Origin: Streptomyces sp. B21-083
GTDB taxonomy: Bacteria > Actinomycetota > Actinomycetes > Streptomycetales > Streptomycetaceae
Assembly: GCF_036898825.1 (NCBI RefSeq)
Contig: NZ_JARUND010000001.1
Coordinates: forward strand, 2,170,001 to 2,234,000
Length of the DNA: 64,000 nt
Reading direction: 5' to 3'
The position numbers and the translations under genes were made by a program. This document shows positions 1 to 64,000 of this stretch, one piece after another (position 1 is the stretch's first letter; each line of letters begins with the position of its first letter). The notes beneath the pieces are model-generated. The model searched no databases. It was not told the DNA's origin and saw nothing but the letters and a program-made list of their open reading frames with translations.

Positions 1-93
1 GGCGAACCAGGCGCTCGGCACCGAATGGAAAGCAGGGGGCCTGCGGCTGGGTTTCCTGCGCTTCGAGCTGAAGTCGACGACAGGGAGTGCCTC

Positions 94-924
94 ATGACGG
101 TCGAACAGTCCCCCGCTCCCAGCGACGTCCGTAACGTGTACGACGGGTTCGGTCGGATCTACGGTTCCGTGTGGGGGCCCAATATCCACTACGGCTACTG
201 GGAGAACGACGCCGACGACAGCTCCGTCGAGGTAGCCACAGACCGCCTGACCGACCTGATGATCTCCGGTCTCGGCGCGCAGGCCGGCCAGCGGGTCCTG
301 GACATCGGATGCGGCATCGGTCATCCCGCACAGCGGCTCGTCCGCGCTTGTGACGTGAACGTGGTGGGCATCACCGTCAGCCACGTCCAGGCCCAGGAGG
401 CCACCGAACTCGCGGCCGCGGCCGGGCTGGCCGACCGGGCCACATTCCAGTTCGGGGACGCGATGGACATGCCCTTCCCCGACGACTCGTTCGACGCGGC
501 CTGGGCGTTCGAGTCGATGTGGCACATGCCCGACCGTGGCCATGTGCTCTCCGAGGCCGCCCGCGTCCTGCGCCCCGGCGGCCGCCTCGCCATCGCCGAC
601 GTCATCCAGCGCGACCCGGTGAGCCCTGAGGGACGCGTGGTCCTGGACCACATCTGCCAGAACTACGCGGTGCGCTCCCTGGGCACGGTCGACGAATACC
701 GGGTGGCGTTGGCCGCCAGCGGTTTCGTCGACGTGGAGATCCGTGACATCACCGACAACGTCATCCGTACCCTCGGGCTCATGGCCGACGCCTTCGAGAC
801 CGTCAGCGACAAGCTGGCCGATCTGGTCGGCAAGGAACAGGCCGACTCGCTCATCGACTTCGTGCGCAGGTTCGGGGCCATCCCGGAGAGCGGCTACCTC
901 TTCCTGACCGCGGTCCGCGCATAA
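94..924 (+). CDS. SAM-dependent class I methyltransferase
   Basis: A 276-residue Rossmann-fold methyltransferase of the small-molecule type. Motif I is VLDIGCGIG at residues 68-76, the acidic loop after beta-4 is DAMDMPF near residue 121, and the post-motif VLRPGGRLAIADV follows at about 158. The aromatic N-terminus (YGSVWGPNIHYGYW) resembles the sterol/tocopherol/polyketide O- or C-methyltransferase group. ATG at 94 is preferred over the upstream in-frame ATG at 25 because AGGGAG lies just before it and the family homology begins there. It stands alone, followed by a hairpin, so its substrate cannot be read from neighbours. Function beyond methyl transfer is not assigned. Confidence 0.85.
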   Translation: MTVEQSPAPSDVRNVYDGFGRIYGSVWGPNIHYGYWENDADDSSVEVATDRLTDLMISGLGAQAGQRVLDIGCGIGHPAQRLVRACDVNVVGITVSHVQAQEATELAAAAGLADRATFQFGDAMDMPFPDDSFDAAWAFESMWHMPDRGHVLSEAARVLRPGGRLAIADVIQRDPVSPEGRVVLDHICQNYAVRSLGTVDEYRVALAASGFVDVEIRDITDNVIRTLGLMADAFETVSDKLADLVGKEQADSLIDFVRRFGAIPESGYLFLTAVRA

Positions 925-973
925 CACGGGCGCCGCCCTGGGTACCGGTCGAGGGTCATCTCGAAGGGGAACT

Positions 974-1002
974 CCAGCATGGGTGGTGGACGCCCATGCT
1001 GG
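974..1002 (+). terminator. Hairpin after the methyltransferase
   Basis: A perfect 10-bp inverted repeat (CCAGCATGGG / CCCATGCTGG) with a 9-base loop, 50 bases past the methyltransferase stop. No U tract follows, which is normal for Streptomyces terminators. The rest of the gap to 1263 shows nothing recognisable. Confidence 0.55.
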
Positions 1003-1263
1003 TGGCTTCCCGGCACAGCGGTGACGTGGGGTGCGGTAGGACGCCGGCGGAAGGTTGATTCGCTCGGCCGAGTGCTCCGTACCGGGGCCCCAGGTGACGC
1101 CCGGCGTAGTGGGTGCGACTCGGCCTCGGCGATCAGACTCACGGACCTCTCCGGAGCACGGCTGACGGTCGACGCAATCGCGGTGCGACCCAACGTCCCG
1201 CAACCTGCCAGGATCCGCTTCGCCCGGCACTGATCTCACCGCCCGCGCCGCTACGAGCCCGCG

Positions 1264-2286
1264 TCAGGACGACTCGCGAACGACCAGTTCCGTACGGAGG
1301 ATGACGTGGCGCCAGGCCACGGACGCCTCCTCCATCTCCTCCAGCAGCAGTCTGATCATGGCCCGCCCCATCTCCTCCACCGGCTGACGCACGGTGGTCA
1401 GGCGCGGCTCGGTGCGCTGAGCCAGCGGAAAGTCGTCGAACCCGATCACCGCGACGTCCTCGGGCACCCGCCGCCCCGCCGCGCGCAGCGCCTGCAGCGC
1501 CCCCGCCGCCGAGGTGTCCGACGCGGCGAGGACGCCGTCGATCTCCGGGTGCCGTACGAGGAGTTCCGCCATGGCGCAGCGCCCGCCCTCCAGGGTGAAG
1601 TCGCTCTCCGCGACCAAGGTCCGCGGACCTTTCAGACCGGCCGCCTCCAGGGCACCCTGATAGCCGCGCAGCCGGCACTGCGCGACGTACATGTCCAACG
1701 GTCCCGTAATGGTGGCGATCGCTCTGCGTCCCTGTTTCAGCAAGTGGGAGACCGCGCTTCGGGCACCGCCCAAGTTGTCCGCGTCCACGTAGCTGACGTA
1801 CTCGTCGCCCGACCGGCGCCCCAGCATGACGGTCGGTAACCGCGCCTCGGCGAGCATGTCCGGCAGCCGATCGCCTCCGTGCACGGACATCAGCAGAACC
1901 CCGTCGACCCGGCCGCCGCGTGCGTACTCAAGGAAGCGCTGCCGTTCGTTCTCCGAGGGGACCAGGGTCAGCATCAGCTGCATCCCGGTGTCCGCCAGCG
2001 CATCGCCGAGCGAGCGGACGATCTCCGAGAAGAACGGCTCCGCGAACTGCCTCCAGTCCGGCTCCGTCAGGACGAGGGCCACGGCGTCGGCCCGCCGTCC
2101 GGCCAGGGACCGGGCCGCGAGATTGGGCACGTAGCCCAGATCCTCGATGGCGCGTTGTACCGCCCGGCGCGTCGCCTCCTTCACACCGGCCGCGTTGTTG
2201 ATGACCCGGGAGACCGTGCCCCGCCCCACCCCGGCGCGGGCGGCCACCTCTTCCAGCGTCGGCGCTCCAAGGCGTCGCTTGGCCAT
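1264..2286 (-). CDS. LacI-family repressor, CebR-like
   Basis: A 340-residue LacI/GalR regulator. The HTH (TLEEVAARAGVGRGTVSRVI) spans residues 10-29, the hinge (NLAARSLAGRR) lies near 55-65, and a periplasmic-binding-protein-like sugar domain fills the rest. The body resembles the CebR cellobiose-responsive subfamily, and the next gene upstream on the same strand is a GH12 cellulase with a CebR-type operator. I infer control of cellulolytic genes, but CebR itself normally sits with cebEFG, so this may be a paralogue. ATG at 2286 is chosen over GTG 2292 because GGGGAGAGG lies at proper distance from the ATG. Confidence 0.88.
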   Translation of the reverse strand: MAKRRLGAPTLEEVAARAGVGRGTVSRVINNAAGVKEATRRAVQRAIEDLGYVPNLAARSLAGRRADAVALVLTEPDWRQFAEPFFSEIVRSLGDALADTGMQLMLTLVPSENERQRFLEYARGGRVDGVLLMSVHGGDRLPDMLAEARLPTVMLGRRSGDEYVSYVDADNLGGARSAVSHLLKQGRRAIATITGPLDMYVAQCRLRGYQGALEAAGLKGPRTLVAESDFTLEGGRCAMAELLVRHPEIDGVLAASDTSAAGALQALRAAGRRVPEDVAVIGFDDFPLAQRTEPRLTTVRQPVEEMGRAMIRLLLEEMEEASVAWRHVILRTELVVRESS

Positions 2287-2572
2287 GACCACCTCTCCCC
2301 ACCCGCGAGATCACCGATCTTACGGGCCCGGGGAACCGGCCACACATCATCCGCGGGGGATCAACCGAGCTCGGCGCGAAGGAAGTTCGGGTGCCCCGCC
2401 TTGAGGAAGGCCGTCGACCCGGCCGGCTCCGGAAGCGGCCGCACCCACCCGGCTGAACTCGAAAGCCAGGCGGATGGGTGCGGGGTGGACGGACGCGCAC
2501 TCGCGTCAGGCGCCCGGTTCGGGGCAGGCCGGCCGGCGGTCGTCCGGTCTCAGGCCGCCGACGCCGGCATCA

Positions 2573-3700
2573 TCAAGCGGCGGTGCAGGACGTGCCGTTC
2601 AGGCTGAAGCCGGTCGGTTTGGCGAAGGTGCCGTCGTAGCCGCCCTGGAACCCGAAGGAGACCTGGCCGCCCGGTGCGATGGACGCGTTGTACGCCATAC
2701 CACCGGCCGTCACCGCTCCCGACGAGCCGGAGACGTTGGCGCTCCAGGAACTCGTGATCTTCTGCCCGGCGGGCAAAGTGAACGCGAGTTTCCAGTTGTC
2801 GACGGGAGACGAGCCCGTGTTGGTCACGGTGACGTCGGCGGTGAAGCCGCCTTGCCACACGCTCGTGCCGTAGGCCACCTTGCACGCCGACGAGCCGCCA
2901 CCCGGACCGCCGGGGGTGCTGCCACCGACGTTGACGGTGGAGGAGAACGACGTCACCGCCAGTCCCGCGCCGTTCTGCCAGGGCTCGAAGCCCGCCTGCA
3001 CACTCGTCAGGTACCAGTTGTCCTGGGCCAGTCCGCGGGAGACGGCCTGGCGGACGAAGTCCATGACGTCGAAGTTCCAGCTGTCGATCGCCGACGGCGC
3101 GACAAAGGACAACACGTCGTTGGAGCCGTTGTTGCCGGACCACACCTGCCATGAACGCCCGGCCACGGAGGCGGTGCCGACCTGCGATCCGACCGGCTGC
3201 ACGCCTCCCACATGGTTGAACCAGACCATGATCTCGGTGCGGTTCACACCGTCCTTGCGGGGCGTCGGGTCCAGCCAGATGTCGTACGCGGCGTCGTAGA
3301 TCGCACCGCTCCCATAGCCGTAGGAGATGCTCGTGGGCGCGCTCGAGATCGAACTCAGCCGGGCCGGGAGGCTGGTGCCGGGTGAGCAGTTGGTGTAGTG
3401 GCAGCCGTTGAAGAGGGACGGGTACGACTTCGGGGCGCCGTTCGTCGGAACCGAGCCGTCGGCCTGGGCGATCCTGAAGCCGGAGTTCGTGACGGTGATG
3501 CACTGGGTGGCGTTGGTGCCCCAGCGGTTGTTCTGGACGACGTAACGGCCCTGGATCGTGGTCGTGCCGAACTGCTCGCAGATGGTCGTGTCGGCGTGCG
3601 ACGCCGGGGCGGCGGTGAGAAGCGCCGCCAGCGCGACGAGCGCCGTGAGCAGCGTGCCGAACAGAGCGTGCGCCCTGCCCCTTTGCTTCGACTCTTGCAT
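2573..3700 (-). CDS. Secreted GH12 endoglucanase with C-terminal CBM2
   Basis: A 375-residue extracellular cellulase that cuts internal beta-1,4-glucan bonds. A Sec signal peptide (about residues 1-36, ending SHA) precedes a GH12 jelly-roll domain. Likely catalytic glutamates are E156 in TEIMVWFNH and E239 in AGFEPW. A Gly/Pro/Ser linker near 260-271 leads to a CBM2 cellulose-binding domain (about 272-375) whose paired cysteines lie in SACKVAYG and GTSCTAA. This is the architecture of S. lividans CelB. ATG 3700 has GGAGG eight bases upstream; an in-frame extension to 4189 lacks any secretion logic. A perfect TGGGAGCGCTCCCA lies 50 bases upstream, so cello-oligosaccharide induction through CebR is expected. 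Confidence 0.93.
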   Translation of the reverse strand: MQESKQRGRAHALFGTLLTALVALAALLTAAPASHADTTICEQFGTTTIQGRYVVQNNRWGTNATQCITVTNSGFRIAQADGSVPTNGAPKSYPSLFNGCHYTNCSPGTSLPARLSSISSAPTSISYGYGSGAIYDAAYDIWLDPTPRKDGVNRTEIMVWFNHVGGVQPVGSQVGTASVAGRSWQVWSGNNGSNDVLSFVAPSAIDSWNFDVMDFVRQAVSRGLAQDNWYLTSVQAGFEPWQNGAGLAVTSFSSTVNVGGSTPGGPGGGSSACKVAYGTSVWQGGFTADVTVTNTGSSPVDNWKLAFTLPAGQKITSSWSANVSGSSGAVTAGGMAYNASIAPGGQVSFGFQGGYDGTFAKPTGFSLNGTSCTAA

Positions 3701-3750
3701 GCGTGTCCTCCGCTGGGGATGTGTGGGGAGCAGCAGGAACGCCCATCCTT

Positions 3751-3764
3751 TGGGAGCGCTCCCA
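3751..3764. promoter_or_regulatory. CebR-type operator upstream of GH12
   Basis: The 14-base perfect palindrome TGGGAGCGCTCCCA is the established CebR box of streptomycete cellulase genes. It lies about 50 bases before the GH12 start codon. Identical or near-identical boxes occur at 4281, 4424, 62840 and 62880. Confidence 0.88.
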
Positions 3765-4074
3765 ATTCGGTTGGCAGGATCCGACGCGACCGGCATCGTG
3801 ATCATGCTCCTGACAAATCCCGGGCGGTTCCCTGAGCGGCTGAGAACCGCCCGGCCGGGTGACCCCGTCTCCCTGCGACGGAGTCGTGTACGCGGAACCT
3901 CAGGGGACCTGGTCAAGGGCTCCGCGCACAAGCCCATGGCGAGGGCGATGTCCGCCCGGGCCCAGAACCGGTGGTGGGTGAAGACGGGCGCGGCTCCGCC
4001 CGTGAGGTATGCCCCGGTCTTCGACCAGGCCGGGTCGTTCTTGCATGCAGAAGGAGCGCGGTGACGCCGGACAG

Positions 4075-4227
4075 TCACCCATGGCCGGACTGCGACCACC
4101 TGCCGTTCCAACCGCTGCTCAGCTTCTGGTTGCCCGAGCAGGCGGGCATCGACAGGGGCGGGGCGAACGCGGCCGCGACAGCGGTCCACAGCCGCCGCAC
4201 AGCTCTGCGCTTACGTCCGGGATCCAT
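4075..4227 (-). pseudogene. Relic of a secreted CBM2 enzyme: signal peptide joined to a CBM2 scrap
   Basis: A 50-codon reading frame begins at ATG 4227 behind a strong GAGGAGG site and a CebR box 54 bases further up. It encodes a typical signal peptide (RKRRAVRR, then WTAVAAAFAPPLS). The signal runs straight into NQKLSSGWNGRWSQSG, which matches the late strand of CBM2 domains (compare GQK..WN...QSG), and then stops. The catalytic domain and most of the binding module are missing, so this looks like an internally deleted cellulase or chitinase-type gene. I see no further recognisable coding between here and the GH12 operator at 3764. A short genuine peptide cannot be excluded. Confidence 0.6.
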
Positions 4228-4280
4228 GTTTCTGGTCCTCCTCGCGAAGGGCGACTCGGTGGGGGCCAAGGCTGAACCGG

Positions 4281-4294
4281 CGGGAGCGCTCCCA
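4281..4294. promoter_or_regulatory. CebR-type operator upstream of the CBM2 relic
   Basis: CGGGAGCGCTCCCA differs from the perfect CebR palindrome at one end base. It lies 54 bases before the start codon of the 4075-4227 relic, so the control region of the dead gene persists. Confidence 0.72.
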
Positions 4295-4423
4295 TAGTGA
4301 GGACGGAGGCAGAGCCCGTCAAGACGTCGAGAAGTGGAATCGTTTTGAACTGAATCGGCCGAAGAAAGTCAGGTAACAACCCTGTGAAACCAACCCTGTT
4401 GACGCTAACTTCGTCGACACCAG

Positions 4424-4437
4424 TGGGAGCGGTTCCA
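4424..4437. promoter_or_regulatory. Degenerate CebR-like box
   Basis: TGGGAGCGGTTCCA keeps both half-site cores with one altered centre, the same GGTTCC variant seen at 62840. It may be a second operator for the relic gene or a leftover. Between 4438 and about 4920 I recognise no intact gene; the minus strand has a protein-like stretch (about 4720-4910, LGDDGTLTAWLRAG) that I cannot assign. Confidence 0.45.
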
Positions 4438-4923
4438 TCAGGCGACTCGGCCGTCACCGCGCGCCAAGCTGCGCGGAGTCGCTCATACGACACCCCCGCG
4501 TTCAACAGCGTTCAGACTCGTCGGCACACCTGCGCCGCGTGTCCCGGGGCGCCGGGCCCGTGGACTCCGGCGATCTCGCCGCCGTCTGACGCGTCCACGA
4601 CTCCCGCTCAGGTGACAGCTGTTGGAACTCCACCCGCAGGACAAGCGTGGGAGACCTCCGCCGGCCGTCCCTCATGGCCTCGCCTCCTACGGCGGCGCGT
4701 CCACCGGGCAGGGCGACCGGCCTGCCCGACCGGCTGCGTGAAGCGTGTGGGCCGGTCCGAGGGGGTGGCGTAACGCACGCTACGCAGGACGGACGCCCAG
4801 GTGGCGGTGTCGGTGAAGTCCCGGCGCCCGGCCGGGACGGCGTCCGCCCGGCCGGCTCGCAGCCAGGCGGTGAGCGTGCCGTCGTCGCCGAGGTCGGTCA
4901 CGGGAACCGCGCGGACGCGGGAA

Positions 4924-5140
4924 ATGGTGCTGCTGCGGCTACCGGCCCGGCCGGTGCTGGGCTTCTGTTTCGCGCCGCAAGCGGTGTACTCGTCCGGAGA
5001 GGGCGTCACCGAGGCCGGCACCGTGGCGTACGCCGCCCATGTCGTCGGCTTCCTCGCCGGCATGCCGCTGGCCCGGCCGCTCAGGCCCGGCACCTCGCCG
5101 CCGCCCGAACCGGGCCGCCCGCCACGGGGCGGGCAGGCAC
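4924..5140 (+). pseudogene. C-terminal relic of a rhomboid-family membrane protease
   Basis: About 70 codons read as the last two membrane segments of an actinobacterial rhomboid protein. VLGFCFAPQAVYSS is followed by VAYAAHVVGFLAGM, which holds the usual catalytic-type histidine before the GxxxG-like turn, and then a Pro/Arg-rich tail. The N-terminal helices and the GxSG serine motif are absent, and the upstream frame does not resemble rhomboid. It ends just before the convergent 3' end of hemE. I infer a truncated remnant. Confidence 0.55.
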
Positions 5141-5172
5141 CGCATACGTGGCGACGGGCGCCGGATCGCGGC

Positions 5173-6267
5173 TCAGCGGGCGGTGTTCGTGTGGACGTAC
5201 TCCACGAGGCGCGTCAGGGCGTCCGGGGGCGTGTTCGGCATGACGCCGTGGCCGAGGTTGAAGATGTGGCCCTCCAGGCCCTTCGCGGAGTCGAGGACCT
5301 CGCGGGTCTTCGCCTCGACGGCCTCCGTGGACGCGAACAGGACCGTCGGGTCGAGGTTGCCCTGGAGCGCCTTGCCGGGGCCGACGCGACGGGCGGCCTC
5401 GTCGAGCGGGACGCGCCAGTCGACGCCCATGACATCCACGCCGGCCTCGCTCATGGGGGTGAGGAGTTCGCCGGTGCCGACGCCGAAGTGGATGCGCGGG
5501 ACGCCGTACCCCTCGACGGCCTTGAAGACCTTCTGGGAGGCGGGGAGCACCGAGCGGCGGTAGTCGGCCGGGGCGAGGGCGCCGGCCCAGGAGTCGAACA
5601 CCTGGACGGCACTGGCGCCGGCCTCGATCTGGACCTTGAGGAAGGCGGCCGTGATGTCGGCGAGGCGGTCGAGGAGGTCGGCCCAGAGCTGCGGGTCGCC
5701 GTACATGATCGCCTTGGCGTTCTCGTACGTCCGGGAGGGGCCGCCCTCGACGAGGTAGCTCGCGAGCGTGAAGGGCGCGCCGGCGAAGCCGATGAGCGGG
5801 GTGGCGCCGAGCTCGCGGGTGAGCAGACCGATGGCCTCGGTGACGTACGGGACGTCCTCGGGGGTGAGGTCACGGAGCTGGGCGAGGTCCGCGCGGGTGC
5901 GGATCGGCTTCTCGACGACCGGGCCCACACCGGGCTTGATCTCGAGGTCGATCCCGATGGCCTTGAGCGGGACGACGATGTCGCTGTAGTACACCGCCGC
6001 ATCCACGTTGTGCCGGCGGACCGGCTGCATGGTGATCTCGGTGACCAGCTCGGGCCGGGTGCAGGACTCGAGCATCGGGATGCCCTCGCGGGCCTTGAGG
6101 TACTCGGGCAGAGAGCGCCCGGCCTGCCGCATGAACCACACGGGTGTGTGTGGCACAGGCTCGCGCCTGCACGCCTTGAGGAAGGCGGAATCCTGCACGG
6201 CGTCGTTCTTGACGGCGGCGGACGTCGCTGTCGGCTGCTGGCCCGCGGGGCTCTGGTTCGCGCTCAC
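5173..6267 (-). CDS. hemE: Uroporphyrinogen decarboxylase
   Basis: A 364-residue cytoplasmic enzyme that removes the four acetate carboxyls of uroporphyrinogen III to give coproporphyrinogen III in haem synthesis. The family hallmark FMRQAGRSLPEY lies near residue 45, GFAGAPFTLASY mid-protein, and the FNLGHGVMPNTPPD segment at the end. Length matches the usual 350-360 plus a short N-terminal extension. The start is GTG 6267 (SANQSPAG); the reading frame stays open to 7272 but that extension is antisense to the DUF3000 gene. The gene is divergent from DUF3000 with only 129 bases between starts. Confidence 0.96.
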   Translation of the reverse strand: MSANQSPAGQQPTATSAAVKNDAVQDSAFLKACRREPVPHTPVWFMRQAGRSLPEYLKAREGIPMLESCTRPELVTEITMQPVRRHNVDAAVYYSDIVVPLKAIGIDLEIKPGVGPVVEKPIRTRADLAQLRDLTPEDVPYVTEAIGLLTRELGATPLIGFAGAPFTLASYLVEGGPSRTYENAKAIMYGDPQLWADLLDRLADITAAFLKVQIEAGASAVQVFDSWAGALAPADYRRSVLPASQKVFKAVEGYGVPRIHFGVGTGELLTPMSEAGVDVMGVDWRVPLDEAARRVGPGKALQGNLDPTVLFASTEAVEAKTREVLDSAKGLEGHIFNLGHGVMPNTPPDALTRLVEYVHTNTAR

Positions 6268-6396
6268 GCCCAGAAGTCTCCCACGCCCCACCGACAGTCC
6301 CGCGAACAGCCCTGTCGGCGGCTCCCGCCGGACTGTGGTCCGTTCCACGGGTGTCCCTCCCCGCACGGGGGCTCCGTTCCCCTTAATCTTCCCCGC

Positions 6397-7062
6397 ATGG
6401 CTGCGGCACAGGGACGACTGTCGGACGGCGCTGGCGAAATGGACGATGCGAAGGAGGGGGGCCGGGATGGGGAGACGGCTCCGTTGCCCTTCCGGGCTGC
6501 CGTCGACGCGTTGCGGTCCGCGCGGCTGAGGCCGCAGATCGAGATCGAGCCGACGCGGGCGCCCCAGCGCCTCGCGCCGTTCGCGTACGCCCTGGAGGCG
6601 GCGGTCGTCGACGGCGAGGAGGATCTGGCCGACGGCCGGCTCGTCCTGCTGCACGACCCGGCCGGGCACGACGCCTGGCAGGGCTCCTTCCGGCTGGTGA
6701 CGCTGGTGCGCGCCGAGCTGGAGCCGGAGATGGCCGCCGACCCGCTGCTGCCCGACGTGTGCTGGTCCTGGCTGACCGGGGCGCTCCAGGCGCGCGGGCT
6801 GTCGTACGGCGAGGCCAGCGGCACGGTCACGCGCGCGAGTTCGCACTACTTCGGCGGGATGTCGGAGCGGCCGGCCGCGTCCCAGATCGAGATCCGCGCC
6901 TCCTGGACGCCGCGCGAGGGCCTGGGCGGCGTCCCGGACACCGCCGCCCACCTGGCCTCCTGGTGCGACCTGCTGGCCCAGATCGCGGGCCTGCCACCGG
7001 CCGGCCCCGGGGACGCGTCGGTGGTGACGCTCCCTCAGCGACGGGGGCCCCAGTCCCGCTGA
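6397..7062 (+). CDS. DUF3000-domain protein
   Basis: A 221-residue soluble actinobacterial protein of unknown function (DUF3000). Recognisable blocks are LPFRAAVDALRSA, LAPFAYALEAAV, LPDVCWSWLTGAL and SSHYFGGM, then ASQIEIRASWTP. It is conserved next to hemE in streptomycetes, but no catalytic motif is visible. ATG 6397 has no Shine-Dalgarno sequence; a -10-like TAATCT at 6384-6389 places transcription start at or next to the ATG, so a leaderless mRNA is likely. An internal ATG at 6439 is an alternative. A strong hairpin follows the stop. Confidence 0.85.
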   Translation: MAAAQGRLSDGAGEMDDAKEGGRDGETAPLPFRAAVDALRSARLRPQIEIEPTRAPQRLAPFAYALEAAVVDGEEDLADGRLVLLHDPAGHDAWQGSFRLVTLVRAELEPEMAADPLLPDVCWSWLTGALQARGLSYGEASGTVTRASSHYFGGMSERPAASQIEIRASWTPREGLGGVPDTAAHLASWCDLLAQIAGLPPAGPGDASVVTLPQRRGPQSR

Positions 7063-7080
7063 ACCCCCGCCCGTCCGACT

Positions 7081-7122
7081 GAACGGCCTTGCGGTCCCCG
7101 TACGGGGACCGCAAGGCCGTTC
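7081..7122. terminator. Long perfect terminator hairpin
   Basis: A 42-base perfect inverted repeat (arms starting GAACGGCCTTGCGG) around a central GTAC, 18 bases after the DUF3000 stop, followed by TCCTTTG. It separates DUF3000 from the LuxR regulator. Confidence 0.85.
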
Positions 7123-7322
7123 CTTTGCGCCCCCCTCCATGTGCCCTCCTTCTCCCGGTATCGGCACGCCGTCTTTAGTAGCTCTTTGTCGATACGGCCA
7201 CATTCGGCCGCGTATCGACGTAGAGCGAAACCGTTCGATCTTCGGATGATCGATCGCGTGTCCGAATTGCACAGATTGTTACTCACCAGATCGTGATCTT
7301 TCTCTAAAGGAGCACAGGTTTG

Positions 7323-7424
7323 ATGCCGAAGACCTCTGTGACCTTGAAAGCACGGTCGATCCGGTTTCATCCCCAGACCGGATCCGTTCCGCACTCCAGG
7401 AGGCCTGGTGTCCGTTCTTCTTGA
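7323..7424 (+). CDS. Possible 33-codon leader ORF before the LuxR regulator
   Basis: ATG 7323 follows AAAGGAG (7306-7312) at a good distance and opens a 33-codon frame (MPKTSVTLKARS...), ending at TGA 7424, 17 bases inside the regulator gene in another frame. Nothing like it is known to me. The long, AT-richer leader (about 7180-7400, with an imperfect TCGATAC/GTATCGA inverted repeat near 7186-7215) suggests post-transcriptional control. It may be chance. Confidence 0.35.
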   Translation: MPKTSVTLKARSIRFHPQTGSVPHSRRPGVRSS

Positions 7425-8067
7425 GCAGCCCGCAAGCCTGGTCGCCTACCGCCCGAACAAGCCGACCGCCATGGTGGTCGTGGCCGACCCCCGCGTCCGC
7501 TCCACCGTCACCCGCCATCTGTGGGCGCTCGGTGTGCGCGACGTGATCGAGGCCTCGTCCATCGCGGAGGCTCGTCCCCGCATCGGCAACCCCCGCGACA
7601 TCTGCGTCGCAGACGTCCACCTGCCCGACGGCAGCGGGCTCACCCTGCTGTCCGAGACCCGTGCCGCGGGCTGGCCCAACGGCCTGGCCCTGTCCGCCGC
7701 CGACGACATCGGAGCCGTGCGCAACGCCCTCGCGGGCGGTGTGAAGGGTTACGTCGTCACCGGCACCCGCAACAACATCGGCCTGCCCAGCCGGCCGGGC
7801 GCCGCCCCCATCGGCGCCGGCGCCCGTATGCACCGCCGCCCCCCGGGTGCCCCGAGCCACCCGGGCGGCTACCGCGAGCTGTCAGGGCGCGAGGTCGAGG
7901 TCCTGCGACTGGTCGCCGAGGGCCAGTCGAACAAGGCGATCGGCGTCTCCATGGGCCTGTCCGCGCTGACCGTCAAGAGCCACCTCGCCCGGATCGCCCG
8001 CAAGCTCGGCACGGGTGACCGCGCCGGGATGGTGGCGGTGGCCCTGCGCACCGGAATCATCCACTGA
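7408..8067 (+). CDS. LuxR-family response-regulator-like protein
   Basis: A 219-residue regulator. Residues about 15-125 form a receiver-like domain with a candidate phospho-acceptor in VADVHLPDGSGL, but the N-terminal acidic pair is reduced to ADP and the usual lysine sits in VKGYV, so phosphorylation may be weak or absent. A Pro/Arg/Gly linker leads to a LuxR/GerE HTH (LSGREVEVLRLVAEG...SNKAIGV..LTVKSHLARI). No histidine kinase is adjacent, hence an orphan. GTG 7408 is preceded by AGGAGG. The same gene lies between DUF3000 and RNase D in other streptomycetes. Confidence 0.87.
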   Translation: MSVLLEQPASLVAYRPNKPTAMVVVADPRVRSTVTRHLWALGVRDVIEASSIAEARPRIGNPRDICVADVHLPDGSGLTLLSETRAAGWPNGLALSAADDIGAVRNALAGGVKGYVVTGTRNNIGLPSRPGAAPIGAGARMHRRPPGAPSHPGGYRELSGREVEVLRLVAEGQSNKAIGVSMGLSALTVKSHLARIARKLGTGDRAGMVAVALRTGIIH

Positions 8068-8233
8068 CACCGATTGACACCGATCCCGATCACTGCTCCT
8101 GAGCACCACTCCTGATCACTGACGCACGACCCTCGGCGACCGGCCGATGACGACCACTTCGCCACCACTCCTGACCGAGATGACCGACAGAATTCACTGA
8201 CACGTGTGACACGTGACCGGTTTACGACCCCAA

Positions 8234-8269
8234 GGCGCCCGTCGACGGAACGTTCCGTCGGCGGGCGCC
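8234..8269 (+). terminator. Hairpin after the LuxR regulator
   Basis: A 36-base inverted repeat (GGCGCCCGTCGACGGAA / TTCCGTCGGCGGGCGCC) with one mismatch, between the regulator stop and the RNase D start. Confidence 0.6.
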
Positions 8270-8294
8270 GTCCATACACAGATACCCTTGACAG

Positions 8295-9584
8295 GTGACC
8301 GAAGCCCAAGACACCGCAGCAGACAGCTCACTGCGAACCACCGGAGGCGCTCCTCCGGACGACAACGGATCTTCTGAGGCTCCGGCGCCGGTCCCACTCC
8401 TCGATCCGCGTGACGGAATTCCGCCCGTCGTCACCGACGAGCACTCGCTCGCCGAGGTGATCGCCGCGTTCGCCGCGGGCAGCGGCCCCGTCGCCGTCGA
8501 CGCCGAACGTGCGTCCGGCTACCGCTACGGACAGCGCGCCTACCTGGTGCAGCTGCGCCGTGAGGGCGCCGGCACCGCGCTCATCGACCCCGTCGCCTGC
8601 CCCGATCTCTCGGGCCTCGGCGAGGCACTCGGCGGCGTGGAATGGGTGCTGCACGCCGCCACACAGGACCTGCCCTGTCTCCGCGAGATAGGCATGATCC
8701 CCACTCAGCTGTTCGACACCGAACTGGCCGGACGGCTGGCCGGGTTCCCCCGGGTCGGCCTGGGCGCGATGGTCGAGGGGGTCCTCGGCTTCGTACTGGA
8801 GAAGGGCCACTCCGCGGTCGACTGGTCGACCCGGCCGCTGCCCGAGCCCTGGCTGCGGTACGCGGCACTTGACGTCGAACTCCTGGTCGACCTGCGGGAC
8901 GCGCTGGAGAAGGAGCTGGACCGGCAGGGCAAGCTGGAGTGGGCCCGGCAGGAGTTCGACGCGATCGCGTCGGCGCCCCCGCCGGAGCCCCGCAAGGACC
9001 CCTGGCGTCGTACGTCCGGCATGCACAAGGTGCGTCGGCGTCGGCAGCTCGCCGTCGTACGGGAGCTGTGGGAGACCCGGGACCGGATCGCGCAGCGCCG
9101 GGACGTGTCGCCGGGCAAGGTGTTGTCGGACGCGGCGATCGTCGAGGCCGCGCTCGCCGTGCCGGTGAACGTCAACGCGCTGGCCGCGCTGACCGGCTTC
9201 GGGCATCGGATGGGTCGGCGCCAGCTGGAGCAGTGGCAGGCCGCGGTGGATCACGTGAAGGCGCTCACCGACTCGCAGCTGCCCCAGCCGGGGCAGCCTG
9301 TGGTCGGGCCGCCGCCGCCCCGGGCCTGGGCCGACAAGGATCCTGAGGCCGCGGCCCGGCTGTCCGCCGCGCGGGCCGGGGTCTCCGCGCTGGCCGAGCG
9401 GCTGAACATGCCGCAGGAGAACCTGATCACTCCGGACACGGTGCGCAGGGTCTGCTGGGAGCCGCCCGCTTCCGTGGACGCCGACTCCGTGGCCGCGGCC
9501 CTCGCCGGGTACGGGGCTCGGGCCTGGCAGGTGGAGCAGGTCACCCCGGTGCTCGTGGAGGCGCTTTCCGCCGAGGTGCCGTAG
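8295..9584 (+). CDS. Ribonuclease D-like 3'-5' exoribonuclease with HRDC domain
   Basis: A 429-residue DEDD-family exonuclease likely trimming structured RNA 3' ends. DEDD motifs are visible: DAE in PVAVDAERASGY (about 73), HAATQDLPCL, and YAALDVELLVDL in the DEDDy form. An HRDC nucleic-acid-binding domain follows at about 235-310, with an Ala/Pro-rich tail to the end. GTG 8295 opens the frame with a poor Shine-Dalgarno sequence, so translation may be leaderless. It converges on the sugar-transport operon with only 13 bases between stops. Confidence 0.88.
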   Translation: MTEAQDTAADSSLRTTGGAPPDDNGSSEAPAPVPLLDPRDGIPPVVTDEHSLAEVIAAFAAGSGPVAVDAERASGYRYGQRAYLVQLRREGAGTALIDPVACPDLSGLGEALGGVEWVLHAATQDLPCLREIGMIPTQLFDTELAGRLAGFPRVGLGAMVEGVLGFVLEKGHSAVDWSTRPLPEPWLRYAALDVELLVDLRDALEKELDRQGKLEWARQEFDAIASAPPPEPRKDPWRRTSGMHKVRRRRQLAVVRELWETRDRIAQRRDVSPGKVLSDAAIVEAALAVPVNVNALAALTGFGHRMGRRQLEQWQAAVDHVKALTDSQLPQPGQPVVGPPPPRAWADKDPEAAARLSAARAGVSALAERLNMPQENLITPDTVRRVCWEPPASVDADSVAAALAGYGARAWQVEQVTPVLVEALSAEVP

Positions 9585-9597
9585 AGATCTCAGGGGC

Positions 9598-10428
9598 TCA
9601 CCTCGTCGCTCCCTTCATGAAGCCGTTGTAGATGAACCTCTGCAGCGACAGGAAAGCGATCAGGGTCGGCAGGATGACCAGGACCGCGCCCGCCGAGATC
9701 GTCTCCCAGTGGGCCGCGAAGGGGCCCTTGAAGCGGAAAAGTGACGTCGAAATCACGCCAAGATCTTCGGACGGCATGTAGAGGAAGGGGATGTAGAAGT
9801 CGTTGTAGACGGTGATCCCCTTCACTATCACCACCGTGGCGATCGCCGGCTTGAGCAGCGGGAAGATGATCTTCCGGTAGATCGTGAAGGCGTTGGCTCC
9901 GTCGAGGCGTGCCGACTCGTCCAGGGACATCGGGATCGACCGGACGAACTGCAGGAAGATGTAGATCGACACGATGTCCGTGCCCATGTAGAGCGCTATC
10001 GGCGCCCAGAGGGTGTCGAACATACCGAAGCTGTTGACGAGTCGGAACGTCGCCACCTGGGTCGTGACACCGGGGACCAGGGTCGCCACCAGGAACAGGG
10101 CGATCACCAGCTTCCGGAAGCGGAAGGTGAAGCGGTCGATCGCGTACGCCGTCATCGAGCCGATGAGTACGGTCCCCGAGACGGCGAACACCAGGATGAT
10201 GGCCGTGTTGGCGAAGGCGGACAGCATCTCGCCGTCCTGGAACGCCGTCACGTAGTTGTGGAAGTTCAGCAGGTCGCCTGGCAGCGAGAGCGCCCCGCTG
10301 TCGTCCGCCATCTCCCGCTCGGTCTTCAGCGAGGTCAGGACGATCACGCCCAGCGGCAGCAGGACGACCACCGTCGCGAGGACCAGGGACAGGTACACGA
10401 ACGTACGGGCAACCACTCGGCGCGTCAT
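9598..10428 (-). CDS. Sugar ABC transporter permease, MalG type
   Basis: A 276-residue inner-membrane protein with about six hydrophobic helices. The EAA loop that docks the ATPase is SLDESARLDGANAFTIYRKI, about 90 residues from the C-terminus. It is the last gene of a binding protein-MalF-MalG operon; its ATG overlaps the upstream stop by 4 bases, so translation is coupled. No ATPase gene is present, so the shared streptomycete ATPase MsiK probably energises it. The divergent beta-mannosidase points to manno- or other beta-linked oligosaccharides as cargo. Confidence 0.92.
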   Translation of the reverse strand: MTRRVVARTFVYLSLVLATVVVLLPLGVIVLTSLKTEREMADDSGALSLPGDLLNFHNYVTAFQDGEMLSAFANTAIILVFAVSGTVLIGSMTAYAIDRFTFRFRKLVIALFLVATLVPGVTTQVATFRLVNSFGMFDTLWAPIALYMGTDIVSIYIFLQFVRSIPMSLDESARLDGANAFTIYRKIIFPLLKPAIATVVIVKGITVYNDFYIPFLYMPSEDLGVISTSLFRFKGPFAAHWETISAGAVLVILPTLIAFLSLQRFIYNGFMKGATR

Positions 10429-11399
10429 ACGAGATCCACCCTGTCGTCCGGAACGAACCGCCGCTGCACCCAGGTCGCGGCGAGCACGATCAGCAGCAGT
10501 ACGACGGCCGCCGCCGAGGCGAGCCCCGTCTTGTTGAACTGGAACGCCAGCTTCACCGTCTGGATGACGAACGTCTCGGTGCCGGTCGCCCCGCCGGTCA
10601 TGATGTAAGGGATCTCGAAGACCGACAGCGAGCCCGAGATGGAAAGGATCACCGTCAGGCTGAGCACCGGTTTGATGCCCGGCGCGATGATGTACCGGAA
10701 CTGGTGCCAGCGGTTCGCCCCGTCGAGTTCGGCGGCCTCGTACAACTCCCCCGGGACGGACTGGATCGCGCCCAGGAACAGGACGAAGTTCAGGCCCGTG
10801 TAGCGCCAGACCGAGACGCCGGCGAGCGAGGTGTTCGCCGACGTCGGTGTGCCCAGCCAGGCGTGGTCCGTGTGGACGCCGAACAGGCTGAGCACCGAGT
10901 CGAGGGTGCCGCCGTCCTGGAAGAAGTAGAGGAACACGAAGCCGATCGCGACCCCGTTGATCAGGTACGGGAAGAACAGCACGCCCTTGAAGAAGTTCTG
11001 GAAACGGACGTTGAAACTGAGGATCGTCGCGAAGTAGAGCGCGGCGACGATCTGGAGCGCGGAGGCGGCCAGGTAGTAGCCGCTGACGAAGAACACCTCG
11101 AACAGCTCGGGACGCGTGAGGAGTTCGGTGTAGTTCCCGGCACCCGTGTAGTGCAGCTCGGGGCTGACGCCGTCCCAGTCGGTGAAGCTGTACGCGATCA
11201 TGTTGACGATCGGCGCGTAGGTGAAGGTCAGCAGCAGGGCGAGCGGGGCGATCAGGAACAGCCAGGGGGTCACGCCCCGCCACAGGCGTGCCCTGCGCGG
11301 GGGTGGTCCGGGTTTGGCGTCGGTTGCGGGCAGGGGCGGCGGTTCCTTTCGCCGCGCCGCCCTTCGCCCGGTCATACCGGCCTCGGTGGTGTCCGTCAC
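10425..11399 (-). CDS. Sugar ABC transporter permease, MalF type
   Basis: A 324-residue permease. A cytoplasmic Pro/Arg-rich head of about 50 residues precedes six helices starting at TPWLFLIAPLALLL. The EAA loop reads LYEAAELDGANRWHQFRYI. The start is GTG 11399, whose GTGA overlaps the TGA of the binding-protein gene. It pairs with the MalG-type permease below to form the translocation channel. Confidence 0.92.
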   Translation of the reverse strand: MTDTTEAGMTGRRAARRKEPPPLPATDAKPGPPPRRARLWRGVTPWLFLIAPLALLLTFTYAPIVNMIAYSFTDWDGVSPELHYTGAGNYTELLTRPELFEVFFVSGYYLAASALQIVAALYFATILSFNVRFQNFFKGVLFFPYLINGVAIGFVFLYFFQDGGTLDSVLSLFGVHTDHAWLGTPTSANTSLAGVSVWRYTGLNFVLFLGAIQSVPGELYEAAELDGANRWHQFRYIIAPGIKPVLSLTVILSISGSLSVFEIPYIMTGGATGTETFVIQTVKLAFQFNKTGLASAAAVVLLLIVLAATWVQRRFVPDDRVDLV

Positions 11400-12709
11400 C
11401 GCGTCCCCACGGACTGCTGGGCGTCGGTCCAGCGCTTGCCGAGGTCCCCGAGGAAGTCGTCGAGGCTGCCCTTGCGGGCGCCGCGGGCCAGGTCGACGAG
11501 ATCCTGACGGTAGTCGGGGGCGTAGATGCCGACCTCCGACTCGGAGTCGATGAGCTTGAGCCGCGCTCCTTCGGTGTCGTCGACCTCGATGAACTTCACC
11601 CCCGCTTCCTCGTACGGCTGAAGTACCTCGGGCAGCGAGGCGTCCTTCAGCGGGGAGATGGAGAGGTTGTCCTTGGCGTAACCGGACTTGTCGGTGAACC
11701 AGTCGATCCAGGCGCGGGCCGCCGCCTTGTGCTCGCTGTGGACGTTGACGGCCTGGTTGTAGTCGGGGCCGATCACCGCACAGAACTTTCCGTCCACCTG
11801 GGTCGGGAAGGGCATGAACCCGATGTCGGCGGGGTCGACTCCGGCCTTCTTGGCAGCGTCCTGGAACTGGACGATCGCCCAGGTGCCGAGCCACTGGGTG
11901 GCGATCTGTCCCTTCGCCAACCGGGGCTTGGATGCCTCCCAGTTGGTGGTCGTCGGGTCCTTCTCGGCGAGACCTTCGTGGACGATGTCGTACAGCAGGG
12001 TGTCGCCGACGCGCAGGTCCGCGCCCTTGGCCCACGGGTCGCTCTCGACCAGTTTCGTCGTCGCCCCGGTGTCGCAGCTGACCGAGCCGTTGACGTACGT
12101 CCATGAGGTGAGGGGCCATTGGGCGGCGAAGTTGGTGTAGTACGGGTCCGCGTCCGTCTTGGACTTGATCGCCTTCAGGGCGGTGAGGAACTCGGCGGGG
12201 GTGGTGGGCCAGTCGGTGATCCCGGCCTCCTGCCACACCTTCTTGTTGTAGAGGAATCCGGGGGCCACCCCGACCGGGCTCTGGCCGTAGACCTTGCCGT
12301 CGACAGTGGTGGTGCCGGTGAAGCGGTACTTCTTGGCGCGCTCCGCCTGGGTGCCGAGCGAGGCGAAGAACTTCGGGTAGTCGCCCTTCTTGATCACCGC
12401 GGGGATCAGCAGGACATCGCCGTAGTTCTTCGTGTTCATGCGGATCTTGACTTCGGCCTCGTAGTTGGTGAGCCCCTCGAACTCGACCTTGACCTTCGGG
12501 TAGATCTTCCGGAAGTCGGCGGCGTACTTCTTCAACGTGCCGTCCTGCACGAGGTCGGTCCGCACGGTGAGGACCTTGATGGTTCCGCTCACTTTCGACG
12601 GATCGTCAGGCGCCTTCGCGTCGGCACCTTTTGAGGTTCCTCCGACTCCGGTGCACGCGGAGAGCAGCAGACCGGCGGTGAGGAGTACGGGAATCGTGCG
12701 GCGGTTCAT
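11396..12709 (-). CDS. Sugar-binding lipoprotein of an ABC importer
   Basis: A 437-residue family-1 extracellular solute-binding protein that captures an oligosaccharide outside the cell. The N-terminus is a lipoprotein signal (RRTIPVLLTAGLLLSAC, lipid-anchored Cys at about 19). ATG 12709 is preferred to ATG 12715 because GGAG is 9 rather than 3 bases away. It is transcribed away from the beta-mannosidase gene; the shared 160-base spacer holds two likely LacI operators. Cargo is inferred from that neighbour, not seen. Confidence 0.92.
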   Translation of the reverse strand: MNRRTIPVLLTAGLLLSACTGVGGTSKGADAKAPDDPSKVSGTIKVLTVRTDLVQDGTLKKYAADFRKIYPKVKVEFEGLTNYEAEVKIRMNTKNYGDVLLIPAVIKKGDYPKFFASLGTQAERAKKYRFTGTTTVDGKVYGQSPVGVAPGFLYNKKVWQEAGITDWPTTPAEFLTALKAIKSKTDADPYYTNFAAQWPLTSWTYVNGSVSCDTGATTKLVESDPWAKGADLRVGDTLLYDIVHEGLAEKDPTTTNWEASKPRLAKGQIATQWLGTWAIVQFQDAAKKAGVDPADIGFMPFPTQVDGKFCAVIGPDYNQAVNVHSEHKAAARAWIDWFTDKSGYAKDNLSISPLKDASLPEVLQPYEEAGVKFIEVDDTEGARLKLIDSESEVGIYAPDYRQDLVDLARGARKGSLDDFLGDLGKRWTDAQQSVGTR

Positions 12710-12779
12710 GTGCATCAGCTCCGTTCGGGACGGACGAGCACTACTGGGTTGGCTGATTCGGCACTCTGACACCATCTAC

Positions 12780-12791
12780 TGAACCGGTAAA
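12780..12791. promoter_or_regulatory. LacI-type operator in the divergent promoter
   Basis: TGAACCGGTAAA has the ACCGGT core typical of LacI-family operators in actinomycetes. It lies between the binding-protein gene and the beta-mannosidase gene and is likely the target of the LacI regulator encoded at 15337. Confidence 0.55.
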
Positions 12792-12846
12792 GTCTCTATT
12801 TCGCCAAGGGTGCCACCATGTTCTCCGCGCTTGACTCACGCGATGA

Positions 12847-12858
12847 TGGAACGGTTTA
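12847..12858. promoter_or_regulatory. Second, weaker LacI-type operator
   Basis: TGGAACGGTTTA (reverse TAAACCGTTCCA) matches the first site at 8 of 12 positions. It sits immediately before the ribosome site of the beta-mannosidase gene, where bound repressor would block transcription. Confidence 0.4.
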
Positions 12859-12868
12859 GGGAGTGTGC

Positions 12869-15340
12869 ATGCTGGAGGCCACACCGCTCACCGAGGGCTG
12901 GACCGTACGGTACGAGGGGGGCGAACTGCCTGCCGCCGTCCCCGGATGTGTACACACCGACCTGCTGGCGGCCGGGGTGATTCCGGACCCCTTCATCGGC
13001 CGGAACGAGGCCGAGGTCGCGTGGGTGGGGCGCCGGGAGTGGACGTACGAGAGACGGCTCGCGGCCGCTTCGACGCAGGAGCAGACCGATCTCGTCTTCG
13101 ACGGGCTCGACACCGCCGCCGAGATCCGGCTCGACGGTCAACTCCTGGGCCGGGTACGGAACATGCACCGCTCGTACCGCTTCGACGTGACCGGGATGAC
13201 CGGGCTGCTGTCCGTCCGGTTCGCCTCCGCCTACGCCGAGGCCGAGGCCGTGCGGGAGCGCCTCGGTGAGCGGCCTGGCGCCTATGCCGAGCCCTACCAG
13301 TACATCCGGAAGATGGCCTGCTCGTTCGGCTGGGACTGGGGTCCGACCCTCGTCACCGCCGGCATCTGGCGGCCGGTGCGCCTGGAGCACTGGTCGACGG
13401 CTCGGATCTCCCGGGTGCGCCCCGAGGTGACGGTCGACGAACACGACCTGGGGCATGTGGAGTTGGCGGTCGATGTCGAGCGCACCAGAGTGGAGGCCGG
13501 GCTGACGCTGGAGGCCCGGGTGAGCGGTGGCGGCCTCGCCGGTGGCGGTGAGGTCGTGGCGCGGGGCGAGGTCGACGGGACCAGCGGTGCCGTGAAGCTG
13601 GAAGTGCCGGACGTGGAGCTGTGGTGGCCGCGCGGGTACGGACAACAGGCGCTGTACGACGTCGAGCTGACGCTCCGTCATGACGATGTCTCGCTGGACG
13701 GCTGGCGGCGGCGGGTCGGGTTCCGGACCGTCGAACTCGACACCTCCCCCGACGCCCATGGGACCGGGTTCACCCTGGTCGTCAACGGGGAGCGGCTGTT
13801 CGCGCGGGGCGTCAACTGGATCCCGGACGACGTGTTCCCGTCCCGGATCACCCCGGAGCGGTACCGGGAGCGGCTCGCGCAGGCGGCAGGCGCCGGGGTG
13901 GATCTCGTCCGGGTGTGGGGCGGCGGGATCTACGAGAGCGAGGACTTCTACGACGTCTGCGACGAGTTGGGGCTCCTGGTGTGGCAGGACTTCCCGTTCG
14001 CGTGCGCCGCCTATCCCGAGGAGCAGCCGCTGCGGGGTGAGGTGGAGGCGGAGGCCCGGGAGAACGTCGTACGGCTGATGCCGCATCCCTCGCTCGTGCT
14101 GTGGAACGGCAACAACGAGAACCTGTGGGGCTTCAGGGACTGGGAGTGGGAGCAGCGGCTCGCCGGGGAGTCGTGGGGCGAGGGGTACTACCTGGGCGTA
14201 CTGCCGCGCGTGGTGGCCGAGTTGGACCCCACGCGGCCCTATACGGCGGGCAGTCCCTGGTCCGGGTCCTGGGAGCGGCATCCGAACGATCCGGCGCACG
14301 GCACGCATCACTCGTGGGAGGTGTGGAACCGGGAGGACTATGCCGACTACCGGCTCGAAGTCCCGCGATTCGTGGCCGAGTTCGGGTGGCAGGCACCGGC
14401 CGCGTATGCCACGATGCGGCGGGCTCTGCCGGGTGAGCGGCTCGACTCCGACTCCCCCGGCATGCTGCACCACCAGAAGGCGGACGACGGGAACGGAAAG
14501 CTGGAGCGCGGTCTCGCCCGGCATTTCCCCTTGCCGGAGGGGGACTTCGACCGGTGGCACTACCTCACCCAGGTCAACCAGGCCCGTGCCGTCGCCGCCG
14601 GGATCGAGCACTGGCGGGCGCACTGGCCCGTGTGCGCGGGGACGATCGTATGGCAGCTCAACGACTGCTGGCCGGTGACGTCCTGGGCGGCGATCGACGG
14701 GGACGGGCGCGAGAAGCCGCTCTACCACGAGCTGCGGCGACTGTACGCGGACCGGCTGCTCAGCCTTCAAGTGCGGGGCGGCAAGGTGGTGTTGGCCGTC
14801 GTCAACCAGGCGGCCGAGCGGTGGACGGGCACGGTGGAGCTGCGCCGGATGTCCGTGGCCGGGGACGGAGGCGGAGCCGGGATCGGTGAGTCGGTGCGGG
14901 TCCCGTTCACGGCGGAGCGGCGGGCGGTCGCCGAGGTGCGGGTGCCGGGGGTGGTCGTGCCGGTGGGAGCCAAGGAGTTCCTGGTCGCGGACGTCGAGGG
15001 AGCAGGGGGAACAGAGGAGGCAGTGGCGGCGGTGGGAGCGGAGAGGGCCGGCGGGGCGGGGCTGCGGGCGCTGTACTTTCCCGTTCCTGACCGTGAAATC
15101 CCTTACGCCCGACCCGAGTTCGACGTACGCGTGGCCCCGGGGGCGGTCACGGTGACGGCTCGTACCCTCGTACGGGATCTGCTGTTGCAGGCGGACCGGC
15201 TGGACCCGGGAGCGCGAGCCGATCGTGGGCTGGTGACCCTGTTGCCCGGGGAACAGGTGACCATCGGGGTGCGCGGCTGGGAGACTCCGGATGCCGAGAC
15301 CGCCCGATCGGCCCTGTACTGCGTGGAGCCCGCCAGATGA
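12869..15340 (+). CDS. GH2 beta-mannosidase
   Basis: An 823-residue enzyme of the GH2 beta-mannosidase branch that releases mannose from the non-reducing ends of manno-oligosaccharides or N-glycan cores. It has an N-terminal jelly-roll sugar-binding domain, immunoglobulin-like domain and central TIM barrel. The acid/base glutamate lies in LWNGNNENLWG and the nucleophile in VAEFGWQAP. No signal peptide is present, so it acts in the cytoplasm on imported sugars. ATG 12869 follows TAGGGAG. Its stop overlaps the start of a LacI gene by 4 bases, and it is divergent from a sugar importer: together a self-contained uptake-and-hydrolysis module. Confidence 0.92.
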   Translation: MLEATPLTEGWTVRYEGGELPAAVPGCVHTDLLAAGVIPDPFIGRNEAEVAWVGRREWTYERRLAAASTQEQTDLVFDGLDTAAEIRLDGQLLGRVRNMHRSYRFDVTGMTGLLSVRFASAYAEAEAVRERLGERPGAYAEPYQYIRKMACSFGWDWGPTLVTAGIWRPVRLEHWSTARISRVRPEVTVDEHDLGHVELAVDVERTRVEAGLTLEARVSGGGLAGGGEVVARGEVDGTSGAVKLEVPDVELWWPRGYGQQALYDVELTLRHDDVSLDGWRRRVGFRTVELDTSPDAHGTGFTLVVNGERLFARGVNWIPDDVFPSRITPERYRERLAQAAGAGVDLVRVWGGGIYESEDFYDVCDELGLLVWQDFPFACAAYPEEQPLRGEVEAEARENVVRLMPHPSLVLWNGNNENLWGFRDWEWEQRLAGESWGEGYYLGVLPRVVAELDPTRPYTAGSPWSGSWERHPNDPAHGTHHSWEVWNREDYADYRLEVPRFVAEFGWQAPAAYATMRRALPGERLDSDSPGMLHHQKADDGNGKLERGLARHFPLPEGDFDRWHYLTQVNQARAVAAGIEHWRAHWPVCAGTIVWQLNDCWPVTSWAAIDGDGREKPLYHELRRLYADRLLSLQVRGGKVVLAVVNQAAERWTGTVELRRMSVAGDGGGAGIGESVRVPFTAERRAVAEVRVPGVVVPVGAKEFLVADVEGAGGTEEAVAAVGAERAGGAGLRALYFPVPDREIPYARPEFDVRVAPGAVTVTARTLVRDLLLQADRLDPGARADRGLVTLLPGEQVTIGVRGWETPDAETARSALYCVEPAR

Positions 15341-16374
15341 CGGCATTGCCGACCCCTCGCGTCACCATCAAGGACGTCGCCGCGCGCGCGGGCGTGTCCA
15401 AGGGTGCCGTGTCCCTCGCCTTCAACCACAAGCCGGGACTCGCCGAGGCGACCCGGGACCGGATCTTCACCGCGGCCCGCGAGCTGGGCTGGGAGCCGAA
15501 CCTCACCGCGCGGTCGCTGGCCGGGGCCCGGGTGGACGTGGTGGGGCTGGCGATCTGCCGGCCGGCCCGGCTGCTCGGGCTGGAACCGTTCTACATGGAC
15601 TTCATCTCGGGCGTGGAGAGCGTCCTGACCGAGCGTTCGTGCTCGCTGCTGCTCAGGCTCGTCCGGAACCTGGAGGAGGAGGTCGGGCTCCAGGAGTCCT
15701 GGTGGAGGGGGCGGCTGATCGGCGGGGCGATCCTGGTGGACCTGAGAGCCGACGATCCCCGGGTGCCGGCCGTCGAGCGGCTCGGGATGCCCGTGGTCGC
15801 GGTCGGGCATCCCTCGTTCACCGGCGGCCTCACCTCCGTGTGGACCGACGACGCCACCGCCGTGACGGAGGCGGTGCGGTATCTCGCGGCGCTCGGGCAT
15901 CGACGGATCGCCCGGGTGGGGGGTGCGCCGGCACTCGGGCACACGAACATCCGCACGACGGCTTTCGACGACGCAGCGCGGGGGCTCGATCTGGCCGGGG
16001 CGTGGCAGGTCTCGACCGACTACTCCGGCGACGCGGGGGCGCGGGCCACCCGGTCGCTGCTGTCCGCCTCGGCGGCGGACCGGCCCACGGCGATCCTGTA
16101 CGACAACGACATCATGGCCGTGGCGAGTCTGTCCGTGGCCGCCGAGATGGGCCTGAGCGTGCCGGCTGACGTGTCCCTGCTGGCCTGGGACGACTCGCAG
16201 CTGTGCAGGTTGACTCGGCCCACCTTGTCCGCGATGAGTCACGATGTGCATGGGTTCGGGGCGGATGTCGCGCGGACGTTGTTCGAGGTGATCGGCGGGG
16301 GTGGGGGTGGGTCTCATCCGGTGAGTACGCCTGTGCTCACCCCCCGGGGGTCCACCGCTCCGCCCAAGGGGTAG
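15337..16374 (+). CDS. LacI-family repressor of the beta-mannosidase locus
   Basis: A 345-residue LacI regulator with HTH VTIKDVAARAGVSKGAVSLA at about residues 8-27, hinge NLTARSLAGARVDVV and a sugar-binding domain. Its ATG overlaps the GH2 stop (ATGA), so regulator and enzyme are co-translated, giving autoregulation. The two ACCGGT-type sites at 12780 and 12847 are the obvious targets. The C-terminus has a glycine run (about residues 318-324). Confidence 0.9.
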   Translation: MTALPTPRVTIKDVAARAGVSKGAVSLAFNHKPGLAEATRDRIFTAARELGWEPNLTARSLAGARVDVVGLAICRPARLLGLEPFYMDFISGVESVLTERSCSLLLRLVRNLEEEVGLQESWWRGRLIGGAILVDLRADDPRVPAVERLGMPVVAVGHPSFTGGLTSVWTDDATAVTEAVRYLAALGHRRIARVGGAPALGHTNIRTTAFDDAARGLDLAGAWQVSTDYSGDAGARATRSLLSASAADRPTAILYDNDIMAVASLSVAAEMGLSVPADVSLLAWDDSQLCRLTRPTLSAMSHDVHGFGADVARTLFEVIGGGGGGSHPVSTPVLTPRGSTAPPKG

Positions 16375-16390
16375 CGACTATCTCTTGGTT

Positions 16391-16438
16391 CGCGGCTGCG
16401 GGGGGTTGTGGCTGGTCGCGCAGTTCCCCGCGCCCCTT
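16391..16438 (-). repeat. Streptomyces interspersed GGGGCGCGGGGAACTGCGCG repeat
   Basis: Read on the minus strand this is AAGGGGCGCGGGGAACTGCG followed by CGACCAGCCACAAC, a widespread intergenic repeat in Streptomyces genomes. A second copy lies at 25704-25745 on the plus strand. It may act as a terminator-like structure; its origin is unclear. Confidence 0.8.
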
Positions 16439-16449
16439 GGGTGAGTCTA

Positions 16450-16466
16450 TGTAACCGGGGGTAACA
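16450..16466. promoter_or_regulatory. Palindrome upstream of fadAB
   Basis: TGTAACCGGGGGTAACA is an inverted repeat with one mismatch per arm (TGTAACC / GGTAACA). It lies about 140 bases before fadA. It could be a TetR- or GntR-type operator; no regulator gene is adjacent. Confidence 0.35.
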
Positions 16467-16520
16467 TGCTGAACCCGTGTGACGTTCGCCGCTCCCTTGT
16501 CCAGGGGTGTGCAGTACGGT

Positions 16521-16532
16521 TACTCGCAAGTA
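16521..16532. promoter_or_regulatory. TACT-N4-AGTA palindrome in the fadAB promoter region
   Basis: TACTCGCAAGTA forms an inverted repeat (TACT / AGTA with a near-symmetric CGCA centre). TetR-family regulators of fatty-acid oxidation use operators of this shape in actinobacteria, so a fatty-acid-responsive repressor is inferred. Confidence 0.4.
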
Positions 16533-16604
16533 GCATGGGACTGAGCGCCCGCTCAGGTTGCGTATCGCAGCAGTGCCGTCCCGCACCTTTGGAGGAGAGC
16601 CATC

Positions 16605-17831
16605 GTGCCTCGTACCGTCAGGGATGTCGTCTTCGTCGACGGCGTCCGCACCCCGTTCGGCAAGGCGGGCCCGAAGGGCATCTACCACGAGACCCGCGCT
16701 GACGACCTCGTCGTGAAGGCGATCCGGGAGCTGCTGCGCCGCAACCCGGGTCTCGACCCGAAGAAGATCGACGAGGTCGCCATCGCCGCGACCACACAGA
16801 TCGGTGACCAGGGGCTCACGCTGGGCCGCACCGCCGGAATCCTCGCCGGGCTGCCCCAGTCCGTGCCCGGCTACTCCATCGACCGCATGTGCGCCGGCGC
16901 GCTGACCGCCGTCACCGCGACCGCCGGTTCGATCGCCTTCGGCGCCTACGACGCCGTCATCGCCGGTGGCGTCGAGCACATGGGCCGTCACCCCATGGGC
17001 GAGGGCGTCGACCCGAACCCGCGGTTCGTGAGCGAGAAGCTCGTCGACGAGTCGGCCCTGTTCATGGGCATGACCGCCGAGAACCTGCACGACCGGTACC
17101 CGCACATCACCAAGCTGCGCGCCGACGAGTACGCCGTGCGCTCGCAGGAGAAGGCCGCCAAGGCGTACGCCAACGGCAAGATCCAGCAGGACCTGGTGCC
17201 GATCTCCGTACGGAACACCAATGCCGAGGTCGGCGAGACCGGCTGGGGCCTCGTGACCGCCGACGAGCCGATGCGGCCGGGCACCACCCTGGAGAACCTC
17301 AGCGGGCTCAAGACGCCGTTCCGTGTCCACGGGCGGGTCACCGCCGGTAACGCGGCCGGTCTGAACGACGGCGCCACCGCGTCGATCATCGCGTCCGAGG
17401 ACTTCGCGCGCGAGAACAACCTGCCCGTCAAGATGCGTCTCGTCTCGTACGCCTTCGTCGGCGTCGAGCCCGAGGTCATGGGCTACGGGCCGATCCCCGC
17501 GACCGAGAAGGCCCTCGCCAAGGCCGGCCTCGGCATCGGTGACATCGGTCTGTTCGAGATCAACGAGGCCTTCGCCATCCAGGTCCTCGCCTTCCTCGAC
17601 CACTACGGCATCGCGGACGACGACGCGCGCGTGAACCAGTACGGCGGCGCCATCGCCTTCGGTCACCCGCTGGCCTCGTCGGGTGTGCGTCTGATGACGC
17701 AGCTCGCCCGTCAGTTCGAGGAGCAGCCGGAGGTCCGCTACGGCCTCACCACCATGTGCGTCGGTTTCGGCATGGGCGCCACGGTCATCTGGGAGAACCC
17801 GCACCACACGGACGCCGGAGGCGACAAGTGA
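16605..17831 (+). CDS. fadA: Acetyl-CoA C-acyltransferase (beta-oxidation thiolase)
   Basis: A 408-residue thiolase that cleaves 3-ketoacyl-CoA in the last step of fatty-acid beta-oxidation. The acylated cysteine is C96 in SIDRMCAGAL. The second catalytic set is NEAFAIQ, GHPLASSG (His) and CVGFGMG (Cys) near the C-terminus. GTG 16605 follows GGAGGAG. It overlaps the next gene by 4 bases and forms the fatty-acid oxidation complex with it. Confidence 0.94.
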   Translation: MPRTVRDVVFVDGVRTPFGKAGPKGIYHETRADDLVVKAIRELLRRNPGLDPKKIDEVAIAATTQIGDQGLTLGRTAGILAGLPQSVPGYSIDRMCAGALTAVTATAGSIAFGAYDAVIAGGVEHMGRHPMGEGVDPNPRFVSEKLVDESALFMGMTAENLHDRYPHITKLRADEYAVRSQEKAAKAYANGKIQQDLVPISVRNTNAEVGETGWGLVTADEPMRPGTTLENLSGLKTPFRVHGRVTAGNAAGLNDGATASIIASEDFARENNLPVKMRLVSYAFVGVEPEVMGYGPIPATEKALAKAGLGIGDIGLFEINEAFAIQVLAFLDHYGIADDDARVNQYGGAIAFGHPLASSGVRLMTQLARQFEEQPEVRYGLTTMCVGFGMGATVIWENPHHTDAGGDK

Positions 17832-19954
17832 GCACCACCGAACTCCTCAAGGGTGCGGCCGAGCTGTTCCCCGACGAGGTCGTGACGTCCGCGCACGTAC
17901 GCCACCTCGACCTGCCGTTCGGTGCCGGACGCTTCGCGCTGATCACCCTCGACAACGGCTTCGACCACACCAAGCCGACCACCTTCGGCCCGGCCTCGCT
18001 GGCGAACCTGAGCATCGCCATCGACCAGGTCGAGAAGGAGGCGTCGGCCGGCGAGATCGTCGGTGTCGGCATCACCGGCAAGCCGTTCATCTTCGCCGTC
18101 GGCGCGGACCTCAAGGGCGTGGAGCTCCTGAAGAACCACACCGACGCGCTCGCCATCGGCAAGGGTGGCCACGAGGTCTTCAAGCGCCTCGCCGGGCTCG
18201 CGGTCCCGACCTTCGGCTACTACAACGGTGCCGCCATGGGCGGTGGCGTCGAGGTCGGTCTGCACTGCGAGTACCGGACCGTGTCGAAGTCCATCGCGGC
18301 CTTCTCCCTCCCCGAGGTCTTCCTCGGCCTGGTCCCCGGCTGGGGCGGCTGCACGCTCCTGCCGAACCTCATCGGCGCGGACCGCGCGGTGAGCGTGATC
18401 ATCGAGAACTCGCTCAACCAGAACAAGCAGCTCAAGGGTCAGCAGGTCCTCGACCTGGGCATCGCCGACGCACTGTTCGAGGGCGCGGACTTCCTGGAGC
18501 AGTCGCTGATCTGGACGGCATCCGTCGTCAAGGGTGACATCAAGGTCGAGCGTCCGGCCATCGACCGCGGCGAGGCCTGGGACCAGGCGGTCGCCAAGGG
18601 CCGGTTCATCGCGGACAGCAAGGTGCACGGGGCCGCTCCGGCCGCCTACCGCGCCCTCGACATCATCGCGGCGGCGAAGAACGGCGACCTCCAGCAGGGG
18701 TACGACGCCGAGGACGTGGCCCTCGCCGACCTGATCATGGGCGGCGAACTCCGGTCCGGCATCTACGCGTTCAACCTCGTCCAGAAGCGCGGCAAGCGTC
18801 CGGCGGGGGCGCCGGACAAGTCGCTGGCCCGTCCGGTGACCAAGGTCGGCGTGGTCGGTGCCGGTCTGATGGCCTCGCAGCTCGCGCTGCTCTTCCTGCG
18901 CCGTCTCGAAGTGCCGGTCGTGCTGACCGACATCGACCAGGAGCGCGTCGACAAGGGTGTGGGCTACGTCCACGCCGAGATCGACAAGCTGCTCGGCAAG
19001 GGCCGTATCAACCAGGACAAGGCCAACCGCCTCAAGGCGCTGGTCACCGGTGTGCTGGACAAGGCGGAGGGCTTCTCCGACGCCGACTTCATCATCGAGG
19101 CCGTCTTCGAGGAGATCGGCGTCAAACAGCAGGTGTTCGCGGAGGTCGAGGCGGTCGCCCCGGCGCACGCGATCCTCGCCACCAACACCTCCTCGCTGTC
19201 CGTAACCGAGATGGCGTCGAAGCTGAAGAACCCCGAGCGGGTCGTGGGCTTCCACTTCTTCAACCCGGTCGCGATCCTGCCGCTCCTGGAGATCGTGCGC
19301 GGCGAGCAGACGGACGACGCCTCGCTCGCCACGGCGTTCGGTGTCGCCAAGAAGCTGAAGAAGACCGCGGTGCTCGTGAAGGACGCTCCGGCGTTCGTCG
19401 TAAACCGTATCCTTACCCGCTTCATGGGCGAGATCCAGAACGTGATCGACGAGGGTACGCCGGTCGAGGTCGCGGAGAAGGCGGTGGAGCCGCTGGGCCT
19501 GCCGATGTCTCCTCTGGTACTGCTCGAGCTGGTCGGGCCGGCGATCGGTCTGCACGTCTCGGAGACCCTCAACCGGGCCTTCCCGGACCGCTTCACGGTC
19601 TCCCCGAACCTCGCCGCCGTCGTCAAGGCGGGCAAGCGCGGCTTCTATGTGTACGACAGCGGGAAGCCCGAGCTGGACCCCGAGGTCGCCGCGCTGCTGA
19701 AGCAGGGTGATGTCGTTCTGAGCGAGGAGCAGGTGCGGGACCGGGTGCTCGACGCGGTCGCCCAGGAGATCGGGCTCATGCTCGACGAGGGTGTCGTGGC
19801 CGAGGCGCAGGACATCGACCTGTGCCTGATCACTGGCGCGGGGTGGCCCTTCCACCTGGGTGGGGTTACGCCCTACCTGGACCGGGAGGGTGTCTCCGAG
19901 CGGGTGAACGGGAAGCGGTTCCTGGAGGCCGGGGTGGCTTCCGTCCCGGCGTGA
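17828..19954 (+). CDS. fadB: Fatty-oxidation complex alpha subunit (enoyl-CoA hydratase / 3-hydroxyacyl-CoA dehydrogenase)
   Basis: A 708-residue bifunctional enzyme. The N-terminal crotonase domain (to about 190) has oxyanion-hole segments IFAVGADLKG and NGAAMGGGVEVG and a glutamate in SLPEVFLGLVPGWGG. The Rossmann dehydrogenase starts near 340 with KVGVVGAGLMASQLALL, followed by SSLSVTEMA, VVGFHFFNPV and two C-terminal helical domains. GTG 17828 overlaps the thiolase stop. The alanine in GAGLMA replaces the usual second glycine of the GxGxxG motif. Confidence 0.94.
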   Translation: MSTTELLKGAAELFPDEVVTSAHVRHLDLPFGAGRFALITLDNGFDHTKPTTFGPASLANLSIAIDQVEKEASAGEIVGVGITGKPFIFAVGADLKGVELLKNHTDALAIGKGGHEVFKRLAGLAVPTFGYYNGAAMGGGVEVGLHCEYRTVSKSIAAFSLPEVFLGLVPGWGGCTLLPNLIGADRAVSVIIENSLNQNKQLKGQQVLDLGIADALFEGADFLEQSLIWTASVVKGDIKVERPAIDRGEAWDQAVAKGRFIADSKVHGAAPAAYRALDIIAAAKNGDLQQGYDAEDVALADLIMGGELRSGIYAFNLVQKRGKRPAGAPDKSLARPVTKVGVVGAGLMASQLALLFLRRLEVPVVLTDIDQERVDKGVGYVHAEIDKLLGKGRINQDKANRLKALVTGVLDKAEGFSDADFIIEAVFEEIGVKQQVFAEVEAVAPAHAILATNTSSLSVTEMASKLKNPERVVGFHFFNPVAILPLLEIVRGEQTDDASLATAFGVAKKLKKTAVLVKDAPAFVVNRILTRFMGEIQNVIDEGTPVEVAEKAVEPLGLPMSPLVLLELVGPAIGLHVSETLNRAFPDRFTVSPNLAAVVKAGKRGFYVYDSGKPELDPEVAALLKQGDVVLSEEQVRDRVLDAVAQEIGLMLDEGVVAEAQDIDLCLITGAGWPFHLGGVTPYLDREGVSERVNGKRFLEAGVASVPA

Positions 19955-19980
19955 CGTGACGTGACGTGGTGTGGTGATCG

Positions 19981-20026
19981 CCGAGTGCCCTGCATGCCCG
20001 TGTGGTGTGCGGGGCACTCGGTTTTT
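19981..20026 (+). terminator. Rho-independent terminator of fadAB
   Basis: CCGAGTGCCC and GGGCACTCGG form a 10-bp perfect stem followed by TTTTT. It is one of the few canonical U-tract terminators in the window. A short GTGAC triple repeat precedes it at about 19952-19966. Confidence 0.9.
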
Positions 20027-20056
20027 CGCCCCCGCCGCCCCTACCCGTCCCATCCC

Positions 20057-20128
20057 TGGGGGCTGCCGCCCCCGGCCCCCCGCTTCGGCCCTGAAGGGGC
20101 CTCGTCCTCAAACGCCGGACGGGCTGGA
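20057..20128 (+). repeat. Streptomyces interspersed repeat (…CTCAAACGCCGGACGGGCTG)
   Basis: The segment ending in CTCGTCCTCAAACGCCGGAC plus GGGCTGGA, preceded by GGGGCTGCCGCCCCC, is a dispersed intergenic element familiar from many Streptomyces genomes. It lies between convergent 3' ends. Confidence 0.75.
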
Positions 20129-20167
20129 GATGCGGGTGTCGGCCTGGGCTGGACAGATGCGGTGAAC

Positions 20168-20182
20168 GGGTGGGCGGGTGGG
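20168..20182 (+). other. Predicted G-quadruplex sequence
   Basis: GGGTGGGCGGGTGGG has four GGG runs separated by single bases, the most stable class of G4 motif. A related stretch GGGCGGTTGGGTGGG recurs at 20272-20286 in a 24-base imperfect direct repeat ending GGGTGGGAAAC. Both lie in the noncoding 20027-20293 gap. Confidence 0.6.
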
Positions 20183-20293
20183 AAACGCGGCCTGGGCTGC
20201 ATCGGCCGTGGGCTGTCGGCGCCGGACAGGTGGGGCGCGCCCCGGCCCGCGCTGGACGGAGACCGCAAACGGGCGGTTGGGTGGGAAACCCCC

Positions 20294-21361
20294 TCACACC
20301 AACCCCCACGCCTCCAACGCCAACCCCGCCTCCCGCTTGCGCCGCGCGACCCGCAGCTCTCCGCCGGGGGCAACCGTCGCCGCGACCACCCTGCCCTCCG
20401 CGTCCTCCGTCAGCGACACCCGTGCGTCCAGCGGGAGTTGGGGGCCCGACTCGGTCCACCATGCCCCCGCCGACTCCTGCTCCGTCGGATACGCGGCGAA
20501 CGCCACCCGGCCGCTCGCCGAGCGCTGTGCGAGCAACGTGCAGTCGACCTCGTCCAGGGTGCAGCGGATCACCGACACCGGTCCGGGACCGGCCCCGGGG
20601 AGCAGTTCGACCGGCTCGCTGCCCGGCCGCCACGCACACACCGTGTCCGTGTCGTCCGTGTAGAACAGCGTCACGTGCTCGTCGGACGTGACCAGCGCCC
20701 GCAGGCTGCCCTGACGGGCCGTCACTTTCAGCGGGGCCTCGTCGAGTTCCGGGATCCAGCCGGGTCCGCCCTGGGTCCAGCGCAGGATGCCGTGGGGCGA
20801 GTTGCCGTACAGCTCGACGCGTCCGGACGTACGCGTGACGGCCGTCAACTGCTCTTCCACGTCCTCGCCCTTGAGGTCACGCCAGGGGCCCCAGCCGCCG
20901 CGCTCCTTCTGGCCGCGCATGCTGACACCGCCCACGGCGTTCCGTACGAAGACATGGGCGCGGCCCTCGGCGTCGACGGCGACCGCCGGTACGCCGGTCC
21001 AGTCGCCCTTCTGGTTCGGGTGACCGAGGGGCGTCCAGTCGAGGGCGGCCAGGGCGGGCCGGAAGTGCGTGGTGTGGATCACACCCGCCTCGCCCTTCAC
21101 GGTGGGCCGCCATGTCGCCAAGTGGGCGTACTCGTCGGCGCCTTGGCCGACGCCGAGCATCGGATGCACGCGCTGGTCGCCGCCGATGCGCCGGGGCGCG
21201 AGCCAGGGCCCGCCGGGCCGGGACTCCGCGCGGCAGACGATCCCGTCTCCCACAGCGTCGTACGCGCTCAGCCGGCCGTCGCGACCCCGTATGAGCCAGT
21301 CACCGTTGACCGACTCGGGACGCCCCGCGGCCGTGGTAGCGGAAGGAGGAACAATGGGCAC
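20294..21361 (-). CDS. Conserved hypothetical, probable beta-propeller (PLL/tectonin-like)
   Basis: A 355-residue soluble protein without signal peptide. Repeating blade-like segments each carry a Trp-centred motif and a turn, for example GDWLIRGRDGRLSAYDAV, GDWTGVPAVAVDAEGRAHVF, GGWGPWRDL, GRVELYGNSPHGILRW and HVTLFYTDDTDTVCAWRPG. This pattern fits five- to seven-bladed propellers of the PLL or tectonin type that bind sugars or act as scaffolds. GTG 21361 has no Shine-Dalgarno; TAAAGT (minus strand) seven bases before it fits a -10 element of a leaderless gene. Function is unknown to me. Confidence 0.7.
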   Translation of the reverse strand: MPIVPPSATTAAGRPESVNGDWLIRGRDGRLSAYDAVGDGIVCRAESRPGGPWLAPRRIGGDQRVHPMLGVGQGADEYAHLATWRPTVKGEAGVIHTTHFRPALAALDWTPLGHPNQKGDWTGVPAVAVDAEGRAHVFVRNAVGGVSMRGQKERGGWGPWRDLKGEDVEEQLTAVTRTSGRVELYGNSPHGILRWTQGGPGWIPELDEAPLKVTARQGSLRALVTSDEHVTLFYTDDTDTVCAWRPGSEPVELLPGAGPGPVSVIRCTLDEVDCTLLAQRSASGRVAFAAYPTEQESAGAWWTESGPQLPLDARVSLTEDAEGRVVAATVAPGGELRVARRKREAGLALEAWGLV

Positions 21362-21454
21362 TGGACTACTTTAGTGTGCTCTTACCTTTGCCGCGCCCCC
21401 CGGCCCCCTCATCCGGTACCCCCGATTCCGGCGCCGCGTGCGACCCTGATCCCC

Positions 21455-21832
21455 ATGGAAGCCCCGCTGCTCGTGATCGTCGACGCCGCGAATGTCGTCG
21501 GCTCGGTTCCCGACGGCTGGTGGCGGGACCGGAGCGGGGCGGCGGAACGCCTGCGGGACCGGCTGGTGGCGTACGCCGAGGGCGGGTTGCCGGGGCGGGA
21601 GGGGCCCGTGGAGGTCGTCCTGGTGGTCGAGGGAGCGGCCCGTGGGGTCGCTTCGGTGCCGGGCGTACGGGTGGAGTCGGCGTCCGGCAGCGGGGACGAC
21701 CGGATGGTCGAGCTGGTCGCCGAGTTCGCGGACCGGGAGCGCCTGGTCGTCACCGCTGATCGTGAACTGCGGCGCAGGGTCGCGGAGTTGGGTGCCGAGG
21801 TCGCCGGGCCCCGTACGGTACGGAACGTATAG
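21455..21832 (+). CDS. Small NYN/PIN-like nuclease-fold protein
   Basis: A 125-residue protein with the acidic triad of NYN/PIN RNases: IVDAANVVGS near residue 8, SGSGDDRMVEL mid-protein and VVTADRELRRRV toward the C-terminus. These would bind the metal of an RNA-cleaving site. Streptomycete homologues are often annotated as NTP pyrophosphohydrolases, for which I see no motif. It is divergent from the propeller gene (starts 93 bases apart). ATG 21455 starts right at the first strand. Confidence 0.75.
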   Translation: MEAPLLVIVDAANVVGSVPDGWWRDRSGAAERLRDRLVAYAEGGLPGREGPVEVVLVVEGAARGVASVPGVRVESASGSGDDRMVELVAEFADRERLVVTADRELRRRVAELGAEVAGPRTVRNV

Positions 21833-21849
21833 CCCCCCGTACCGTACGG
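21811..21849. terminator. Hairpin spanning the NYN stop codon
   Basis: CCGTACGGTACGG and CCGTACCGTACGG form a 13-bp perfect stem with the TAG stop of the NYN gene in the loop. It lies between convergent genes and probably ends both transcripts. Confidence 0.65.
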
Positions 21850-21881
21850 AAACCGGTCATCAACTCCGCCGACCTTTCGGG

Positions 21882-23378
21882 TCAGTTGGTGTCCACGGTC
21901 GCCTCCTGCTCTCGTCCGAGGCGGCTGTGGGAGCGGCCGTACAGGAAGTACACGAGGAAGCCGATCGCCATCCAGACGCCGAACCGGAGCCAGGTCTCGG
22001 CGGGCAGGTTCAGCATCAGCCAGAGCGAGGCGAGCACCGACAGGATCGGGATGAACGGCACCCACGGGGTCCGGAAGGCCCGGGGCAGGTCGGGGCGGGA
22101 CTTGCGGAGGATGATCACGCCGATCGCGACGACCACGAAGGCGAACAGCGTGCCGATGTTCACCAGTTCGGCGAGCTCGCTCAGCGGGGTGAAGCCGGCG
22201 ACGATGGCGATGATCACGCCCAGCAGGATGGTCGGCCGGTGCGGGGTCCGAAACCGCGGGTGCACGTGGGAGAAGAAGGTGGGCAGCAGGCCGTCGCGGC
22301 TCATCGCGAAGAAGACGCGGGTCTGGCCCAGCAGCAGGATCATGCAGACGGTCGTGAGGCCGACGGCCGCGCCGAAGCTGATGAAGCCCGCGAACCAGGG
22401 GTGCCCGGTGGCCTTGAAGGCGTCGGCGAGCGGCGCGGTCACCGACAGGTCGGTGTAGTGCTGCATGCCGGTCACCACGATCGACACCGCGACATAGAGG
22501 GTGGTGCAGATGATCAGGGAGCCGATGATGCCCCTGGGCATGTCGCGCTGCGGGTTCCTGGTCTCCTCGGCGGCCGTGGCCACCACGTCGAAGCCGATGA
22601 AGGCGAAGAACACGACGGAGGCGGCGGTGAAGACGCCCATCACACCGAAGTTCGAGGGTGCCCAGCCGAACATCAGCTGGATGAGCGGCGATTGGAGGCC
22701 GTTGCCGGCCGTCACTTCCTGCGCCTTCGGGATGAAGGGGTGGTAGTTGTCGCTCTTGACGAAGAAGGCGCCCGCGATGATCACGACAAGGACGACGGTC
22801 ACCTTGACGGCGACGACGATCGTGGTGACGCGCGCGGAGAGCTTCGTGCCGAGCACGAGGATGCCGGTCAGCGCCAGGACCAGCGCGGCGGCGAGGATGT
22901 CGAAGCCGAAGCCGTCGGCCCCGTCCCTGCCGCTGAGCGCCGCCGGCAGATGCCAGCCGGCGTTGTCGAGGAGCGAGGTGATGTACCCGGACCAGCCGAC
23001 GGCCACCACCGCCGTACCGAGGGCGAACTCCAGCACCAGGTCCCAGCCGATGATCCAGGCGGGCAGTTCACCGAGCGAGGCGTAGGAGAACGTGTACGCG
23101 GATCCGGCCACCGGGACCGTGGAGGCGAACTCGGCGTAGCAGAGCGCCGCGAGGGCGCAGACGACCCCGGCGACCGCGAAGGCCAGCGCGACGGCGGGGC
23201 CGGCGTTGTTCTTGGCGACCGTGCCGGTGAGGACGAAGATGCCGGTGCCGATGATGACACCGACGCCGAAGACCGTCAGGTCCAGCGCGGACAGGGATTT
23301 CTTGAGCGCGTGCTCCGGTTCCTCGGTGTCACGGATGGACTGTTCGACCTTCTTCGTTCTGAAGAGGGTGCTGCTCAC
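21882..23378 (-). CDS. APC-family amino-acid permease
   Basis: A 498-residue membrane transporter with about 12-13 helices. The family signature GVIIGTGIFVLTG lies in helix 1 and the conserved GFDVVATAAEETRNPQRDMP after helix 6. This resembles the cationic amino-acid transporter (CAT/YfnA) branch, which imports basic or neutral amino acids with proton coupling. GTG 23378 has GGGAGG eight bases upstream; the frame is open further but lacks helices. It is monocistronic. Substrate is not determined. Confidence 0.9.
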   Translation of the reverse strand: MSSTLFRTKKVEQSIRDTEEPEHALKKSLSALDLTVFGVGVIIGTGIFVLTGTVAKNNAGPAVALAFAVAGVVCALAALCYAEFASTVPVAGSAYTFSYASLGELPAWIIGWDLVLEFALGTAVVAVGWSGYITSLLDNAGWHLPAALSGRDGADGFGFDILAAALVLALTGILVLGTKLSARVTTIVVAVKVTVVLVVIIAGAFFVKSDNYHPFIPKAQEVTAGNGLQSPLIQLMFGWAPSNFGVMGVFTAASVVFFAFIGFDVVATAAEETRNPQRDMPRGIIGSLIICTTLYVAVSIVVTGMQHYTDLSVTAPLADAFKATGHPWFAGFISFGAAVGLTTVCMILLLGQTRVFFAMSRDGLLPTFFSHVHPRFRTPHRPTILLGVIIAIVAGFTPLSELAELVNIGTLFAFVVVAIGVIILRKSRPDLPRAFRTPWVPFIPILSVLASLWLMLNLPAETWLRFGVWMAIGFLVYFLYGRSHSRLGREQEATVDTN

Positions 23379-23430
23379 GGGTGTACCTCCCACGCTGTGT
23401 CGTCCCGGCCATGATCGGGAGGGGGCGATG

Positions 23431-23469
23431 GGGGTCCCCCCGGTCGAGTGAAGCCGAGACTGGGGGAGC
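23431..23469 (+). repeat. Streptomyces GGGTCCCCCCGGTCGAG hairpin repeat
   Basis: GGGGTCCCCCCGGTCGAG followed by TGAAGCCGAGACTGGGGGAG is a familiar dispersed hairpin element of Streptomyces intergenic DNA. It lies in the 5' region of the permease gene. Confidence 0.65.
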
Positions 23470-23589
23470 GCCTGCCCCGGCGCGCGGAGGTTCACTCCAA
23501 TAGGGGGCACATTCACCCTGGGGTCGCTCCGGGCCGGCCCCACCACCGTGAAGCGTGGGGAAACCGGCCCATCGGGTCTCAGCGGCGGG

Positions 23590-25515
23590 TCAGTCGCGGA
23601 CGGGCTCCACCGAGTCGACCTCGGACTGCTCGAACCGTCCGTCGATCCTGGACACCAGTCCGGTGACCTGGCGGGCGATGTCCGGTGCCGTCAGGCCGAT
23701 CTCCGCCATGACCTCGGCCCGGGAGGCGTGGTCGAGAAAGCGCGGCGGGATGCCGAAGTCACGCAGCGGTACGTCGACCCCCGCGTCCCGCAGGGCCTGT
23801 GCGACGGCCGAACCGACGCCGCCCACGCGGGAGTTGTCCTCGACGGTGACGACCACGCGGTGCAGCTCGGCGAGCGGCGCCATGGCCTCGTCGACCGGCT
23901 TGACCCAGCGCGGGTCGACGACGGTGGTGGAGATGCCCTGCTGGTCGAGGAGCCCGGCGATCTCCAGGCACATGGGCGCCAGCGCGCCCACGGAGACAAG
24001 GAGTACGTCGGGCGTGTCGGTGCCGGGCTCGCGCAGCACGTCCATGCCGCCGACGCGTCCCACGGCGGGTACGGCGGGGCCGACGGCGCCCTTCGAGAAG
24101 CGGACGACGGTCGGCGCGTCCTCGACCTCGACGGCCTCGCGGAGCTGGGCCCGGACCTGGTCGGCGTCGCGCGGCGCGGCGAGCCGGAGGCCCGGTACGA
24201 CCTGGAGGATCGACATGTCCCACATACCGTTGTGGGAGGCCCCGTCGGTGCCGGTGACGCCGGCCCGGTCGAGCACGAACGTCACACCGCACTTGTGCAG
24301 CGCCACGTCCATGAGGACCTGGTCGAAGGCCCGGTTCAGGAAGGTGGCGTACACCGCGAAGACGGGGTGCACTCCCCCGGTGGCGAGGCCGGCCGCGGAC
24401 ACGGCGCCGTGCTGCTCGGCGATGCCGACGTCGTAGATGCGGTCGGGGAAGGCGTCGGCGAACTTCTTCAGGCCGACGGGCTGGAGCATCGCGGCCGTGA
24501 TGGCGACGATGTCCTCGCGTTCGCGGCCCAGCTTGACCATCTCGTCGCCGAAGACGGAGGTCCAGTCTGCGCCCGAGGCCTTGACCGGCAGACCGGTGTC
24601 GGGGTGGATGGGGCCGATGCCGTGGAAACGGTCGGCCTCGTCCTGGAGAGCGGGCTGGTAGCCGCGGCCCTTCTCGGTGAGGCAGTGCACGATGACCGGG
24701 CCGCCGAAGCGCTTGGCACGGGCCAGCGCGGACTCCAGGGCCTCGATGTCGTGGCCGTCGATGGGGCCGACGTACTTCAGGCCGAGGTCCTCGAACATGC
24801 CCTGCGGCGCGATGAAGTCCTTGAGGCCCTTCTTGGCACCGTGCAGGGTCTCGTACAGCGGTCTGCCGACGACCGGGGTCCGCTCCAGCAGGTCCTTGCC
24901 CTTGGCTAGGAACCGCTCGTAGCCGTCCGTCGTGCGCAAAGTGGCCAGGTGGTTGGCGAGGCCGCCGATGGTCGGCGCGTACGAACGTTCGTTGTCGTTG
25001 ACGACGATGACCAGGGGGCGGTCCTTGGCGTCGGCGATGTTGTTCAGCGCCTCCCAGGCCATTCCGCCGGTGAGCGCGCCGTCACCGATGACGGCGACCA
25101 CGTGGTGGTCCTCGCGCTTCAGTACCTGGTTGGACTTCGCGATGCCGTCGGCCCAGCCGAGGACCGTCGAGGCGTGCGAGTTCTCGATGACGTCGTGCTC
25201 GGACTCGGCCTGCGAGGGGTAGCCCGACAGACCGCCCTTCATCTTCAGCCTGGAGAAGTCCTGGCGCCCGGTGAGCAGCTTGTGGACGTAGGACTGGTGG
25301 CCCGTGTCCCAGAGCACCTTGTCCTTCGGCGACTCGAAGACCCGGTGCAGGGCGATGGTGAGCTCGACGACACCGAGGTTGGGGCCGAGGTGGCCGCCGG
25401 TCTTGGAGACCGCGTCGACGAGGAAGGTCCGGATCTCCTCGGCCAGCTGGTCGAGCTGCTCCAGGCTGAGCCGGTCAAGATCGCGCGGTCCCTTGATGCG
25501 GGTCAGCAGCGGCAC
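23590..25515 (-). CDS. dxs: 1-Deoxy-D-xylulose-5-phosphate synthase
   Basis: A 641-residue thiamine-diphosphate enzyme that condenses pyruvate and glyceraldehyde 3-phosphate, the first step of the MEP isoprenoid pathway. It shows [16 protein letters not shown], the ThDP-binding [16 protein letters not shown], the second-domain [16 protein letters not shown] with the catalytic Glu, and [18 protein letters not shown] 25515 has a perfect AAGGAGG six bases upstream. It lies beside the xylose locus, as in S. coelicolor. A hairpin between it and xylH keeps transcription separate. Confidence 0.97.
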
Positions 25516-25640
25516 CCGTGCCTCCTTGCAGTAGAGCTGATCGAGCTTTCGCCGGGCGTGTCGAGTCTAGTGTTCCGCCTTCGCGACCGACGCCCGGCCT
25601 CCGCGTGATACGTCACGCGATCGGCCGTACCCAACAACAG

Positions 25641-25669
25641 TGCCCGGCATCGCCACACGATGCCGGGCA
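25641..25669. terminator. Terminator between dxs and xylH
   Basis: TGCCCGGCATCG and CGATGCCGGGCA form a 12-bp perfect stem with a 5-base loop, followed on + by CAATTGTTCG. It lies downstream of xylH on the minus strand. Confidence 0.75.
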
Positions 25670-25703
25670 CAATTGTTCGAAAGTACGCCGCAGGCGCCAC
25701 TTT

Positions 25704-25745
25704 CAGGGGCGCGGGGAACTGCGCGACAAGCCACAGCGGACCGTC
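25704..25745 (+). repeat. Second copy of the GGGGCGCGGGGAACTGCGCG repeat
   Basis: CAGGGGCGCGGGGAACTGCG followed by CGACAAGCCACAGCGG matches the element at 16391-16438 in inverse orientation. Confidence 0.8.
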
Positions 25746-25780
25746 GGCAGAGCCACCGCACCCGCTACGGCGTCACCGCC

Positions 25781-27103
25781 TCACGCACGCCCTGCGGCCT
25801 TCTGGCTCCGCCGCGACACCGAGTCGATCACGACGGCACCCAGCAGCACCGCGCCGGTGATCATGTACTGGATCGACGTGTTCATGTTCAGCAGGTCCAG
25901 ACCCGTCTGGATCGACTGGATGACGAGCATGCCCAGCAGGGCGGACCACACCGTGCCGCGGCCGCCGAAGAGGCTCGTACCACCGATGACGGCCGCCGCG
26001 ATGGCGAGCATCAGGGTGTTGCCGCCACCGGCGTTCAGCGTGGCGGACGCCGTTACGCCAGCGAAGAACATGCCGCCGACCGCCGCGAAGCCGCCGGAGA
26101 TTGCGAACACGGTGATGCGGACCATCGGCACGTTGATACCGGCACGACGGGCGGCCTCGATGCCGCCGCCCACCGCGAACACCTTGCGGCCGTACGTCGT
26201 ACGACGCAGCACGAAGTCCACGATCACCAGCGTCGCCAGGAAGATCACCAGTGAGTTGGAGACACCCTCGGCGTTGTTCAGCACGGCCGCGGCCGCGAAG
26301 GAAGCGACCGCGAGCGCCCCCACGCGCAGCAGGATCTCGCTGTTCGCCCGGAACGGCACACCCGCCGCCCGGCGGCGGCGCTGCTCACCGAAGTTACCGA
26401 CCAGGGACAGCACGACCGCGAGAGCGGCCAGCAGATACGCGCCGATGACGGCCTGGTCCATGAAGAAGGAGCTCTTGCCCAGCAGGTGCACCGGACCGCT
26501 GTCCGACGGAATATTGATGGTGCCACTGGAGCCCAGCAGCCACAGCATCAGGCCGTTCCAGCCGAGGAAGCCGGCCAAGGTGACGACGAACGCCGGTACG
26601 CCGATCTTCGCGAAGAACCAGCCGTGCAGCGCTCCGATGGCGATGCCGGTCAGGATCGCCAGGATCAGCGAGAGCCAGGGGTTCATGCCGTGGTTCACCA
26701 CGAACACGGCGAACAGCGTGGACGCCAGACCGCTGACGGAACCGACGGACAGGTCGATCTCACCCAGCAGCAGGACGAACACCAGGCCGATGGCCAGCAT
26801 GCCTGTGGCCGACATGAAGTAGCTGATGTCGGAGAGGTTGCCGGCGCTCAGGAACAGGTCGTTCTTCACCTGGAAGATCGTCCAGATGACGATCAGGCCG
26901 ATGACGACCGGCAGCGAACCGAGCTCGCCGCCCTTCACCTTGCGCTTGAACTCGGTGACGTAGCCCTTGAGTCCCTCGTCACGGATCAGCAGACGCGGGT
27001 CGACGACGGACACCGGCGCCGCGGTCGGGTCGTCGGCGGGTGCCACCGTGTTCTGGCGCTCCGCCCCTGGGGCGGGCTTCACGGTCTTGGACGTGTCGCT
27101 CAC
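25781..27103 (-). CDS. xylH: Xylose-type ABC transporter permease
   Basis: A 440-residue permease of the ribose/xylose (RbsC/XylH) class with about ten helices, containing LLLGEIDLSVGSVSGL and the ATPase-contact region GGGIEAARRAGINV. A hydrophilic N-terminal extension of about 70 residues is longer than in E. coli. The GTG start overlaps the stop of xylG by 4 bases. It is the distal gene of xylFGH, which sits beside rok7B7; in S. coelicolor that ROK protein controls this transporter (established knowledge of the locus). Confidence 0.92.
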   Translation of the reverse strand: MSDTSKTVKPAPGAERQNTVAPADDPTAAPVSVVDPRLLIRDEGLKGYVTEFKRKVKGGELGSLPVVIGLIVIWTIFQVKNDLFLSAGNLSDISYFMSATGMLAIGLVFVLLLGEIDLSVGSVSGLASTLFAVFVVNHGMNPWLSLILAILTGIAIGALHGWFFAKIGVPAFVVTLAGFLGWNGLMLWLLGSSGTINIPSDSGPVHLLGKSSFFMDQAVIGAYLLAALAVVLSLVGNFGEQRRRRAAGVPFRANSEILLRVGALAVASFAAAAVLNNAEGVSNSLVIFLATLVIVDFVLRRTTYGRKVFAVGGGIEAARRAGINVPMVRITVFAISGGFAAVGGMFFAGVTASATLNAGGGNTLMLAIAAAVIGGTSLFGGRGTVWSALLGMLVIQSIQTGLDLLNMNTSIQYMITGAVLLGAVVIDSVSRRSQKAAGRA

Positions 27104-27882
27104 TTTGCCGCCTCCGTGTCGCGACGCCCCGCACGACGGGTCACGGCGTTGTCCGTGGCTCCGGTGATCGCGGCGATGATCTCTTCGTGGCTCGTGGTCT
27201 TCACAGGGAAGGAGCCGTTGTTCTTGCCGAGGCGCAGGACGTGGACGGTGTCCGCGACCGCCTTCACGTCGGCCATGTTGTGGCTGATGAGGATGACGCC
27301 GAGGTCGCGCTCGCGCAGCCGCTCGACCAGGTCGAGGACCTGGGCGGTCTGCTCGACGCCGAGGGCGGCGGTGGGCTCGTCGAGGATGACGACCTTGGGG
27401 TCTCCGATGAGGGCGCGCGCGATGGCGACGACCTGGCGCTGACCGCCGGAGAGGCTGGCGATCGGGATGCGCACGCTCGGGATGCGGATGGAGAGGGTGC
27501 TCAGCAATTCCCGGGCGTTCTTCTCCATCGACACCTCGTCGATGACGCCGCGGTGCAGCAGCTCACGGCCGAGGTAGAGGTTGCCGACCACATCGAGGTT
27601 GTCGCACAGGGCGAGGTCCTGATAGACGGTCGCGACGCCGAGTCCCTGGGCGTCGTGGGGCTTGTTGATGCTGACCGGGTTGCCCTCCCACTCGATGACT
27701 CCCTCATCGATGGGGTGGACGCCCGCGATCGTCTTGACCAGGGTCGACTTTCCTGCGCCGTTGTCGCCCACCAGGGCGACCACTTCTCCGGGGTGGACCT
27801 CCAGCTCTACGTCGGTGAGGGCCTGGACCGCACCGAACCGCTTGGAGACTCCGCGCAACGCCAACACGGGCGTAGCGGACAC
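27100..27882 (-). CDS. xylG: Xylose-type ABC transporter ATP-binding protein
   Basis: A 260-residue ATPase with Walker A GDNGAGKST, signature LSGGQRQ, Walker B VVILDEPTAALG and switch histidine in LISHN. Unlike E. coli XylG it has a single ATPase domain, so it must act as a dimer. The start chosen is GTG 27882, nine bases after AAGGAG; upstream ATG 27891 touches the ribosome site and GTG 27954 would add 24 unconserved residues. A strong hairpin separates it from xylF. Confidence 0.92.
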   Translation of the reverse strand: MSATPVLALRGVSKRFGAVQALTDVELEVHPGEVVALVGDNGAGKSTLVKTIAGVHPIDEGVIEWEGNPVSINKPHDAQGLGVATVYQDLALCDNLDVVGNLYLGRELLHRGVIDEVSMEKNARELLSTLSIRIPSVRIPIASLSGGQRQVVAIARALIGDPKVVILDEPTAALGVEQTAQVLDLVERLRERDLGVILISHNMADVKAVADTVHVLRLGKNNGSFPVKTTSHEEIIAAITGATDNAVTRRAGRRDTEAAK

Positions 27883-28010
27883 GTGAACCATCTCCTTCGC
27901 CGCCTGACCGGCGGGGATGCCGCGCTTGGGGAAGTCGCGGAGGGGTGTGCTCAAGGCACTGGTTTACAAGATGAACATGCGCGCATCCGCTGCCGATGGC
28001 AACGGTTCCG

Positions 28011-28060
28011 TCCGACGCCCGGCCCGGCAGCGGGGTATGAAGGCCGGGCCGGGCGTCGGA
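28011..28060 (-). promoter_or_regulatory. Intercistronic hairpin between xylF and xylG
   Basis: An 18-bp perfect inverted repeat (TCCGACGCCCGGCCCGGC and its complement) with a 14-base loop, about 110 bases beyond the xylF stop and 130 before the xylG start. It probably stabilises the xylF message or attenuates read-through into xylGH, giving excess binding protein. Confidence 0.75.
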
Positions 28061-28171
28061 CAGGTTTCGCGGGACCGCCGGGCGGTCATGTCCGGGTGAG
28101 TGCTCTCGTGGTGCTCACCGAGTACTCGTGAGCGCCCACCCGGGGACCGGCGGCCGTGGTGCGCCTGTCGG

Positions 28172-29272
28172 CTACGAAAGACCGGCGGTCTTGCAGGCGG
28201 CAGCGAACTCGCCGGCGCAGATCTCGGCGACGGTGTAGAGCTTGTCCTTGACGACCGTGTCCGCGATGTTGGCCTTGGTGACCGACACCGGGGTCAGCAG
28301 CTGCGAGGGGACCTTGTTGCCGGAGCCGCTGGTCAGCGTCGAGGTGGCGAGCGAGTCGATGCTCTTGCCGTCGAGCAGGTTGACCGCGATCTGGGCGGCG
28401 GCGTCGGCCTCCGGCTTGAAGGCCTTGTAGACGGTGCTGGACTGGGTGCCGGCGACGATGCGCTGGATGCCCGCGAGCTCCGCGTCCTGGCCGGTCAGCG
28501 GGATACCGCTGATGCCCGCACCCTTGAGGGTGTTGGCGATGCCACCCGCCATGCCGTCGTTGGCGGCGTAGACGCCCGCGATGTTCTTGGCGCCGAGCTG
28601 CGTGATGGCGGCCGACATCTTCTGGGCGGCGACGGTGTCCTTCCACAGGCCGGACTGCTCGTAGGCGATGTCGACCTTGCTGTCGAGGGCCTTGTGCGCA
28701 CCCTGCTTGAACTGACCGGCGTTCGGGTCGGCGTCGTCACCGTTGATCATGACGATCTTGGACTTCGGGGTCGCCTTGGCGCCGAGGGAGGTGAGCAGGG
28801 CCTCACCCTGGAGCTCACCGACCTTGACGTTGTCGAAGGAGACGTACGCGGAGACCGGGCCCTGGGCCAGACGGTCGTACGCGACGACCTTGATGCCCTT
28901 GTCGACCGCCGTCTGGATGGACGACTTGATGGCGGCGGAGTCCTGGGCGCTGACCACGATCACCTTGACACCCTTGGTGATCATGCTGCTGACCTGCTGG
29001 GCCTGCTTGCTCGCGTCACCGGCGGCGTTCGCGTACTCGACCTTGCAGTCGGAGCACAGCTCCTTGACCTTCGCCTCGAAGAACGGCCTGTCGAACTTCT
29101 CGTAGCGCGCGGTCACGCTGTCGGGGAGCAGCAGACCGATGGTCTTGTCGCCTCCCGAGCTGCTGCCGCCGCCGTCGGACTTGTTGTCCCCGGCCTTGCC
29201 GCAGGCCGCCACGGCAAGCGCCATGGATACAGCGGTGGTGCCGATCACGACTCTACGCATCATCGCGTTCAT
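28172..29272 (-). CDS. xylF: Xylose-type sugar-binding lipoprotein
   Basis: A 366-residue periplasmic-binding-protein type I fold. The lipoprotein signal is RRVVIGTTAVSMALAVAAC, then a Gly/Ser-rich spacer. The body begins TIGLLLPDSVTARYEKFDRP and has the ligand-site segments YDRLAQGPVSAYVSFDN and GIPLTGQDAELAGIQRI typical of XylF. ATG 29272 follows GGGAGG. It is the first gene of the operon, divergent in control from rok7B7 though on the same strand. Confidence 0.93.
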   Translation of the reverse strand: MNAMMRRVVIGTTAVSMALAVAACGKAGDNKSDGGGSSSGGDKTIGLLLPDSVTARYEKFDRPFFEAKVKELCSDCKVEYANAAGDASKQAQQVSSMITKGVKVIVVSAQDSAAIKSSIQTAVDKGIKVVAYDRLAQGPVSAYVSFDNVKVGELQGEALLTSLGAKATPKSKIVMINGDDADPNAGQFKQGAHKALDSKVDIAYEQSGLWKDTVAAQKMSAAITQLGAKNIAGVYAANDGMAGGIANTLKGAGISGIPLTGQDAELAGIQRIVAGTQSSTVYKAFKPEADAAAQIAVNLLDGKSIDSLATSTLTSGSGNKVPSQLLTPVSVTKANIADTVVKDKLYTVAEICAGEFAAACKTAGLS

Positions 29273-29395
29273 TCTGGTGGTGCCTCCCTGACAGGGCCGC
29301 AACGCTGCGGCCGAGGTGGCTGGAAGTCAACTCGGCCACACGTGCGACGTCAAGAAGTAAATCCTTAACGGGTTGGCAACGGCTTTGTTCGTTCT

Positions 29396-30595
29396 CTAGG
29401 TGAAGGCAGGAGTCGCTGTGTTCAGCGTGCCGTCCAAAAGGGTCGAATCGCCCATCTCGCTCAAGGCGAGAGCGAGCGCTCCGAGCACCTCCGCACGACC
29501 TCCAAGTGCCCCTGGAAGAACGGACAGTTGACGTGCCGCGCTGGGGATCGCATAGCGGCCGACAGACTCTCTGATGGGACCGAGCACCAGCTCACCGGCC
29601 TCGGCGAGATCACCGCCGAGGACCACCCTGCTCGGGTTCAACAGATTGCAGAGATTGGCGACTCCACTGCCGATGTGTCGGCCGACGTCGGCGATCACGC
29701 GACGGCAGCCAGGGTCACCGTCCCGCGCCAGCCGCACGACACCTTCCATGGTCAGGTCGGTTCCGTGGCTGGACTGGAGGAGCGGCAGCACATAGCGCGC
29801 CGCCGCGAAGGTCTCCAGGCAGCCCCGGTTTCCGCAACGGCAGACGGGGCCGGATTCATCAAGAGTAATATGCCCGATTTCTCCCGCTGTGCCACCCGGG
29901 CCACGGTAGATCTTGCCGCTGATCACCAGCCCGGCCCCGACACCGCTCGCGACCTTGATGTACGCCAGGTCGCGCACCCCCCGTCCGCTGCCCCAGACCA
30001 GCTCACCGAGGGCGCCGAGGTTGGCGTCGTTGTCCACGTGCACCGGCACGTTCAGGCGCCCGCGCAGCTCCTCACCGGGCCTGGTCCCGATCCAGCCGGG
30101 CAGTATGGCGCTGGAGCCCAGGGTGCCCGACTCCACGTCGATCGGACCCGGTACACCCAGGCCCACACCGGCGATCTTGGATCGGTCGACGCCCGTTGCT
30201 GCGATCAGGCGATTGACCAGCTCTTCGGCCCTGTCGAAGCCCTGCGCGGCGGACGCGTCCACGTCCAGCGGCTCGGACTCCTCGGCCAGCACCTGATGGG
30301 CCAGGTTGCCGATCGCGACCCGTAGGTGCGTGTGCCCGAAGTCGACACCGATCACGATGCCGGCGTCGCCGCTCAGCGAGACGGCCCGGGCCCTGCGGCC
30401 ACCCGCCGAAGTGGGTGTGACCTCGACTGTTCCGCCGTCCTTCAGCTCGCGCACGATGTTGGACACCGTGGCCGCGGACAGGCCGGTGCTCCTGGCGATC
30501 TCGGCCTGCGTCAGCGACCCGGCCAGGCGCACGGCCCGTACGACCCGTTCCAGGTTGGCTCGGTGCAGTGACGACTGCGATCCCGGAGTCTCCAC
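29396..30595 (-). CDS. rok7B7: ROK-family transcriptional repressor
   Basis: A 399-residue ROK regulator. A winged HTH (LTQAEIARSTGLSAATVSNI) is followed by an actin-like sugar-kinase fold with GVDFGHTHLRVAIG, GVGLGVPGPI, GEIGHITL and the zinc motif CRCGNRGCLE. The S. coelicolor orthologue next to xylFGH, Rok7B7, affects xylose use, carbon catabolite repression and antibiotic production. GTG 30595 is chosen because AGGAGG lies five bases upstream; an in-frame TTG at 30646 without a ribosome site is the alternative. Confidence 0.92.
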   Translation of the reverse strand: METPGSQSSLHRANLERVVRAVRLAGSLTQAEIARSTGLSAATVSNIVRELKDGGTVEVTPTSAGGRRARAVSLSGDAGIVIGVDFGHTHLRVAIGNLAHQVLAEESEPLDVDASAAQGFDRAEELVNRLIAATGVDRSKIAGVGLGVPGPIDVESGTLGSSAILPGWIGTRPGEELRGRLNVPVHVDNDANLGALGELVWGSGRGVRDLAYIKVASGVGAGLVISGKIYRGPGGTAGEIGHITLDESGPVCRCGNRGCLETFAAARYVLPLLQSSHGTDLTMEGVVRLARDGDPGCRRVIADVGRHIGSGVANLCNLLNPSRVVLGGDLAEAGELVLGPIRESVGRYAIPSAARQLSVLPGALGGRAEVLGALALALSEMGDSTLLDGTLNTATPAFT

Positions 30596-30787
30596 GACGA
30601 CCTCCTGCGCGCGGGACCGCTTCGATGAGGCCCCGTCTATGTCCAACTAGTGAACTCTAAGATGAGCCGTTCGGGTCGCCTCCCGTCAAGAGGTTGAACC
30701 GCATCCGAGGTCTTGTGCACATTGGTGCGCGCGTGCACGGTTTGTGGCATGCCCGCGCGCGTACGGGGACTGAACAACAGGTTCCGG

Positions 30788-31714
30788 TTACTTCAGCGCG
30801 CCTGCCGTGAGTCCCGTCACCACCTGACGCTGGAAGACGATGTAGGCGGCCAGCACCGGCAGCATCGCCATCACCAGGCCGGCGAAGAGACCCGACCAGT
30901 CGCCCTTGTAGCCCTGGCTTGCGGCCAGCTGCACCAGCCCCTGGGTGAGGACCCGCTTGTCGGGGTCGGTGTTGAGCACCGTCGGCAGCATGTACTGGTT
31001 CCACTGGCCGAGGAAGTTGAAGATGCCCACGCTGATCAGCCCGGGCTTGGCCATGGGCAGCATGATCTGGAAGAACGTCCGGGAGTGCGAGGCACCGTCG
31101 ACGAAGGCCGCCTCCGCCACCGAGTTCGGCAGGGTCCGGAAGAACGCGGTCAGGAAGAACACCGTGAACGGCAGCGAGTAGGCGATGTAGACCAGGATCA
31201 GCCCGTGGATCGTGTTCAGCAGACCCATGTTGTTCACGACGTAGAACAGCGGGACCAGCGCCAGCATGATCGGGAAACTCATGCCGCCGACGAACAGGTA
31301 GTAGATGAACCGGTTGCCGGGGAAGTCGAAGCGGGCCAGGACGTATGCCGCCATCGAGCCCAGTACCAGGGTGCCGACGAGCGAACCGCCCACCACCAGG
31401 ATGGTGTTGAGGAAGTAGTCGCTCATGTTGGCGTCGGTCCAGGCCCGCGCCCAGTTGTCGAAGTGCAGCTCGTCCGGCAGGGACCAGGGCGAACTGAAGA
31501 TCGCGTTGTCGTCCTTGAAGGACGTCATCACCGCCCACAGGAGCGGCATCGCGACCATGAACGCCCACAGGACGAGCATGCCTTGCGAGAAGACGTTGAG
31601 GACCCTGCCCTCCTTCTTCTCCCGGCCCTCCTTCCCGGCCGCGTTCTCCTTGCGCACGGGTCCGCCGGACTGCTGGGGGACCGTGTCCGACGGCGTGCTG
31701 TCGGTCGTCTTCAT
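30788..31714 (-). CDS. Sugar ABC transporter permease, MalG type
   Basis: A 308-residue permease with a cytoplasmic Lys/Glu-rich head (about 45 residues) and six helices. The EAA loop reads VAEAAFVDGASHSRTFFQIM. It follows the MalF-type gene by 5 bases. The importer has no ATPase gene and presumably uses MsiK. It lies between rok7B7 and a secreted alpha-mannosidase. Confidence 0.91.
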   Translation of the reverse strand: MKTTDSTPSDTVPQQSGGPVRKENAAGKEGREKKEGRVLNVFSQGMLVLWAFMVAMPLLWAVMTSFKDDNAIFSSPWSLPDELHFDNWARAWTDANMSDYFLNTILVVGGSLVGTLVLGSMAAYVLARFDFPGNRFIYYLFVGGMSFPIMLALVPLFYVVNNMGLLNTIHGLILVYIAYSLPFTVFFLTAFFRTLPNSVAEAAFVDGASHSRTFFQIMLPMAKPGLISVGIFNFLGQWNQYMLPTVLNTDPDKRVLTQGLVQLAASQGYKGDWSGLFAGLVMAMLPVLAAYIVFQRQVVTGLTAGALK

Positions 31715-31719
31715 GTGTG

Positions 31720-32646
31720 TCAGTACTCCAGCCGCTCGCGCCGGCCCAGCCGCATCACAAGGGCCGCGAAGGCCAGCGTGACGACGAGCAGGGCGACCCC
31801 GATGGTGGTTGCGTAGGCGGCCTGACCGTCGCGGAAGGCCTTCTGGTACACGTACAGGACCATGACGGTCGTCGAGTAGTCCGGGCCGCCGGGGCCGGTC
31901 GTCATGATCTGGACGACCGCGAACGACTCGGCGCCCAGCGCGAGGATGCCCATGTAGACCCAGCCGGACTGCACGGTGTCCCACAGCAGCGGCAGGGTGA
32001 TCCGGAAGAACGTGGTGGCCCGGCCCGCGCCGTCGAGCAGCGCGGCCTCGTACAGGTCCGCAGGGATGGACGCCATGCCCGCGGAGAACAGCACCACGAA
32101 GAAGCCGACCGACGACCAGACCAGTACCGCCATCACGCACCACAGGGCGAGGCTCGGATCGCCCAGCCACAGCGGCTGGACGCTGTCGAGCCCGATGCCG
32201 CGCAGCAGTGAGTTGATCGAGCCGCTGTCCGGGTTGTACGCGAACGCGAACAGCAGCGCGACGATCGCGATCGACAGCACCTGCGGAAAGAAGTAGACGA
32301 TTTTGTAGAAGGAGGAGCCGCGGACGCCCGAAATCACCGGTCCGCCGCGGCGGCGCTTCCCGCCCACATTGATCATGAAGGCGAAGAACAGCGCCAGACT
32401 GATCGTCACCAGCGGCAGCACCAACGCGAACAGCAGGCTGTGCCGCAACGACTTCCAGAAGATGTCGTCGTCGAACATCCTCTTGTAGTTGTCGAGGCCC
32501 ACCATCTTGAATTCCGGGCTCAGTCCGGTCCAGTCCGTGAACGAGTAATAGATGGACTGGATGAACGGCCAGATGACGAACAGTGCGTACAGCCCGAGAG
32601 GGACCGCCAGGAATCCCACGATGAAGCGGTACTTTCCGTGCTGCAT
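31720..32646 (-). CDS. Sugar ABC transporter permease, MalF type
   Basis: A 308-residue permease. The first helix FIVGFLAVPLGLYALFVIWP precedes the SIYYSFTDWTGL loop common to MalF-type proteins; the EAA loop is LYEAALLDGAGRATTFFRI. The start is ambiguous: ATG 32646 or GTG 32652, both with a weak GGGG site. Confidence 0.9.
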   Translation of the reverse strand: MQHGKYRFIVGFLAVPLGLYALFVIWPFIQSIYYSFTDWTGLSPEFKMVGLDNYKRMFDDDIFWKSLRHSLLFALVLPLVTISLALFFAFMINVGGKRRRGGPVISGVRGSSFYKIVYFFPQVLSIAIVALLFAFAYNPDSGSINSLLRGIGLDSVQPLWLGDPSLALWCVMAVLVWSSVGFFVVLFSAGMASIPADLYEAALLDGAGRATTFFRITLPLLWDTVQSGWVYMGILALGAESFAVVQIMTTGPGGPDYSTTVMVLYVYQKAFRDGQAAYATTIGVALLVVTLAFAALVMRLGRRERLEY

Positions 32647-32706
32647 TACCACAGACCCCGTTCCGTGCGCGGGTGCCGCCGCTGGTGACAGATCATCGAC
32701 TTCGGG

Positions 32707-34185
32707 TCACTGGTGCTTGTAGTGCTTGATCGACGTGTCCTTCGCGGTCTCGTCGGCGTAGCCCTGGATCTTCTTGATGGCCTCGGCCGGGGTGAGGCGT
32801 CCCGCCATCATCTCGCCGAGCCCGGACACCCCGATCTTCTCCTTCTGGAGCTGCACGTACCAGTCCTGCAGGCGCGGGTTCACCACGTTGTCGCCGGCCT
32901 TCTCCAGTGCCGCGACACCGGACTTGAGGCCGGGTGTGAGGGTGATGCCGTCGGTGCCACCGTTGTACGCGGTGAGCGACTTGACCTTGGTGGTGAAGTT
33001 CTTCGAGGAGGCCTCACTGAGCATGATGCGCAGCTGCTCCATGCCGCCCGCCGTGTTCTTCGCCTTGGCCGGGACGATGAACGGCTCACCGCCGGAGGCC
33101 CAGATCGTGCCGAACGGCAGCTTGTCGGAGCTGTCGATGCCGGTCGGCGCGGAGACGGCGAGGTTGAAGTCGGCGGGAATGACGTTCGCCGACTCGTTCT
33201 CGACCCAGGAGCCGTTCGGGATGAACAGTGCCTTGCCCTTGGCCCACGCGGTCTGCGACTGGATGTGGTCGAGACCGGGGGTGCCCTTGAGGACGTACCC
33301 CTTCTTGTAGAGCTCGTAGTACGCCTCGAAACAGGCCTTGACAGCCGGGTGCTTCCAGGCGTTCGGCTCCAGGTTGTCGATCGCGTCGAGAACCTCGACC
33401 CCACCGACCTTGCCGATCATCGGGTAGAGCGAGAAGGGCAGGTAGTACGGGTACTTGCCCGCGTAGGTCCAGCCGGCCATGCCCTTTTTCTTGGCCTTCT
33501 CGCACACGGCGAGCATCTCGTCCCACGTCTCCGGATAGGTGGCGTCGAGCGAGTCCAGGGCCTTCTGCGAGTACCAGACGCCGTACACCGTGTAGGCGTA
33601 GTACATGATCCACACCGGGTCGCCGTCGAGCTGGCCCATCTCGACGATGCCCGGCCGCAGGGTGTCGCGGACCTTCTTGTTCGGGTCGTCGAAGGACGGG
33701 GCGTCGAGCAGCGGGGTGAGGTCGGCGAGCTGGTTCTTGCCGGCCAGGACGCCCATGTCCATCTGCTCGGCGCCGGAGTTGTCGATCAGGTCCGGCGGGG
33801 TGCCCTGGTTGAAGCGGGGCTGGAGCGTGGACTGGATCTTCTGGGTGGCGGAGAACTTGACCTTCGCCTTGGGGAAGTTCTGCTCGTAGATCTTGACCGC
33901 GTCCTCGGCGTACTCCTTGCCGAAGCCGCCGTCGAAGAGCACGAACTCCATCTGGGCGCTGTCGTTGACGGCCAGCGGGTTCTGGGCGGTCTTCTTGCCC
34001 GACTTGGCCTTGTCCTCGCCTCCTCCGCCACTGCTCGCACACGCGGACAGGAAGCTCATCGTGGGGACGGAGACCAAGCCCAGCGCCGCCGACCGCTTGA
34101 TCAGGTCGCGGCGGCCGAAACCGTTGACGGGGGTGGTGCCGGTCGTGCGCTCGGGGGTGCGGCTCTCGTCGGAGGTGGATCCCAT
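32707..34185 (-). CDS. Sugar-binding Tat lipoprotein of an ABC importer
   Basis: A 492-residue family-1 solute-binding protein. The N-terminus has a twin-arginine signal (FGRRDLIKRSAALGL) ending in a lipobox (LSAC), so it is folded before export and lipid-anchored. The family NgcE, which brings in N-acetylglucosamine and chitobiose in Streptomyces, shares this Tat-lipoprotein build. A DasR-like site lies about 210 bases upstream. ATG 34185 (MGSTSDES) follows GAGGAC. Amino-sugar cargo is an inference. Confidence 0.88.
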   Translation of the reverse strand: MGSTSDESRTPERTTGTTPVNGFGRRDLIKRSAALGLVSVPTMSFLSACASSGGGGEDKAKSGKKTAQNPLAVNDSAQMEFVLFDGGFGKEYAEDAVKIYEQNFPKAKVKFSATQKIQSTLQPRFNQGTPPDLIDNSGAEQMDMGVLAGKNQLADLTPLLDAPSFDDPNKKVRDTLRPGIVEMGQLDGDPVWIMYYAYTVYGVWYSQKALDSLDATYPETWDEMLAVCEKAKKKGMAGWTYAGKYPYYLPFSLYPMIGKVGGVEVLDAIDNLEPNAWKHPAVKACFEAYYELYKKGYVLKGTPGLDHIQSQTAWAKGKALFIPNGSWVENESANVIPADFNLAVSAPTGIDSSDKLPFGTIWASGGEPFIVPAKAKNTAGGMEQLRIMLSEASSKNFTTKVKSLTAYNGGTDGITLTPGLKSGVAALEKAGDNVVNPRLQDWYVQLQKEKIGVSGLGEMMAGRLTPAEAIKKIQGYADETAKDTSIKHYKHQ

Positions 34186-34396
34186 GCTCAAGTCCTCGCC
34201 TTCTCCAGGACTCAGGCGGTGAACCGGATCCTCCCGGCACCGCGGTCGGGTCGAACTGGGTCGTGCAGGAAGTACTTAGTGCGTGATGCGCCCTGATCAG
34301 AGGAAAGACCCGGTAGGCCGCGCGTTCGGCACGTCAAACCACCCTTCCGGCTCCCCTCGCACCGGGCGTCGACCGGTCGAACAGTGGCAGATGCCG

Positions 34397-34412
34397 ACAG
34401 GTATAGTCCACT
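34397..34412. promoter_or_regulatory. DasR-like (dre) site upstream of the ABC importer
   Basis: On the minus strand AGTGGACTATACCTGT matches the dre consensus (A-S-TGGTCTAGACCA-S-T) at 13 of 16 positions, with the TGG...ACC halves intact. DasR is the GntR repressor of chitin and N-acetylglucosamine use. Confidence 0.45.
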
Positions 34413-34603
34413 TCCCGTCAAAGGGGCAAGATCGAATGCAGGGTTGACCGCGGGTCTTTTCCGAGTTGAGACCTCGCGGAAATATGCGGACCACACCCAT
34501 CCCTTTGCCTGGGAAATTCGCGATATTGGGCCCGAATGCCACACCCAACACCCTTGACACCACTGGCCACTTCACTCCCTACTGGTTCCTGCGCAGCCAA
34601 GGT

Positions 34604-34615
34604 GACAACGTTGTC
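34604..34615. promoter_or_regulatory. GACAACGTTGTC palindrome upstream of GH92
   Basis: A perfect 12-base palindrome, 25 bases before the GH92 start codon. A TTGACA lies at 34554-34559 as possible -35 box. Exactly the same 12 bases lie upstream of the GH92 relic at 61428. It has the form of a LacI-family operator. Confidence 0.6.
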
Positions 34616-34639
34616 CGGCGGCAGGGAGGGTGCTCTCGT

Positions 34640-37600
34640 ATGCGGCAGGGAGTTCGGAACAGGGCTTGGTACGGATGGGAGTTCGGATCAATTCCGGCCA
34701 TCGCGGCGGTGTTCGCACTGGTGATCGGCGGGCAGGGTGCGGCGACCGCGCTGCCGGCCCGGACACCGGCCGCCGACCAGGAGTTCGCCTCCTCGTTCGA
34801 GGCAGGTGAGGCGGCGCCGGACTGGCTGAACACCGTCGACACCGGGCCGGACGGCACCAAGCGGGCCTCCGGTGTCGACGGCGGGTACAGCAGCGGCATC
34901 CCGGGCAACGCGACCGACCATGTGACGGACGTACGGGCGAGCGGCGAGAACACCGGCGGGGGTGAGGTGAAGGAGAACCTCGTCGACGGTGTGCCGGGGA
35001 CCAAGTGGCTCACCTTCGCGCCGAACGGCTGGGCGGAGTTCGACCTGGACGAGCCGGTCAGGGTCGTCACCTACGCGCTGACCTCGGCCGACGACCACGC
35101 CGAGCGTGACCCCGCCGACTGGACGCTGCAGGGCTCGGCGGACGGTACGACGGGCTGGCAGACCCTCGACACTCGCACGGGTGTGTCGTTCGCCGAGCGG
35201 TTCCAGACCAGGTCGTACGACCTGTCGTCGCCTGCCTCCTACCGGCACTTCCGGCTCGACATCGGGCGCAACAACGGGGGCGCCATCACCCAGCTCGCCG
35301 ATGTCCAGTTCTCGACGGGCGGCGGTGCCACGCCCGTGCCCCGGGACATGCTGTCGCTGGTCGACAGCGGCCCGAGCGGCTCACCGACCGCGAAGGCCCG
35401 CGCCGGTTTCACGGGCAAACGGGCACTGCGGTACGCCGGTACGCACCAGGCCGCCGGACGGGCGTACTCGTCCAACAAGGTGTTCGACGTGAACGTGGCC
35501 GTGGGCCCGGACACCGAACTGTCCTACCGGGTCTTCCCCTCGATGGCGGACGGCGATCTCGACTACGACGCCACGAACGTGTCCGTGGACCTGGCCTTCA
35601 CGGACGGCACCCTGCTGAGTGAACTGTCGGCCCTCGACCAGCACGGCTTCCCCCTGACACCCCAGGGGCAGGGCGCGGCCAAGGGGTTGTACGTCAACCA
35701 GTGGAACCAGGTGGCGTCGCGGATCGGGGCGGTGGCACGGGGAAAGACCGTCGACCGGGTACTGGTGGCGTACGACTCGCCGACCGGGCCCGCGAGGTTC
35801 CGCGGCTGGCTGGACGACATCGCCCTGCGGACCGTCGCCCCCGAGCCGCCCCGGGAACACCTGTCCGACTACGCGGTGACGACGCGGGGCACCAACTCCA
35901 GCGGCGCCTTCTCGCGGGGCAACGACTTCCCGGCGACGGCCGTGCCACACGGTTTCAACTTCTGGACGCCGGTGACCAACGCGGGCTCGCTGAGCTGGCT
36001 GTACGACTACGCGCGGGCCAACAACGCCGACAACCTGCCGACGATCCAGGCGTTCAGCGCGAGTCATGAGCCGAGCCCCTGGATGGGTGACCGGCAGACC
36101 TTCCAGGTGATGCCGTCGGCCGCCGCCGGCACCCCGGACACCGGCCGAACGGCACGGGCGCTGGCCTTCCGGCACGAGAACGAGACCGCCCGGCCGTACT
36201 ACTACGGGGTGCGGTTCGAGAACGGCGTCAAGGCGGAGATGACGCCGACCGACCACGCGGCGGTCCTGCGCTTCACCTACCCCGGCGCCGACGCGAGCGT
36301 CCTGTTCGACAACGTCACCGACCAGGCGGGCCTGACCCTCGACCCGGAGAACGGCACCTTCACCGGCTACTCGGACGTGAAGTCGGGGCTGTCGACGGGG
36401 GCGACCCGGCTGTTCGTGTACGGGGTGTTCGACGACGACGCGGTGGTGACTGAGGGCTCGTCGAGCGGGGTCAAGGGATATCTCCGGTTCAGCGCGCCGA
36501 CCGGCGTGGTGACGCTGCGGCTGGCCACCTCGCTCATCAGCGTCGAGCAGGCCGAGGCCAACCTGCGGCAGGAGATTCCGGACGGTACGTCCTTCGAGGA
36601 GGTACGGGCCGGTGCGCAGCGGCAGTGGGACGGGCTGCTCGGGAAGGTCGAGGTGGAGGGGGCGACGCCGGACCAGCTGACGACGCTGTACTCCAGTCTG
36701 TACCGGCTGTATCTGTACCCCAACTCCGGCTTCGAGAAGGTCGGTTCGAAGTTCCAGTACGCGTCGCCTTTCTCCCCGATGCCGGGCCCCGACACCCCGA
36801 CGCACACCGGGGCGAAGATCGTGGACGGCAAGGTGTACGTCAACAACGGTTTCTGGGACACGTATCGGACGACCTGGCCCGCCTACTCGCTCCTGACTCC
36901 TCGTCAGGCAGGTGAGATGGTCGACGGGTTCGTGCAGCAGTACAAGGACGGCGGCTGGACCTCGCGGTGGTCCTCCCCCGGGTACGCGGACCTGATGACG
37001 GGAACCTCGTCGGACGTGGCGTTCGCCGACGCGTATGTGAAGGGCGTCGGTTTCGACGCGAAGTCGGCGTACGACGCGGCCGTGAAGAACGCGACCGTCG
37101 TGCCCCCGATGTCGGGCGTGGGCCGCAAGGGCATGGCGACCTCACCCTTCCTCGGCTATACCAGCACCGAGACGCGTGAGGGCCTGTCGTGGGCGCTGGA
37201 GGGCTATCTCAACGACTACGGCATCGCCCGGATGGGCCAGGAGCTGTACCGGCAGACGGGCGGGCAACGGTACAAGGAGGAGTCCGAGTACTTCCTCAAC
37301 CGGGCCCAGGACTATGTGCGGTTGTTCGACAAGAAGGCCGGCTTCTTCCAGGGGCGGAACGCGCGGGGCGACTGGCGAGAGGAGTCGTCGGCGTACGATC
37401 CGCGCGTCTGGGGCAACGACTACACGGAGACGAACGGCTGGGGGTACGCCTTCACCGCCCCGCAGGACAGCCGGGGTCTGGCCAACCTGTACGGCGGCCG
37501 GGCGGGCCTCGCGGACAAGCTCGACGCCTACTTCGAGACCCCGGAGACGGCCTCACCGGAGTTCGTGGGCTCGTACGGCGGGGTCATCCACGAGATGACG

Positions 37601-38461
37601 GAGGCCCGGGACGTCCGGATGGGCATGTACGGTCACTCCAACCAGGTCGCCCACCACGTCACTTACATGTACGACGCGGCCGGCCGGCCCTGGAAGACGC
37701 AGAAGAACGTCCGCGAGATCCTCTCCCGCCTCTACACGGGCAGCGAGATCGGCCAGGGCTACCACGGCGACGAGGACAACGGCGAGCAGTCGGCTTGGTA
37801 CCTGTTCTCGGCGCTCGGCTTCTACCCGCTGGTCATGGGCAGCGGCGAATACGCCGTCGGCTCCCCGCTGTTCACGAAGGCGACGCTGCATCTGGAGAAC
37901 GGCCGGGACCTGGTGGTCAAGGCCCCCGACAACAGCGCCCGGAATGTGTACGTGCAGGGACTGAAGGTCAACGGCCTTTCCTGGACGTCGACTTCACTCC
38001 CCCACTCGATCGTCTCCCAGGGCGGAACCCTGGAGTTCGACATGGGCCCCGAACCGTCGACCTGGGGAGCGTCCAGGGACGCGGCGCCGGTGTCGATCAC
38101 CCAGGACGACGAGGTGCCGACGCCGCGGGCGGATGTGGTCGAGGGCGAGGGCGCGTTGTTCGACAACACGTCGGCGACGGACGCGACGGTGAGGTCCGTG
38201 GAGCTGCCGATCGCCGGCAGCGCGAAAGCCGTCCAGTACACGCTGACGTCCTCGGACCGGACCGAGGCTCCGACGGGCTGGAAGTTGCAGGGCTCCTCCG
38301 ACGGCGCGAACTGGCGGACGCTGGACCGGCGTTCAGGCCAATCGTTCAGGTGGGACAGGCAGACCAGGGCGTTCTCGGTGACGTCCGAGGGCTCGTACAC
38401 GCGATACCGACTGGTCCTCGACAGCGAGTCGACTCTGGCGGAGGTGGAGCTGCTGGGCTGA
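34640..38461 (+). CDS. Secreted multidomain GH92 alpha-mannosidase
   Basis: A 1273-residue extracellular exo-alpha-mannosidase (calcium-dependent, inverting family) acting on fungal or N-glycan mannans. A signal peptide (residues 1-about 42, hydrophobic SIPAIAAVFALVIGG) is followed by a discoidin/CBM32-like domain (about 80-220), a lectin-type stretch, and the GH92 superdomain (about 410-1150). GH92 landmarks are NNGFWDTYRTTWPAY, NGWGYAFTAPQD, GMYGHSNQVAHH and GDEDNGEQSAWY. A second discoidin-like module ends the protein (WKLQGSSDGANWRTLD). The GHSNQ..HH variant replaces the commoner GNEP..H motif. ATG 34640 follows GGGAGGG. No cell-wall sorting motif is seen. Confidence 0.9.
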   Translation: MRQGVRNRAWYGWEFGSIPAIAAVFALVIGGQGAATALPARTPAADQEFASSFEAGEAAPDWLNTVDTGPDGTKRASGVDGGYSSGIPGNATDHVTDVRASGENTGGGEVKENLVDGVPGTKWLTFAPNGWAEFDLDEPVRVVTYALTSADDHAERDPADWTLQGSADGTTGWQTLDTRTGVSFAERFQTRSYDLSSPASYRHFRLDIGRNNGGAITQLADVQFSTGGGATPVPRDMLSLVDSGPSGSPTAKARAGFTGKRALRYAGTHQAAGRAYSSNKVFDVNVAVGPDTELSYRVFPSMADGDLDYDATNVSVDLAFTDGTLLSELSALDQHGFPLTPQGQGAAKGLYVNQWNQVASRIGAVARGKTVDRVLVAYDSPTGPARFRGWLDDIALRTVAPEPPREHLSDYAVTTRGTNSSGAFSRGNDFPATAVPHGFNFWTPVTNAGSLSWLYDYARANNADNLPTIQAFSASHEPSPWMGDRQTFQVMPSAAAGTPDTGRTARALAFRHENETARPYYYGVRFENGVKAEMTPTDHAAVLRFTYPGADASVLFDNVTDQAGLTLDPENGTFTGYSDVKSGLSTGATRLFVYGVFDDDAVVTEGSSSGVKGYLRFSAPTGVVTLRLATSLISVEQAEANLRQEIPDGTSFEEVRAGAQRQWDGLLGKVEVEGATPDQLTTLYSSLYRLYLYPNSGFEKVGSKFQYASPFSPMPGPDTPTHTGAKIVDGKVYVNNGFWDTYRTTWPAYSLLTPRQAGEMVDGFVQQYKDGGWTSRWSSPGYADLMTGTSSDVAFADAYVKGVGFDAKSAYDAAVKNATVVPPMSGVGRKGMATSPFLGYTSTETREGLSWALEGYLNDYGIARMGQELYRQTGGQRYKEESEYFLNRAQDYVRLFDKKAGFFQGRNARGDWREESSAYDPRVWGNDYTETNGWGYAFTAPQDSRGLANLYGGRAGLADKLDAYFETPETASPEFVGSYGGVIHEMTEARDVRMGMYGHSNQVAHHVTYMYDAAGRPWKTQKNVREILSRLYTGSEIGQGYHGDEDNGEQSAWYLFSALGFYPLVMGSGEYAVGSPLFTKATLHLENGRDLVVKAPDNSARNVYVQGLKVNGLSWTSTSLPHSIVSQGGTLEFDMGPEPSTWGASRDAAPVSITQDDEVPTPRADVVEGEGALFDNTSATDATVRSVELPIAGSAKAVQYTLTSSDRTEAPTGWKLQGSSDGANWRTLDRRSGQSFRWDRQTRAFSVTSEGSYTRYRLVLDSESTLAEVELLG

Positions 38462-38602
38462 CCGTTCCGAGAAGCCCTCGCGCTCCACGAGGAACGCGAA
38501 GGCGGCGCGCGCCTCGGACCTGTGCTCCTCGGGAAGGTTCGGCCGTCGGCCCATCCGTCGACGGTTACGCGGAACGGTGTGTACCGCCACAGGCGGTGGC
38601 GG

Positions 38603-38791
38603 TCAGCCGGTCGCGAGGGTGAAGACGTGGACGTGAGCGTCGGCCGGGAGGTGGACGCTCGCGATGTGGCGGCCTGACGGTGCCTGGAACGGGCTGGTGG
38701 CGAAGACGTACGTCGGGACCGGGTCCCGGCCTGCCCCCGAGAGTTTCCGGTACGGGGTCCTCGCGACGGCCTCGTTGCCGTACTGGACGGT
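38603..38791 (-). pseudogene. C-terminal relic of a secreted glycosidase
   Basis: Minus-strand codons between stops at 38794 and 38603 read TVQYGNEAVARTPYR, then TYVFATSPFQAPSGRHIASV and HLPADAHVHVFTLATG, then stop. This is the pattern of the last beta-sandwich strands of secreted glycosidases (SVTLP...HVFA...). There is no start codon or upstream coding, so it is a 63-codon tail of a lost gene. It converges on the GH92 gene. The rest of 38462-38870 shows nothing. Confidence 0.5.
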
Positions 38792-38870
38792 TCACGTGCC
38801 GCCGCCGAGCGTCCGGTCGGTGCCCCTCATGGAGGCCGGGCCCGAGACCGCGCCGGATCCCGCGCCGCGA

Positions 38871-38912
38871 GAGATCCGAGCCCGGCGGGCCGTCGCCGGG
38901 CTCCCGGATCTC
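38871..38912 (-). terminator. Hairpin after trpC
   Basis: GAGATCCG-A-GCCCGGC pairs with GCCGGGC-TCC-CGGATCTC around an 8-base loop, just downstream of the trpC stop on the minus strand. Confidence 0.6.
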
Positions 38913-38922
38913 GCGCGAGTGA

Positions 38923-39708
38923 TCACGCCCCGGCGGCGCCGATGAACTCGCGTACGGCGGTGCTCGGGTCGCCCGAGCGGACCAGCGCCTCGCCGACCAG
39001 TACCACGTCAGCTCCCCAACCGCGGTACTCCGCGACGTCCTCCGGGCCCGTCACTCCTGATTCCGCGACCCGGACCGTGCCTTCGGGGATGCCTGTCACG
39101 AGGTCGGCGAACACGGCGCGGTTGACGTCCAGCGTTGTCAGGTCCCGAGCGTTGATGCCGAGAAGCTCAGCGCCGGCGGCGGTGGCGCGCCGTACCTCGT
39201 CGGCCGTATGCGCCTCCACGAGCGGCGTGAGACCCAGCTCCGCGCAGAGCCCCATCAAGTCCTTGAGCTGGGCGTCATCCAGCGACACGACCATGAGAAG
39301 CGCGAGATCGGCGCCGTGTGCGCGAGCTTCCCACAGCTGATAGGGGTCGACGATGAAGTCCTTGCGCAGGACGGGAACGTCGACCCGGGCACGTACGGCG
39401 TCCAGATCCGCGAGGGAACCGCCGAAACGCCTGCCCTCGGTGAGCACGCTGATCGCGGCGGCACCGCCGGCGGCGTACTGGGCCGCGAGCGACGCGGGGT
39501 CGGGGATGTCCGCCAGCGCACCCTTGCTGGGGCTCTTTCGCTTCACCTCGGCGATGACGGACACCCCGGGCGCGCGGAAGGCGGGCAGGGGGTCGAGCGC
39601 GGGTGCCGCGTCCGCTGCCCGGGCGCGCAGTTCCGCCAACGGCGTCGCACTCCTGCGTTGTTCCAGGTCCTCGCGAACTCCCGCGAGGATCCCATCGAGA
39701 ACGGTCAC
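38923..39708 (-). CDS. trpC: Indole-3-glycerol phosphate synthase
   Basis: A 261-residue TIM-barrel enzyme that converts carboxyphenylaminodeoxyribulose phosphate to indole-3-glycerol phosphate in tryptophan synthesis. All landmarks are present: [13 protein letters not shown] (catalytic Lys), [26 protein letters not shown] and RVAESGV. GTG 39708 has AGGGAG eight bases upstream. No other trp gene is nearby, so this is an orphan copy; streptomycetes usually keep trpC in trpCXBA and sometimes a second one within a biosynthetic cluster. Its neighbour is a divergent LysR gene. Confidence 0.94.
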
Positions 39709-39834
39709 TGAACTCTCCCTGTCGGATCACCTGGTCCGCCACCCACGTCCAAGACGACCTCGGAACGCGGGCATCCTGATCGATCATGGCACCAATCGAG
39801 TCGTCGGTTGATTCTTGAGGGGTGGAGGGCACGT

Positions 39835-40719
39835 ATGGACATTCGGCAGCTGGAGTACTTCCTCGCGATTGTCGATCGTGGGGGGTTCAACCGCGCGGCC
39901 TCGGCTCTGTACGTGTCCCAGCCGGCGCTGTCGCAGGCCGTGCGGGCACTGGAGCGTGATCTCGGCTCCGAGCTGTTCCGTCGCATCGGGCGCAGGGCAG
40001 TCCTGACGGAGGCCGGAAGGGCTTTGATCGAGCCTGCCCGGGAGGCCGTGCGGAGTCTGGAGACGGCGCGGGCGAGTGTCGCGGCGGTGCATGAGCTGCG
40101 CGAGGGGCGCCTCGATGTGGCGTCCATGCCGTCGCAGGCGGTGGAGCCGCTGACGACCTTGGTGAGTGCCTTCAGCCATCGGTATCCCGGCGTATCTGTG
40201 GCCATCAAGGCGGCGTTCACCTCGCGTGAGGTGATCGACATGGTGCGCACGGGTGCCGTGGAGTTGGGGCTCCTGGCGTCCGCCGGTCCGGTCTCCGGCA
40301 AGGAGGTCGTCTCCCATGCGCTGGGGCGGCAGCGTTTTGTGCTGGTGGTGCCGGCCGACGGCCCGTTCGCCGGTCGGACGGCCGTGGAGTGGCGGGAGCT
40401 CGCGGGAGAGCGGCTGATCGTCGGGCAGCCGGGTACCGGGATGCGCGCCTACGTCGACGCGCTGCGCGAGCAGGGCATCGAGTTCACCGTCGTCGCCGAG
40501 ACCGAGCATCGTGTGTCGCTCATGCCCCTGGTACTGGCCGGGGTCGGGCTCGCGGTGGTCACGGACGCCTGGCGGGACGTCGCCCGGCGACTGGGCGCCC
40601 GCGTCCTGGACATCGAGCCGGAGACCGGCTTGGACATCGCCCTCGTCAGCCGCCGCGGCAGCCTGTCGCCCGCGGCCGCCGCATTCGTCACGAGCGCGAC
40701 CTCGGCCGCCGACAGCTGA
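39835..40719 (+). CDS. LysR-family transcriptional regulator
   Basis: A 294-residue LysR regulator. The winged HTH is MDIRQLEYFLAIVDRGGFNR through ASALYVSQPALSQAVRALER; a substrate-binding domain follows from about 90. ATG 39835 has GGTGGAGG upstream. It stands divergent to trpC and 73 bases before the dehydrogenase gene on the same strand, so it probably controls the dehydrogenase and perhaps trpC. The co-inducer is unknown. Confidence 0.9.
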   Translation: MDIRQLEYFLAIVDRGGFNRAASALYVSQPALSQAVRALERDLGSELFRRIGRRAVLTEAGRALIEPAREAVRSLETARASVAAVHELREGRLDVASMPSQAVEPLTTLVSAFSHRYPGVSVAIKAAFTSREVIDMVRTGAVELGLLASAGPVSGKEVVSHALGRQRFVLVVPADGPFAGRTAVEWRELAGERLIVGQPGTGMRAYVDALREQGIEFTVVAETEHRVSLMPLVLAGVGLAVVTDAWRDVARRLGARVLDIEPETGLDIALVSRRGSLSPAAAAFVTSATSAADS

Positions 40720-40792
40720 TAGGTACCGCTTATAAGGGAGATCCGCTTTGCGTCTTGGACGCGGCACGGACCGCCTTGCTGCAATCGACGGC

Positions 40793-41854
40793 ATGACGAC
40801 GAACCACCGCATAGCCCTGATCCCCGGCGACGGCATCGGCGCCGAGGTCCTGCCCCCGGCGCGGCAGGTGCTCGATGTTCTCGGCCGCCGCCACGGCTTC
40901 GGCCTGTCCTACACGGCGTACGGCGACTGGTCGTGCGAGCGGTACCTGCGGGAGGGCGCCATGATGCCAGCCGACGGGATCGACCAGCTGCGCGACAAGG
41001 ACGCGATCCTGCTGGGCGCGGTGGGATACCCGGGGGTGCCCGACCATGTCTCGCTGTGGGGGCTGCTGATCCCGATCCGGCGCAGCTTCCGCCAGTACGT
41101 CAACCTCCGGCCCATCCGGGTCTTCGAAGGCATCGACAGTCCGGTGCGCGGCGCACGGCCGGGCGAGGTCGATTTCGTCGTCGTGCGCGAGAACATGGAA
41201 GGGGAGTACAGCGAGGTCGGCGGCCGGCTCAACAGGGGCTTCCCGGACGAGATCGCCGTGCAGGAGGCCGTGTTCACCCGGGCCGGCGTCACCCGCGTGC
41301 TGGACTACGCCTTCGCGCTCGCCTCCCGGCGCGGCGGCCGCCTGACCTCCGCGACCAAGTCGAACGGGATCGTGCACACCATGCCGTTCTGGGACCAGCT
41401 CGTCGCCGAGCGGGCCGCGTCGTTCCCGCAGGTCGCCTGGGACCAGGAGCACATCGACGCGCTCGCGGCCAAGTTCGTCCTCGAACCGGCCCGCTTCGAC
41501 GTCGTCGTCGCCTCCAACCTCTTCGGCGACATCCTCAGCGACCTCGCGGCCGCGGTCGCCGGATCCATCGGCATCGCCCCGTCGGCCAACCTCAACCCCG
41601 AGCGGGACTTCCCCTCGATGTTCGAGCCGGTGCACGGCTCCGCGCCCGACATCGCGGGCCAGGGCATCGCCAACCCGCTGGGCGCGATCTGGTCCGCGGC
41701 CATGATGCTCGACCACCTCGGCCATCCCGCCGCGGCCAGGGACATCACTGACGCGATCGCCTCGGTCCTGGCCCAGACCGATGTCCGTACCCGTGACCTG
41801 GGCGGGACAGCGACCACCGCCGAGTTCACCGACAAGCTGATCGAGCTCCTCTGA
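40793..41854 (+). CDS. Tartrate dehydrogenase / isopropylmalate dehydrogenase-type beta-decarboxylating enzyme
   Basis: A 353-residue NAD-dependent dehydrogenase of the isocitrate/isopropylmalate family. It has IALIPGDGIGAEV at the start, VRENMEGEYSEVGG (the tartrate-dehydrogenase form of the substrate loop), ASNLFGDILSDLAA and EPVHGSAPDIAGQGIANPLG. The tartrate/malate-type (TtuC) is more likely than leuB because of that loop and the LysR neighbour. The start is uncertain: ATG 40793 opens at the conserved domain but lacks a ribosome site, while TTG 40748 follows AAGGGAG and would add 15 residues. Confidence 0.86.
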   Translation: MTTNHRIALIPGDGIGAEVLPPARQVLDVLGRRHGFGLSYTAYGDWSCERYLREGAMMPADGIDQLRDKDAILLGAVGYPGVPDHVSLWGLLIPIRRSFRQYVNLRPIRVFEGIDSPVRGARPGEVDFVVVRENMEGEYSEVGGRLNRGFPDEIAVQEAVFTRAGVTRVLDYAFALASRRGGRLTSATKSNGIVHTMPFWDQLVAERAASFPQVAWDQEHIDALAAKFVLEPARFDVVVASNLFGDILSDLAAAVAGSIGIAPSANLNPERDFPSMFEPVHGSAPDIAGQGIANPLGAIWSAAMMLDHLGHPAAARDITDAIASVLAQTDVRTRDLGGTATTAEFTDKLIELL

Positions 41855-41953
41855 GCCGTCTCCCCCTCGGCGGCGGCAGGGACGAACTGGTCGAAGGCCG
41901 GGCACTGTTGACGTCGCGTGGACCTGGGTGGCGTGGTCCACCCGGGCGCGGTC

Positions 41954-43582
41954 TCAGGAGGTCGCGCCGGGAGCAGTTGGTTCCTGTGCGTCCAGGACCA
42001 GCACCGCGACGTGCAGGGACGTGCGCTGCAGGCCTGATTCCAGGTCGCAGCCGAGGAGGCGTTCGATGGTGTGGAGGCGCTGGTAGTACGCCTGCCGGGA
42101 CATGCCGGCGCGTTTCGCCGCGACCGACTTGTTCCCGGCCGCCGCCAGATAGGCGCGCAGTGCCGGGAGCAGATCGCCATGGTTGCGGTCGTCGTGCTCG
42201 ATGAGGCGGGTCAGTTGCCGTTCCGCGTACCGCTGAAGGCGGGTGTCCGCCCGCAGGACGCCCAACAACTCGGGCAGCTGGACGTCGGCGGGGACGTAGA
42301 ACCACCGCTCCGGGGAGGCCGGTGTGATGGCCTCGGCCGTCTGCTCGGCCTCCTGCCACGACCGGGCGATCCCGGAGAGGTCGGTCACCCCTGGGCCGAC
42401 GGCGACGACGGCCTCCGGTCCCAGCTCCTCCCGGGTCAGGCGGCCGATCCGCTCGGCGACCGGCTGCCAGGCGCTCGCCTGTGCCAGTGCCAGAAGTACG
42501 CCGATCCTCCCCGGTGCCGTCTCGCCGATCAGGGCGCGGACGTTGGTGGGCGCCAGCGCCTTGGCGATCCGTTCGTCGAGGTGCTCGCCCTCGGCGCCGG
42601 TGTACGTGTGGCGGATGACCACGGCGAAGAGCCGGTGCCCGAAGGCCGGGAGTCCCAGTGCCTCGGCGCGGGCCCGCGCGTCCGCGGGGGAACGGAAGCG
42701 CCGTTCGTACAGGTCCCGCAGTACGGAGCGGTGGGCCCGGCGCTCCCACCAGGCCGGTCCGGCCAGGCGTGCCATGGTCAGCGCGACCACCGCGCGCTCC
42801 AGCACCAGGACGTGTTCCGGGTCGGGCTCGGCGTTCAGCCGACCCTCCAGCAGGACCAGCCGCCCCCACTGCCCGTGGTGGTCCTGCACCGGCGCGATCA
42901 GCCACCCCTCCGGGCCGCTCGGTGTGATCCTCTCCGGCGTCGGGGCGGCCCGCGAGCGCCGCGACCAGGCCGACACCACCGGCTCGTACGGGCGGCCGAG
43001 CAGCTCGCACATCAGGACCCGGTGGTTGAGGTCCTCCAGCACCACGGGGGCTCCGGTGAGTTCCGCGGTGGTGTGCACCAGCTCCTCGGGGTCCGCGCCC
43101 CGCAGCGTCAGGGCGGTGAAAATATCCTGGATGTCCCTCCCGCGACGCAGCAGGGCTCCCTGGGCGTCGAGGATGAGCGCGTGCACCGTCTGCGTGACGT
43201 CGATGAACCGGACGCCACGGGCCAGCTCGACCAGCGGTACTTCACGGGCACGGCACGCCGCCACCAGCTCGTGGGGCACCTTCCGGTACCGGTAACCGAG
43301 CTCCACGACCAGACCGGCCGCGCCGACGTCGGCGAGCTGGTCGACGTAGCCGCGCAGCTCGGAGGCGTCCTCGGGATACGGCATGCCGGTCGTCAGCACC
43401 AGCTCGCCGCCCTCCAGGAAGTCGGCGGGGTTGAGCAGCTCGGTGACATGGACCCAGCGCACCGCCCTGCCCAGCTGTGTCTCCCCGGCCAGCACGCGCG
43501 GCATCCCTTCGGCGAGCACAGGCAGGCGCAGTACCTCCGCGATGGTGGGGAAGTGCCCGGTTGCGGGATGTCTGGGCGGCAT
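41954..43582 (-). CDS. PucR-family transcriptional regulator
   Basis: A 542-residue PucR regulator. The N-terminal PucR sensory domain (TIAEVLRLPVLAEG ... VHVTELLNPADFLEGGELVL) runs to about 130. The C-terminal HTH_30 region has YLAAAGNKSVAAKRAGMSRQ and YYQRLHTIERLLG. Such proteins activate purine, amine or omega-amino-acid catabolic genes in response to pathway intermediates. It is divergent from the SolA-like oxidase gene, its likely target. It is clearly paralogous to the PucR at 59234. ATG 43582 lacks a good ribosome site; GTG 43630 is an alternative. Confidence 0.9.
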   Translation of the reverse strand: MPPRHPATGHFPTIAEVLRLPVLAEGMPRVLAGETQLGRAVRWVHVTELLNPADFLEGGELVLTTGMPYPEDASELRGYVDQLADVGAAGLVVELGYRYRKVPHELVAACRAREVPLVELARGVRFIDVTQTVHALILDAQGALLRRGRDIQDIFTALTLRGADPEELVHTTAELTGAPVVLEDLNHRVLMCELLGRPYEPVVSAWSRRSRAAPTPERITPSGPEGWLIAPVQDHHGQWGRLVLLEGRLNAEPDPEHVLVLERAVVALTMARLAGPAWWERRAHRSVLRDLYERRFRSPADARARAEALGLPAFGHRLFAVVIRHTYTGAEGEHLDERIAKALAPTNVRALIGETAPGRIGVLLALAQASAWQPVAERIGRLTREELGPEAVVAVGPGVTDLSGIARSWQEAEQTAEAITPASPERWFYVPADVQLPELLGVLRADTRLQRYAERQLTRLIEHDDRNHGDLLPALRAYLAAAGNKSVAAKRAGMSRQAYYQRLHTIERLLGCDLESGLQRTSLHVAVLVLDAQEPTAPGATS

Positions 43583-43859
43583 AGGGGGTGCTTTCAGCCG
43601 AGGGGATCGGCTCACCCTCGCACCGGCCACTCAGCCTGACAAGGGGGTGCCGGCATTTTGTGCGGCCCGGCCGTCCGCAGTGACAGACCGTCTCAAGAAG
43701 GCCCCAAGGTGGAACACAGTGTGGGTTGACCTGCACGTTCCCCCAGGACGAAAGTGAACGCCATCCCCAACGGAACCCGAACCGGAAGGGTCCGCACGGT
43801 GTCCGCACCGTACTGGGGCTCCTCTGCCACCAGGCCACACCATCGAAAGGAGCGACCTC

Positions 43860-44996
43860 ATGCGCAGTCCGAAGCGCGTCGCCGTGATCGGTGCCGGCAG
43901 CATGGGCAGCCAGGCCATGTGGCGGCTGGCGGCCCGCGGAGCCGAGGTCATCGGCTACGACCGGTACGCGCCGGGTCACGACCGCGGCGCGGCCGGGGGC
44001 GAGAGCCGCATCTTCCGGGCCGCCCACCTCGGCGAACCCGGGTACATTCCGCTGCTGCGACTCGCGGACGGGCTGTGGGAGCAGCTCCAGGCGGAGACCG
44101 GCCGGTCACTGCGACGCCGTAGCGGCTGCCTCGTGATGGGAGAGGACGCCTCACCGTCCGTACGCCTCCTCCTCTCCACCAGTGCCGCCCACGGGCTGGA
44201 TCACGAGGTGCTGGACCGGGAGGAACTCGCCCGCCGCTACCCGCAGCACCGGCTCCCGGACGGGCACACCGCCGTCCACGACCGGTTGGGCGCCGTCATC
44301 AGGCCGGAGGCGTCGATCCAGGCCGCCGCCGCCCGTGCCGAGCGACTGGGTGCCCGGCTGCACCGCTACACCACGGTGCGCGAGGTCGTCCCCGCGGCGG
44401 GCGGCGGGGTGCGGATCGTCACCGACCGGGGCACGGACCACGTGGACGCCGCCGTGGTGACCGTGGGCCCCTGGATCAACACCCTGCTCCCGGACCTCCC
44501 CCGGACCGTCGACGTCCGCCGGGTGGTCTGCTCCTGGCACCTGCCCACGCGCCACGACTGGTTCGCGGACGGGGCCCCTCCCTTCGTACGCGCCACACCC
44601 CACGACTGCTTCGGCATCCCGTCGCCCGACGGCATCTCCGTCAAGCTCGGTCTCTCGTTCAAATACCATGCGCCGGTGCCCGAGCCGGAACGGCTCGACC
44701 GTGCGGTCCGCCCCGAAGAACTCGGCACCTTTCGCGAGCTCATCGGTGAACTCATGCCCGACCTGAACCCCGACCCCATCAGGATGTCGGCCTACATGGA
44801 GGGCTACACCGACTCCGGAAACCCGCTCGTCGGTCATCTCCCCGGCGAGGACGACATCATCGTCCTGGCCGGATTCTCCGGGAGCGGCTTCAAGTTCTCG
44901 CCCGCGATGGGAGAGATCGCCGCCGACCTGGCTCTCGACGGCACCACGGAACACCCCGTCGACTTCCTCGCTCCGGCAGGAGTCGGCGCCACCTGA
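43860..44996 (+). CDS. FAD amine oxidase, SolA / N-methyltryptophan or sarcosine oxidase type
   Basis: A 378-residue DAO-fold flavoenzyme oxidising a secondary or primary amine to the carbonyl, with hydrogen peroxide as co-product. FAD motif VAVIGAGSMGSQAMWRLA is at residues 7-24. The MSOX-family segment GAAGGESRIFRAAHLGEPGY and the C-terminal GFSGSGFKFSPAMGEIAADL are present. In this last motif MSOX proteins carry the flavin-linking Cys, whereas here the residue is Phe/Ser, so covalent flavin may be lacking. AAAGGAG precedes ATG 43860. It heads the amine operon. Confidence 0.88.
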   Translation: MRSPKRVAVIGAGSMGSQAMWRLAARGAEVIGYDRYAPGHDRGAAGGESRIFRAAHLGEPGYIPLLRLADGLWEQLQAETGRSLRRRSGCLVMGEDASPSVRLLLSTSAAHGLDHEVLDREELARRYPQHRLPDGHTAVHDRLGAVIRPEASIQAAAARAERLGARLHRYTTVREVVPAAGGGVRIVTDRGTDHVDAAVVTVGPWINTLLPDLPRTVDVRRVVCSWHLPTRHDWFADGAPPFVRATPHDCFGIPSPDGISVKLGLSFKYHAPVPEPERLDRAVRPEELGTFRELIGELMPDLNPDPIRMSAYMEGYTDSGNPLVGHLPGEDDIIVLAGFSGSGFKFSPAMGEIAADLALDGTTEHPVDFLAPAGVGAT

Positions 44997-45115
44997 TCCC
45001 CGGCGATCTCGACGGCACCGCACCCCCCAACCCGACATCCCTGTCATGCGCATGCCCGAAAGGCCACGCAGCGGGCCGTCATCAGTTCCTTCCAGCAGAA
45101 GACAGGAGCACCCTC

Positions 45116-45796
45116 ATGCCCATTCCCTCGCTTCAGTTCCGCCCGAAGTACGTATCGTTCGACTGCTACGGCACGTTGGTCGAATGGCCGATGACCCCCA
45201 TCACGCGTGAGCTCGTCGGCGACCAGATCCCCGCTGAGCACTGGGACCAGTTCGTGAAGGAGTTCCGCGGCTACCGCTACGACTCGGTCTGCGGCGAGTA
45301 CTACCCCTACGAGCAGACGCTGCAGGACGCCTTCGAGCGGGTCTGCCGCAAGTGGGGTGTGAAGGCGGCGCCGGACGCCGGAAAGCGGTTCGCCGACGGC
45401 GTGCGCAGCTGGGGCCCGCACGCCGACGTGCCGACACCGCTGAAGAAGATGGGCGAGAACTACAAGCTGGTCATCCTCTCCAACGCCGGAGACGACTTCC
45501 TGGAGGAGACCGTGCCCCGGCTCGGGGCGGACTTCCACGCGGTCTTCACCGCGGAGCAGGCCGGCTACTACAAGCCCCGGTACGCCGCCTTCGAGTACAT
45601 GCTCGACCAGCTCGACGCATCCCCCGAGGACTTCGTGCACGTCTCCTCGCACACCCGATACGACCTGATGCCGATGCACGACATGGGCTTCCGCAACCTG
45701 ATCCTCCTGGACCGCGGCTGCGACCCGGTGACCCACGGCTACGACTACGTGACCGTGAAGTCGCTCGACGACCTCAACACCATGCTCGGCATCTGA
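45116..45796 (+). CDS. HAD superfamily hydrolase, haloacid-dehalogenase type II
   Basis: A 226-residue HAD protein. The nucleophile Asp is in VSFDCYGTLVEW, motif II is LSNAGDDF, motif III Lys is in GYYKPRYAAF, and the final acidic motif is in SSHTRYDLMPMHDMGF. Type II dehalogenases hydrolyse L-2-haloacids, but many family members in amine operons act on other small acids or phosphates. ACAGGAG precedes ATG 45116. It lies between the SolA-like oxidase and the polyamine-type importer, probably in the same transcription unit. Confidence 0.88.
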   Translation: MPIPSLQFRPKYVSFDCYGTLVEWPMTPITRELVGDQIPAEHWDQFVKEFRGYRYDSVCGEYYPYEQTLQDAFERVCRKWGVKAAPDAGKRFADGVRSWGPHADVPTPLKKMGENYKLVILSNAGDDFLEETVPRLGADFHAVFTAEQAGYYKPRYAAFEYMLDQLDASPEDFVHVSSHTRYDLMPMHDMGFRNLILLDRGCDPVTHGYDYVTVKSLDDLNTMLGI

Positions 45797-45899
45797 CTCG
45801 CGACGCACCTCGTCCCGCACGGACACCACCGAAGGACCCCCCACCCCTCACCTCAGCGATTTCCGCTCCCACGCATTCACCACCACCAGGAGGCGCCCG

Positions 45900-46994
45900 A
45901 TGGAAGACAACCGGATAGGCCGCAGAACCGTACTCCGCACCGCAGGCGCACTGGCCGCCGCCACCGCGGTGACCGGCTGCGGCACCCTCATGGGCACCGG
46001 CGACAGCCGCGGTTCGTCGGGCGGCGGCAAGAAGAGGCTCGTCGTCAGCAACAGCGGCGGCACCTACAACGACGCCTTGACGAAGGCGATCTACGAGCCG
46101 TTCACCAAGGAGACCGGCATCACGGTCACCACGGTCAACTACCAGTCGGCACAGATCATCGCCCAGGTCAAGCAGGGCCGTCCGCAGGTGGACCTGCTGG
46201 ACAACACACTGCTGAACTTCCAGAAGATGGCCCGCCTGGAGTGTCTGGAGCCGGTGGACCACGACCGGCTGAAGAACGTCAAGGGCGCCGGGATCGCGGA
46301 GCACAACCTGCCGGAGCACGCGGTCGGCAAGAACGTGTGGTGCAGCTTGATGGCCTACCGCACGGACAGCCTCAAGCGTGTCCCGAAGAACTGGGCCGAC
46401 TTCTGGAACACGGACGCCTTCAGCGGCCCCCGCTCGCTCCAGAGCGCTGAGGTGGACCTGCCGGAGCTGGAGTTCGCGCTGCTGGCCGACGGGGTTCCGC
46501 TGGACAAGCTGTATCCGCTGGACGTGAACCGGGCGTTCGCGTCGATGTCGCGGATCCGCGGCGGGGTGAAGAAGTTCTGGAACACCGGCGCCCTGCCGGC
46601 CGTCCTCCTCGGCCGCAAGGAGGTCGTCGCGACCAGCCTGTGGGGCGGTCGCGCCGACGAGCTGATCAAGCAGGGGATGCCGGTCGCCTACCAGTGGAAC
46701 GGCGCCCGCAGGATGACCAACGGCTGGGGCATCCCCAAGGGCGCGGGCAACACGGACCCGGCCTACAAGCTGATCGACTTCTCGCTGCGTCCTGAGGTGC
46801 AGGCGGCGTTCGCCAAGCTCTTCCCGCACGGTCCGGTCGTCTCGGGCGCCATCAAACTGCTCGCGGACGACGTCCTGGCCACGCTGCCGACCTCGCCGCA
46901 GAACCTGAAGATCGGGTTCGACGCGGACGCCGCCTGGTGGGACAAGAACCGTGACGCCGTCACCAAGCGCTGGCAGGAGTGGGCCGATGCCTGA
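45900..46994 (+). CDS. Polyamine-type ABC transporter binding lipoprotein (PotD/PotF-like)
   Basis: A 364-residue solute-binding protein. A twin-arginine lipoprotein signal (GRRTVLRTAGALAAATAVTGC) is followed by a PotD-type body starting LVVSNSGGTYNDALTKAIYE. CCAGGAGG precedes ATG 45900. It overlaps the ATPase gene by 8 bases. The ligand class is spermidine/putrescine or a related amine or amino acid; the neighbouring oxidases support an amine. Confidence 0.9.
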   Translation: MEDNRIGRRTVLRTAGALAAATAVTGCGTLMGTGDSRGSSGGGKKRLVVSNSGGTYNDALTKAIYEPFTKETGITVTTVNYQSAQIIAQVKQGRPQVDLLDNTLLNFQKMARLECLEPVDHDRLKNVKGAGIAEHNLPEHAVGKNVWCSLMAYRTDSLKRVPKNWADFWNTDAFSGPRSLQSAEVDLPELEFALLADGVPLDKLYPLDVNRAFASMSRIRGGVKKFWNTGALPAVLLGRKEVVATSLWGGRADELIKQGMPVAYQWNGARRMTNGWGIPKGAGNTDPAYKLIDFSLRPEVQAAFAKLFPHGPVVSGAIKLLADDVLATLPTSPQNLKIGFDADAAWWDKNRDAVTKRWQEWADA

Positions 46995-48153
46995 GCGCAC
47001 CCAGAGTCCGACCGCCGCGAAGCTGTCCGCCGACGACCTCGCCGCTGCCCTGGCCCCGCACTCCTCCTCACCCACGGGCAAGTCGCTGTCGGTGACGGGC
47101 CTGCGCAAGTCCTACGCCGGGACGACGGTGGTCGACGGCGTGGACATGGAGATCGCGGCCGGTGAGTTCGTCACCTTCCTCGGCTCGTCCGGTTCCGGCA
47201 AGACGACCACGCTGATGATGCTGGCCGGGTTCACCGAGCCCGACTCCGGCTCCGTCGCGGTGGACGGCCATGACGTCACCGGTCTCAATCCGGCCAAGCG
47301 TGACTTCGGCTTCGTCTTCCAGCAGTACCTGCTCTTCCCGCACATGACCGTCACCGAGAACGTCGCCTTCCCCCTGCAGCTACGAGGGGTGGACAAGGCG
47401 GAGATCCGCCGCCGGGTCGGGGAGACGCTGGAGGCGGCGGGCCTGTCGAAGTTCGCCGGCCGCAAACCCCGCGAACTCTCCGGCGGGCAGCAGCAGCGGG
47501 TCGCCCTGTGCCGGGTCCTGGTCTACCGCCCGCCGATCGTCCTGATGGACGAACCGCTCGGTGCGCTGGACAAGCGGCTCCGCGACCAGATGCAGACCGA
47601 GATCAAGTCCATCCAGCGCGAACTCGGCCTGACCGTCGTCTACGTCACGCACGACCAGGAGGAAGCACTCGTCCTGTCGGACCGGATCGCCATCATGAAG
47701 GACGGCCGTATCGAGCAGTTCGACACCCCCCGCGGCCTGTTCGAACGCCCCCGCACCCCGTTCGTGGCCGACTTCCTGGGCGCCGCCAACTTCCTCACCG
47801 GCAAGGTCGAGGACGGTGGAAGGGACGACCGCACCCAGGTACGGCTGGACACCGGCGGTGTCCTCACGGCCCGCGCCCACCCCTGCGTGCCCGGACAGAG
47901 CGTGCGCGCCGCGGTGCGGCCGGGCAAGCTGCGCCTGGTCAGTGCCGAGGAGGGCTGCTGTACCGGCACCGTCGAGACGGCCGTCTACGTCGGCTCACTC
48001 ACCCGGATCACCGTCCGCCTGGACGGTGCCGCCCCGGGAACGCCTCCGCTGCGGATCGAGACCACCGCAGTACCGCCGCGCAAGGGCGAGCGGGTGTGTG
48101 TCACCGCCGACCGGGACGACGTCAGCGTCTTCGACGCCACGGACGGGGGGTGA
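46987..48153 (+). CDS. Polyamine-type ABC transporter ATPase (PotA-like)
   Basis: A 388-residue ATPase with Walker A GSSGSGKT, Q-loop FVFQQYLLFPHMTV, signature LSGGQQQR, Walker B IVLMDEPLGALD and switch THDQEEA. A C-terminal TOBE_2 domain (about 290-385) is typical of PotA. A non-conserved head of 35 residues precedes the domain. Unlike the sugar importers in this window it brings its own ATPase. Confidence 0.93.
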   Translation: MPERTQSPTAAKLSADDLAAALAPHSSSPTGKSLSVTGLRKSYAGTTVVDGVDMEIAAGEFVTFLGSSGSGKTTTLMMLAGFTEPDSGSVAVDGHDVTGLNPAKRDFGFVFQQYLLFPHMTVTENVAFPLQLRGVDKAEIRRRVGETLEAAGLSKFAGRKPRELSGGQQQRVALCRVLVYRPPIVLMDEPLGALDKRLRDQMQTEIKSIQRELGLTVVYVTHDQEEALVLSDRIAIMKDGRIEQFDTPRGLFERPRTPFVADFLGAANFLTGKVEDGGRDDRTQVRLDTGGVLTARAHPCVPGQSVRAAVRPGKLRLVSAEEGCCTGTVETAVYVGSLTRITVRLDGAAPGTPPLRIETTAVPPRKGERVCVTADRDDVSVFDATDGG

Positions 48154-48156
48154 GCC

Positions 48157-49059
48157 GTGGCCGGCACCGCTCTCGCACCCGCCAAGGTGCGTGTGAAAAC
48201 GTCCGCGATGCCCGGGCACCGCTCCCGGATCGCCCTGGTCAACGCCGTCCCCGTCACGGTGTTCCTGCTGCTGCTGTTCGTGTACCCGATCATCGGGGTG
48301 CTCTCCCTCAGCCTCAAGGGTGACAGCGGCGGATTCACCCTGCACTGGTACGCCGACGCCCTCAGTGGCGTGAACCTCTCCGTGCTGCTGTCCACCCTGA
48401 GGATCTCCGCCGAGACCGCGGTCCTGAGCCTGCTGGTCGGTTTCGTCCTGGCCCACGCCATCGCCCGGATGCGGCCCGTCTTCGCCGCACTGGCCATGCT
48501 CATCGTGGTCGTACCGCACTTCATCAGCGCCCTGGTCCGCACCTACGGCTGGATCATCATGCTGGGTGAACACGGCCTCATCAACACCCTGGCCACCTCC
48601 CTGCACATCCCCGGCGCCCCCTACTCCCTGCTCTACAACGAGACCGGTGTCGTCATCGGCACCACCTCGGTGATGCTCCCCTACACCGTCCTGGTGCTGC
48701 AGGGCGTGATGCGGGGCGTCGACGGCCGGCTCCTGGCCGCGGCGGCAGGCTTCGGCGCGAGCCGGCTGACCATCTTCCGCAGGATCTACCTGCCACTGGT
48801 CGCGCCCGGGATCGGCACCGCGGGGCTCCTCAGCTTCATCCTCTGCCTGGGCTACTACATCACCCCCGCCCTGATGGGCGGCAACCAGCAGACCGTCGTC
48901 GCCGCGCTCATCGACCAGCAGGTGATGAAGCAGGACCAGTGGAACTCGGCCGCCGCCTTCGGCGTCATCCTGCTCCTGCTCACCTTCGCCGGCCTGGGCG
49001 TGCTCGGCCTGGCCAAGCTCCGCCGCAAGAAGGCTCACGCACGAAGGAGCAGCTCATGA
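48157..49059 (+). CDS. Polyamine-type ABC transporter permease (PotB-like)
   Basis: A 300-residue permease with about six helices, first at VPVTVFLLLLFVYPIIGVL. The EAA loop is LAAAAGFGASRLTIFRRIYL. GTG 48157 lies 3 bases after the ATPase stop. Its stop overlaps the next ATG. Confidence 0.92.
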   Translation: MAGTALAPAKVRVKTSAMPGHRSRIALVNAVPVTVFLLLLFVYPIIGVLSLSLKGDSGGFTLHWYADALSGVNLSVLLSTLRISAETAVLSLLVGFVLAHAIARMRPVFAALAMLIVVVPHFISALVRTYGWIIMLGEHGLINTLATSLHIPGAPYSLLYNETGVVIGTTSVMLPYTVLVLQGVMRGVDGRLLAAAAGFGASRLTIFRRIYLPLVAPGIGTAGLLSFILCLGYYITPALMGGNQQTVVAALIDQQVMKQDQWNSAAAFGVILLLLTFAGLGVLGLAKLRRKKAHARRSSS

Positions 49060-49898
49060 TGGAACTGCCTCCCACCCGGGCCGGACACATCGGCCGCGCC
49101 CTGAGCGCCATCGCGATCCTGCTGTTCCTGGCGATGCCCATCGTCATCATCCTGGTCACTTCCTTCGGTGCCGACGGCATCGGCACCTTCCCGCCCAAGG
49201 AGTACAGCACCCACTGGTACGAGCAGATGGCCGCGCCCGGCGGCAACTGGGCCACCTCCATCGCCCTGTCCAGCCTCATCGCCGCCCTCACCACCGTGTT
49301 CTCCCTCATCCTGGGAGCCACCGCCGCAACCGCCCTGGCCCGCGGCCGACTGCCCCTGCACACGGCGGTCTACGGGCTGGTCCTGGCTCCCCTGCTCATC
49401 CCGCAGGTGGTCATCGCGCTCGGCCTGTTCCTGTTCTTCGAACCGGCCGGCATGCTCGGCAGCCCGCTGGCCATCGCCCTCGGCCACACCGTGCTCGCCG
49501 CCCCCATCGCCATCCTCATCTTGATCTCCACGCTGAGGGGCATCGACGAGCGGCTGGAGGACGCGGCGGCCAGCATGGGCGCCAGCCGGATGGTCATCGC
49601 CCGGCGCATCACCTTCCCCCTGGCCACCCCCGGCCTGATCGCGGCAGCGGTGTTCTCCTTCATCACGAGCTTCGACGAGTTCTTCATCGCCCAGTTCATG
49701 TCGACACCCGACACCCGAACCCTGCCGGTCCTGGTCTTCAACGCCCTCCAGTTCGACGTCGACCCCACCGTCACCGCCGTCAGCGCCGTCCTCATCGCGC
49801 TCGCCATCCTGGCCCTCGCCCTGGTCGCCCTCGTCCGCAGACTCGGCGGCCACCGCAACCAGCAAGGTGGCCTCCTGCCGACGGAACCCCTCACCTGA
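49056..49898 (+). CDS. Polyamine-type ABC transporter permease (PotC-like)
   Basis: A 280-residue permease with about six helices; the EAA loop is LEDAAASMGASRMVIARRI and SFDEFFIAQFMS is the usual PotC C-terminal signature. ATG 49056 follows GAAGGAG and overlaps the previous stop (ATGA). It completes the importer. Confidence 0.92.
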   Translation: MMELPPTRAGHIGRALSAIAILLFLAMPIVIILVTSFGADGIGTFPPKEYSTHWYEQMAAPGGNWATSIALSSLIAALTTVFSLILGATAATALARGRLPLHTAVYGLVLAPLLIPQVVIALGLFLFFEPAGMLGSPLAIALGHTVLAAPIAILILISTLRGIDERLEDAAASMGASRMVIARRITFPLATPGLIAAAVFSFITSFDEFFIAQFMSTPDTRTLPVLVFNALQFDVDPTVTAVSAVLIALAILALALVALVRRLGGHRNQQGGLLPTEPLT

Positions 49899-49944
49899 GC
49901 CCGGCCGCGCCCCACTTCGAAACTTTCCGCAAAGGACCCCTGAG

Positions 49945-51225
49945 ATGAAGACGATTCCCTACTGGATCGAAACCGCTGGGGTGTTTCCCGACCGGTCCGG
50001 CAAGCCGCTGACCGAGGACACCGACCTGGTGGTCGTCGGCGCCGGCCTGACGGGCCTGTCCACCGCCCTCCACTCCGCCCGCAAGGGCGCCCGTGTCACC
50101 CTTGTCGAGAAGGGCCAGATCGGCTCCGGTGCCTCCGCGCGCAACGGAGGCATGGCCAACCTGGGCTTCACCATCGGCGTACGCCAGGCCATCCGCCGCT
50201 ACGGTCTCGAACGGGCGCGCGAGATCTACAACTCCTACGGCGAGGCCGTGGACACCGTCGAGCGGCTGGTGAACGAGGAGTCCATCGACTGCCAGTTCCG
50301 CCGCGTCGGACGCCTGGGACTCGCCTCCCGCCCCGCCCACTTCGAGAGCAAGAAGAGCCAACAGCGCGACCTGGCCAAGTACTTCGGACACGAGACCACG
50401 CTGATCAGCAAGTCCGAACTGCGTTCCGAGATCGGCTCCGACGCCTACCACGGCGGCCTGCTCGACCCGTTCAGCGCCGCACTGCACGTCGGCCGCTTCG
50501 TGCTCGGCATGGCCGAGGCGTGCGAGCGCGCCGGTGTCGAGATCCACGAGCGCAACGCGGCCATCGACGTGCGGCGTACCGCCGCCGGCCGGTTCGAGGT
50601 CAGCACCGAGCGCGGTGTGATCCGCGCCGGGCAGGTCATGATGGCCACCGACTCCTACACCGACAAGAACTTCCCGTGGCTGCGCCGCCGGCAGGTCAGC
50701 GTGGGCAGCTTCATCATCGTGACCGAGCCGCTCGGTGAGGAGCTCGCCCAGGAGATCATCCCCAAGGGCCGCCTCCTCGTCGACTCCAACCAGGTCTGCC
50801 ACTACTTCCGGCTCACCCCGGACAACCGGCTGCTGTTCGGCGGCCGGGCCCGTTTCGCCCCGTCCGACCCCACCTCGGACAAGAAGAGCGGGGCCGTTCT
50901 GTTCCGTGAGATGTGCGAGATCTTCCCCCAACTCGCCCGGACGAAGGTCGAGTACGTGTGGGGCGGCTCCGTCGGTTTCGCGATGGACCGCATCGTGCAC
51001 GCCGGGCAGACCGAGGACGGCGTCCACTACTCCATGGGGTACGCCGGCCACGGCGTGCAGATGGCCACGCACATGGGGCACGTCATGGCCGAGGTGCTGG
51101 ACGGCCACCCCGAGGTCAGCCCCGTCCGCGACCTGGCCCCGCCCCGCATCCCCCTCTACAACGGCACCGCCTGGTTCCTGCCCTTCGCGGGCGCCTACTA
51201 CAAGACGCTGGACCGCATCCGCTGA
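49945..51225 (+). CDS. FAD-dependent amine oxidoreductase (PuuB/DadA-like)
   Basis: A 426-residue DAO-family flavoenzyme. The dinucleotide motif LVVVGAGLTGLSTALHSA is at about residues 29-46, followed by GSGASARNGGMANLGF, the form seen in gamma-glutamylputrescine oxidases. The C-terminal GYAGHGVQMATHMG closes the FAD site. It would oxidise the imported amine to an aldehyde for the next enzyme. AAAGGA precedes ATG 49945. Substrate is inferred. Confidence 0.88.
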   Translation: MKTIPYWIETAGVFPDRSGKPLTEDTDLVVVGAGLTGLSTALHSARKGARVTLVEKGQIGSGASARNGGMANLGFTIGVRQAIRRYGLERAREIYNSYGEAVDTVERLVNEESIDCQFRRVGRLGLASRPAHFESKKSQQRDLAKYFGHETTLISKSELRSEIGSDAYHGGLLDPFSAALHVGRFVLGMAEACERAGVEIHERNAAIDVRRTAAGRFEVSTERGVIRAGQVMMATDSYTDKNFPWLRRRQVSVGSFIIVTEPLGEELAQEIIPKGRLLVDSNQVCHYFRLTPDNRLLFGGRARFAPSDPTSDKKSGAVLFREMCEIFPQLARTKVEYVWGGSVGFAMDRIVHAGQTEDGVHYSMGYAGHGVQMATHMGHVMAEVLDGHPEVSPVRDLAPPRIPLYNGTAWFLPFAGAYYKTLDRIR

Positions 51226-51267
51226 CCGGTCGGCAGCCCCCGACACACGTCCAAGGAGATACCCACG

Positions 51268-52719
51268 ATGACTGTCGTCCGTGATGTTCCCAAGCAGCTG
51301 TTCATCGGCGGAACCTGGCAGGACGCCGAGTCCGGCCGAACCCTTTCCGTCGACGACCCGGCCACCGGCGAGGAACTGTGCCAGGTCGCCGACGCCTCAC
51401 CCGCCGACGGCCGACGTGCCGTCGAGGCCGCGGTCGCCGCGCAGGCCGCCTGGGCCGCCACCGCGCCCCGGGTACGCAGCGAGATCCTTCGCCGCGCCTA
51501 CGACATCATCATCGCGCGCACCGAGGACCTCGCGCTGCTGATGACCCTGGAGATGGGCAAGCCCCTGGCCGAGGCGCGTGCCGAGGTCGCCTATGCCGCG
51601 GAGTTCTTCCGCTGGTTCTCCGAGGAAGCCGTCCGTATCGACGGCGGCATGATGACCGCGCCCGACGGCAGGAACCGCCTGCTGGTCACCCGTCAGCCCG
51701 TCGGCCCCTGCCTGCTCATCACCCCCTGGAACTTCCCCCTGGCCATGGGCACCCGCAAGATCGGCCCCGCCCTCGCCGCCGGCTGCACCATCGTTCTCAA
51801 ACCCGCCCCCCAGACCCCCCTGGCCAGCCTCGCCCTCGCCGGCATCCTCAAAGAGGCCGGACTGCCCGACGGCGTCCTCAACATCGTCACCACCACCGAC
51901 GCCGCCGCCGTCGTCGAACCCCTCCTCCGCGGTGGGAAGATCCGCAAGCTCTCCTTCACCGGCTCCACCCAGGTCGGCAGGATCCTGCTGGCCCAGTGCG
52001 CCGACACGGTCATCCGCGCCTCCATGGAACTCGGCGGCAACGCCCCCCTCGTCGTCTTCGACGACGCCGACCTCGACGTGGCCGTCGAAGGCACCATGGT
52101 CGCCAAGATGCGCAACATGGGCGAGTCCTGCTGCGCCGCCAACCGCATCTACGTCCACACCTCCGTCGCCGACGAGTTCGCCCAACGCCTCACCGCCCGC
52201 ATGGCCGCCCTGAAGGTCGGCCCCGGCACCGAACCCGGCACCGACGTCGGACCCCTCATCGACGCCGCCGGCCGCAGCAAGGCCCACGACCTCGTGCGGG
52301 ACGCCGTCAAGCGCGGCGCCAAGGTCCTCACCGGCGGTGAACTCCCCGAGGGCCCCGGCTGCTTCTACCCGCCCACCGTCCTGACCGGCATCGCGCCCGA
52401 CTCCGCGATCATCGACACGGAGATCTTCGGCCCGGTCGCCGCGATCCGTACCTTCGACACCGAGGACGAGGCCGTCGCCGCCGCCAACGACACCGAATTC
52501 GGCCTGGCCGCCTACCTGTTCACCCAGAACCTCGACCGCGCCCTGCGCGTCGCCGAACGCCTCGAAAGCGGCATGATCGGCCTCAACACCGGACTGGTCT
52601 CCAACCCGGCCGCCCCCTTCGGCGGCGTCAAGCAGTCCGGCCTGGGCCGCGAAGGCGGACGCGTCGGCATCGACGAGTTCCTCGAGTACAAGTACATCGC
52701 CGTCCCCGTTGGGGCCTGA
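51268..52719 (+). CDS. Aldehyde dehydrogenase, succinate-semialdehyde (GabD) type
   Basis: A 483-residue NAD(P)-dependent aldehyde dehydrogenase. It has TPWNFPLAMGTRKIGPALAA, FTGSTQVGRILL, the Glu in MELGGNAPLVVF and catalytic Cys in NMGESCCAANRIYV, with the KQSGLGREGG tail. These follow GabD (succinate or glutarate semialdehyde). It oxidises the aldehyde made by the PuuB-like enzyme. AAGGAG precedes ATG 51268. A decayed homologue lies at 54476-54833. Confidence 0.92.
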   Translation: MTVVRDVPKQLFIGGTWQDAESGRTLSVDDPATGEELCQVADASPADGRRAVEAAVAAQAAWAATAPRVRSEILRRAYDIIIARTEDLALLMTLEMGKPLAEARAEVAYAAEFFRWFSEEAVRIDGGMMTAPDGRNRLLVTRQPVGPCLLITPWNFPLAMGTRKIGPALAAGCTIVLKPAPQTPLASLALAGILKEAGLPDGVLNIVTTTDAAAVVEPLLRGGKIRKLSFTGSTQVGRILLAQCADTVIRASMELGGNAPLVVFDDADLDVAVEGTMVAKMRNMGESCCAANRIYVHTSVADEFAQRLTARMAALKVGPGTEPGTDVGPLIDAAGRSKAHDLVRDAVKRGAKVLTGGELPEGPGCFYPPTVLTGIAPDSAIIDTEIFGPVAAIRTFDTEDEAVAAANDTEFGLAAYLFTQNLDRALRVAERLESGMIGLNTGLVSNPAAPFGGVKQSGLGREGGRVGIDEFLEYKYIAVPVGA

Positions 52720-52720
52720 C

Positions 52721-53704
52721 ATGCCCGACCGACTCGTGGTCCTCTACCGGGGCAACCGGCCACCGGCCACCAGCCTCATCGAACGCCTCATGAACACCGT
52801 CTACGCCACGGAGGAGGAACTGCCCTACCTCCTCCCCGGCGCCGACGCCCTCCTGGCCTGGGTGACCACCACCCCGGCCATCCGCGAGGCCTGGCCCGAC
52901 GACCCGCAGAAGGCACCACGCTGGGTGCACGCGTCTTCCGCGGGCGTGGACTCCTTCCTGTTCCCCGCCCTGGTGGACGATCCGGGCGTCGTCCTGACCA
53001 ACGCCCGAGGTGTCTACGACCAGCCGACCGCCGAGTACGTCCTGGGCCTGATCCTCGCCCTGGCCAAGGACTTCCCCGGCACCTGGGAGCACCAGCGGCG
53101 CCGGGAGTGGCGTCCGCGCCCGAGTGACGGCATCACCGGCCGCACCGTGCTGGTCTGGGGGACGGGGCCGATCGGCCGGGCCATCGCCCGGCTGCTGCGC
53201 GCCGTCGGGATGCGCGTGTGCGGCGCGGGCCGCAAGGCCCGCGCGGACGACCCCGACTTCGGCACGGTCCACGGTGCGGCGACCCTGCGTTCCGCCCTGG
53301 CGGAAGCGGACTACGTCGTCCTGGCCGCACCCCTCACCCAGGACACCCGGGGCATGGTCGACGCCCCCGTGCTCGCCGCCATGAAGCCGGGGGCGCGGCT
53401 GATCAACGTAGGCCGGGGCGGACTCGTCGACGAGGAGGCGCTGGTCGACCACCTCGCCGCCGGCCGGCTCGCCGGCGCGGCCCTGGACGTGTTCGCCCAG
53501 GAACCGCTGCCTGCTGAATCGGCCCTGTGGGACATGCCCGGCGTGATGATCTCCCCGCACACGGCGGGCGAGACCACCAGCGAGCGGGAGGCACTCGTCG
53601 AGGTGTTCCTCGACAACCTCACCCGCCGCATCGAGGGCCGGCCGCTGCGCAACGTGGTGGACAAACGGCGCGGATACGTGATCGACGAGACGCGCCCCGC
53701 CTGA
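52721..53704 (+). CDS. D-2-hydroxyacid dehydrogenase (GhrA-like)
   Basis: A 327-residue NAD(P)-dependent reductase of 2-oxoacids. The Rossmann motif is VLVWGTGPIGRAIARLL; catalytic residues lie in NVGRGGLVDEEAL (Arg), DVFAQEPLP (Glu) and SPHTAGET (His). ATG 52721 follows the aldehyde dehydrogenase stop by one base, so translation is coupled. It is the last gene of the + operon, ending at a very long terminator. Confidence 0.9.
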   Translation: MPDRLVVLYRGNRPPATSLIERLMNTVYATEEELPYLLPGADALLAWVTTTPAIREAWPDDPQKAPRWVHASSAGVDSFLFPALVDDPGVVLTNARGVYDQPTAEYVLGLILALAKDFPGTWEHQRRREWRPRPSDGITGRTVLVWGTGPIGRAIARLLRAVGMRVCGAGRKARADDPDFGTVHGAATLRSALAEADYVVLAAPLTQDTRGMVDAPVLAAMKPGARLINVGRGGLVDEEALVDHLAAGRLAGAALDVFAQEPLPAESALWDMPGVMISPHTAGETTSEREALVEVFLDNLTRRIEGRPLRNVVDKRRGYVIDETRPA

Positions 53705-53766
53705 AGGCGAGTAGCGCGCGCCCCGGCCGGTAACTCCTACCGGCCGGGGCGCGCGCTACTCGCCTT
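53704..53766. terminator. 29-bp bidirectional terminator
   Basis: A perfect 29-bp inverted repeat (arms AAGGCGAGTAGCGCGCGCCC... and its complement) with a 5-base loop lies between the convergent 2-hydroxyacid dehydrogenase and cupin genes. AAGG/CCTT at the stem base gives a short U tract in each direction. Confidence 0.92.
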
Positions 53767-53787
53767 TCGTGCCCTGCGGCCTCGGCG

Positions 53788-54141
53788 TCACGACACGGTC
53801 AGGTAGATCTTGCGCACGGTTTCGATGGTCTTCCAGACACCGACGAAACCCGGCTTCATGACAAAGCTGTCGCCTGCCTTGTAGACCACCGGCTCGCCAC
53901 CTTCCGGCGTGATTTCGATGACGCCGGAAAGGATGTGGCAGAACTCGAAGAGCTCGCCCTTGATCGAGCGCGTCTCGCCGGGCGTGGCTTCCCAGACGCC
54001 CGTTTTGATGGTTTCCCCGCGGGCGGCGTCCTGGGCCCAGGTCCTGTAAGTCGGGTCGCCGGAAATCAGGCGTTCCGGCAGCGGACCGGACTCGCGGGGT
54101 GCGAAGGAGGGATCGGTGTCGATGGTCTTCAGGAGTGACAT
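53788..54141 (-). CDS. Cupin-fold protein (DUF861 type)
   Basis: A 117-residue single cupin. The first motif is degenerate (FEFCHILSGVIEITPEGG) and the second reads YKAGDSFVMKPGFVGVW, as in DUF861/EutQ-like proteins that stabilise or transform amine or ureido compounds. ATG 54141 follows GTGGAGGA. A 40-base element shared with the gabT promoter lies 120 bases upstream. Such cupins are common beside amine catabolic genes; its reaction is unknown. Confidence 0.8.
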   Translation of the reverse strand: MSLLKTIDTDPSFAPRESGPLPERLISGDPTYRTWAQDAARGETIKTGVWEATPGETRSIKGELFEFCHILSGVIEITPEGGEPVVYKAGDSFVMKPGFVGVWKTIETVRKIYLTVS

Positions 54142-54260
54142 GCTTTTCCTCCACTGGTTCGGGGAACGACGCCACGGTCTCGGCACACAGGTGGGGCGTG
54201 GATCGTTCGACTGCTGCGGTCCATCGAGCATCTTCGACGCCCCGCGCGGAGCCCATGTGT

Positions 54261-54300
54261 GATCTGTCCGTTGAGGGCACGATGTTCGGACGTTGTGTCA
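54261..54300. promoter_or_regulatory. Bipartite 40-base element upstream of the cupin gene
   Basis: GATCTGTCCG, 16 bases, then CGGACGTTGTGTCA. The same two blocks with the same spacing occur at 59063-59102 upstream of gabT. TGTCCG/CGGAC(G/A) form an inverted repeat. I infer a PucR-family operator. Confidence 0.6.
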
Positions 54301-54302
54301 AG

Positions 54303-54475
54303 CAGGCGGTTGGGACGCAGGACCTCGTCCGCGGGCACGCGTCCGCCCGTCTTCTCCTCGACCCACTCCGGCAGCGACGAGCTGCGGTAGCCGAAGGTGG
54401 CGTCGCGGGCGAACTCGCTCTCGCCGACCGGGAGCAGCCCGTCGGCCGTCCGCATCCAGTGGCGGGAGCCGACAG
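54303..54475 (-). pseudogene. Relic of a four-carbon acid sugar kinase (DUF1537)
   Basis: Minus-strand codons read DGLLPVGESEFARDATFGYR followed by SSSLPEWVEEKTGGRVPADE, a signature segment in the N-terminal domain of DUF1537/OtnK-like kinases. Only about 55 codons remain; nucleotide-binding parts are missing, and the frame runs into the cupin promoter. It starts directly at the point where the aldehyde dehydrogenase relic ends. Confidence 0.6.
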
Positions 54476-54833
54476 TCAGCCGACCCGCTCCTTCTCGGAC
54501 AACCAGCGGAAGAACTCCGCCGCGTACGCCGCCTCTCCCCCGGCCTCAGTCGGCGGCTTACCCGTCCCGGACGTCATCAGAGGGGCGAGCTCGTCGGTGC
54601 GCCCGACGATGATCTCGTAGGCGGGGCAGGATCTCGCTGCGCACGCGGGGTGCCGTACGGGCCACCTGCGACTGCCCGGCCGCGTCCTCCGCGAGCCGGG
54701 CGTCCTTGTGGCTGGCGTCGGCCACGTGACGCAGGACGTCGCCGGGCGCGGGGGCGTCGACGGGCATGGTGACGCCGTCCGCGGCGTCCGGTCAGGCGCC
54801 GCCGACGGACAGTCGCGTGGGTGTGGCGATCAC
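54476..54833 (-). pseudogene. Relic of a GabD-type aldehyde dehydrogenase
   Basis: GTG 54833, with AGGAGA upstream and a GTGA overlap with the preceding gene, opens TRLSVGGA and then a TGA stop, continuing in frame as PDAADGVTMPVDAPAPGDVL ... TAPRVRSEILPR. A frameshift leads to AYEIIVGRTDELAPLMT and AAYAAEFFRWLSEKE, then stop. These match residues 1-about 125 of the intact enzyme at 51268 (TAPRVRSEILRRAYDIIIAR; YAAEFFRWFSEE). The other three quarters are gone. It was once the third gene of the gabT operon. Confidence 0.82.
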
Positions 54834-57724
54834 GAGGTCTCTCCTGATCGGTCGGCGCCGGGGTCGAGCAGTTCGGCCAGGTGCAGGGCGCGGATGCCCT
54901 GGTCACCTGCGAGGTGGTCGACCTGTGTGGCGCAGCTGAAGCCGTCCGCCACGACGACTACGGGTGTCTCGTGGTCGATGCCGTCGAGGCGTGGCTTCAG
55001 GGCCAGTCCAGCGACGGCCATCGAGGTGTCGTAGTGCTGTTCCTCGAAGCCGAAGTTGCCGGCGAGTCCGCAGCAGCCCTCGGCCTCGTCGACCTTCGTC
55101 ACGCCGAGGCGGCTGAGCAGGTCGCGTGGGTGGCGGCCCTTGAAGGTGGCGTACTCGTGGCAGTGGGTCTGCAGGACGACGTGTTCCGGCAGTTCGGGAG
55201 GCGTCCAGCCGGGCGCGGCGAGGTTGCTCAGGGCACCGGTCAGGGTGTGGACGCGAGCCGCGACACGCTGGGCGGCGTCGGTGCCGAGCAGTTCGGGCAC
55301 GTCACGCTTAAGGGCGGCGGCGCAGCTGGGTTCGGCCACGATGATGGGCCGGTCGTCGCCGTCCAGCCGGGCGACGGTACGGGCCATCACGCGGCGGGCG
55401 ATGGACAGCTGGCCGGTGCTGACCCAGGTCAGGCCGCAGCACAGGCCGTCCTGGGGCGTGCAGGGGAGGCCGGCGTCGGCGAGTACCCGGCTCGCCGCTC
55501 CCGCCACCTCGGGGCGGAAGGCGCGGGTGAAACTGTCGACGAAGAGCAGGGCCTTCGCCGGTTCAGCGGTCCGCGCCGAACGCAGGGCCCGGCGCAGCGC
55601 GCGCCGGGAGGCGAAGGCCGGGATCCGGCGCTTCGTGGTCACCCCTCCGAGGCGGGCGAGCAGCTTGCCGACCGGTCCGCGCAGCAGCGCGTTGACCGGG
55701 CGGGCGGCGTATCCGGCGAGTGCGGAGGTCAGGGGCAGCCAGCCGAGGGAGTAGTGGGAGCGGGGCCGGAGCCTGCCCTTGTAGTGGTGGTGCAGGAACT
55801 CCGCCTTGTACGTGGCCATGTCCACGCCGACCGGGCAGTCGCTGGAACAGGCCTTGCAGGACAGGCACAGGTCGAGGGCGTCGCGCACCTCCGTCGAGCG
55901 CCAGCCGTCCTCCACCAGCTCGCCCCGCACCATCTCCTGGAGCAGGCGGGACCGGCCCCGCGTGGAGTCGTTCTCCTCGCCCGTGGCCCGGTAGCTGGGA
56001 CACATCACGCCACCCGCGTCGCTGCGGCAGCGGCCGACGCCGACGCAGCGGCGTATCGCGCCCGCGAAGCCGTCCTCGTCGTGCGGGAAGGAGAAGAGGG
56101 TCTCGACGGGCAGCAGCACGTCGGCCGGCGTGTGCAGTGCCAGATCGGCGTCGAGCCGGGCCGGTGCCACGATGATGCCCGGGTTGAGCAGTCCCTCGGG
56201 GTCGAAGATCTCCTTGAAGGCGGCGAACGCGCGGATCAGCCCGTGGCTGTACATGACCTCCAGCAGCTCGCTGCGGGCCCGCCCGTCGCCGTGCTCACCC
56301 GACAGGGTGCCGCCGTGGCCGACGACCAGGGCGGCCGCCTCGCTCAGGAAGCGGCGGGCGGACCCACGTCCGTCGGCGGTGGCGAAGTCGAAGTCGATAC
56401 GCACATGGACGCAGCCCGCGCCGAAGTGCCCGTAGAGCACGCCGGTCAGGCCGTGGTCGACCAGCAGCTTGCGGAAGTCGCGCAGGTAGGCGGCCAGGTT
56501 CTCGGGCGCGACGGCCGCGTCCTCCCAGCCGGGCCATGACTCCCCGCCGTCCACCAGGCGGGCGGAGAGCCCGGCACCGTCCTCACGGACCCGCCACAGC
56601 GCACGCCGTTCGGCCGCGCTCCGCACGACGCGCCCGCCGGTCGTGCGACCCCGGGTCCTGAGCACGTCCAGCAGTTCGACGGCGCGGGCGTCGACCGCGT
56701 CCTGGTCGTCGCCGTCGAGTTCGACGTACAGCCAGGCCCGCCCGTCGGGCAGTCCGGTCACGGAGTCGGGACCGCGCCGGGCGCGCATGGTGGCGACGAT
56801 CGCCTCGTCCATACCCTCCACGGCGGTGGGATTCCAGCGCAGGATCTCCGGCACGTCCTCGGCCGCGTCGACCACGTCGTCGTAGCCGAGCGCGAGCAGG
56901 GCGGAGGCCTGTGCGGTCGCCGCCAGGCGGACCGTCGCCGCGGTGACGACCGCGCAGGAGCCCTCGGTGCCCACCAGGGCACGCGCCATGTCGAAGCCGT
57001 GCTCGGGCAGCAGGTGGTGCAGTTGGTAGCCGGAGACCTGGCGCGGAAGACGGCCCTGCTCGGTGCGGATCGGCGCCAGGTTGGCGTCGATCAGCCGGCG
57101 CACATCCGCTTCGAGGCGGGCGACACGCTGTACGGCGTCCGTGTCGTTCGGGTCGGCCGCGCGCAGGCCGGTGCGGTCGGCGACGGCCCGCACGCCGTCG
57201 GCCGTCACGATCTCCAGCGCCTCGATGTGAGAGCTGGTACGCCCGTGCCGCACCGACCGGTTGCCGCACGCGTCGTTGCCGATCATGCCGCCGAGGGTGC
57301 AGCGGCTGTGCGAGGAGGGGTCGGGGCCGAAGGTGAGCCCGTGCGGGGCGGTCGCGCCGCACAGCGCGTCGAGGATCACTCCTGCCTCGACGCGGGCGGT
57401 GCGCGTGACCGGATCGATGTCCAGGATCCGGTTCATGTACCGGGAGAAGTCCAGGACGACGCCCGGACCGACCGCGTTGCCGGACAGACTGGTGCCGCCG
57501 CCGCGCGCGGTGACCGGAACGCCCGTCTCGCGACAGGCGCGCAGCACCGCGACCACGTCGTCGGCGTCACGGGGGAACACCACGGCCCGCGGCGGGACGC
57601 GGTAGTTGGAGGCGTCGTAGGCGTAGAGGCCGGTGGAGCCCGGTCCGGTCTCCACCCGCAGGCCGGGAGCGATCTCGGTGAGCCGCGCGACCAGCGGCTC
57701 CAGGGCCGTGGTGGTGTCCGTCAT
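54830..57724 (-). CDS. FAD-binding and Fe-S oxidoreductase fusion (GlcD-GlpC type)
   Basis: A 964-residue 2-hydroxyacid dehydrogenase-like protein. The PCMH FAD domain (about 40-215) has PVTARGGGTSLSGNAVGPGV and a GlcD-type C-terminal domain follows to about 540. Two 4Fe-4S clusters follow (CVGVGRCRSDAGGVMCPS, CLSCKACSSDCPVG), then two CCG domains (CCGLTWVSTG; CCGLAGNFGFE). It probably oxidises a D-2-hydroxyacid and passes electrons to the quinone pool. ATG 57724 overlaps the gabT stop, and its own stop overlaps the relic start, so the three were one coupled operon. Confidence 0.88.
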   Translation of the reverse strand: MTDTTTALEPLVARLTEIAPGLRVETGPGSTGLYAYDASNYRVPPRAVVFPRDADDVVAVLRACRETGVPVTARGGGTSLSGNAVGPGVVLDFSRYMNRILDIDPVTRTARVEAGVILDALCGATAPHGLTFGPDPSSHSRCTLGGMIGNDACGNRSVRHGRTSSHIEALEIVTADGVRAVADRTGLRAADPNDTDAVQRVARLEADVRRLIDANLAPIRTEQGRLPRQVSGYQLHHLLPEHGFDMARALVGTEGSCAVVTAATVRLAATAQASALLALGYDDVVDAAEDVPEILRWNPTAVEGMDEAIVATMRARRGPDSVTGLPDGRAWLYVELDGDDQDAVDARAVELLDVLRTRGRTTGGRVVRSAAERRALWRVREDGAGLSARLVDGGESWPGWEDAAVAPENLAAYLRDFRKLLVDHGLTGVLYGHFGAGCVHVRIDFDFATADGRGSARRFLSEAAALVVGHGGTLSGEHGDGRARSELLEVMYSHGLIRAFAAFKEIFDPEGLLNPGIIVAPARLDADLALHTPADVLLPVETLFSFPHDEDGFAGAIRRCVGVGRCRSDAGGVMCPSYRATGEENDSTRGRSRLLQEMVRGELVEDGWRSTEVRDALDLCLSCKACSSDCPVGVDMATYKAEFLHHHYKGRLRPRSHYSLGWLPLTSALAGYAARPVNALLRGPVGKLLARLGGVTTKRRIPAFASRRALRRALRSARTAEPAKALLFVDSFTRAFRPEVAGAASRVLADAGLPCTPQDGLCCGLTWVSTGQLSIARRVMARTVARLDGDDRPIIVAEPSCAAALKRDVPELLGTDAAQRVAARVHTLTGALSNLAAPGWTPPELPEHVVLQTHCHEYATFKGRHPRDLLSRLGVTKVDEAEGCCGLAGNFGFEEQHYDTSMAVAGLALKPRLDGIDHETPVVVVADGFSCATQVDHLAGDQGIRALHLAELLDPGADRSGETS

Positions 57725-58989
57725 CGCCCTGCCGCTCCCGATGTTCCGGCCTCGACCGCGGTCGCCCACGCCCGGAGGCCCTCGTCCACGGCCGTCTCGT
57801 CGATGACGAGCGCCGGAATCATCCGTACGACCTGGTTCCAGGCTCCGCACAGCAGCAGAAGCAGGCCCTCGTCGATGGCGGCGCGCTGCACACGGGCGGC
57901 GGTCTCGGCGTCGGGGCCGCCGTCCTCGGTGACGAACTCGGTGGCCAGCATCAGCCCGAGGCCCCGCACGTCGCCGATGCCCGGCGTCCGGTCGGCCACC
58001 GCCTCCAGCCCGTGGCGCAGCCGCTTGCCCATCGCCTCGGCGTTCTCGACGAGATTCTCGTCCCGTACGACGTCGAGCGTGGCGCAGGCCGCGGCGCAGG
58101 CGACGGCGTTGGCGCCGTACGTGCCGCCCTGCGAGCCGGGCCAGGCCTTGGCCATCAGCTCCTCGGAGGCGGCGATGCCGGACAGCGGGAAACCGCTGGC
58201 CAGCCCCTTGGCGGTGACGAGGATGTCCGGGGTGACACCGAAGTGGTCGTGGCCCCAGAAGCGTCCGGTGCGGCCGACGCCCGTCTGCACCTCGTCGAGA
58301 ATCAGCAGGAATCCATGGCGGTCGGCGCGCTCCCGCAGCCCCTCCATGAACGCCCGGGTGGCGGGCACATACCCGCCCTCGCCGAGGACCGGCTCAACGA
58401 TGATCGCTGCCGTGTCGGCGGGCGAGGAGATCGTCTGGAGCGTGTAGTCGAGTTCCTTCAGGGCGAAGCGGGTGGCGGTCTCCTCGTCCCAGCCGTAGCG
58501 GTAGGCGGACGGGAAGGGGGTGACGACCACCCCGCTCATCAGCGGCGAGAAACCGGAGCGGAAGCGGGTGCCCGAGGTGGTCATGGCGGCGGCGGCGACC
58601 GTACGGCCGTGGAAGCCGCCGTGACACACGATGACGTTCGGCCGGCCGGTGGCCTGGCGGGCCAGGCGCAACGCGGACTCGACGGCCTCGCTGCCGGAGT
58701 TGGTGAAGAACAGACTGTCCAGGCCGGCCGGCAGCACCTCGCCCAGCTTGTCGACGAGGCGGCGCAGGGGCTGGTGCATGACCGTCGTGTACTGGCCGTG
58801 GATCAGCGTGCCCACCTGCTCCCGCGCCGCCGCCACGACCTTGGGGTGACAGTGCCCGGTGCTCGTGACGCCGATGCCGGCGGTGAAGTCGAGATAGCGG
58901 CGGCCGTCCTGGTCGAAGAGGTGGACGCCCTCGCCCCGGGCCGCCACCACGGGCGTGGCCTGGCGAAGGTGCGGCGACAGTGCGGTCAT
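57721..58989 (-). CDS. Class III aminotransferase, 4-aminobutyrate (GabT) type
   Basis: A 422-residue PLP enzyme moving the amino group of GABA or another omega-amino acid to 2-oxoglutarate. It has FTNSGSEAVESALRLAR, CHGGFHGRT, LLILDEVQTGVGRTGRFWG and the PLP lysine in ILVTAKGLASGFPLSG. ATG 58989 follows GGGAGA. It leads an operon with the FAD/Fe-S fusion. The semialdehyde product would have gone to the relic dehydrogenase and now presumably to the intact copy in the + operon. Confidence 0.9.
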   Translation of the reverse strand: MTALSPHLRQATPVVAARGEGVHLFDQDGRRYLDFTAGIGVTSTGHCHPKVVAAAREQVGTLIHGQYTTVMHQPLRRLVDKLGEVLPAGLDSLFFTNSGSEAVESALRLARQATGRPNVIVCHGGFHGRTVAAAAMTTSGTRFRSGFSPLMSGVVVTPFPSAYRYGWDEETATRFALKELDYTLQTISSPADTAAIIVEPVLGEGGYVPATRAFMEGLRERADRHGFLLILDEVQTGVGRTGRFWGHDHFGVTPDILVTAKGLASGFPLSGIAASEELMAKAWPGSQGGTYGANAVACAAACATLDVVRDENLVENAEAMGKRLRHGLEAVADRTPGIGDVRGLGLMLATEFVTEDGGPDAETAARVQRAAIDEGLLLLLCGAWNQVVRMIPALVIDETAVDEGLRAWATAVEAGTSGAAGR

Positions 58990-59062
58990 GTTCGTCTCCC
59001 GGCCTGGTGGGTCTGCTGTGGTGTCCCGAGCATCTGTGCGGACCAGGGGTGCGCCAACCCTC

Positions 59063-59102
59063 GATCTGTCCGGCGGGGCCGCGACATCCGGACGTTGTGT
59101 CA
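59063..59102. promoter_or_regulatory. Bipartite 40-base element upstream of gabT
   Basis: GATCTGTCCG-N16-CGGACGTTGTGTCA, with sequence and spacing identical to 54261-54300 in the two blocks. It lies in the spacer between gabT and the divergent PucR gene, where a PucR site would be expected. Confidence 0.65.
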
Positions 59103-59233
59103 GCCTCTTCGGGGTCATGCCGGGTGCCGATCGTTCACGGACGGCTCTTGCGCAGGTCAGCGACGCTTGTCACAGTGGCCGAGCACTCCCGCGCGCGGCG
59201 CCGGGCCCGAGCAGGGAAGCCCCTGGAGACACC

Positions 59234-60859
59234 GTGAACGACAACCACCCGGCCGGCCACGGGCCCACCCGCGCGGTCACCCTCGCCGACGTTCTGGCCC
59301 TCCCCGTCCTGGCCGCCGGACTGCCCCAGGTCGTCACCGGCGCATCCCACCTGGACCGGCCGGTCGGCTGGGTCCACATCACCGAACTGACCGACCCCGC
59401 GTCCTTCCTCAAGGGCGGCGAACTCGTCCTGACCACCGGAATGCCGTTCCCGGAGGACGCGCCCGGCGTGCGCCGGTACGTCGACGAACTCGCCGACGTC
59501 GGGGCCGCGGCGCTGGTCATCGAGCTCGTACGCCGCTATCACCGCCCGCCGGACGCACTCGTCGACGCCTGCCGCCTGCGTGGCCTTCCCCTCGTCACGC
59601 TCGCCAAGGACGTCAACTTTCTTGAGGTCACCCAGGTCGTGCACGCGCTACTGCTCGGCAACCAGGCGGACGCGATGCGCCGTACCCAGCGCATCCACGA
59701 GGCGTTCACCGCCCTGACCCTGCGCGGTGCCGGCCCGGAGGACGTGGTGCGTGCGGCGGCGGAGATGTGCGGCCGCACGGTCGTCCTGGAGAACCTGACG
59801 CACCAGGCACTGATCTGCGAACCGTCCGGCGGCACGGTGGCGGAGGCGCTCACCGGTTGGGAACGGTGTTCCAGAGCCACCGGGGCCGCCGACCCCACGG
59901 CGACGTGCGGCCCGGCGGGCTGGCTCACCGCACCCGTCGAGTACCAGGGCGAGCGCTGGGGCCGTGTGATCATGCTTCCGGCCCGCCCCGACGGTCCCGC
60001 CTTCGGGCCGGAGGACTTCACCGTGCTGGAGAGGACCGCGATGGCGCTGACCGTCGCCCGACTCGTCCATTCCACCCCGTGGGAACGCACGGCACACCGA
60101 AACGCCCTTCGCGACCTGGTCGACCAGCGCCACCACTCCGCCGAGGACGCCCGCGCCCGCTGCGCGGCACTGGGCCTGCCGACCGACCGAAGCCGGTTCG
60201 TCGCGGCCCTGGTGGCTTTCCGGTCCGGCGGAGGGGGAACCGAACCCGAGGCTCGCCTGTTCCAGGAGTTGCGGACGGCAGGTGTCGCGGCCCTGGTCGG
60301 CGAGTTGGCCCCCGACCGGCTCGGCATCCTGCTGGCGCTGCGTCCCTCCCAGCCCTGGCACCCCATCATCGAAGGCCTGTGCGGCACCGTGCTGAGTTCG
60401 GCCCCGCAGGCGGTGGTGAGCGTCGGCTCGGAGATCACGGACCTCTCCGACACCGCCCGCTCGTTCCGCGAGGCGGCCCGCGTCGCCGAGGCCACGCCGC
60501 CCGGCCAGCCCCTCCCCCCGGACCGTTCCTTCCACGAGCTGTCCGACATCGACCTGCCCCGCCTGCTGTACGCCCTCCGCGAGGACACCCGGATCCAGGA
60601 GTACACCGAACAGCGACTCGGGCGACTCATCGATCACGACGCCCAGCACGGCACGGACCTGCTGGCGACCCTGCGCCACTACCTCGAAGCGGCCGGCAAC
60701 AAGACCACCGCCGCCCGCCGGGGCGCCCTCTCGCGCGAAACCATGTACCAACGCCTGCGGACCATCGAACGGGTCCTCGACCGCGATCTGGAGTCCGGCG
60801 CACAGCGCACCGAACTGCACGTGGCCCTCACCGCGCTCGATGCGCTTCGAGCCCACTGA
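59234..60859 (+). CDS. PucR-family transcriptional regulator
   Basis: A 541-residue PucR regulator with sensory domain VTLADVLALPVLAAGLPQVV ... VHITELTDPASFLKGGELVL and C-terminal HTH region YLEAAGNKTTAARRGALSRE / MYQRLRTIERVLD. It closely parallels the PucR at 41954, so the two arose by duplication. Divergent from gabT, it is the likely activator of that operon. GTG 59234 follows CTGGAG. Confidence 0.9.
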   Translation: MNDNHPAGHGPTRAVTLADVLALPVLAAGLPQVVTGASHLDRPVGWVHITELTDPASFLKGGELVLTTGMPFPEDAPGVRRYVDELADVGAAALVIELVRRYHRPPDALVDACRLRGLPLVTLAKDVNFLEVTQVVHALLLGNQADAMRRTQRIHEAFTALTLRGAGPEDVVRAAAEMCGRTVVLENLTHQALICEPSGGTVAEALTGWERCSRATGAADPTATCGPAGWLTAPVEYQGERWGRVIMLPARPDGPAFGPEDFTVLERTAMALTVARLVHSTPWERTAHRNALRDLVDQRHHSAEDARARCAALGLPTDRSRFVAALVAFRSGGGGTEPEARLFQELRTAGVAALVGELAPDRLGILLALRPSQPWHPIIEGLCGTVLSSAPQAVVSVGSEITDLSDTARSFREAARVAEATPPGQPLPPDRSFHELSDIDLPRLLYALREDTRIQEYTEQRLGRLIDHDAQHGTDLLATLRHYLEAAGNKTTAARRGALSRETMYQRLRTIERVLDRDLESGAQRTELHVALTALDALRAH

Positions 60860-60998
60860 CGCGGAAAAGAGCTGCGGCCTCGGCCGGTGCTGCTCGGCAG
60901 CCGACCAGCAACCAGACATCGGAGGTCAGCCGACCGGTATGTCGTCGATCCTGAATTCAGGCATCCCTAGGATGTTCAGACGGAAATTCGCGTGATAC

Positions 60999-61340
60999 TC
61001 AAGCGGTGCCCCAGGTGGGGTCGGTTCGGGGTGGCGGCGAGGGTGTAGTCCCGTGTGCCGCCGTGCCGGACGAAGGACGCCGGGAGCCAGGGGCGGTCGC
61101 TCGTCAGGCCGTTGACCGCGAGGGAGTGGACGTACGGGGTGTCCGCCGCCGCCCCCTGTGCGTGGATCGAGATGTCGTTGCCCTAGGGGCGGTTGATCTC
61201 CATCCTCGGGAACAGGGATGAGACCAGGACCAGTTCGGCTCGGGACGGCACCTGCGGGTACATGCCGAGCGCGGCCAAGACGTACGCCAGCGGTGCCACG
61301 GAAGGCCCGACGTCCCGGAGGGGACGCGCGCGGGTCGTCC
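60999..61340 (-). pseudogene. Relic of a secreted GH92 alpha-mannosidase
   Basis: Minus-strand codons read LAYVLAALGMYPQVPSRAEL, VLVSSLFPRMEINRP, an in-frame TAG, GNDISIHAQGAAADTPYVHS, LAVNGLTSDRPWLPASFVRH and GGTRDYTLAATPN. A one-base slip then gives PTWGTA and a stop at 60999. This is the C-terminus of a GH92 enzyme (compare AWYLFSALGFYPLVMG in the intact gene). Upstream, a leader with a GGAG site and the palindrome at 61428 remain, so the middle of the gene has been deleted. Otherwise 60860-61585 holds only the palindrome and a terminator. Confidence 0.82.
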
Positions 61341-61427
61341 CGGCGGGGTACCGCCTCCACTCCTGTGGGGAGCAACCGGTTTGACGATGCTGCTTGTTGG
61401 AGCGATAGAGTGATGACCAGACCGCCG

Positions 61428-61439
61428 GACAACGTTGTC
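61428..61439. promoter_or_regulatory. GACAACGTTGTC palindrome upstream of the GH92 relic
   Basis: It is identical over all 12 bases to the palindrome upstream of the intact GH92 gene (34604). It was probably the operator of the now dead gene. Confidence 0.6.
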
Positions 61440-61501
61440 TCAGATGGTCGCCTCCCCAGACGTACTCCACCCGGGCCTCATCCCCCGTGCCGGCCCGGCT
61501 C

Positions 61502-61534
61502 GCGGACCCGGTGGGTATCGACCACCGGGTCCGC
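61502..61534. terminator. Terminator of the LPMO gene
   Basis: GCGGACCCGGTGG and CCACCGGGTCCGC form a 13-bp perfect stem with a 7-base loop, about 50 bases beyond the LPMO stop on the minus strand. Confidence 0.8.
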
Positions 61535-61585
61535 CCTGAGCTGCCTCACCTGTGCGTGTGTGGCCCCGCATGTCCGGGTCAGGTG

Positions 61586-62701
61586 CTAACCGACCCGGCA
61601 GGGCAGAGTAGTCGCCGTATCACCGCCCGCGCCCCGGACGACGTATCCGAACGTCGCTGTCTTGCCCGGATCGAGCGAGCCGTTCCAGTTGGCGTTGTGG
61701 ACCATCACCGCCTGGCCGTTGTAGGTGGCGTCGCCGTTCCAGAGGCTGTCCACCGCCTGGCCCGCCGGAAGCGACCAGTCGACCATCCAGCCGAGCATGG
61801 GCACGGTCCCGGAGTTGGTGACGGTCACCTCTGACTGGTAGCCGCCGTTCCAGCTGCCCGTCGTGGTGCGGGTGGCGGTGCACGCGCCGGGCGGGGGCTC
61901 GGTGGGCGGGTTGCCGGGGTCCTTGATGCCCGTCACCTCTCCGTTGCCGCCGTCGAAGACGACGTCGGAGCAGGAGTAGAAGGTCTCCGCACTGTCGGAA
62001 CGCTGCCACACCATGTAGATGAGGTGGCGCCCGGACTTGTTCGCCGGAAGCTTGCCGTTCCAGGAGTAGTTGGCCTCGACGTTGCCCGGGGTGCCGTTGA
62101 GCGGCGGGTGGTCGACGCTCAGGAACGGCTGGGACTCCAGCGCGTCCCAGGTGAGGGTCTTGGTCGGGTCGAAGCCGTCCTTGGTGATGTAGACGTAGAA
62201 CCAACCCGGGTGCGCCGCCCACGCGTTGTACGCGAAGTCGACGTTGGCGCCCGAGGTGAGATGGGTCAACGGCCAGTCGGCGCTGGGGGTGTTGAACCCG
62301 GTGAAGTTGGGGTTGCCACCGCTGCAGAGCTGACCGTCCGGGACGAAGCCCCGGGTGCGGCCAGCGCCGTCCGAGCGCAGCACCGAGAACCAGTTGTAGA
62401 ACGGCGTTGTCCCGCTGACCTGTTGGGCCGTCTTGCAGGCCGGGTTGATCGCCTTGATCTCACCGGTGTCCGTGAGGGCGTCCTCCCAGCACAGGAAGGT
62501 GCGGCTGCCGGGTTTCATCGGGGTGCCGTGGGCCTCCGCGTCACCGCCCGCCGTGACGACCAGACCGAGGGCCGGAATCGCGGTGAGCAGGGCCAGGAGG
62601 ACGAGGAGAAGGGCCCTGCCTCGGGTGGGGAGTGGTAATCGGCGTGGGGTGCGGGGGGAAGGTGAGGAGGGTGGGGAGGTCGAGGTGCGTGTCAGGTCCA
62701 T
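61586..62701 (-). CDS. Secreted AA10 lytic polysaccharide monooxygenase with CBM2
   Basis: A 371-residue copper enzyme that oxidatively cleaves crystalline cellulose or chitin. A long signal peptide (hydrophobic ALLLVLLALLTAIPALGLVV) is cut at AEA|HG, so mature His (residue 58) is the first copper ligand. The second is His in WAAHPGWFYVYITKDG. The catalytic domain runs to about 255 (ETFYSCSDVVFDGG), then a Pro/Glu linker and a CBM2 (GACTATRTTTGSWNGGYQSE to the final Cys). CBM2 and CebR control favour cellulose. ATG 62701 follows AAGGAG. Two CebR-type boxes lie upstream. Confidence 0.93.
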   Translation of the reverse strand: MDLTRTSTSPPSSPSPRTPRRLPLPTRGRALLLVLLALLTAIPALGLVVTAGGDAEAHGTPMKPGSRTFLCWEDALTDTGEIKAINPACKTAQQVSGTTPFYNWFSVLRSDGAGRTRGFVPDGQLCSGGNPNFTGFNTPSADWPLTHLTSGANVDFAYNAWAAHPGWFYVYITKDGFDPTKTLTWDALESQPFLSVDHPPLNGTPGNVEANYSWNGKLPANKSGRHLIYMVWQRSDSAETFYSCSDVVFDGGNGEVTGIKDPGNPPTEPPPGACTATRTTTGSWNGGYQSEVTVTNSGTVPMLGWMVDWSLPAGQAVDSLWNGDATYNGQAVMVHNANWNGSLDPGKTATFGYVVRGAGGDTATTLPCRVG

Positions 62702-62839
62702 GTCATGATCTCCTTCAGTCGTACGCGGTGCGCCGTACGTCGTGCGGTACGTACGGAACGTGCGGGTGAAGGGGCGCGCCCGACTGGGGGCGCGCGTGCT
62801 GCGCGATGCGCACGGTGTGATGCGTGGGGGGTGGTGAGG

Positions 62840-62853
62840 TGGGAGCGGTTCCC
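62840..62853. promoter_or_regulatory. CebR-like box, proximal, upstream of LPMO
   Basis: TGGGAGCGGTTCCC, the same GGTT-centred variant as at 4424, lies about 140 bases before the LPMO start. Confidence 0.55.
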
Positions 62854-62855
62854 GC

Positions 62856-63467
62856 TTACGGGTTCCGGTCCGCTCGGTATGGGAGCGCTCCCACCTCACT
62901 CTCCAACGAAGCTAGCGCCGCGGGGTGAAGTTGTAAACGCCTGACGCACAAGGGCCGCACACAGATGACTGGAGTTCCCGGGGTACGGTCGCGCTCACCG
63001 CCGAACAGCCGCGCGGAGATCGGGTCGGCGCGTGGTCTGCGGGACCGGGCTCGCGGTGGGCGGCCGGTGGGCGGCTCGATCGTGAACTCGGTGTGCCCCG
63101 GGGCGATATCCACGTCGATGCGGCCCCGGTGCGGGGCTATGACGGCCGACACGATGGCGAGGCCGAGGCCCGACCCCCCGTCCTGGGAACCACTGCGGGC
63201 GCGGGAGGCGTCGGCCCGGGTGAAGCGTTCGAAGACGGACGGGAACAGGTGCGGCGGGATGCCTGGGCCGTCGTCGCGTACGCGGATGACGCACCGGTAG
63301 TCCACGACCTCGACGCAGGCCGCCGCCGTCGTGCCACTGGGCGGGTGAACCCGTGCGTCGGCCAGCAGGTTGGCCACCATCCGGCGCGGCCGGGCCTCGT
63401 CACCGGCGGCCAGCACCGGGGGGGGCACACGGACGTTGTCGCCGCGAACCCCAGAAGTGCCAGACAT
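62856..63467 (-). pseudogene. Sensor histidine kinase ATPase-domain relic
   Basis: The frame from ATG 63467 encodes only the HATPase domain (about 63063-63467): N-box [13 protein letters not shown]1 RDDGPGIP, F-box VFERFTRADASR and G2 GGSGLGLAIVSAV. The membrane sensor, HAMP and HisKA phosphorylation domain are absent. After FTIEPPTG, where kinases usually end, about 68 unrelated codons run through the LPMO promoter. No response regulator is adjacent. A truncated remnant is most likely; a stand-alone anti-sigma-like ATPase is less so. Confidence 0.65.
62880..62893. promoter_or_regulatory. CebR-type operator upstream of LPMO
   Basis: A perfect TGGGAGCGCTCCCA, identical to the site before the GH12 gene at 3751, so both enzymes probably answer to the same cellobiose signal. 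Confidence 0.85.
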
Positions 63468-63560
63468 GTCCTGATCGTGCCCCGGTTGCCTGGGGGAACC
63501 CGGTGTCTAACCTGAGCCCAGGCCCATGTCCTGACACCGCCTGCCTCCCCGCACAGCACA

Positions 63561-63592
63561 GGGCCGCACCCCCGTCACCGGGGATGCGGCCC
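63561..63592. terminator. Terminator of the aconitase gene
   Basis: GGGCCGCACCCC and its near complement GGGGATGCGGCCC form a stem with a small loop, 40 bases beyond the aconitase stop. Confidence 0.7.
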
Positions 63593-63631
63593 TCAACTGC
63601 CTTACCGGAACCGCTACTTGGCCGAGGTGGC

Positions 63632-64000
<369 letters not shown>

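Follow-up and report, generated by a model that had tools for sequence, protein, structure and literature searches.

A LacI-type operator beside a dead GH92 gene in Streptomyces may control a small RNA on the opposite strand

LacI-family sugar-hydrolase regulons are, as a kind, marked by a palindrome with a central CG, which stands upstream of the hydrolase genes and of the regulator itself. The 6C RNA of actinobacteria has two C-rich loops. This small RNA is said, in the accessible part of its source, to pair with mRNA targets at the C-rich loops (Mai et al. 2019, via PMC7308464). According to the available portion of PMC4365011, scr5239 of Streptomyces coelicolor is a 159-nt RNA with five stem-loops and a methionine response, and the agarase dagA is one of its targets.

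The locus that we describe, in a window of 64,000 nucleotides (the whole stretch of DNA analysed) from Streptomyces sp. B21-083, resembles each of these systems in part. Its palindrome GACAACGTTGTC has the central CG and stands upstream of GH92 and of a LacI-type gene. The small RNA predicted here has, like 6C RNA, a C-rich loop in a high-GC actinobacterium (PMC7308464, in the part available), but it has one such loop, lies behind a LacI-type operator and has no Rfam match. Like scr5239 (PMC4365011, same portion), this Streptomyces RNA would be transcribed from a promoter of its own and its expression would be linked to a metabolite, both being predictions in our case; it differs from scr5239 in length, fold and signal, and that portion of PMC4365011 uses neither of the terms LacI and C-rich. 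The remnant gene and the longer genes of relatives match glycoside hydrolase family 92 (PF07971/PF17678), whereas the gene in the window has lost its start, core and C-terminus. Titles and the beginnings of abstracts, with subscription journals mostly outside the search, gave no description of this RNA or operator; works naming the 12-mer concerned, by title, Streptococcus and E. coli, and none naming GH92, Streptomyces and LacI together concerned this regulon by title. We consider it probable that control of a small RNA on the plus strand is what has preserved the operator, a pseudogene and a separate intact transcription unit lying side by side (Table 1).

Table 1. Coordinates of the features discussed (positions in the window)
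Feature	Position	Strand	Description and basis
Operator copy at GH92-A	34604..34615		24 bases before GH92-A start
GH92-A	34640..38461	+	intact paralogue, 1,273 aa; GH92N, GH92 and F5/8 type C domains
Stranded GH92-B 3' end	38609..38821	-	codons ~1023-1093 (last ~73), one stop inside; adjoins GH92-A; tblastn
Inserted catabolic island, 22.2 kb	38823..61001		interrupts GH92-B; flanks collinear with G091
GH92-B remnant	61002..61285	-	codons ~701-793 of the 1,095-codon G091 gene; 91% DNA identity to G091
4-base insertion (net +1 frame)	somewhere within 61020..61029	-	alignment with sister and G091
In-frame TAG stop	61183..61185	-	translation; Tyr at that codon in relatives compared
2.16-kb deletion junction	61279..61285	-	G091 matches 3590 and 5756 meet; sister contig 10763 and 12926
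-35 element TTGACG	61381..61386	+	GAC begins decayed second operator O2
-10 element TAGAGT	61406..61411	+	
Predicted small RNA, ~118 nt	61419..61536	+	promoter spacing and hairpins
Operator O1	61428..61439		perfect 12-base palindrome GACAACGTTGTC; few bases downstream of predicted RNA start (61418-61420)
Hairpin 1	61471..61498	+	CCCCC in loop
Hairpin 2	61502..61534	+	GC-rich, terminator-like, without T run
LPMO gene	61586..62899	-	named by reading of translation, ORF as listed; orthologue beside GH92-B in relatives

In the window GH92-B, which is of the alpha-mannosidase type, is a dead gene and no enzyme is made from it. The initial annotation had recognized a GH92 C-terminus with an in-frame TAG on the minus strand and proposed a protein search; that search holds up, since the minus strand of 61002-61285 matches positions 381-462 (of 464) of PF07971 with an E value of 4e-13 and one TAG inside. 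Searched separately, the two stop-free pieces meet the same domain at E values of 2e-4 and 7e-4, both under the Pfam curated cut-off. The remnant thus contains only part of the catalytic domain, broken by the TAG; the open reading frame of the sister strain, Streptomyces sp. NRRL WC-3618, spans positions 1-463.

The lost sequence can be located by comparison. A DNA search with 60860-61590 against 295 genomes of the genus, our own included, gave matches in 140, and the best besides our own genome, G091, gives two separate matches: their ends share 7 bases in the window, and in G091 they are about 2.17 kb apart. There GH92-B is intact, with 1,095 codons from a signal-peptide start, tail-to-tail with GH92-A and adjacent to the LPMO gene. 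The catalytic core, rightly reported as missing, went with the 2.16-kb deletion, which ends on one side in the leader and also took the ribosome site, start codon and signal peptide. Leader and ribosome site had both been thought to remain. Part of the leader does, but the deletion covers both the ATG and the ribosome site, which reads GGAGGAGGGG in the sister and in G091. The supposed one-base slip proves to be an insertion of 4 bases (net +1) when compared with G091, GQFP and the sister. No close relative was found to share the short form and lack a longer gene: GH92-B is intact at the same place in G091, SID12488 and GQFP, and NRRL WC-3618 has a 902-codon frame. The other end of the gene, at 38609-38821 beside GH92-A, had been overlooked. 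We reject the idea that the remnant arose from GH92-A by recent duplication: at the DNA level the two share only short matches (28 of 36 bases in the C-terminus and 18 around the operator), and both genes are present in relatives.

The GH92-B pseudogene is a case of ordinary decay, and its history is clear. The window is collinear with relatives up to 38822 on the GH92-A side, and collinearity is back at 61002. By reading of translations, the island in between encodes a trpC-like protein (at its left end), a LysR regulator, a tartrate dehydrogenase-like protein, two PucR proteins, an ABC importer, oxidases, an ALDH and an aminotransferase. NRRL WC-3618 (L113), identified as sister by a FastTree tree of GH92-A, has the same island directly after GH92-A. 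Its GH92-B runs from the ATG to codon ~822, includes both GH92 domains, and may still work despite its truncation. Since the sister has the island yet keeps these ~822 codons, the insertion came first. None of the three further lesions of the window (2.16-kb deletion, TAG, 4-base insertion) occurs in the sister, G091 or GQFP. The island inserted near codon 822 in the common ancestor of the two strains, and in the window lineage GH92-B was afterwards gutted by the deletion and the small lesions. About 687 bp of GH92-B (G091 numbering) are absent between the two sides of the island in the window, and, judging by the sister, the loss of codons ~823-1022 goes back to the insertion itself.

The island is composite, with parts at different places in three other genomes. 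The stretch 39788-60861 is collinear with G252 apart from small gaps. In G097, with which the island is only partly collinear, no more than a few kb separate the trpC-like gene of the left end from the remaining island genes. G264 (L111, strain SID12488) has an intact GH92-B on one contig; a second contig carries the cluster's right end with ~89-90% identity. No long repeat joins the island ends, the longest shared word being 9 bases. The sister shares the island and lacks the stranded GH92-B tail beside GH92-A (L113 13838, L199). The ~130 bases between PucR and the remnant (60868-60998) align with the sister and G091 only in short stretches, and two pieces of them weakly resemble a stretch of S. 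lacrimifluminis (L200:2462-2663).

The perfect operator does remain upstream of the remnant, as had been reported, at 61428-61439. Exact copies of GACAACGTTGTC number three in the strain's 10.5-Mb genome (one for the reversed control pattern; ~0.2 expected from base composition): at GH92-A, at 61428-61439, and between genes that Pfam identifies as a ROK-family kinase and a LacI-family regulator. This LacI-type gene occupies G000:C2 643076-644059, and the operator copy there is at C2:642875. Twelve relatives, the best of the 140 matching genomes, contain 47 exact operators versus 3 for the reversed control. The arrangement typical of LacI-family operators, a site upstream of the LacI-family gene that is shared with sugar genes, recurs in 11 of the 12 as well as in our genome, with one operator each between the LacI-type gene and the ROK kinase gene and others before GH92 genes. 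We examined 28 operator places (27 in relatives, one our own) with reference proteins; the LacI/ROK pair stands at 12, GH92 genes at nine, and only a 47% identical LacI-type gene at one (L099), with none of the reference proteins at six (L084, L089, L093, L096, L101 with two sites, and L103).

By this placement the operator marks a GH92 regulon, and its binder is probably an autoregulated LacI-type repressor, the simplest reading of these places. A second putative binder, the ROK-family regulator of the neighbouring ABC operon (29396-30646), is disfavoured, because the operator lies between the LacI and ROK kinase genes in 11 of 12 relatives. By translation, a ROK-family regulator gene and a sugar ABC importer (29396-34191) are divergent from GH92-A in the window.

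Directly upstream of O1 the plus strand reads TTGACG-19-TAGAGT, facing away from GH92-B and PucR and toward the 3' end of the LPMO gene. The elements TTGAC and TAGAGT follow the consensus of Streptomyces housekeeping promoters. Several facts count against the RNA unit: a spacer of 19 nt is long, TAGAGT is exact in only 12 of 20 GH92-B loci, hairpin 2 lacks a T run, a generic promoter scan found no promoter, and a terminator scan of 60700-61700 found no terminator. The latter result, together with the orientation of the remnant, agrees with the proposal of the initial annotation that transcription starts on the minus strand at the operator and passes through the remnant, antisense to the 3' end of PucR. 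We find this proposal barely credible. By eye we see no conserved minus-strand promoter next to the operator, the GH92-B leader has lost its end along with the ribosome site, and PucR is there only through the island, which among five loci compared (L112, L113, L116, L117 and L118) the window shares with the sister L113 alone. Nor do the data support an operator simply detached from its gene, as had been supposed: the conserved promoter-like sequence around it reads the other way, with two hairpins within ~120 nt.

How far does this block depend on GH92-B? Among 80 named Streptomyces loci with GH92-A, GH92-B is intact nearby in 18, partial in two and undetectable in 60, absence being judged within the stretch examined, which in some cases ends early (for example L139 and L160). 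When the operator is masked, a profile of the block, run on these loci, the window and G091, matches (E<1e-3) 31 of the 80, namely 18/18 with intact GH92-B and 13/62 others, as well as the window and G091. The block thus tracks GH92-B closely, and therefore O1 and O2 may also serve GH92-B, and the losses that kept the block may be recent. About 217 nt separate the G091 operator from the GH92-B start (5909 versus 5692 in L024), so that it is upstream of the gene but not directly in front. Pieces of GH92-B or its leader accompany the block in the window, S. graminilatus (L112), S. lacrimifluminis (L116), L174 and L133 (by eye). Loss of GH92-B with the block kept is therefore recurrent; other block loci without GH92-B may never have had the gene. 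L176 has GH92-B codons 8-809 beside GH92-A and neither operator block nor RNA unit, so the enzyme gene can exist without the block.

These data could also describe a plain pseudogene, whose operator is GH92-B's own repressor site, unmutated so far, with promoter-like and hairpin sequences that are either incidental or belong to control of GH92-B and termination of neighbours. The block is upstream of GH92-B in all 18 loci with the intact gene, and 49 of the 62 loci without one show no block. Moreover, given the ~10% divergence from G091, the chance that a 12-mer free of constraint is still perfect is about 0.28, so the window alone proves no constraint. We nevertheless regard this explanation as rather unlikely.

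The alignment of the block covers 20 loci with GH92-B (G091 and the truncated sister counted) and 14 without intact GH92-B (window included), and has the layout TTGAC-20 nt-TAGAGT on the plus strand, a start region AGACC, and then O1. In the 14 loci, agreement with the consensus is 0.99 for the -35 element, 0.98 for the -10 element, 0.94 for AGACC and 0.98 for O1; the corresponding values with GH92-B are 0.98, 0.91, 0.84 and 0.96. Neighbouring columns have decayed. Flank agreement is 0.43-0.57 without GH92-B and 0.51-0.68 with it, and the promoter spacer falls from 0.80 to 0.69. Persistence of the -35, -10 and O1 in loci without GH92-B while flanks decay speaks against a plain pseudogene, and we therefore read the operator as owned by the RNA unit. 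O1 is exact in 13 of the 14 loci (degenerate in L142) versus 15 of the 20, so keeping O1 is not special to loci without GH92-B. A scan of the genus for TTGAC-N20-TAGAGT-gap-GACAACGTTGTC, independent of GH92, found 56 of 392 genomes, with one site each and none for the reversed control.

The second operator, O2, which overlaps the -35 element, behaves differently. Its agreement drops from 0.91 with GH92-B to 0.70 without. This decay is at odds with a decoy or accessory operator, a site without a transcript of its own that either titrates the LacI-type repressor or forms a loop with the operator of GH92-A. Such a role would suit the identical 12-mer at GH92-A and the second, one-mismatch operator ~45 bp away in many GH92-B loci, but would have no need for conserved promoter hexamers, a start region, a C-rich loop or RNA hairpins. 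We judge it very unlikely.

As the product behind the promoter we favour an RNA. By eye, no conserved plus-strand open reading frame is seen in the unit, and a protein gene behind the promoter is rejected, the right-hand neighbours varying and lying on either strand (LPMO, aconitase-like, SpoIIE-like or HSP70-like genes by translation). The C-rich loop and hairpins persist regardless of that neighbour, a further point against a plain pseudogene. We extracted 61 units: 34 from the block alignment and 27 of the 30 pattern loci fetched (out of 56; three duplicates removed). Hairpin 2 is recognized by sequence pattern in 51, of which 50 were aligned, leaving out L144 with its insert. The loop of hairpin 1 has at least five consecutive C in 50/50 aligned sequences; in the 5' part of the RNA such a run occurs in 8/51, and 38 have two or three C. 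L144 (17460-17624) has ~45 extra bases between promoter and O1, and keeps O1 and hairpin 2. L216 (1574-1676) has, behind the same promoter and operator, a hairpin 2 of different sequence (stem GGGTCCGGTGGG / CCCACCGGACCC) and similar shape, with a C-rich stretch before it.

The arms of hairpin 1 pair better than chance: over 33 distinct arm pairs, 231 of 297 cells pair, a number that none of 5,000 shuffles reached (mean 213, highest 230). The signal comes from two of the nine pair positions, 5 and 7, seen as GC, AU and CG (UA also at 5). Single folds favour another structure there in 4 of 50 sequences (L115, L126, L212 and L218). RNAalifold on the MAFFT alignment returned hairpin 2 only, hairpin 1 having come from single folds and anchored arms. 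For the given structure on the plain sequence alignment, three of five covariation measures exceed all shuffles: paired cells (93.2% versus 88.4 shuffled) and double-change cells (42 versus 13.8) lie above all 500 shuffles and the slid versions, and the covariation score is 0.118 versus 0.046 (0/500 as high; slid versions at most 0.032). The other two, which the tool describes as least misled by relatedness, stay at shuffle level: pairs with a change on both sides (6 versus 4.3; 66/500) and further pair types (15 versus 14.4; 225/500). These two results fit a plain pseudogene. Structural support for the predicted RNA is, on these alignments, good but not decisive.

We also followed the hairpins with a covariance model, R2. 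It matches the window, a training sequence, at 61450-61537 with 78 bits, the only match in the genome at E<0.01. At this threshold it matches 26 of the 80 GH92-A loci, in each case directly behind the promoter block and nowhere else; 25 of the 26 are training sequences. Among the 30 pattern loci it matches 28, including four of the five that are neither training sequences nor duplicates. In 61 genomes of the family it matches 4/10 within the genus and 0/51 in 16 other genera. Of the 14 loci that lack an intact GH92-B, 13 have the hairpins (in L173 the sequence is masked by N), and R2 matches 14 of the 18 with an intact gene. The remaining four (L135, L137, L156 and L182) have an exact O1 without hairpins, and L135 and L137 also keep exact promoter hexamers. 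Loci with the LPMO gene and no block gave one weak match (L118, E 0.38) and none listed for L154, L176 and L188. Conversely, 11 of the 26 R2-positive loci have no LPMO gene in the stretch examined (L160 stops at a contig end), and the hairpins are therefore not simply an LPMO terminator. Rfam gave no match of any family in seven loci at E<=1 and no credible match overall, nor a 6C match in window positions 60800-61800 at E<=10. If the RNA unit is real, it represents a new family within a known kind, the bacterial small RNAs.

The mechanism that we propose for a small RNA under O1 is as follows. An intact unit would read away from the dead gene, with a sigma-70-type promoter, O1 just past the start, and an RNA consisting of a hairpin with a C-rich loop followed by the terminator-like hairpin 2 as its end. 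The LacI-type repressor, encoded elsewhere beside the ROK sugar kinase and with the same operator in its own upstream region, would hold the unit off at O1. A GH92 sugar signal would release repression, so that the RNA is made together with GH92-A. By analogy with 6C RNA, the C-rich loop may be its acting part, perhaps by pairing with G-rich ribosome sites. Possibly GH92-B and the RNA are both under O1 and O2, and only the RNA half stays useful after loss of the enzyme gene.

GH92-A leaders did not stand out as targets. Against nine of them (from 26 loci; the other 17, window included, lack a match to the ribosome-site pattern) a median of 18% of 687 pooled leaders paired with the loop as strongly, as did 20% of shuffled loops. 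In a first version of this comparison the mean rank fraction within the locus was 0.31 for GH92-A leaders (13 loci, some starts misplaced) and 0.62 for binding-protein leaders (14 loci).

On balance we lean, by a little, towards a new Streptomyces sRNA family: ~120 nt long with a C-rich loop, controlled by a LacI-type repressor, divergent from GH92, co-regulated with alpha-mannosidases, and outlasting the enzyme gene. If this is true, sugar-hydrolase regulons of Streptomyces have a post-transcriptional arm, switched by the same LacI-type repressor, and the 'orphan operator' marks a living RNA gene. Loci that have the RNA unit and no GH92-B are then natural deletion experiments in named strains. 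The case also yields a rule of thumb: where a dead gene adjoins an intact operator, the latter may indicate a non-coding gene on the opposite strand.
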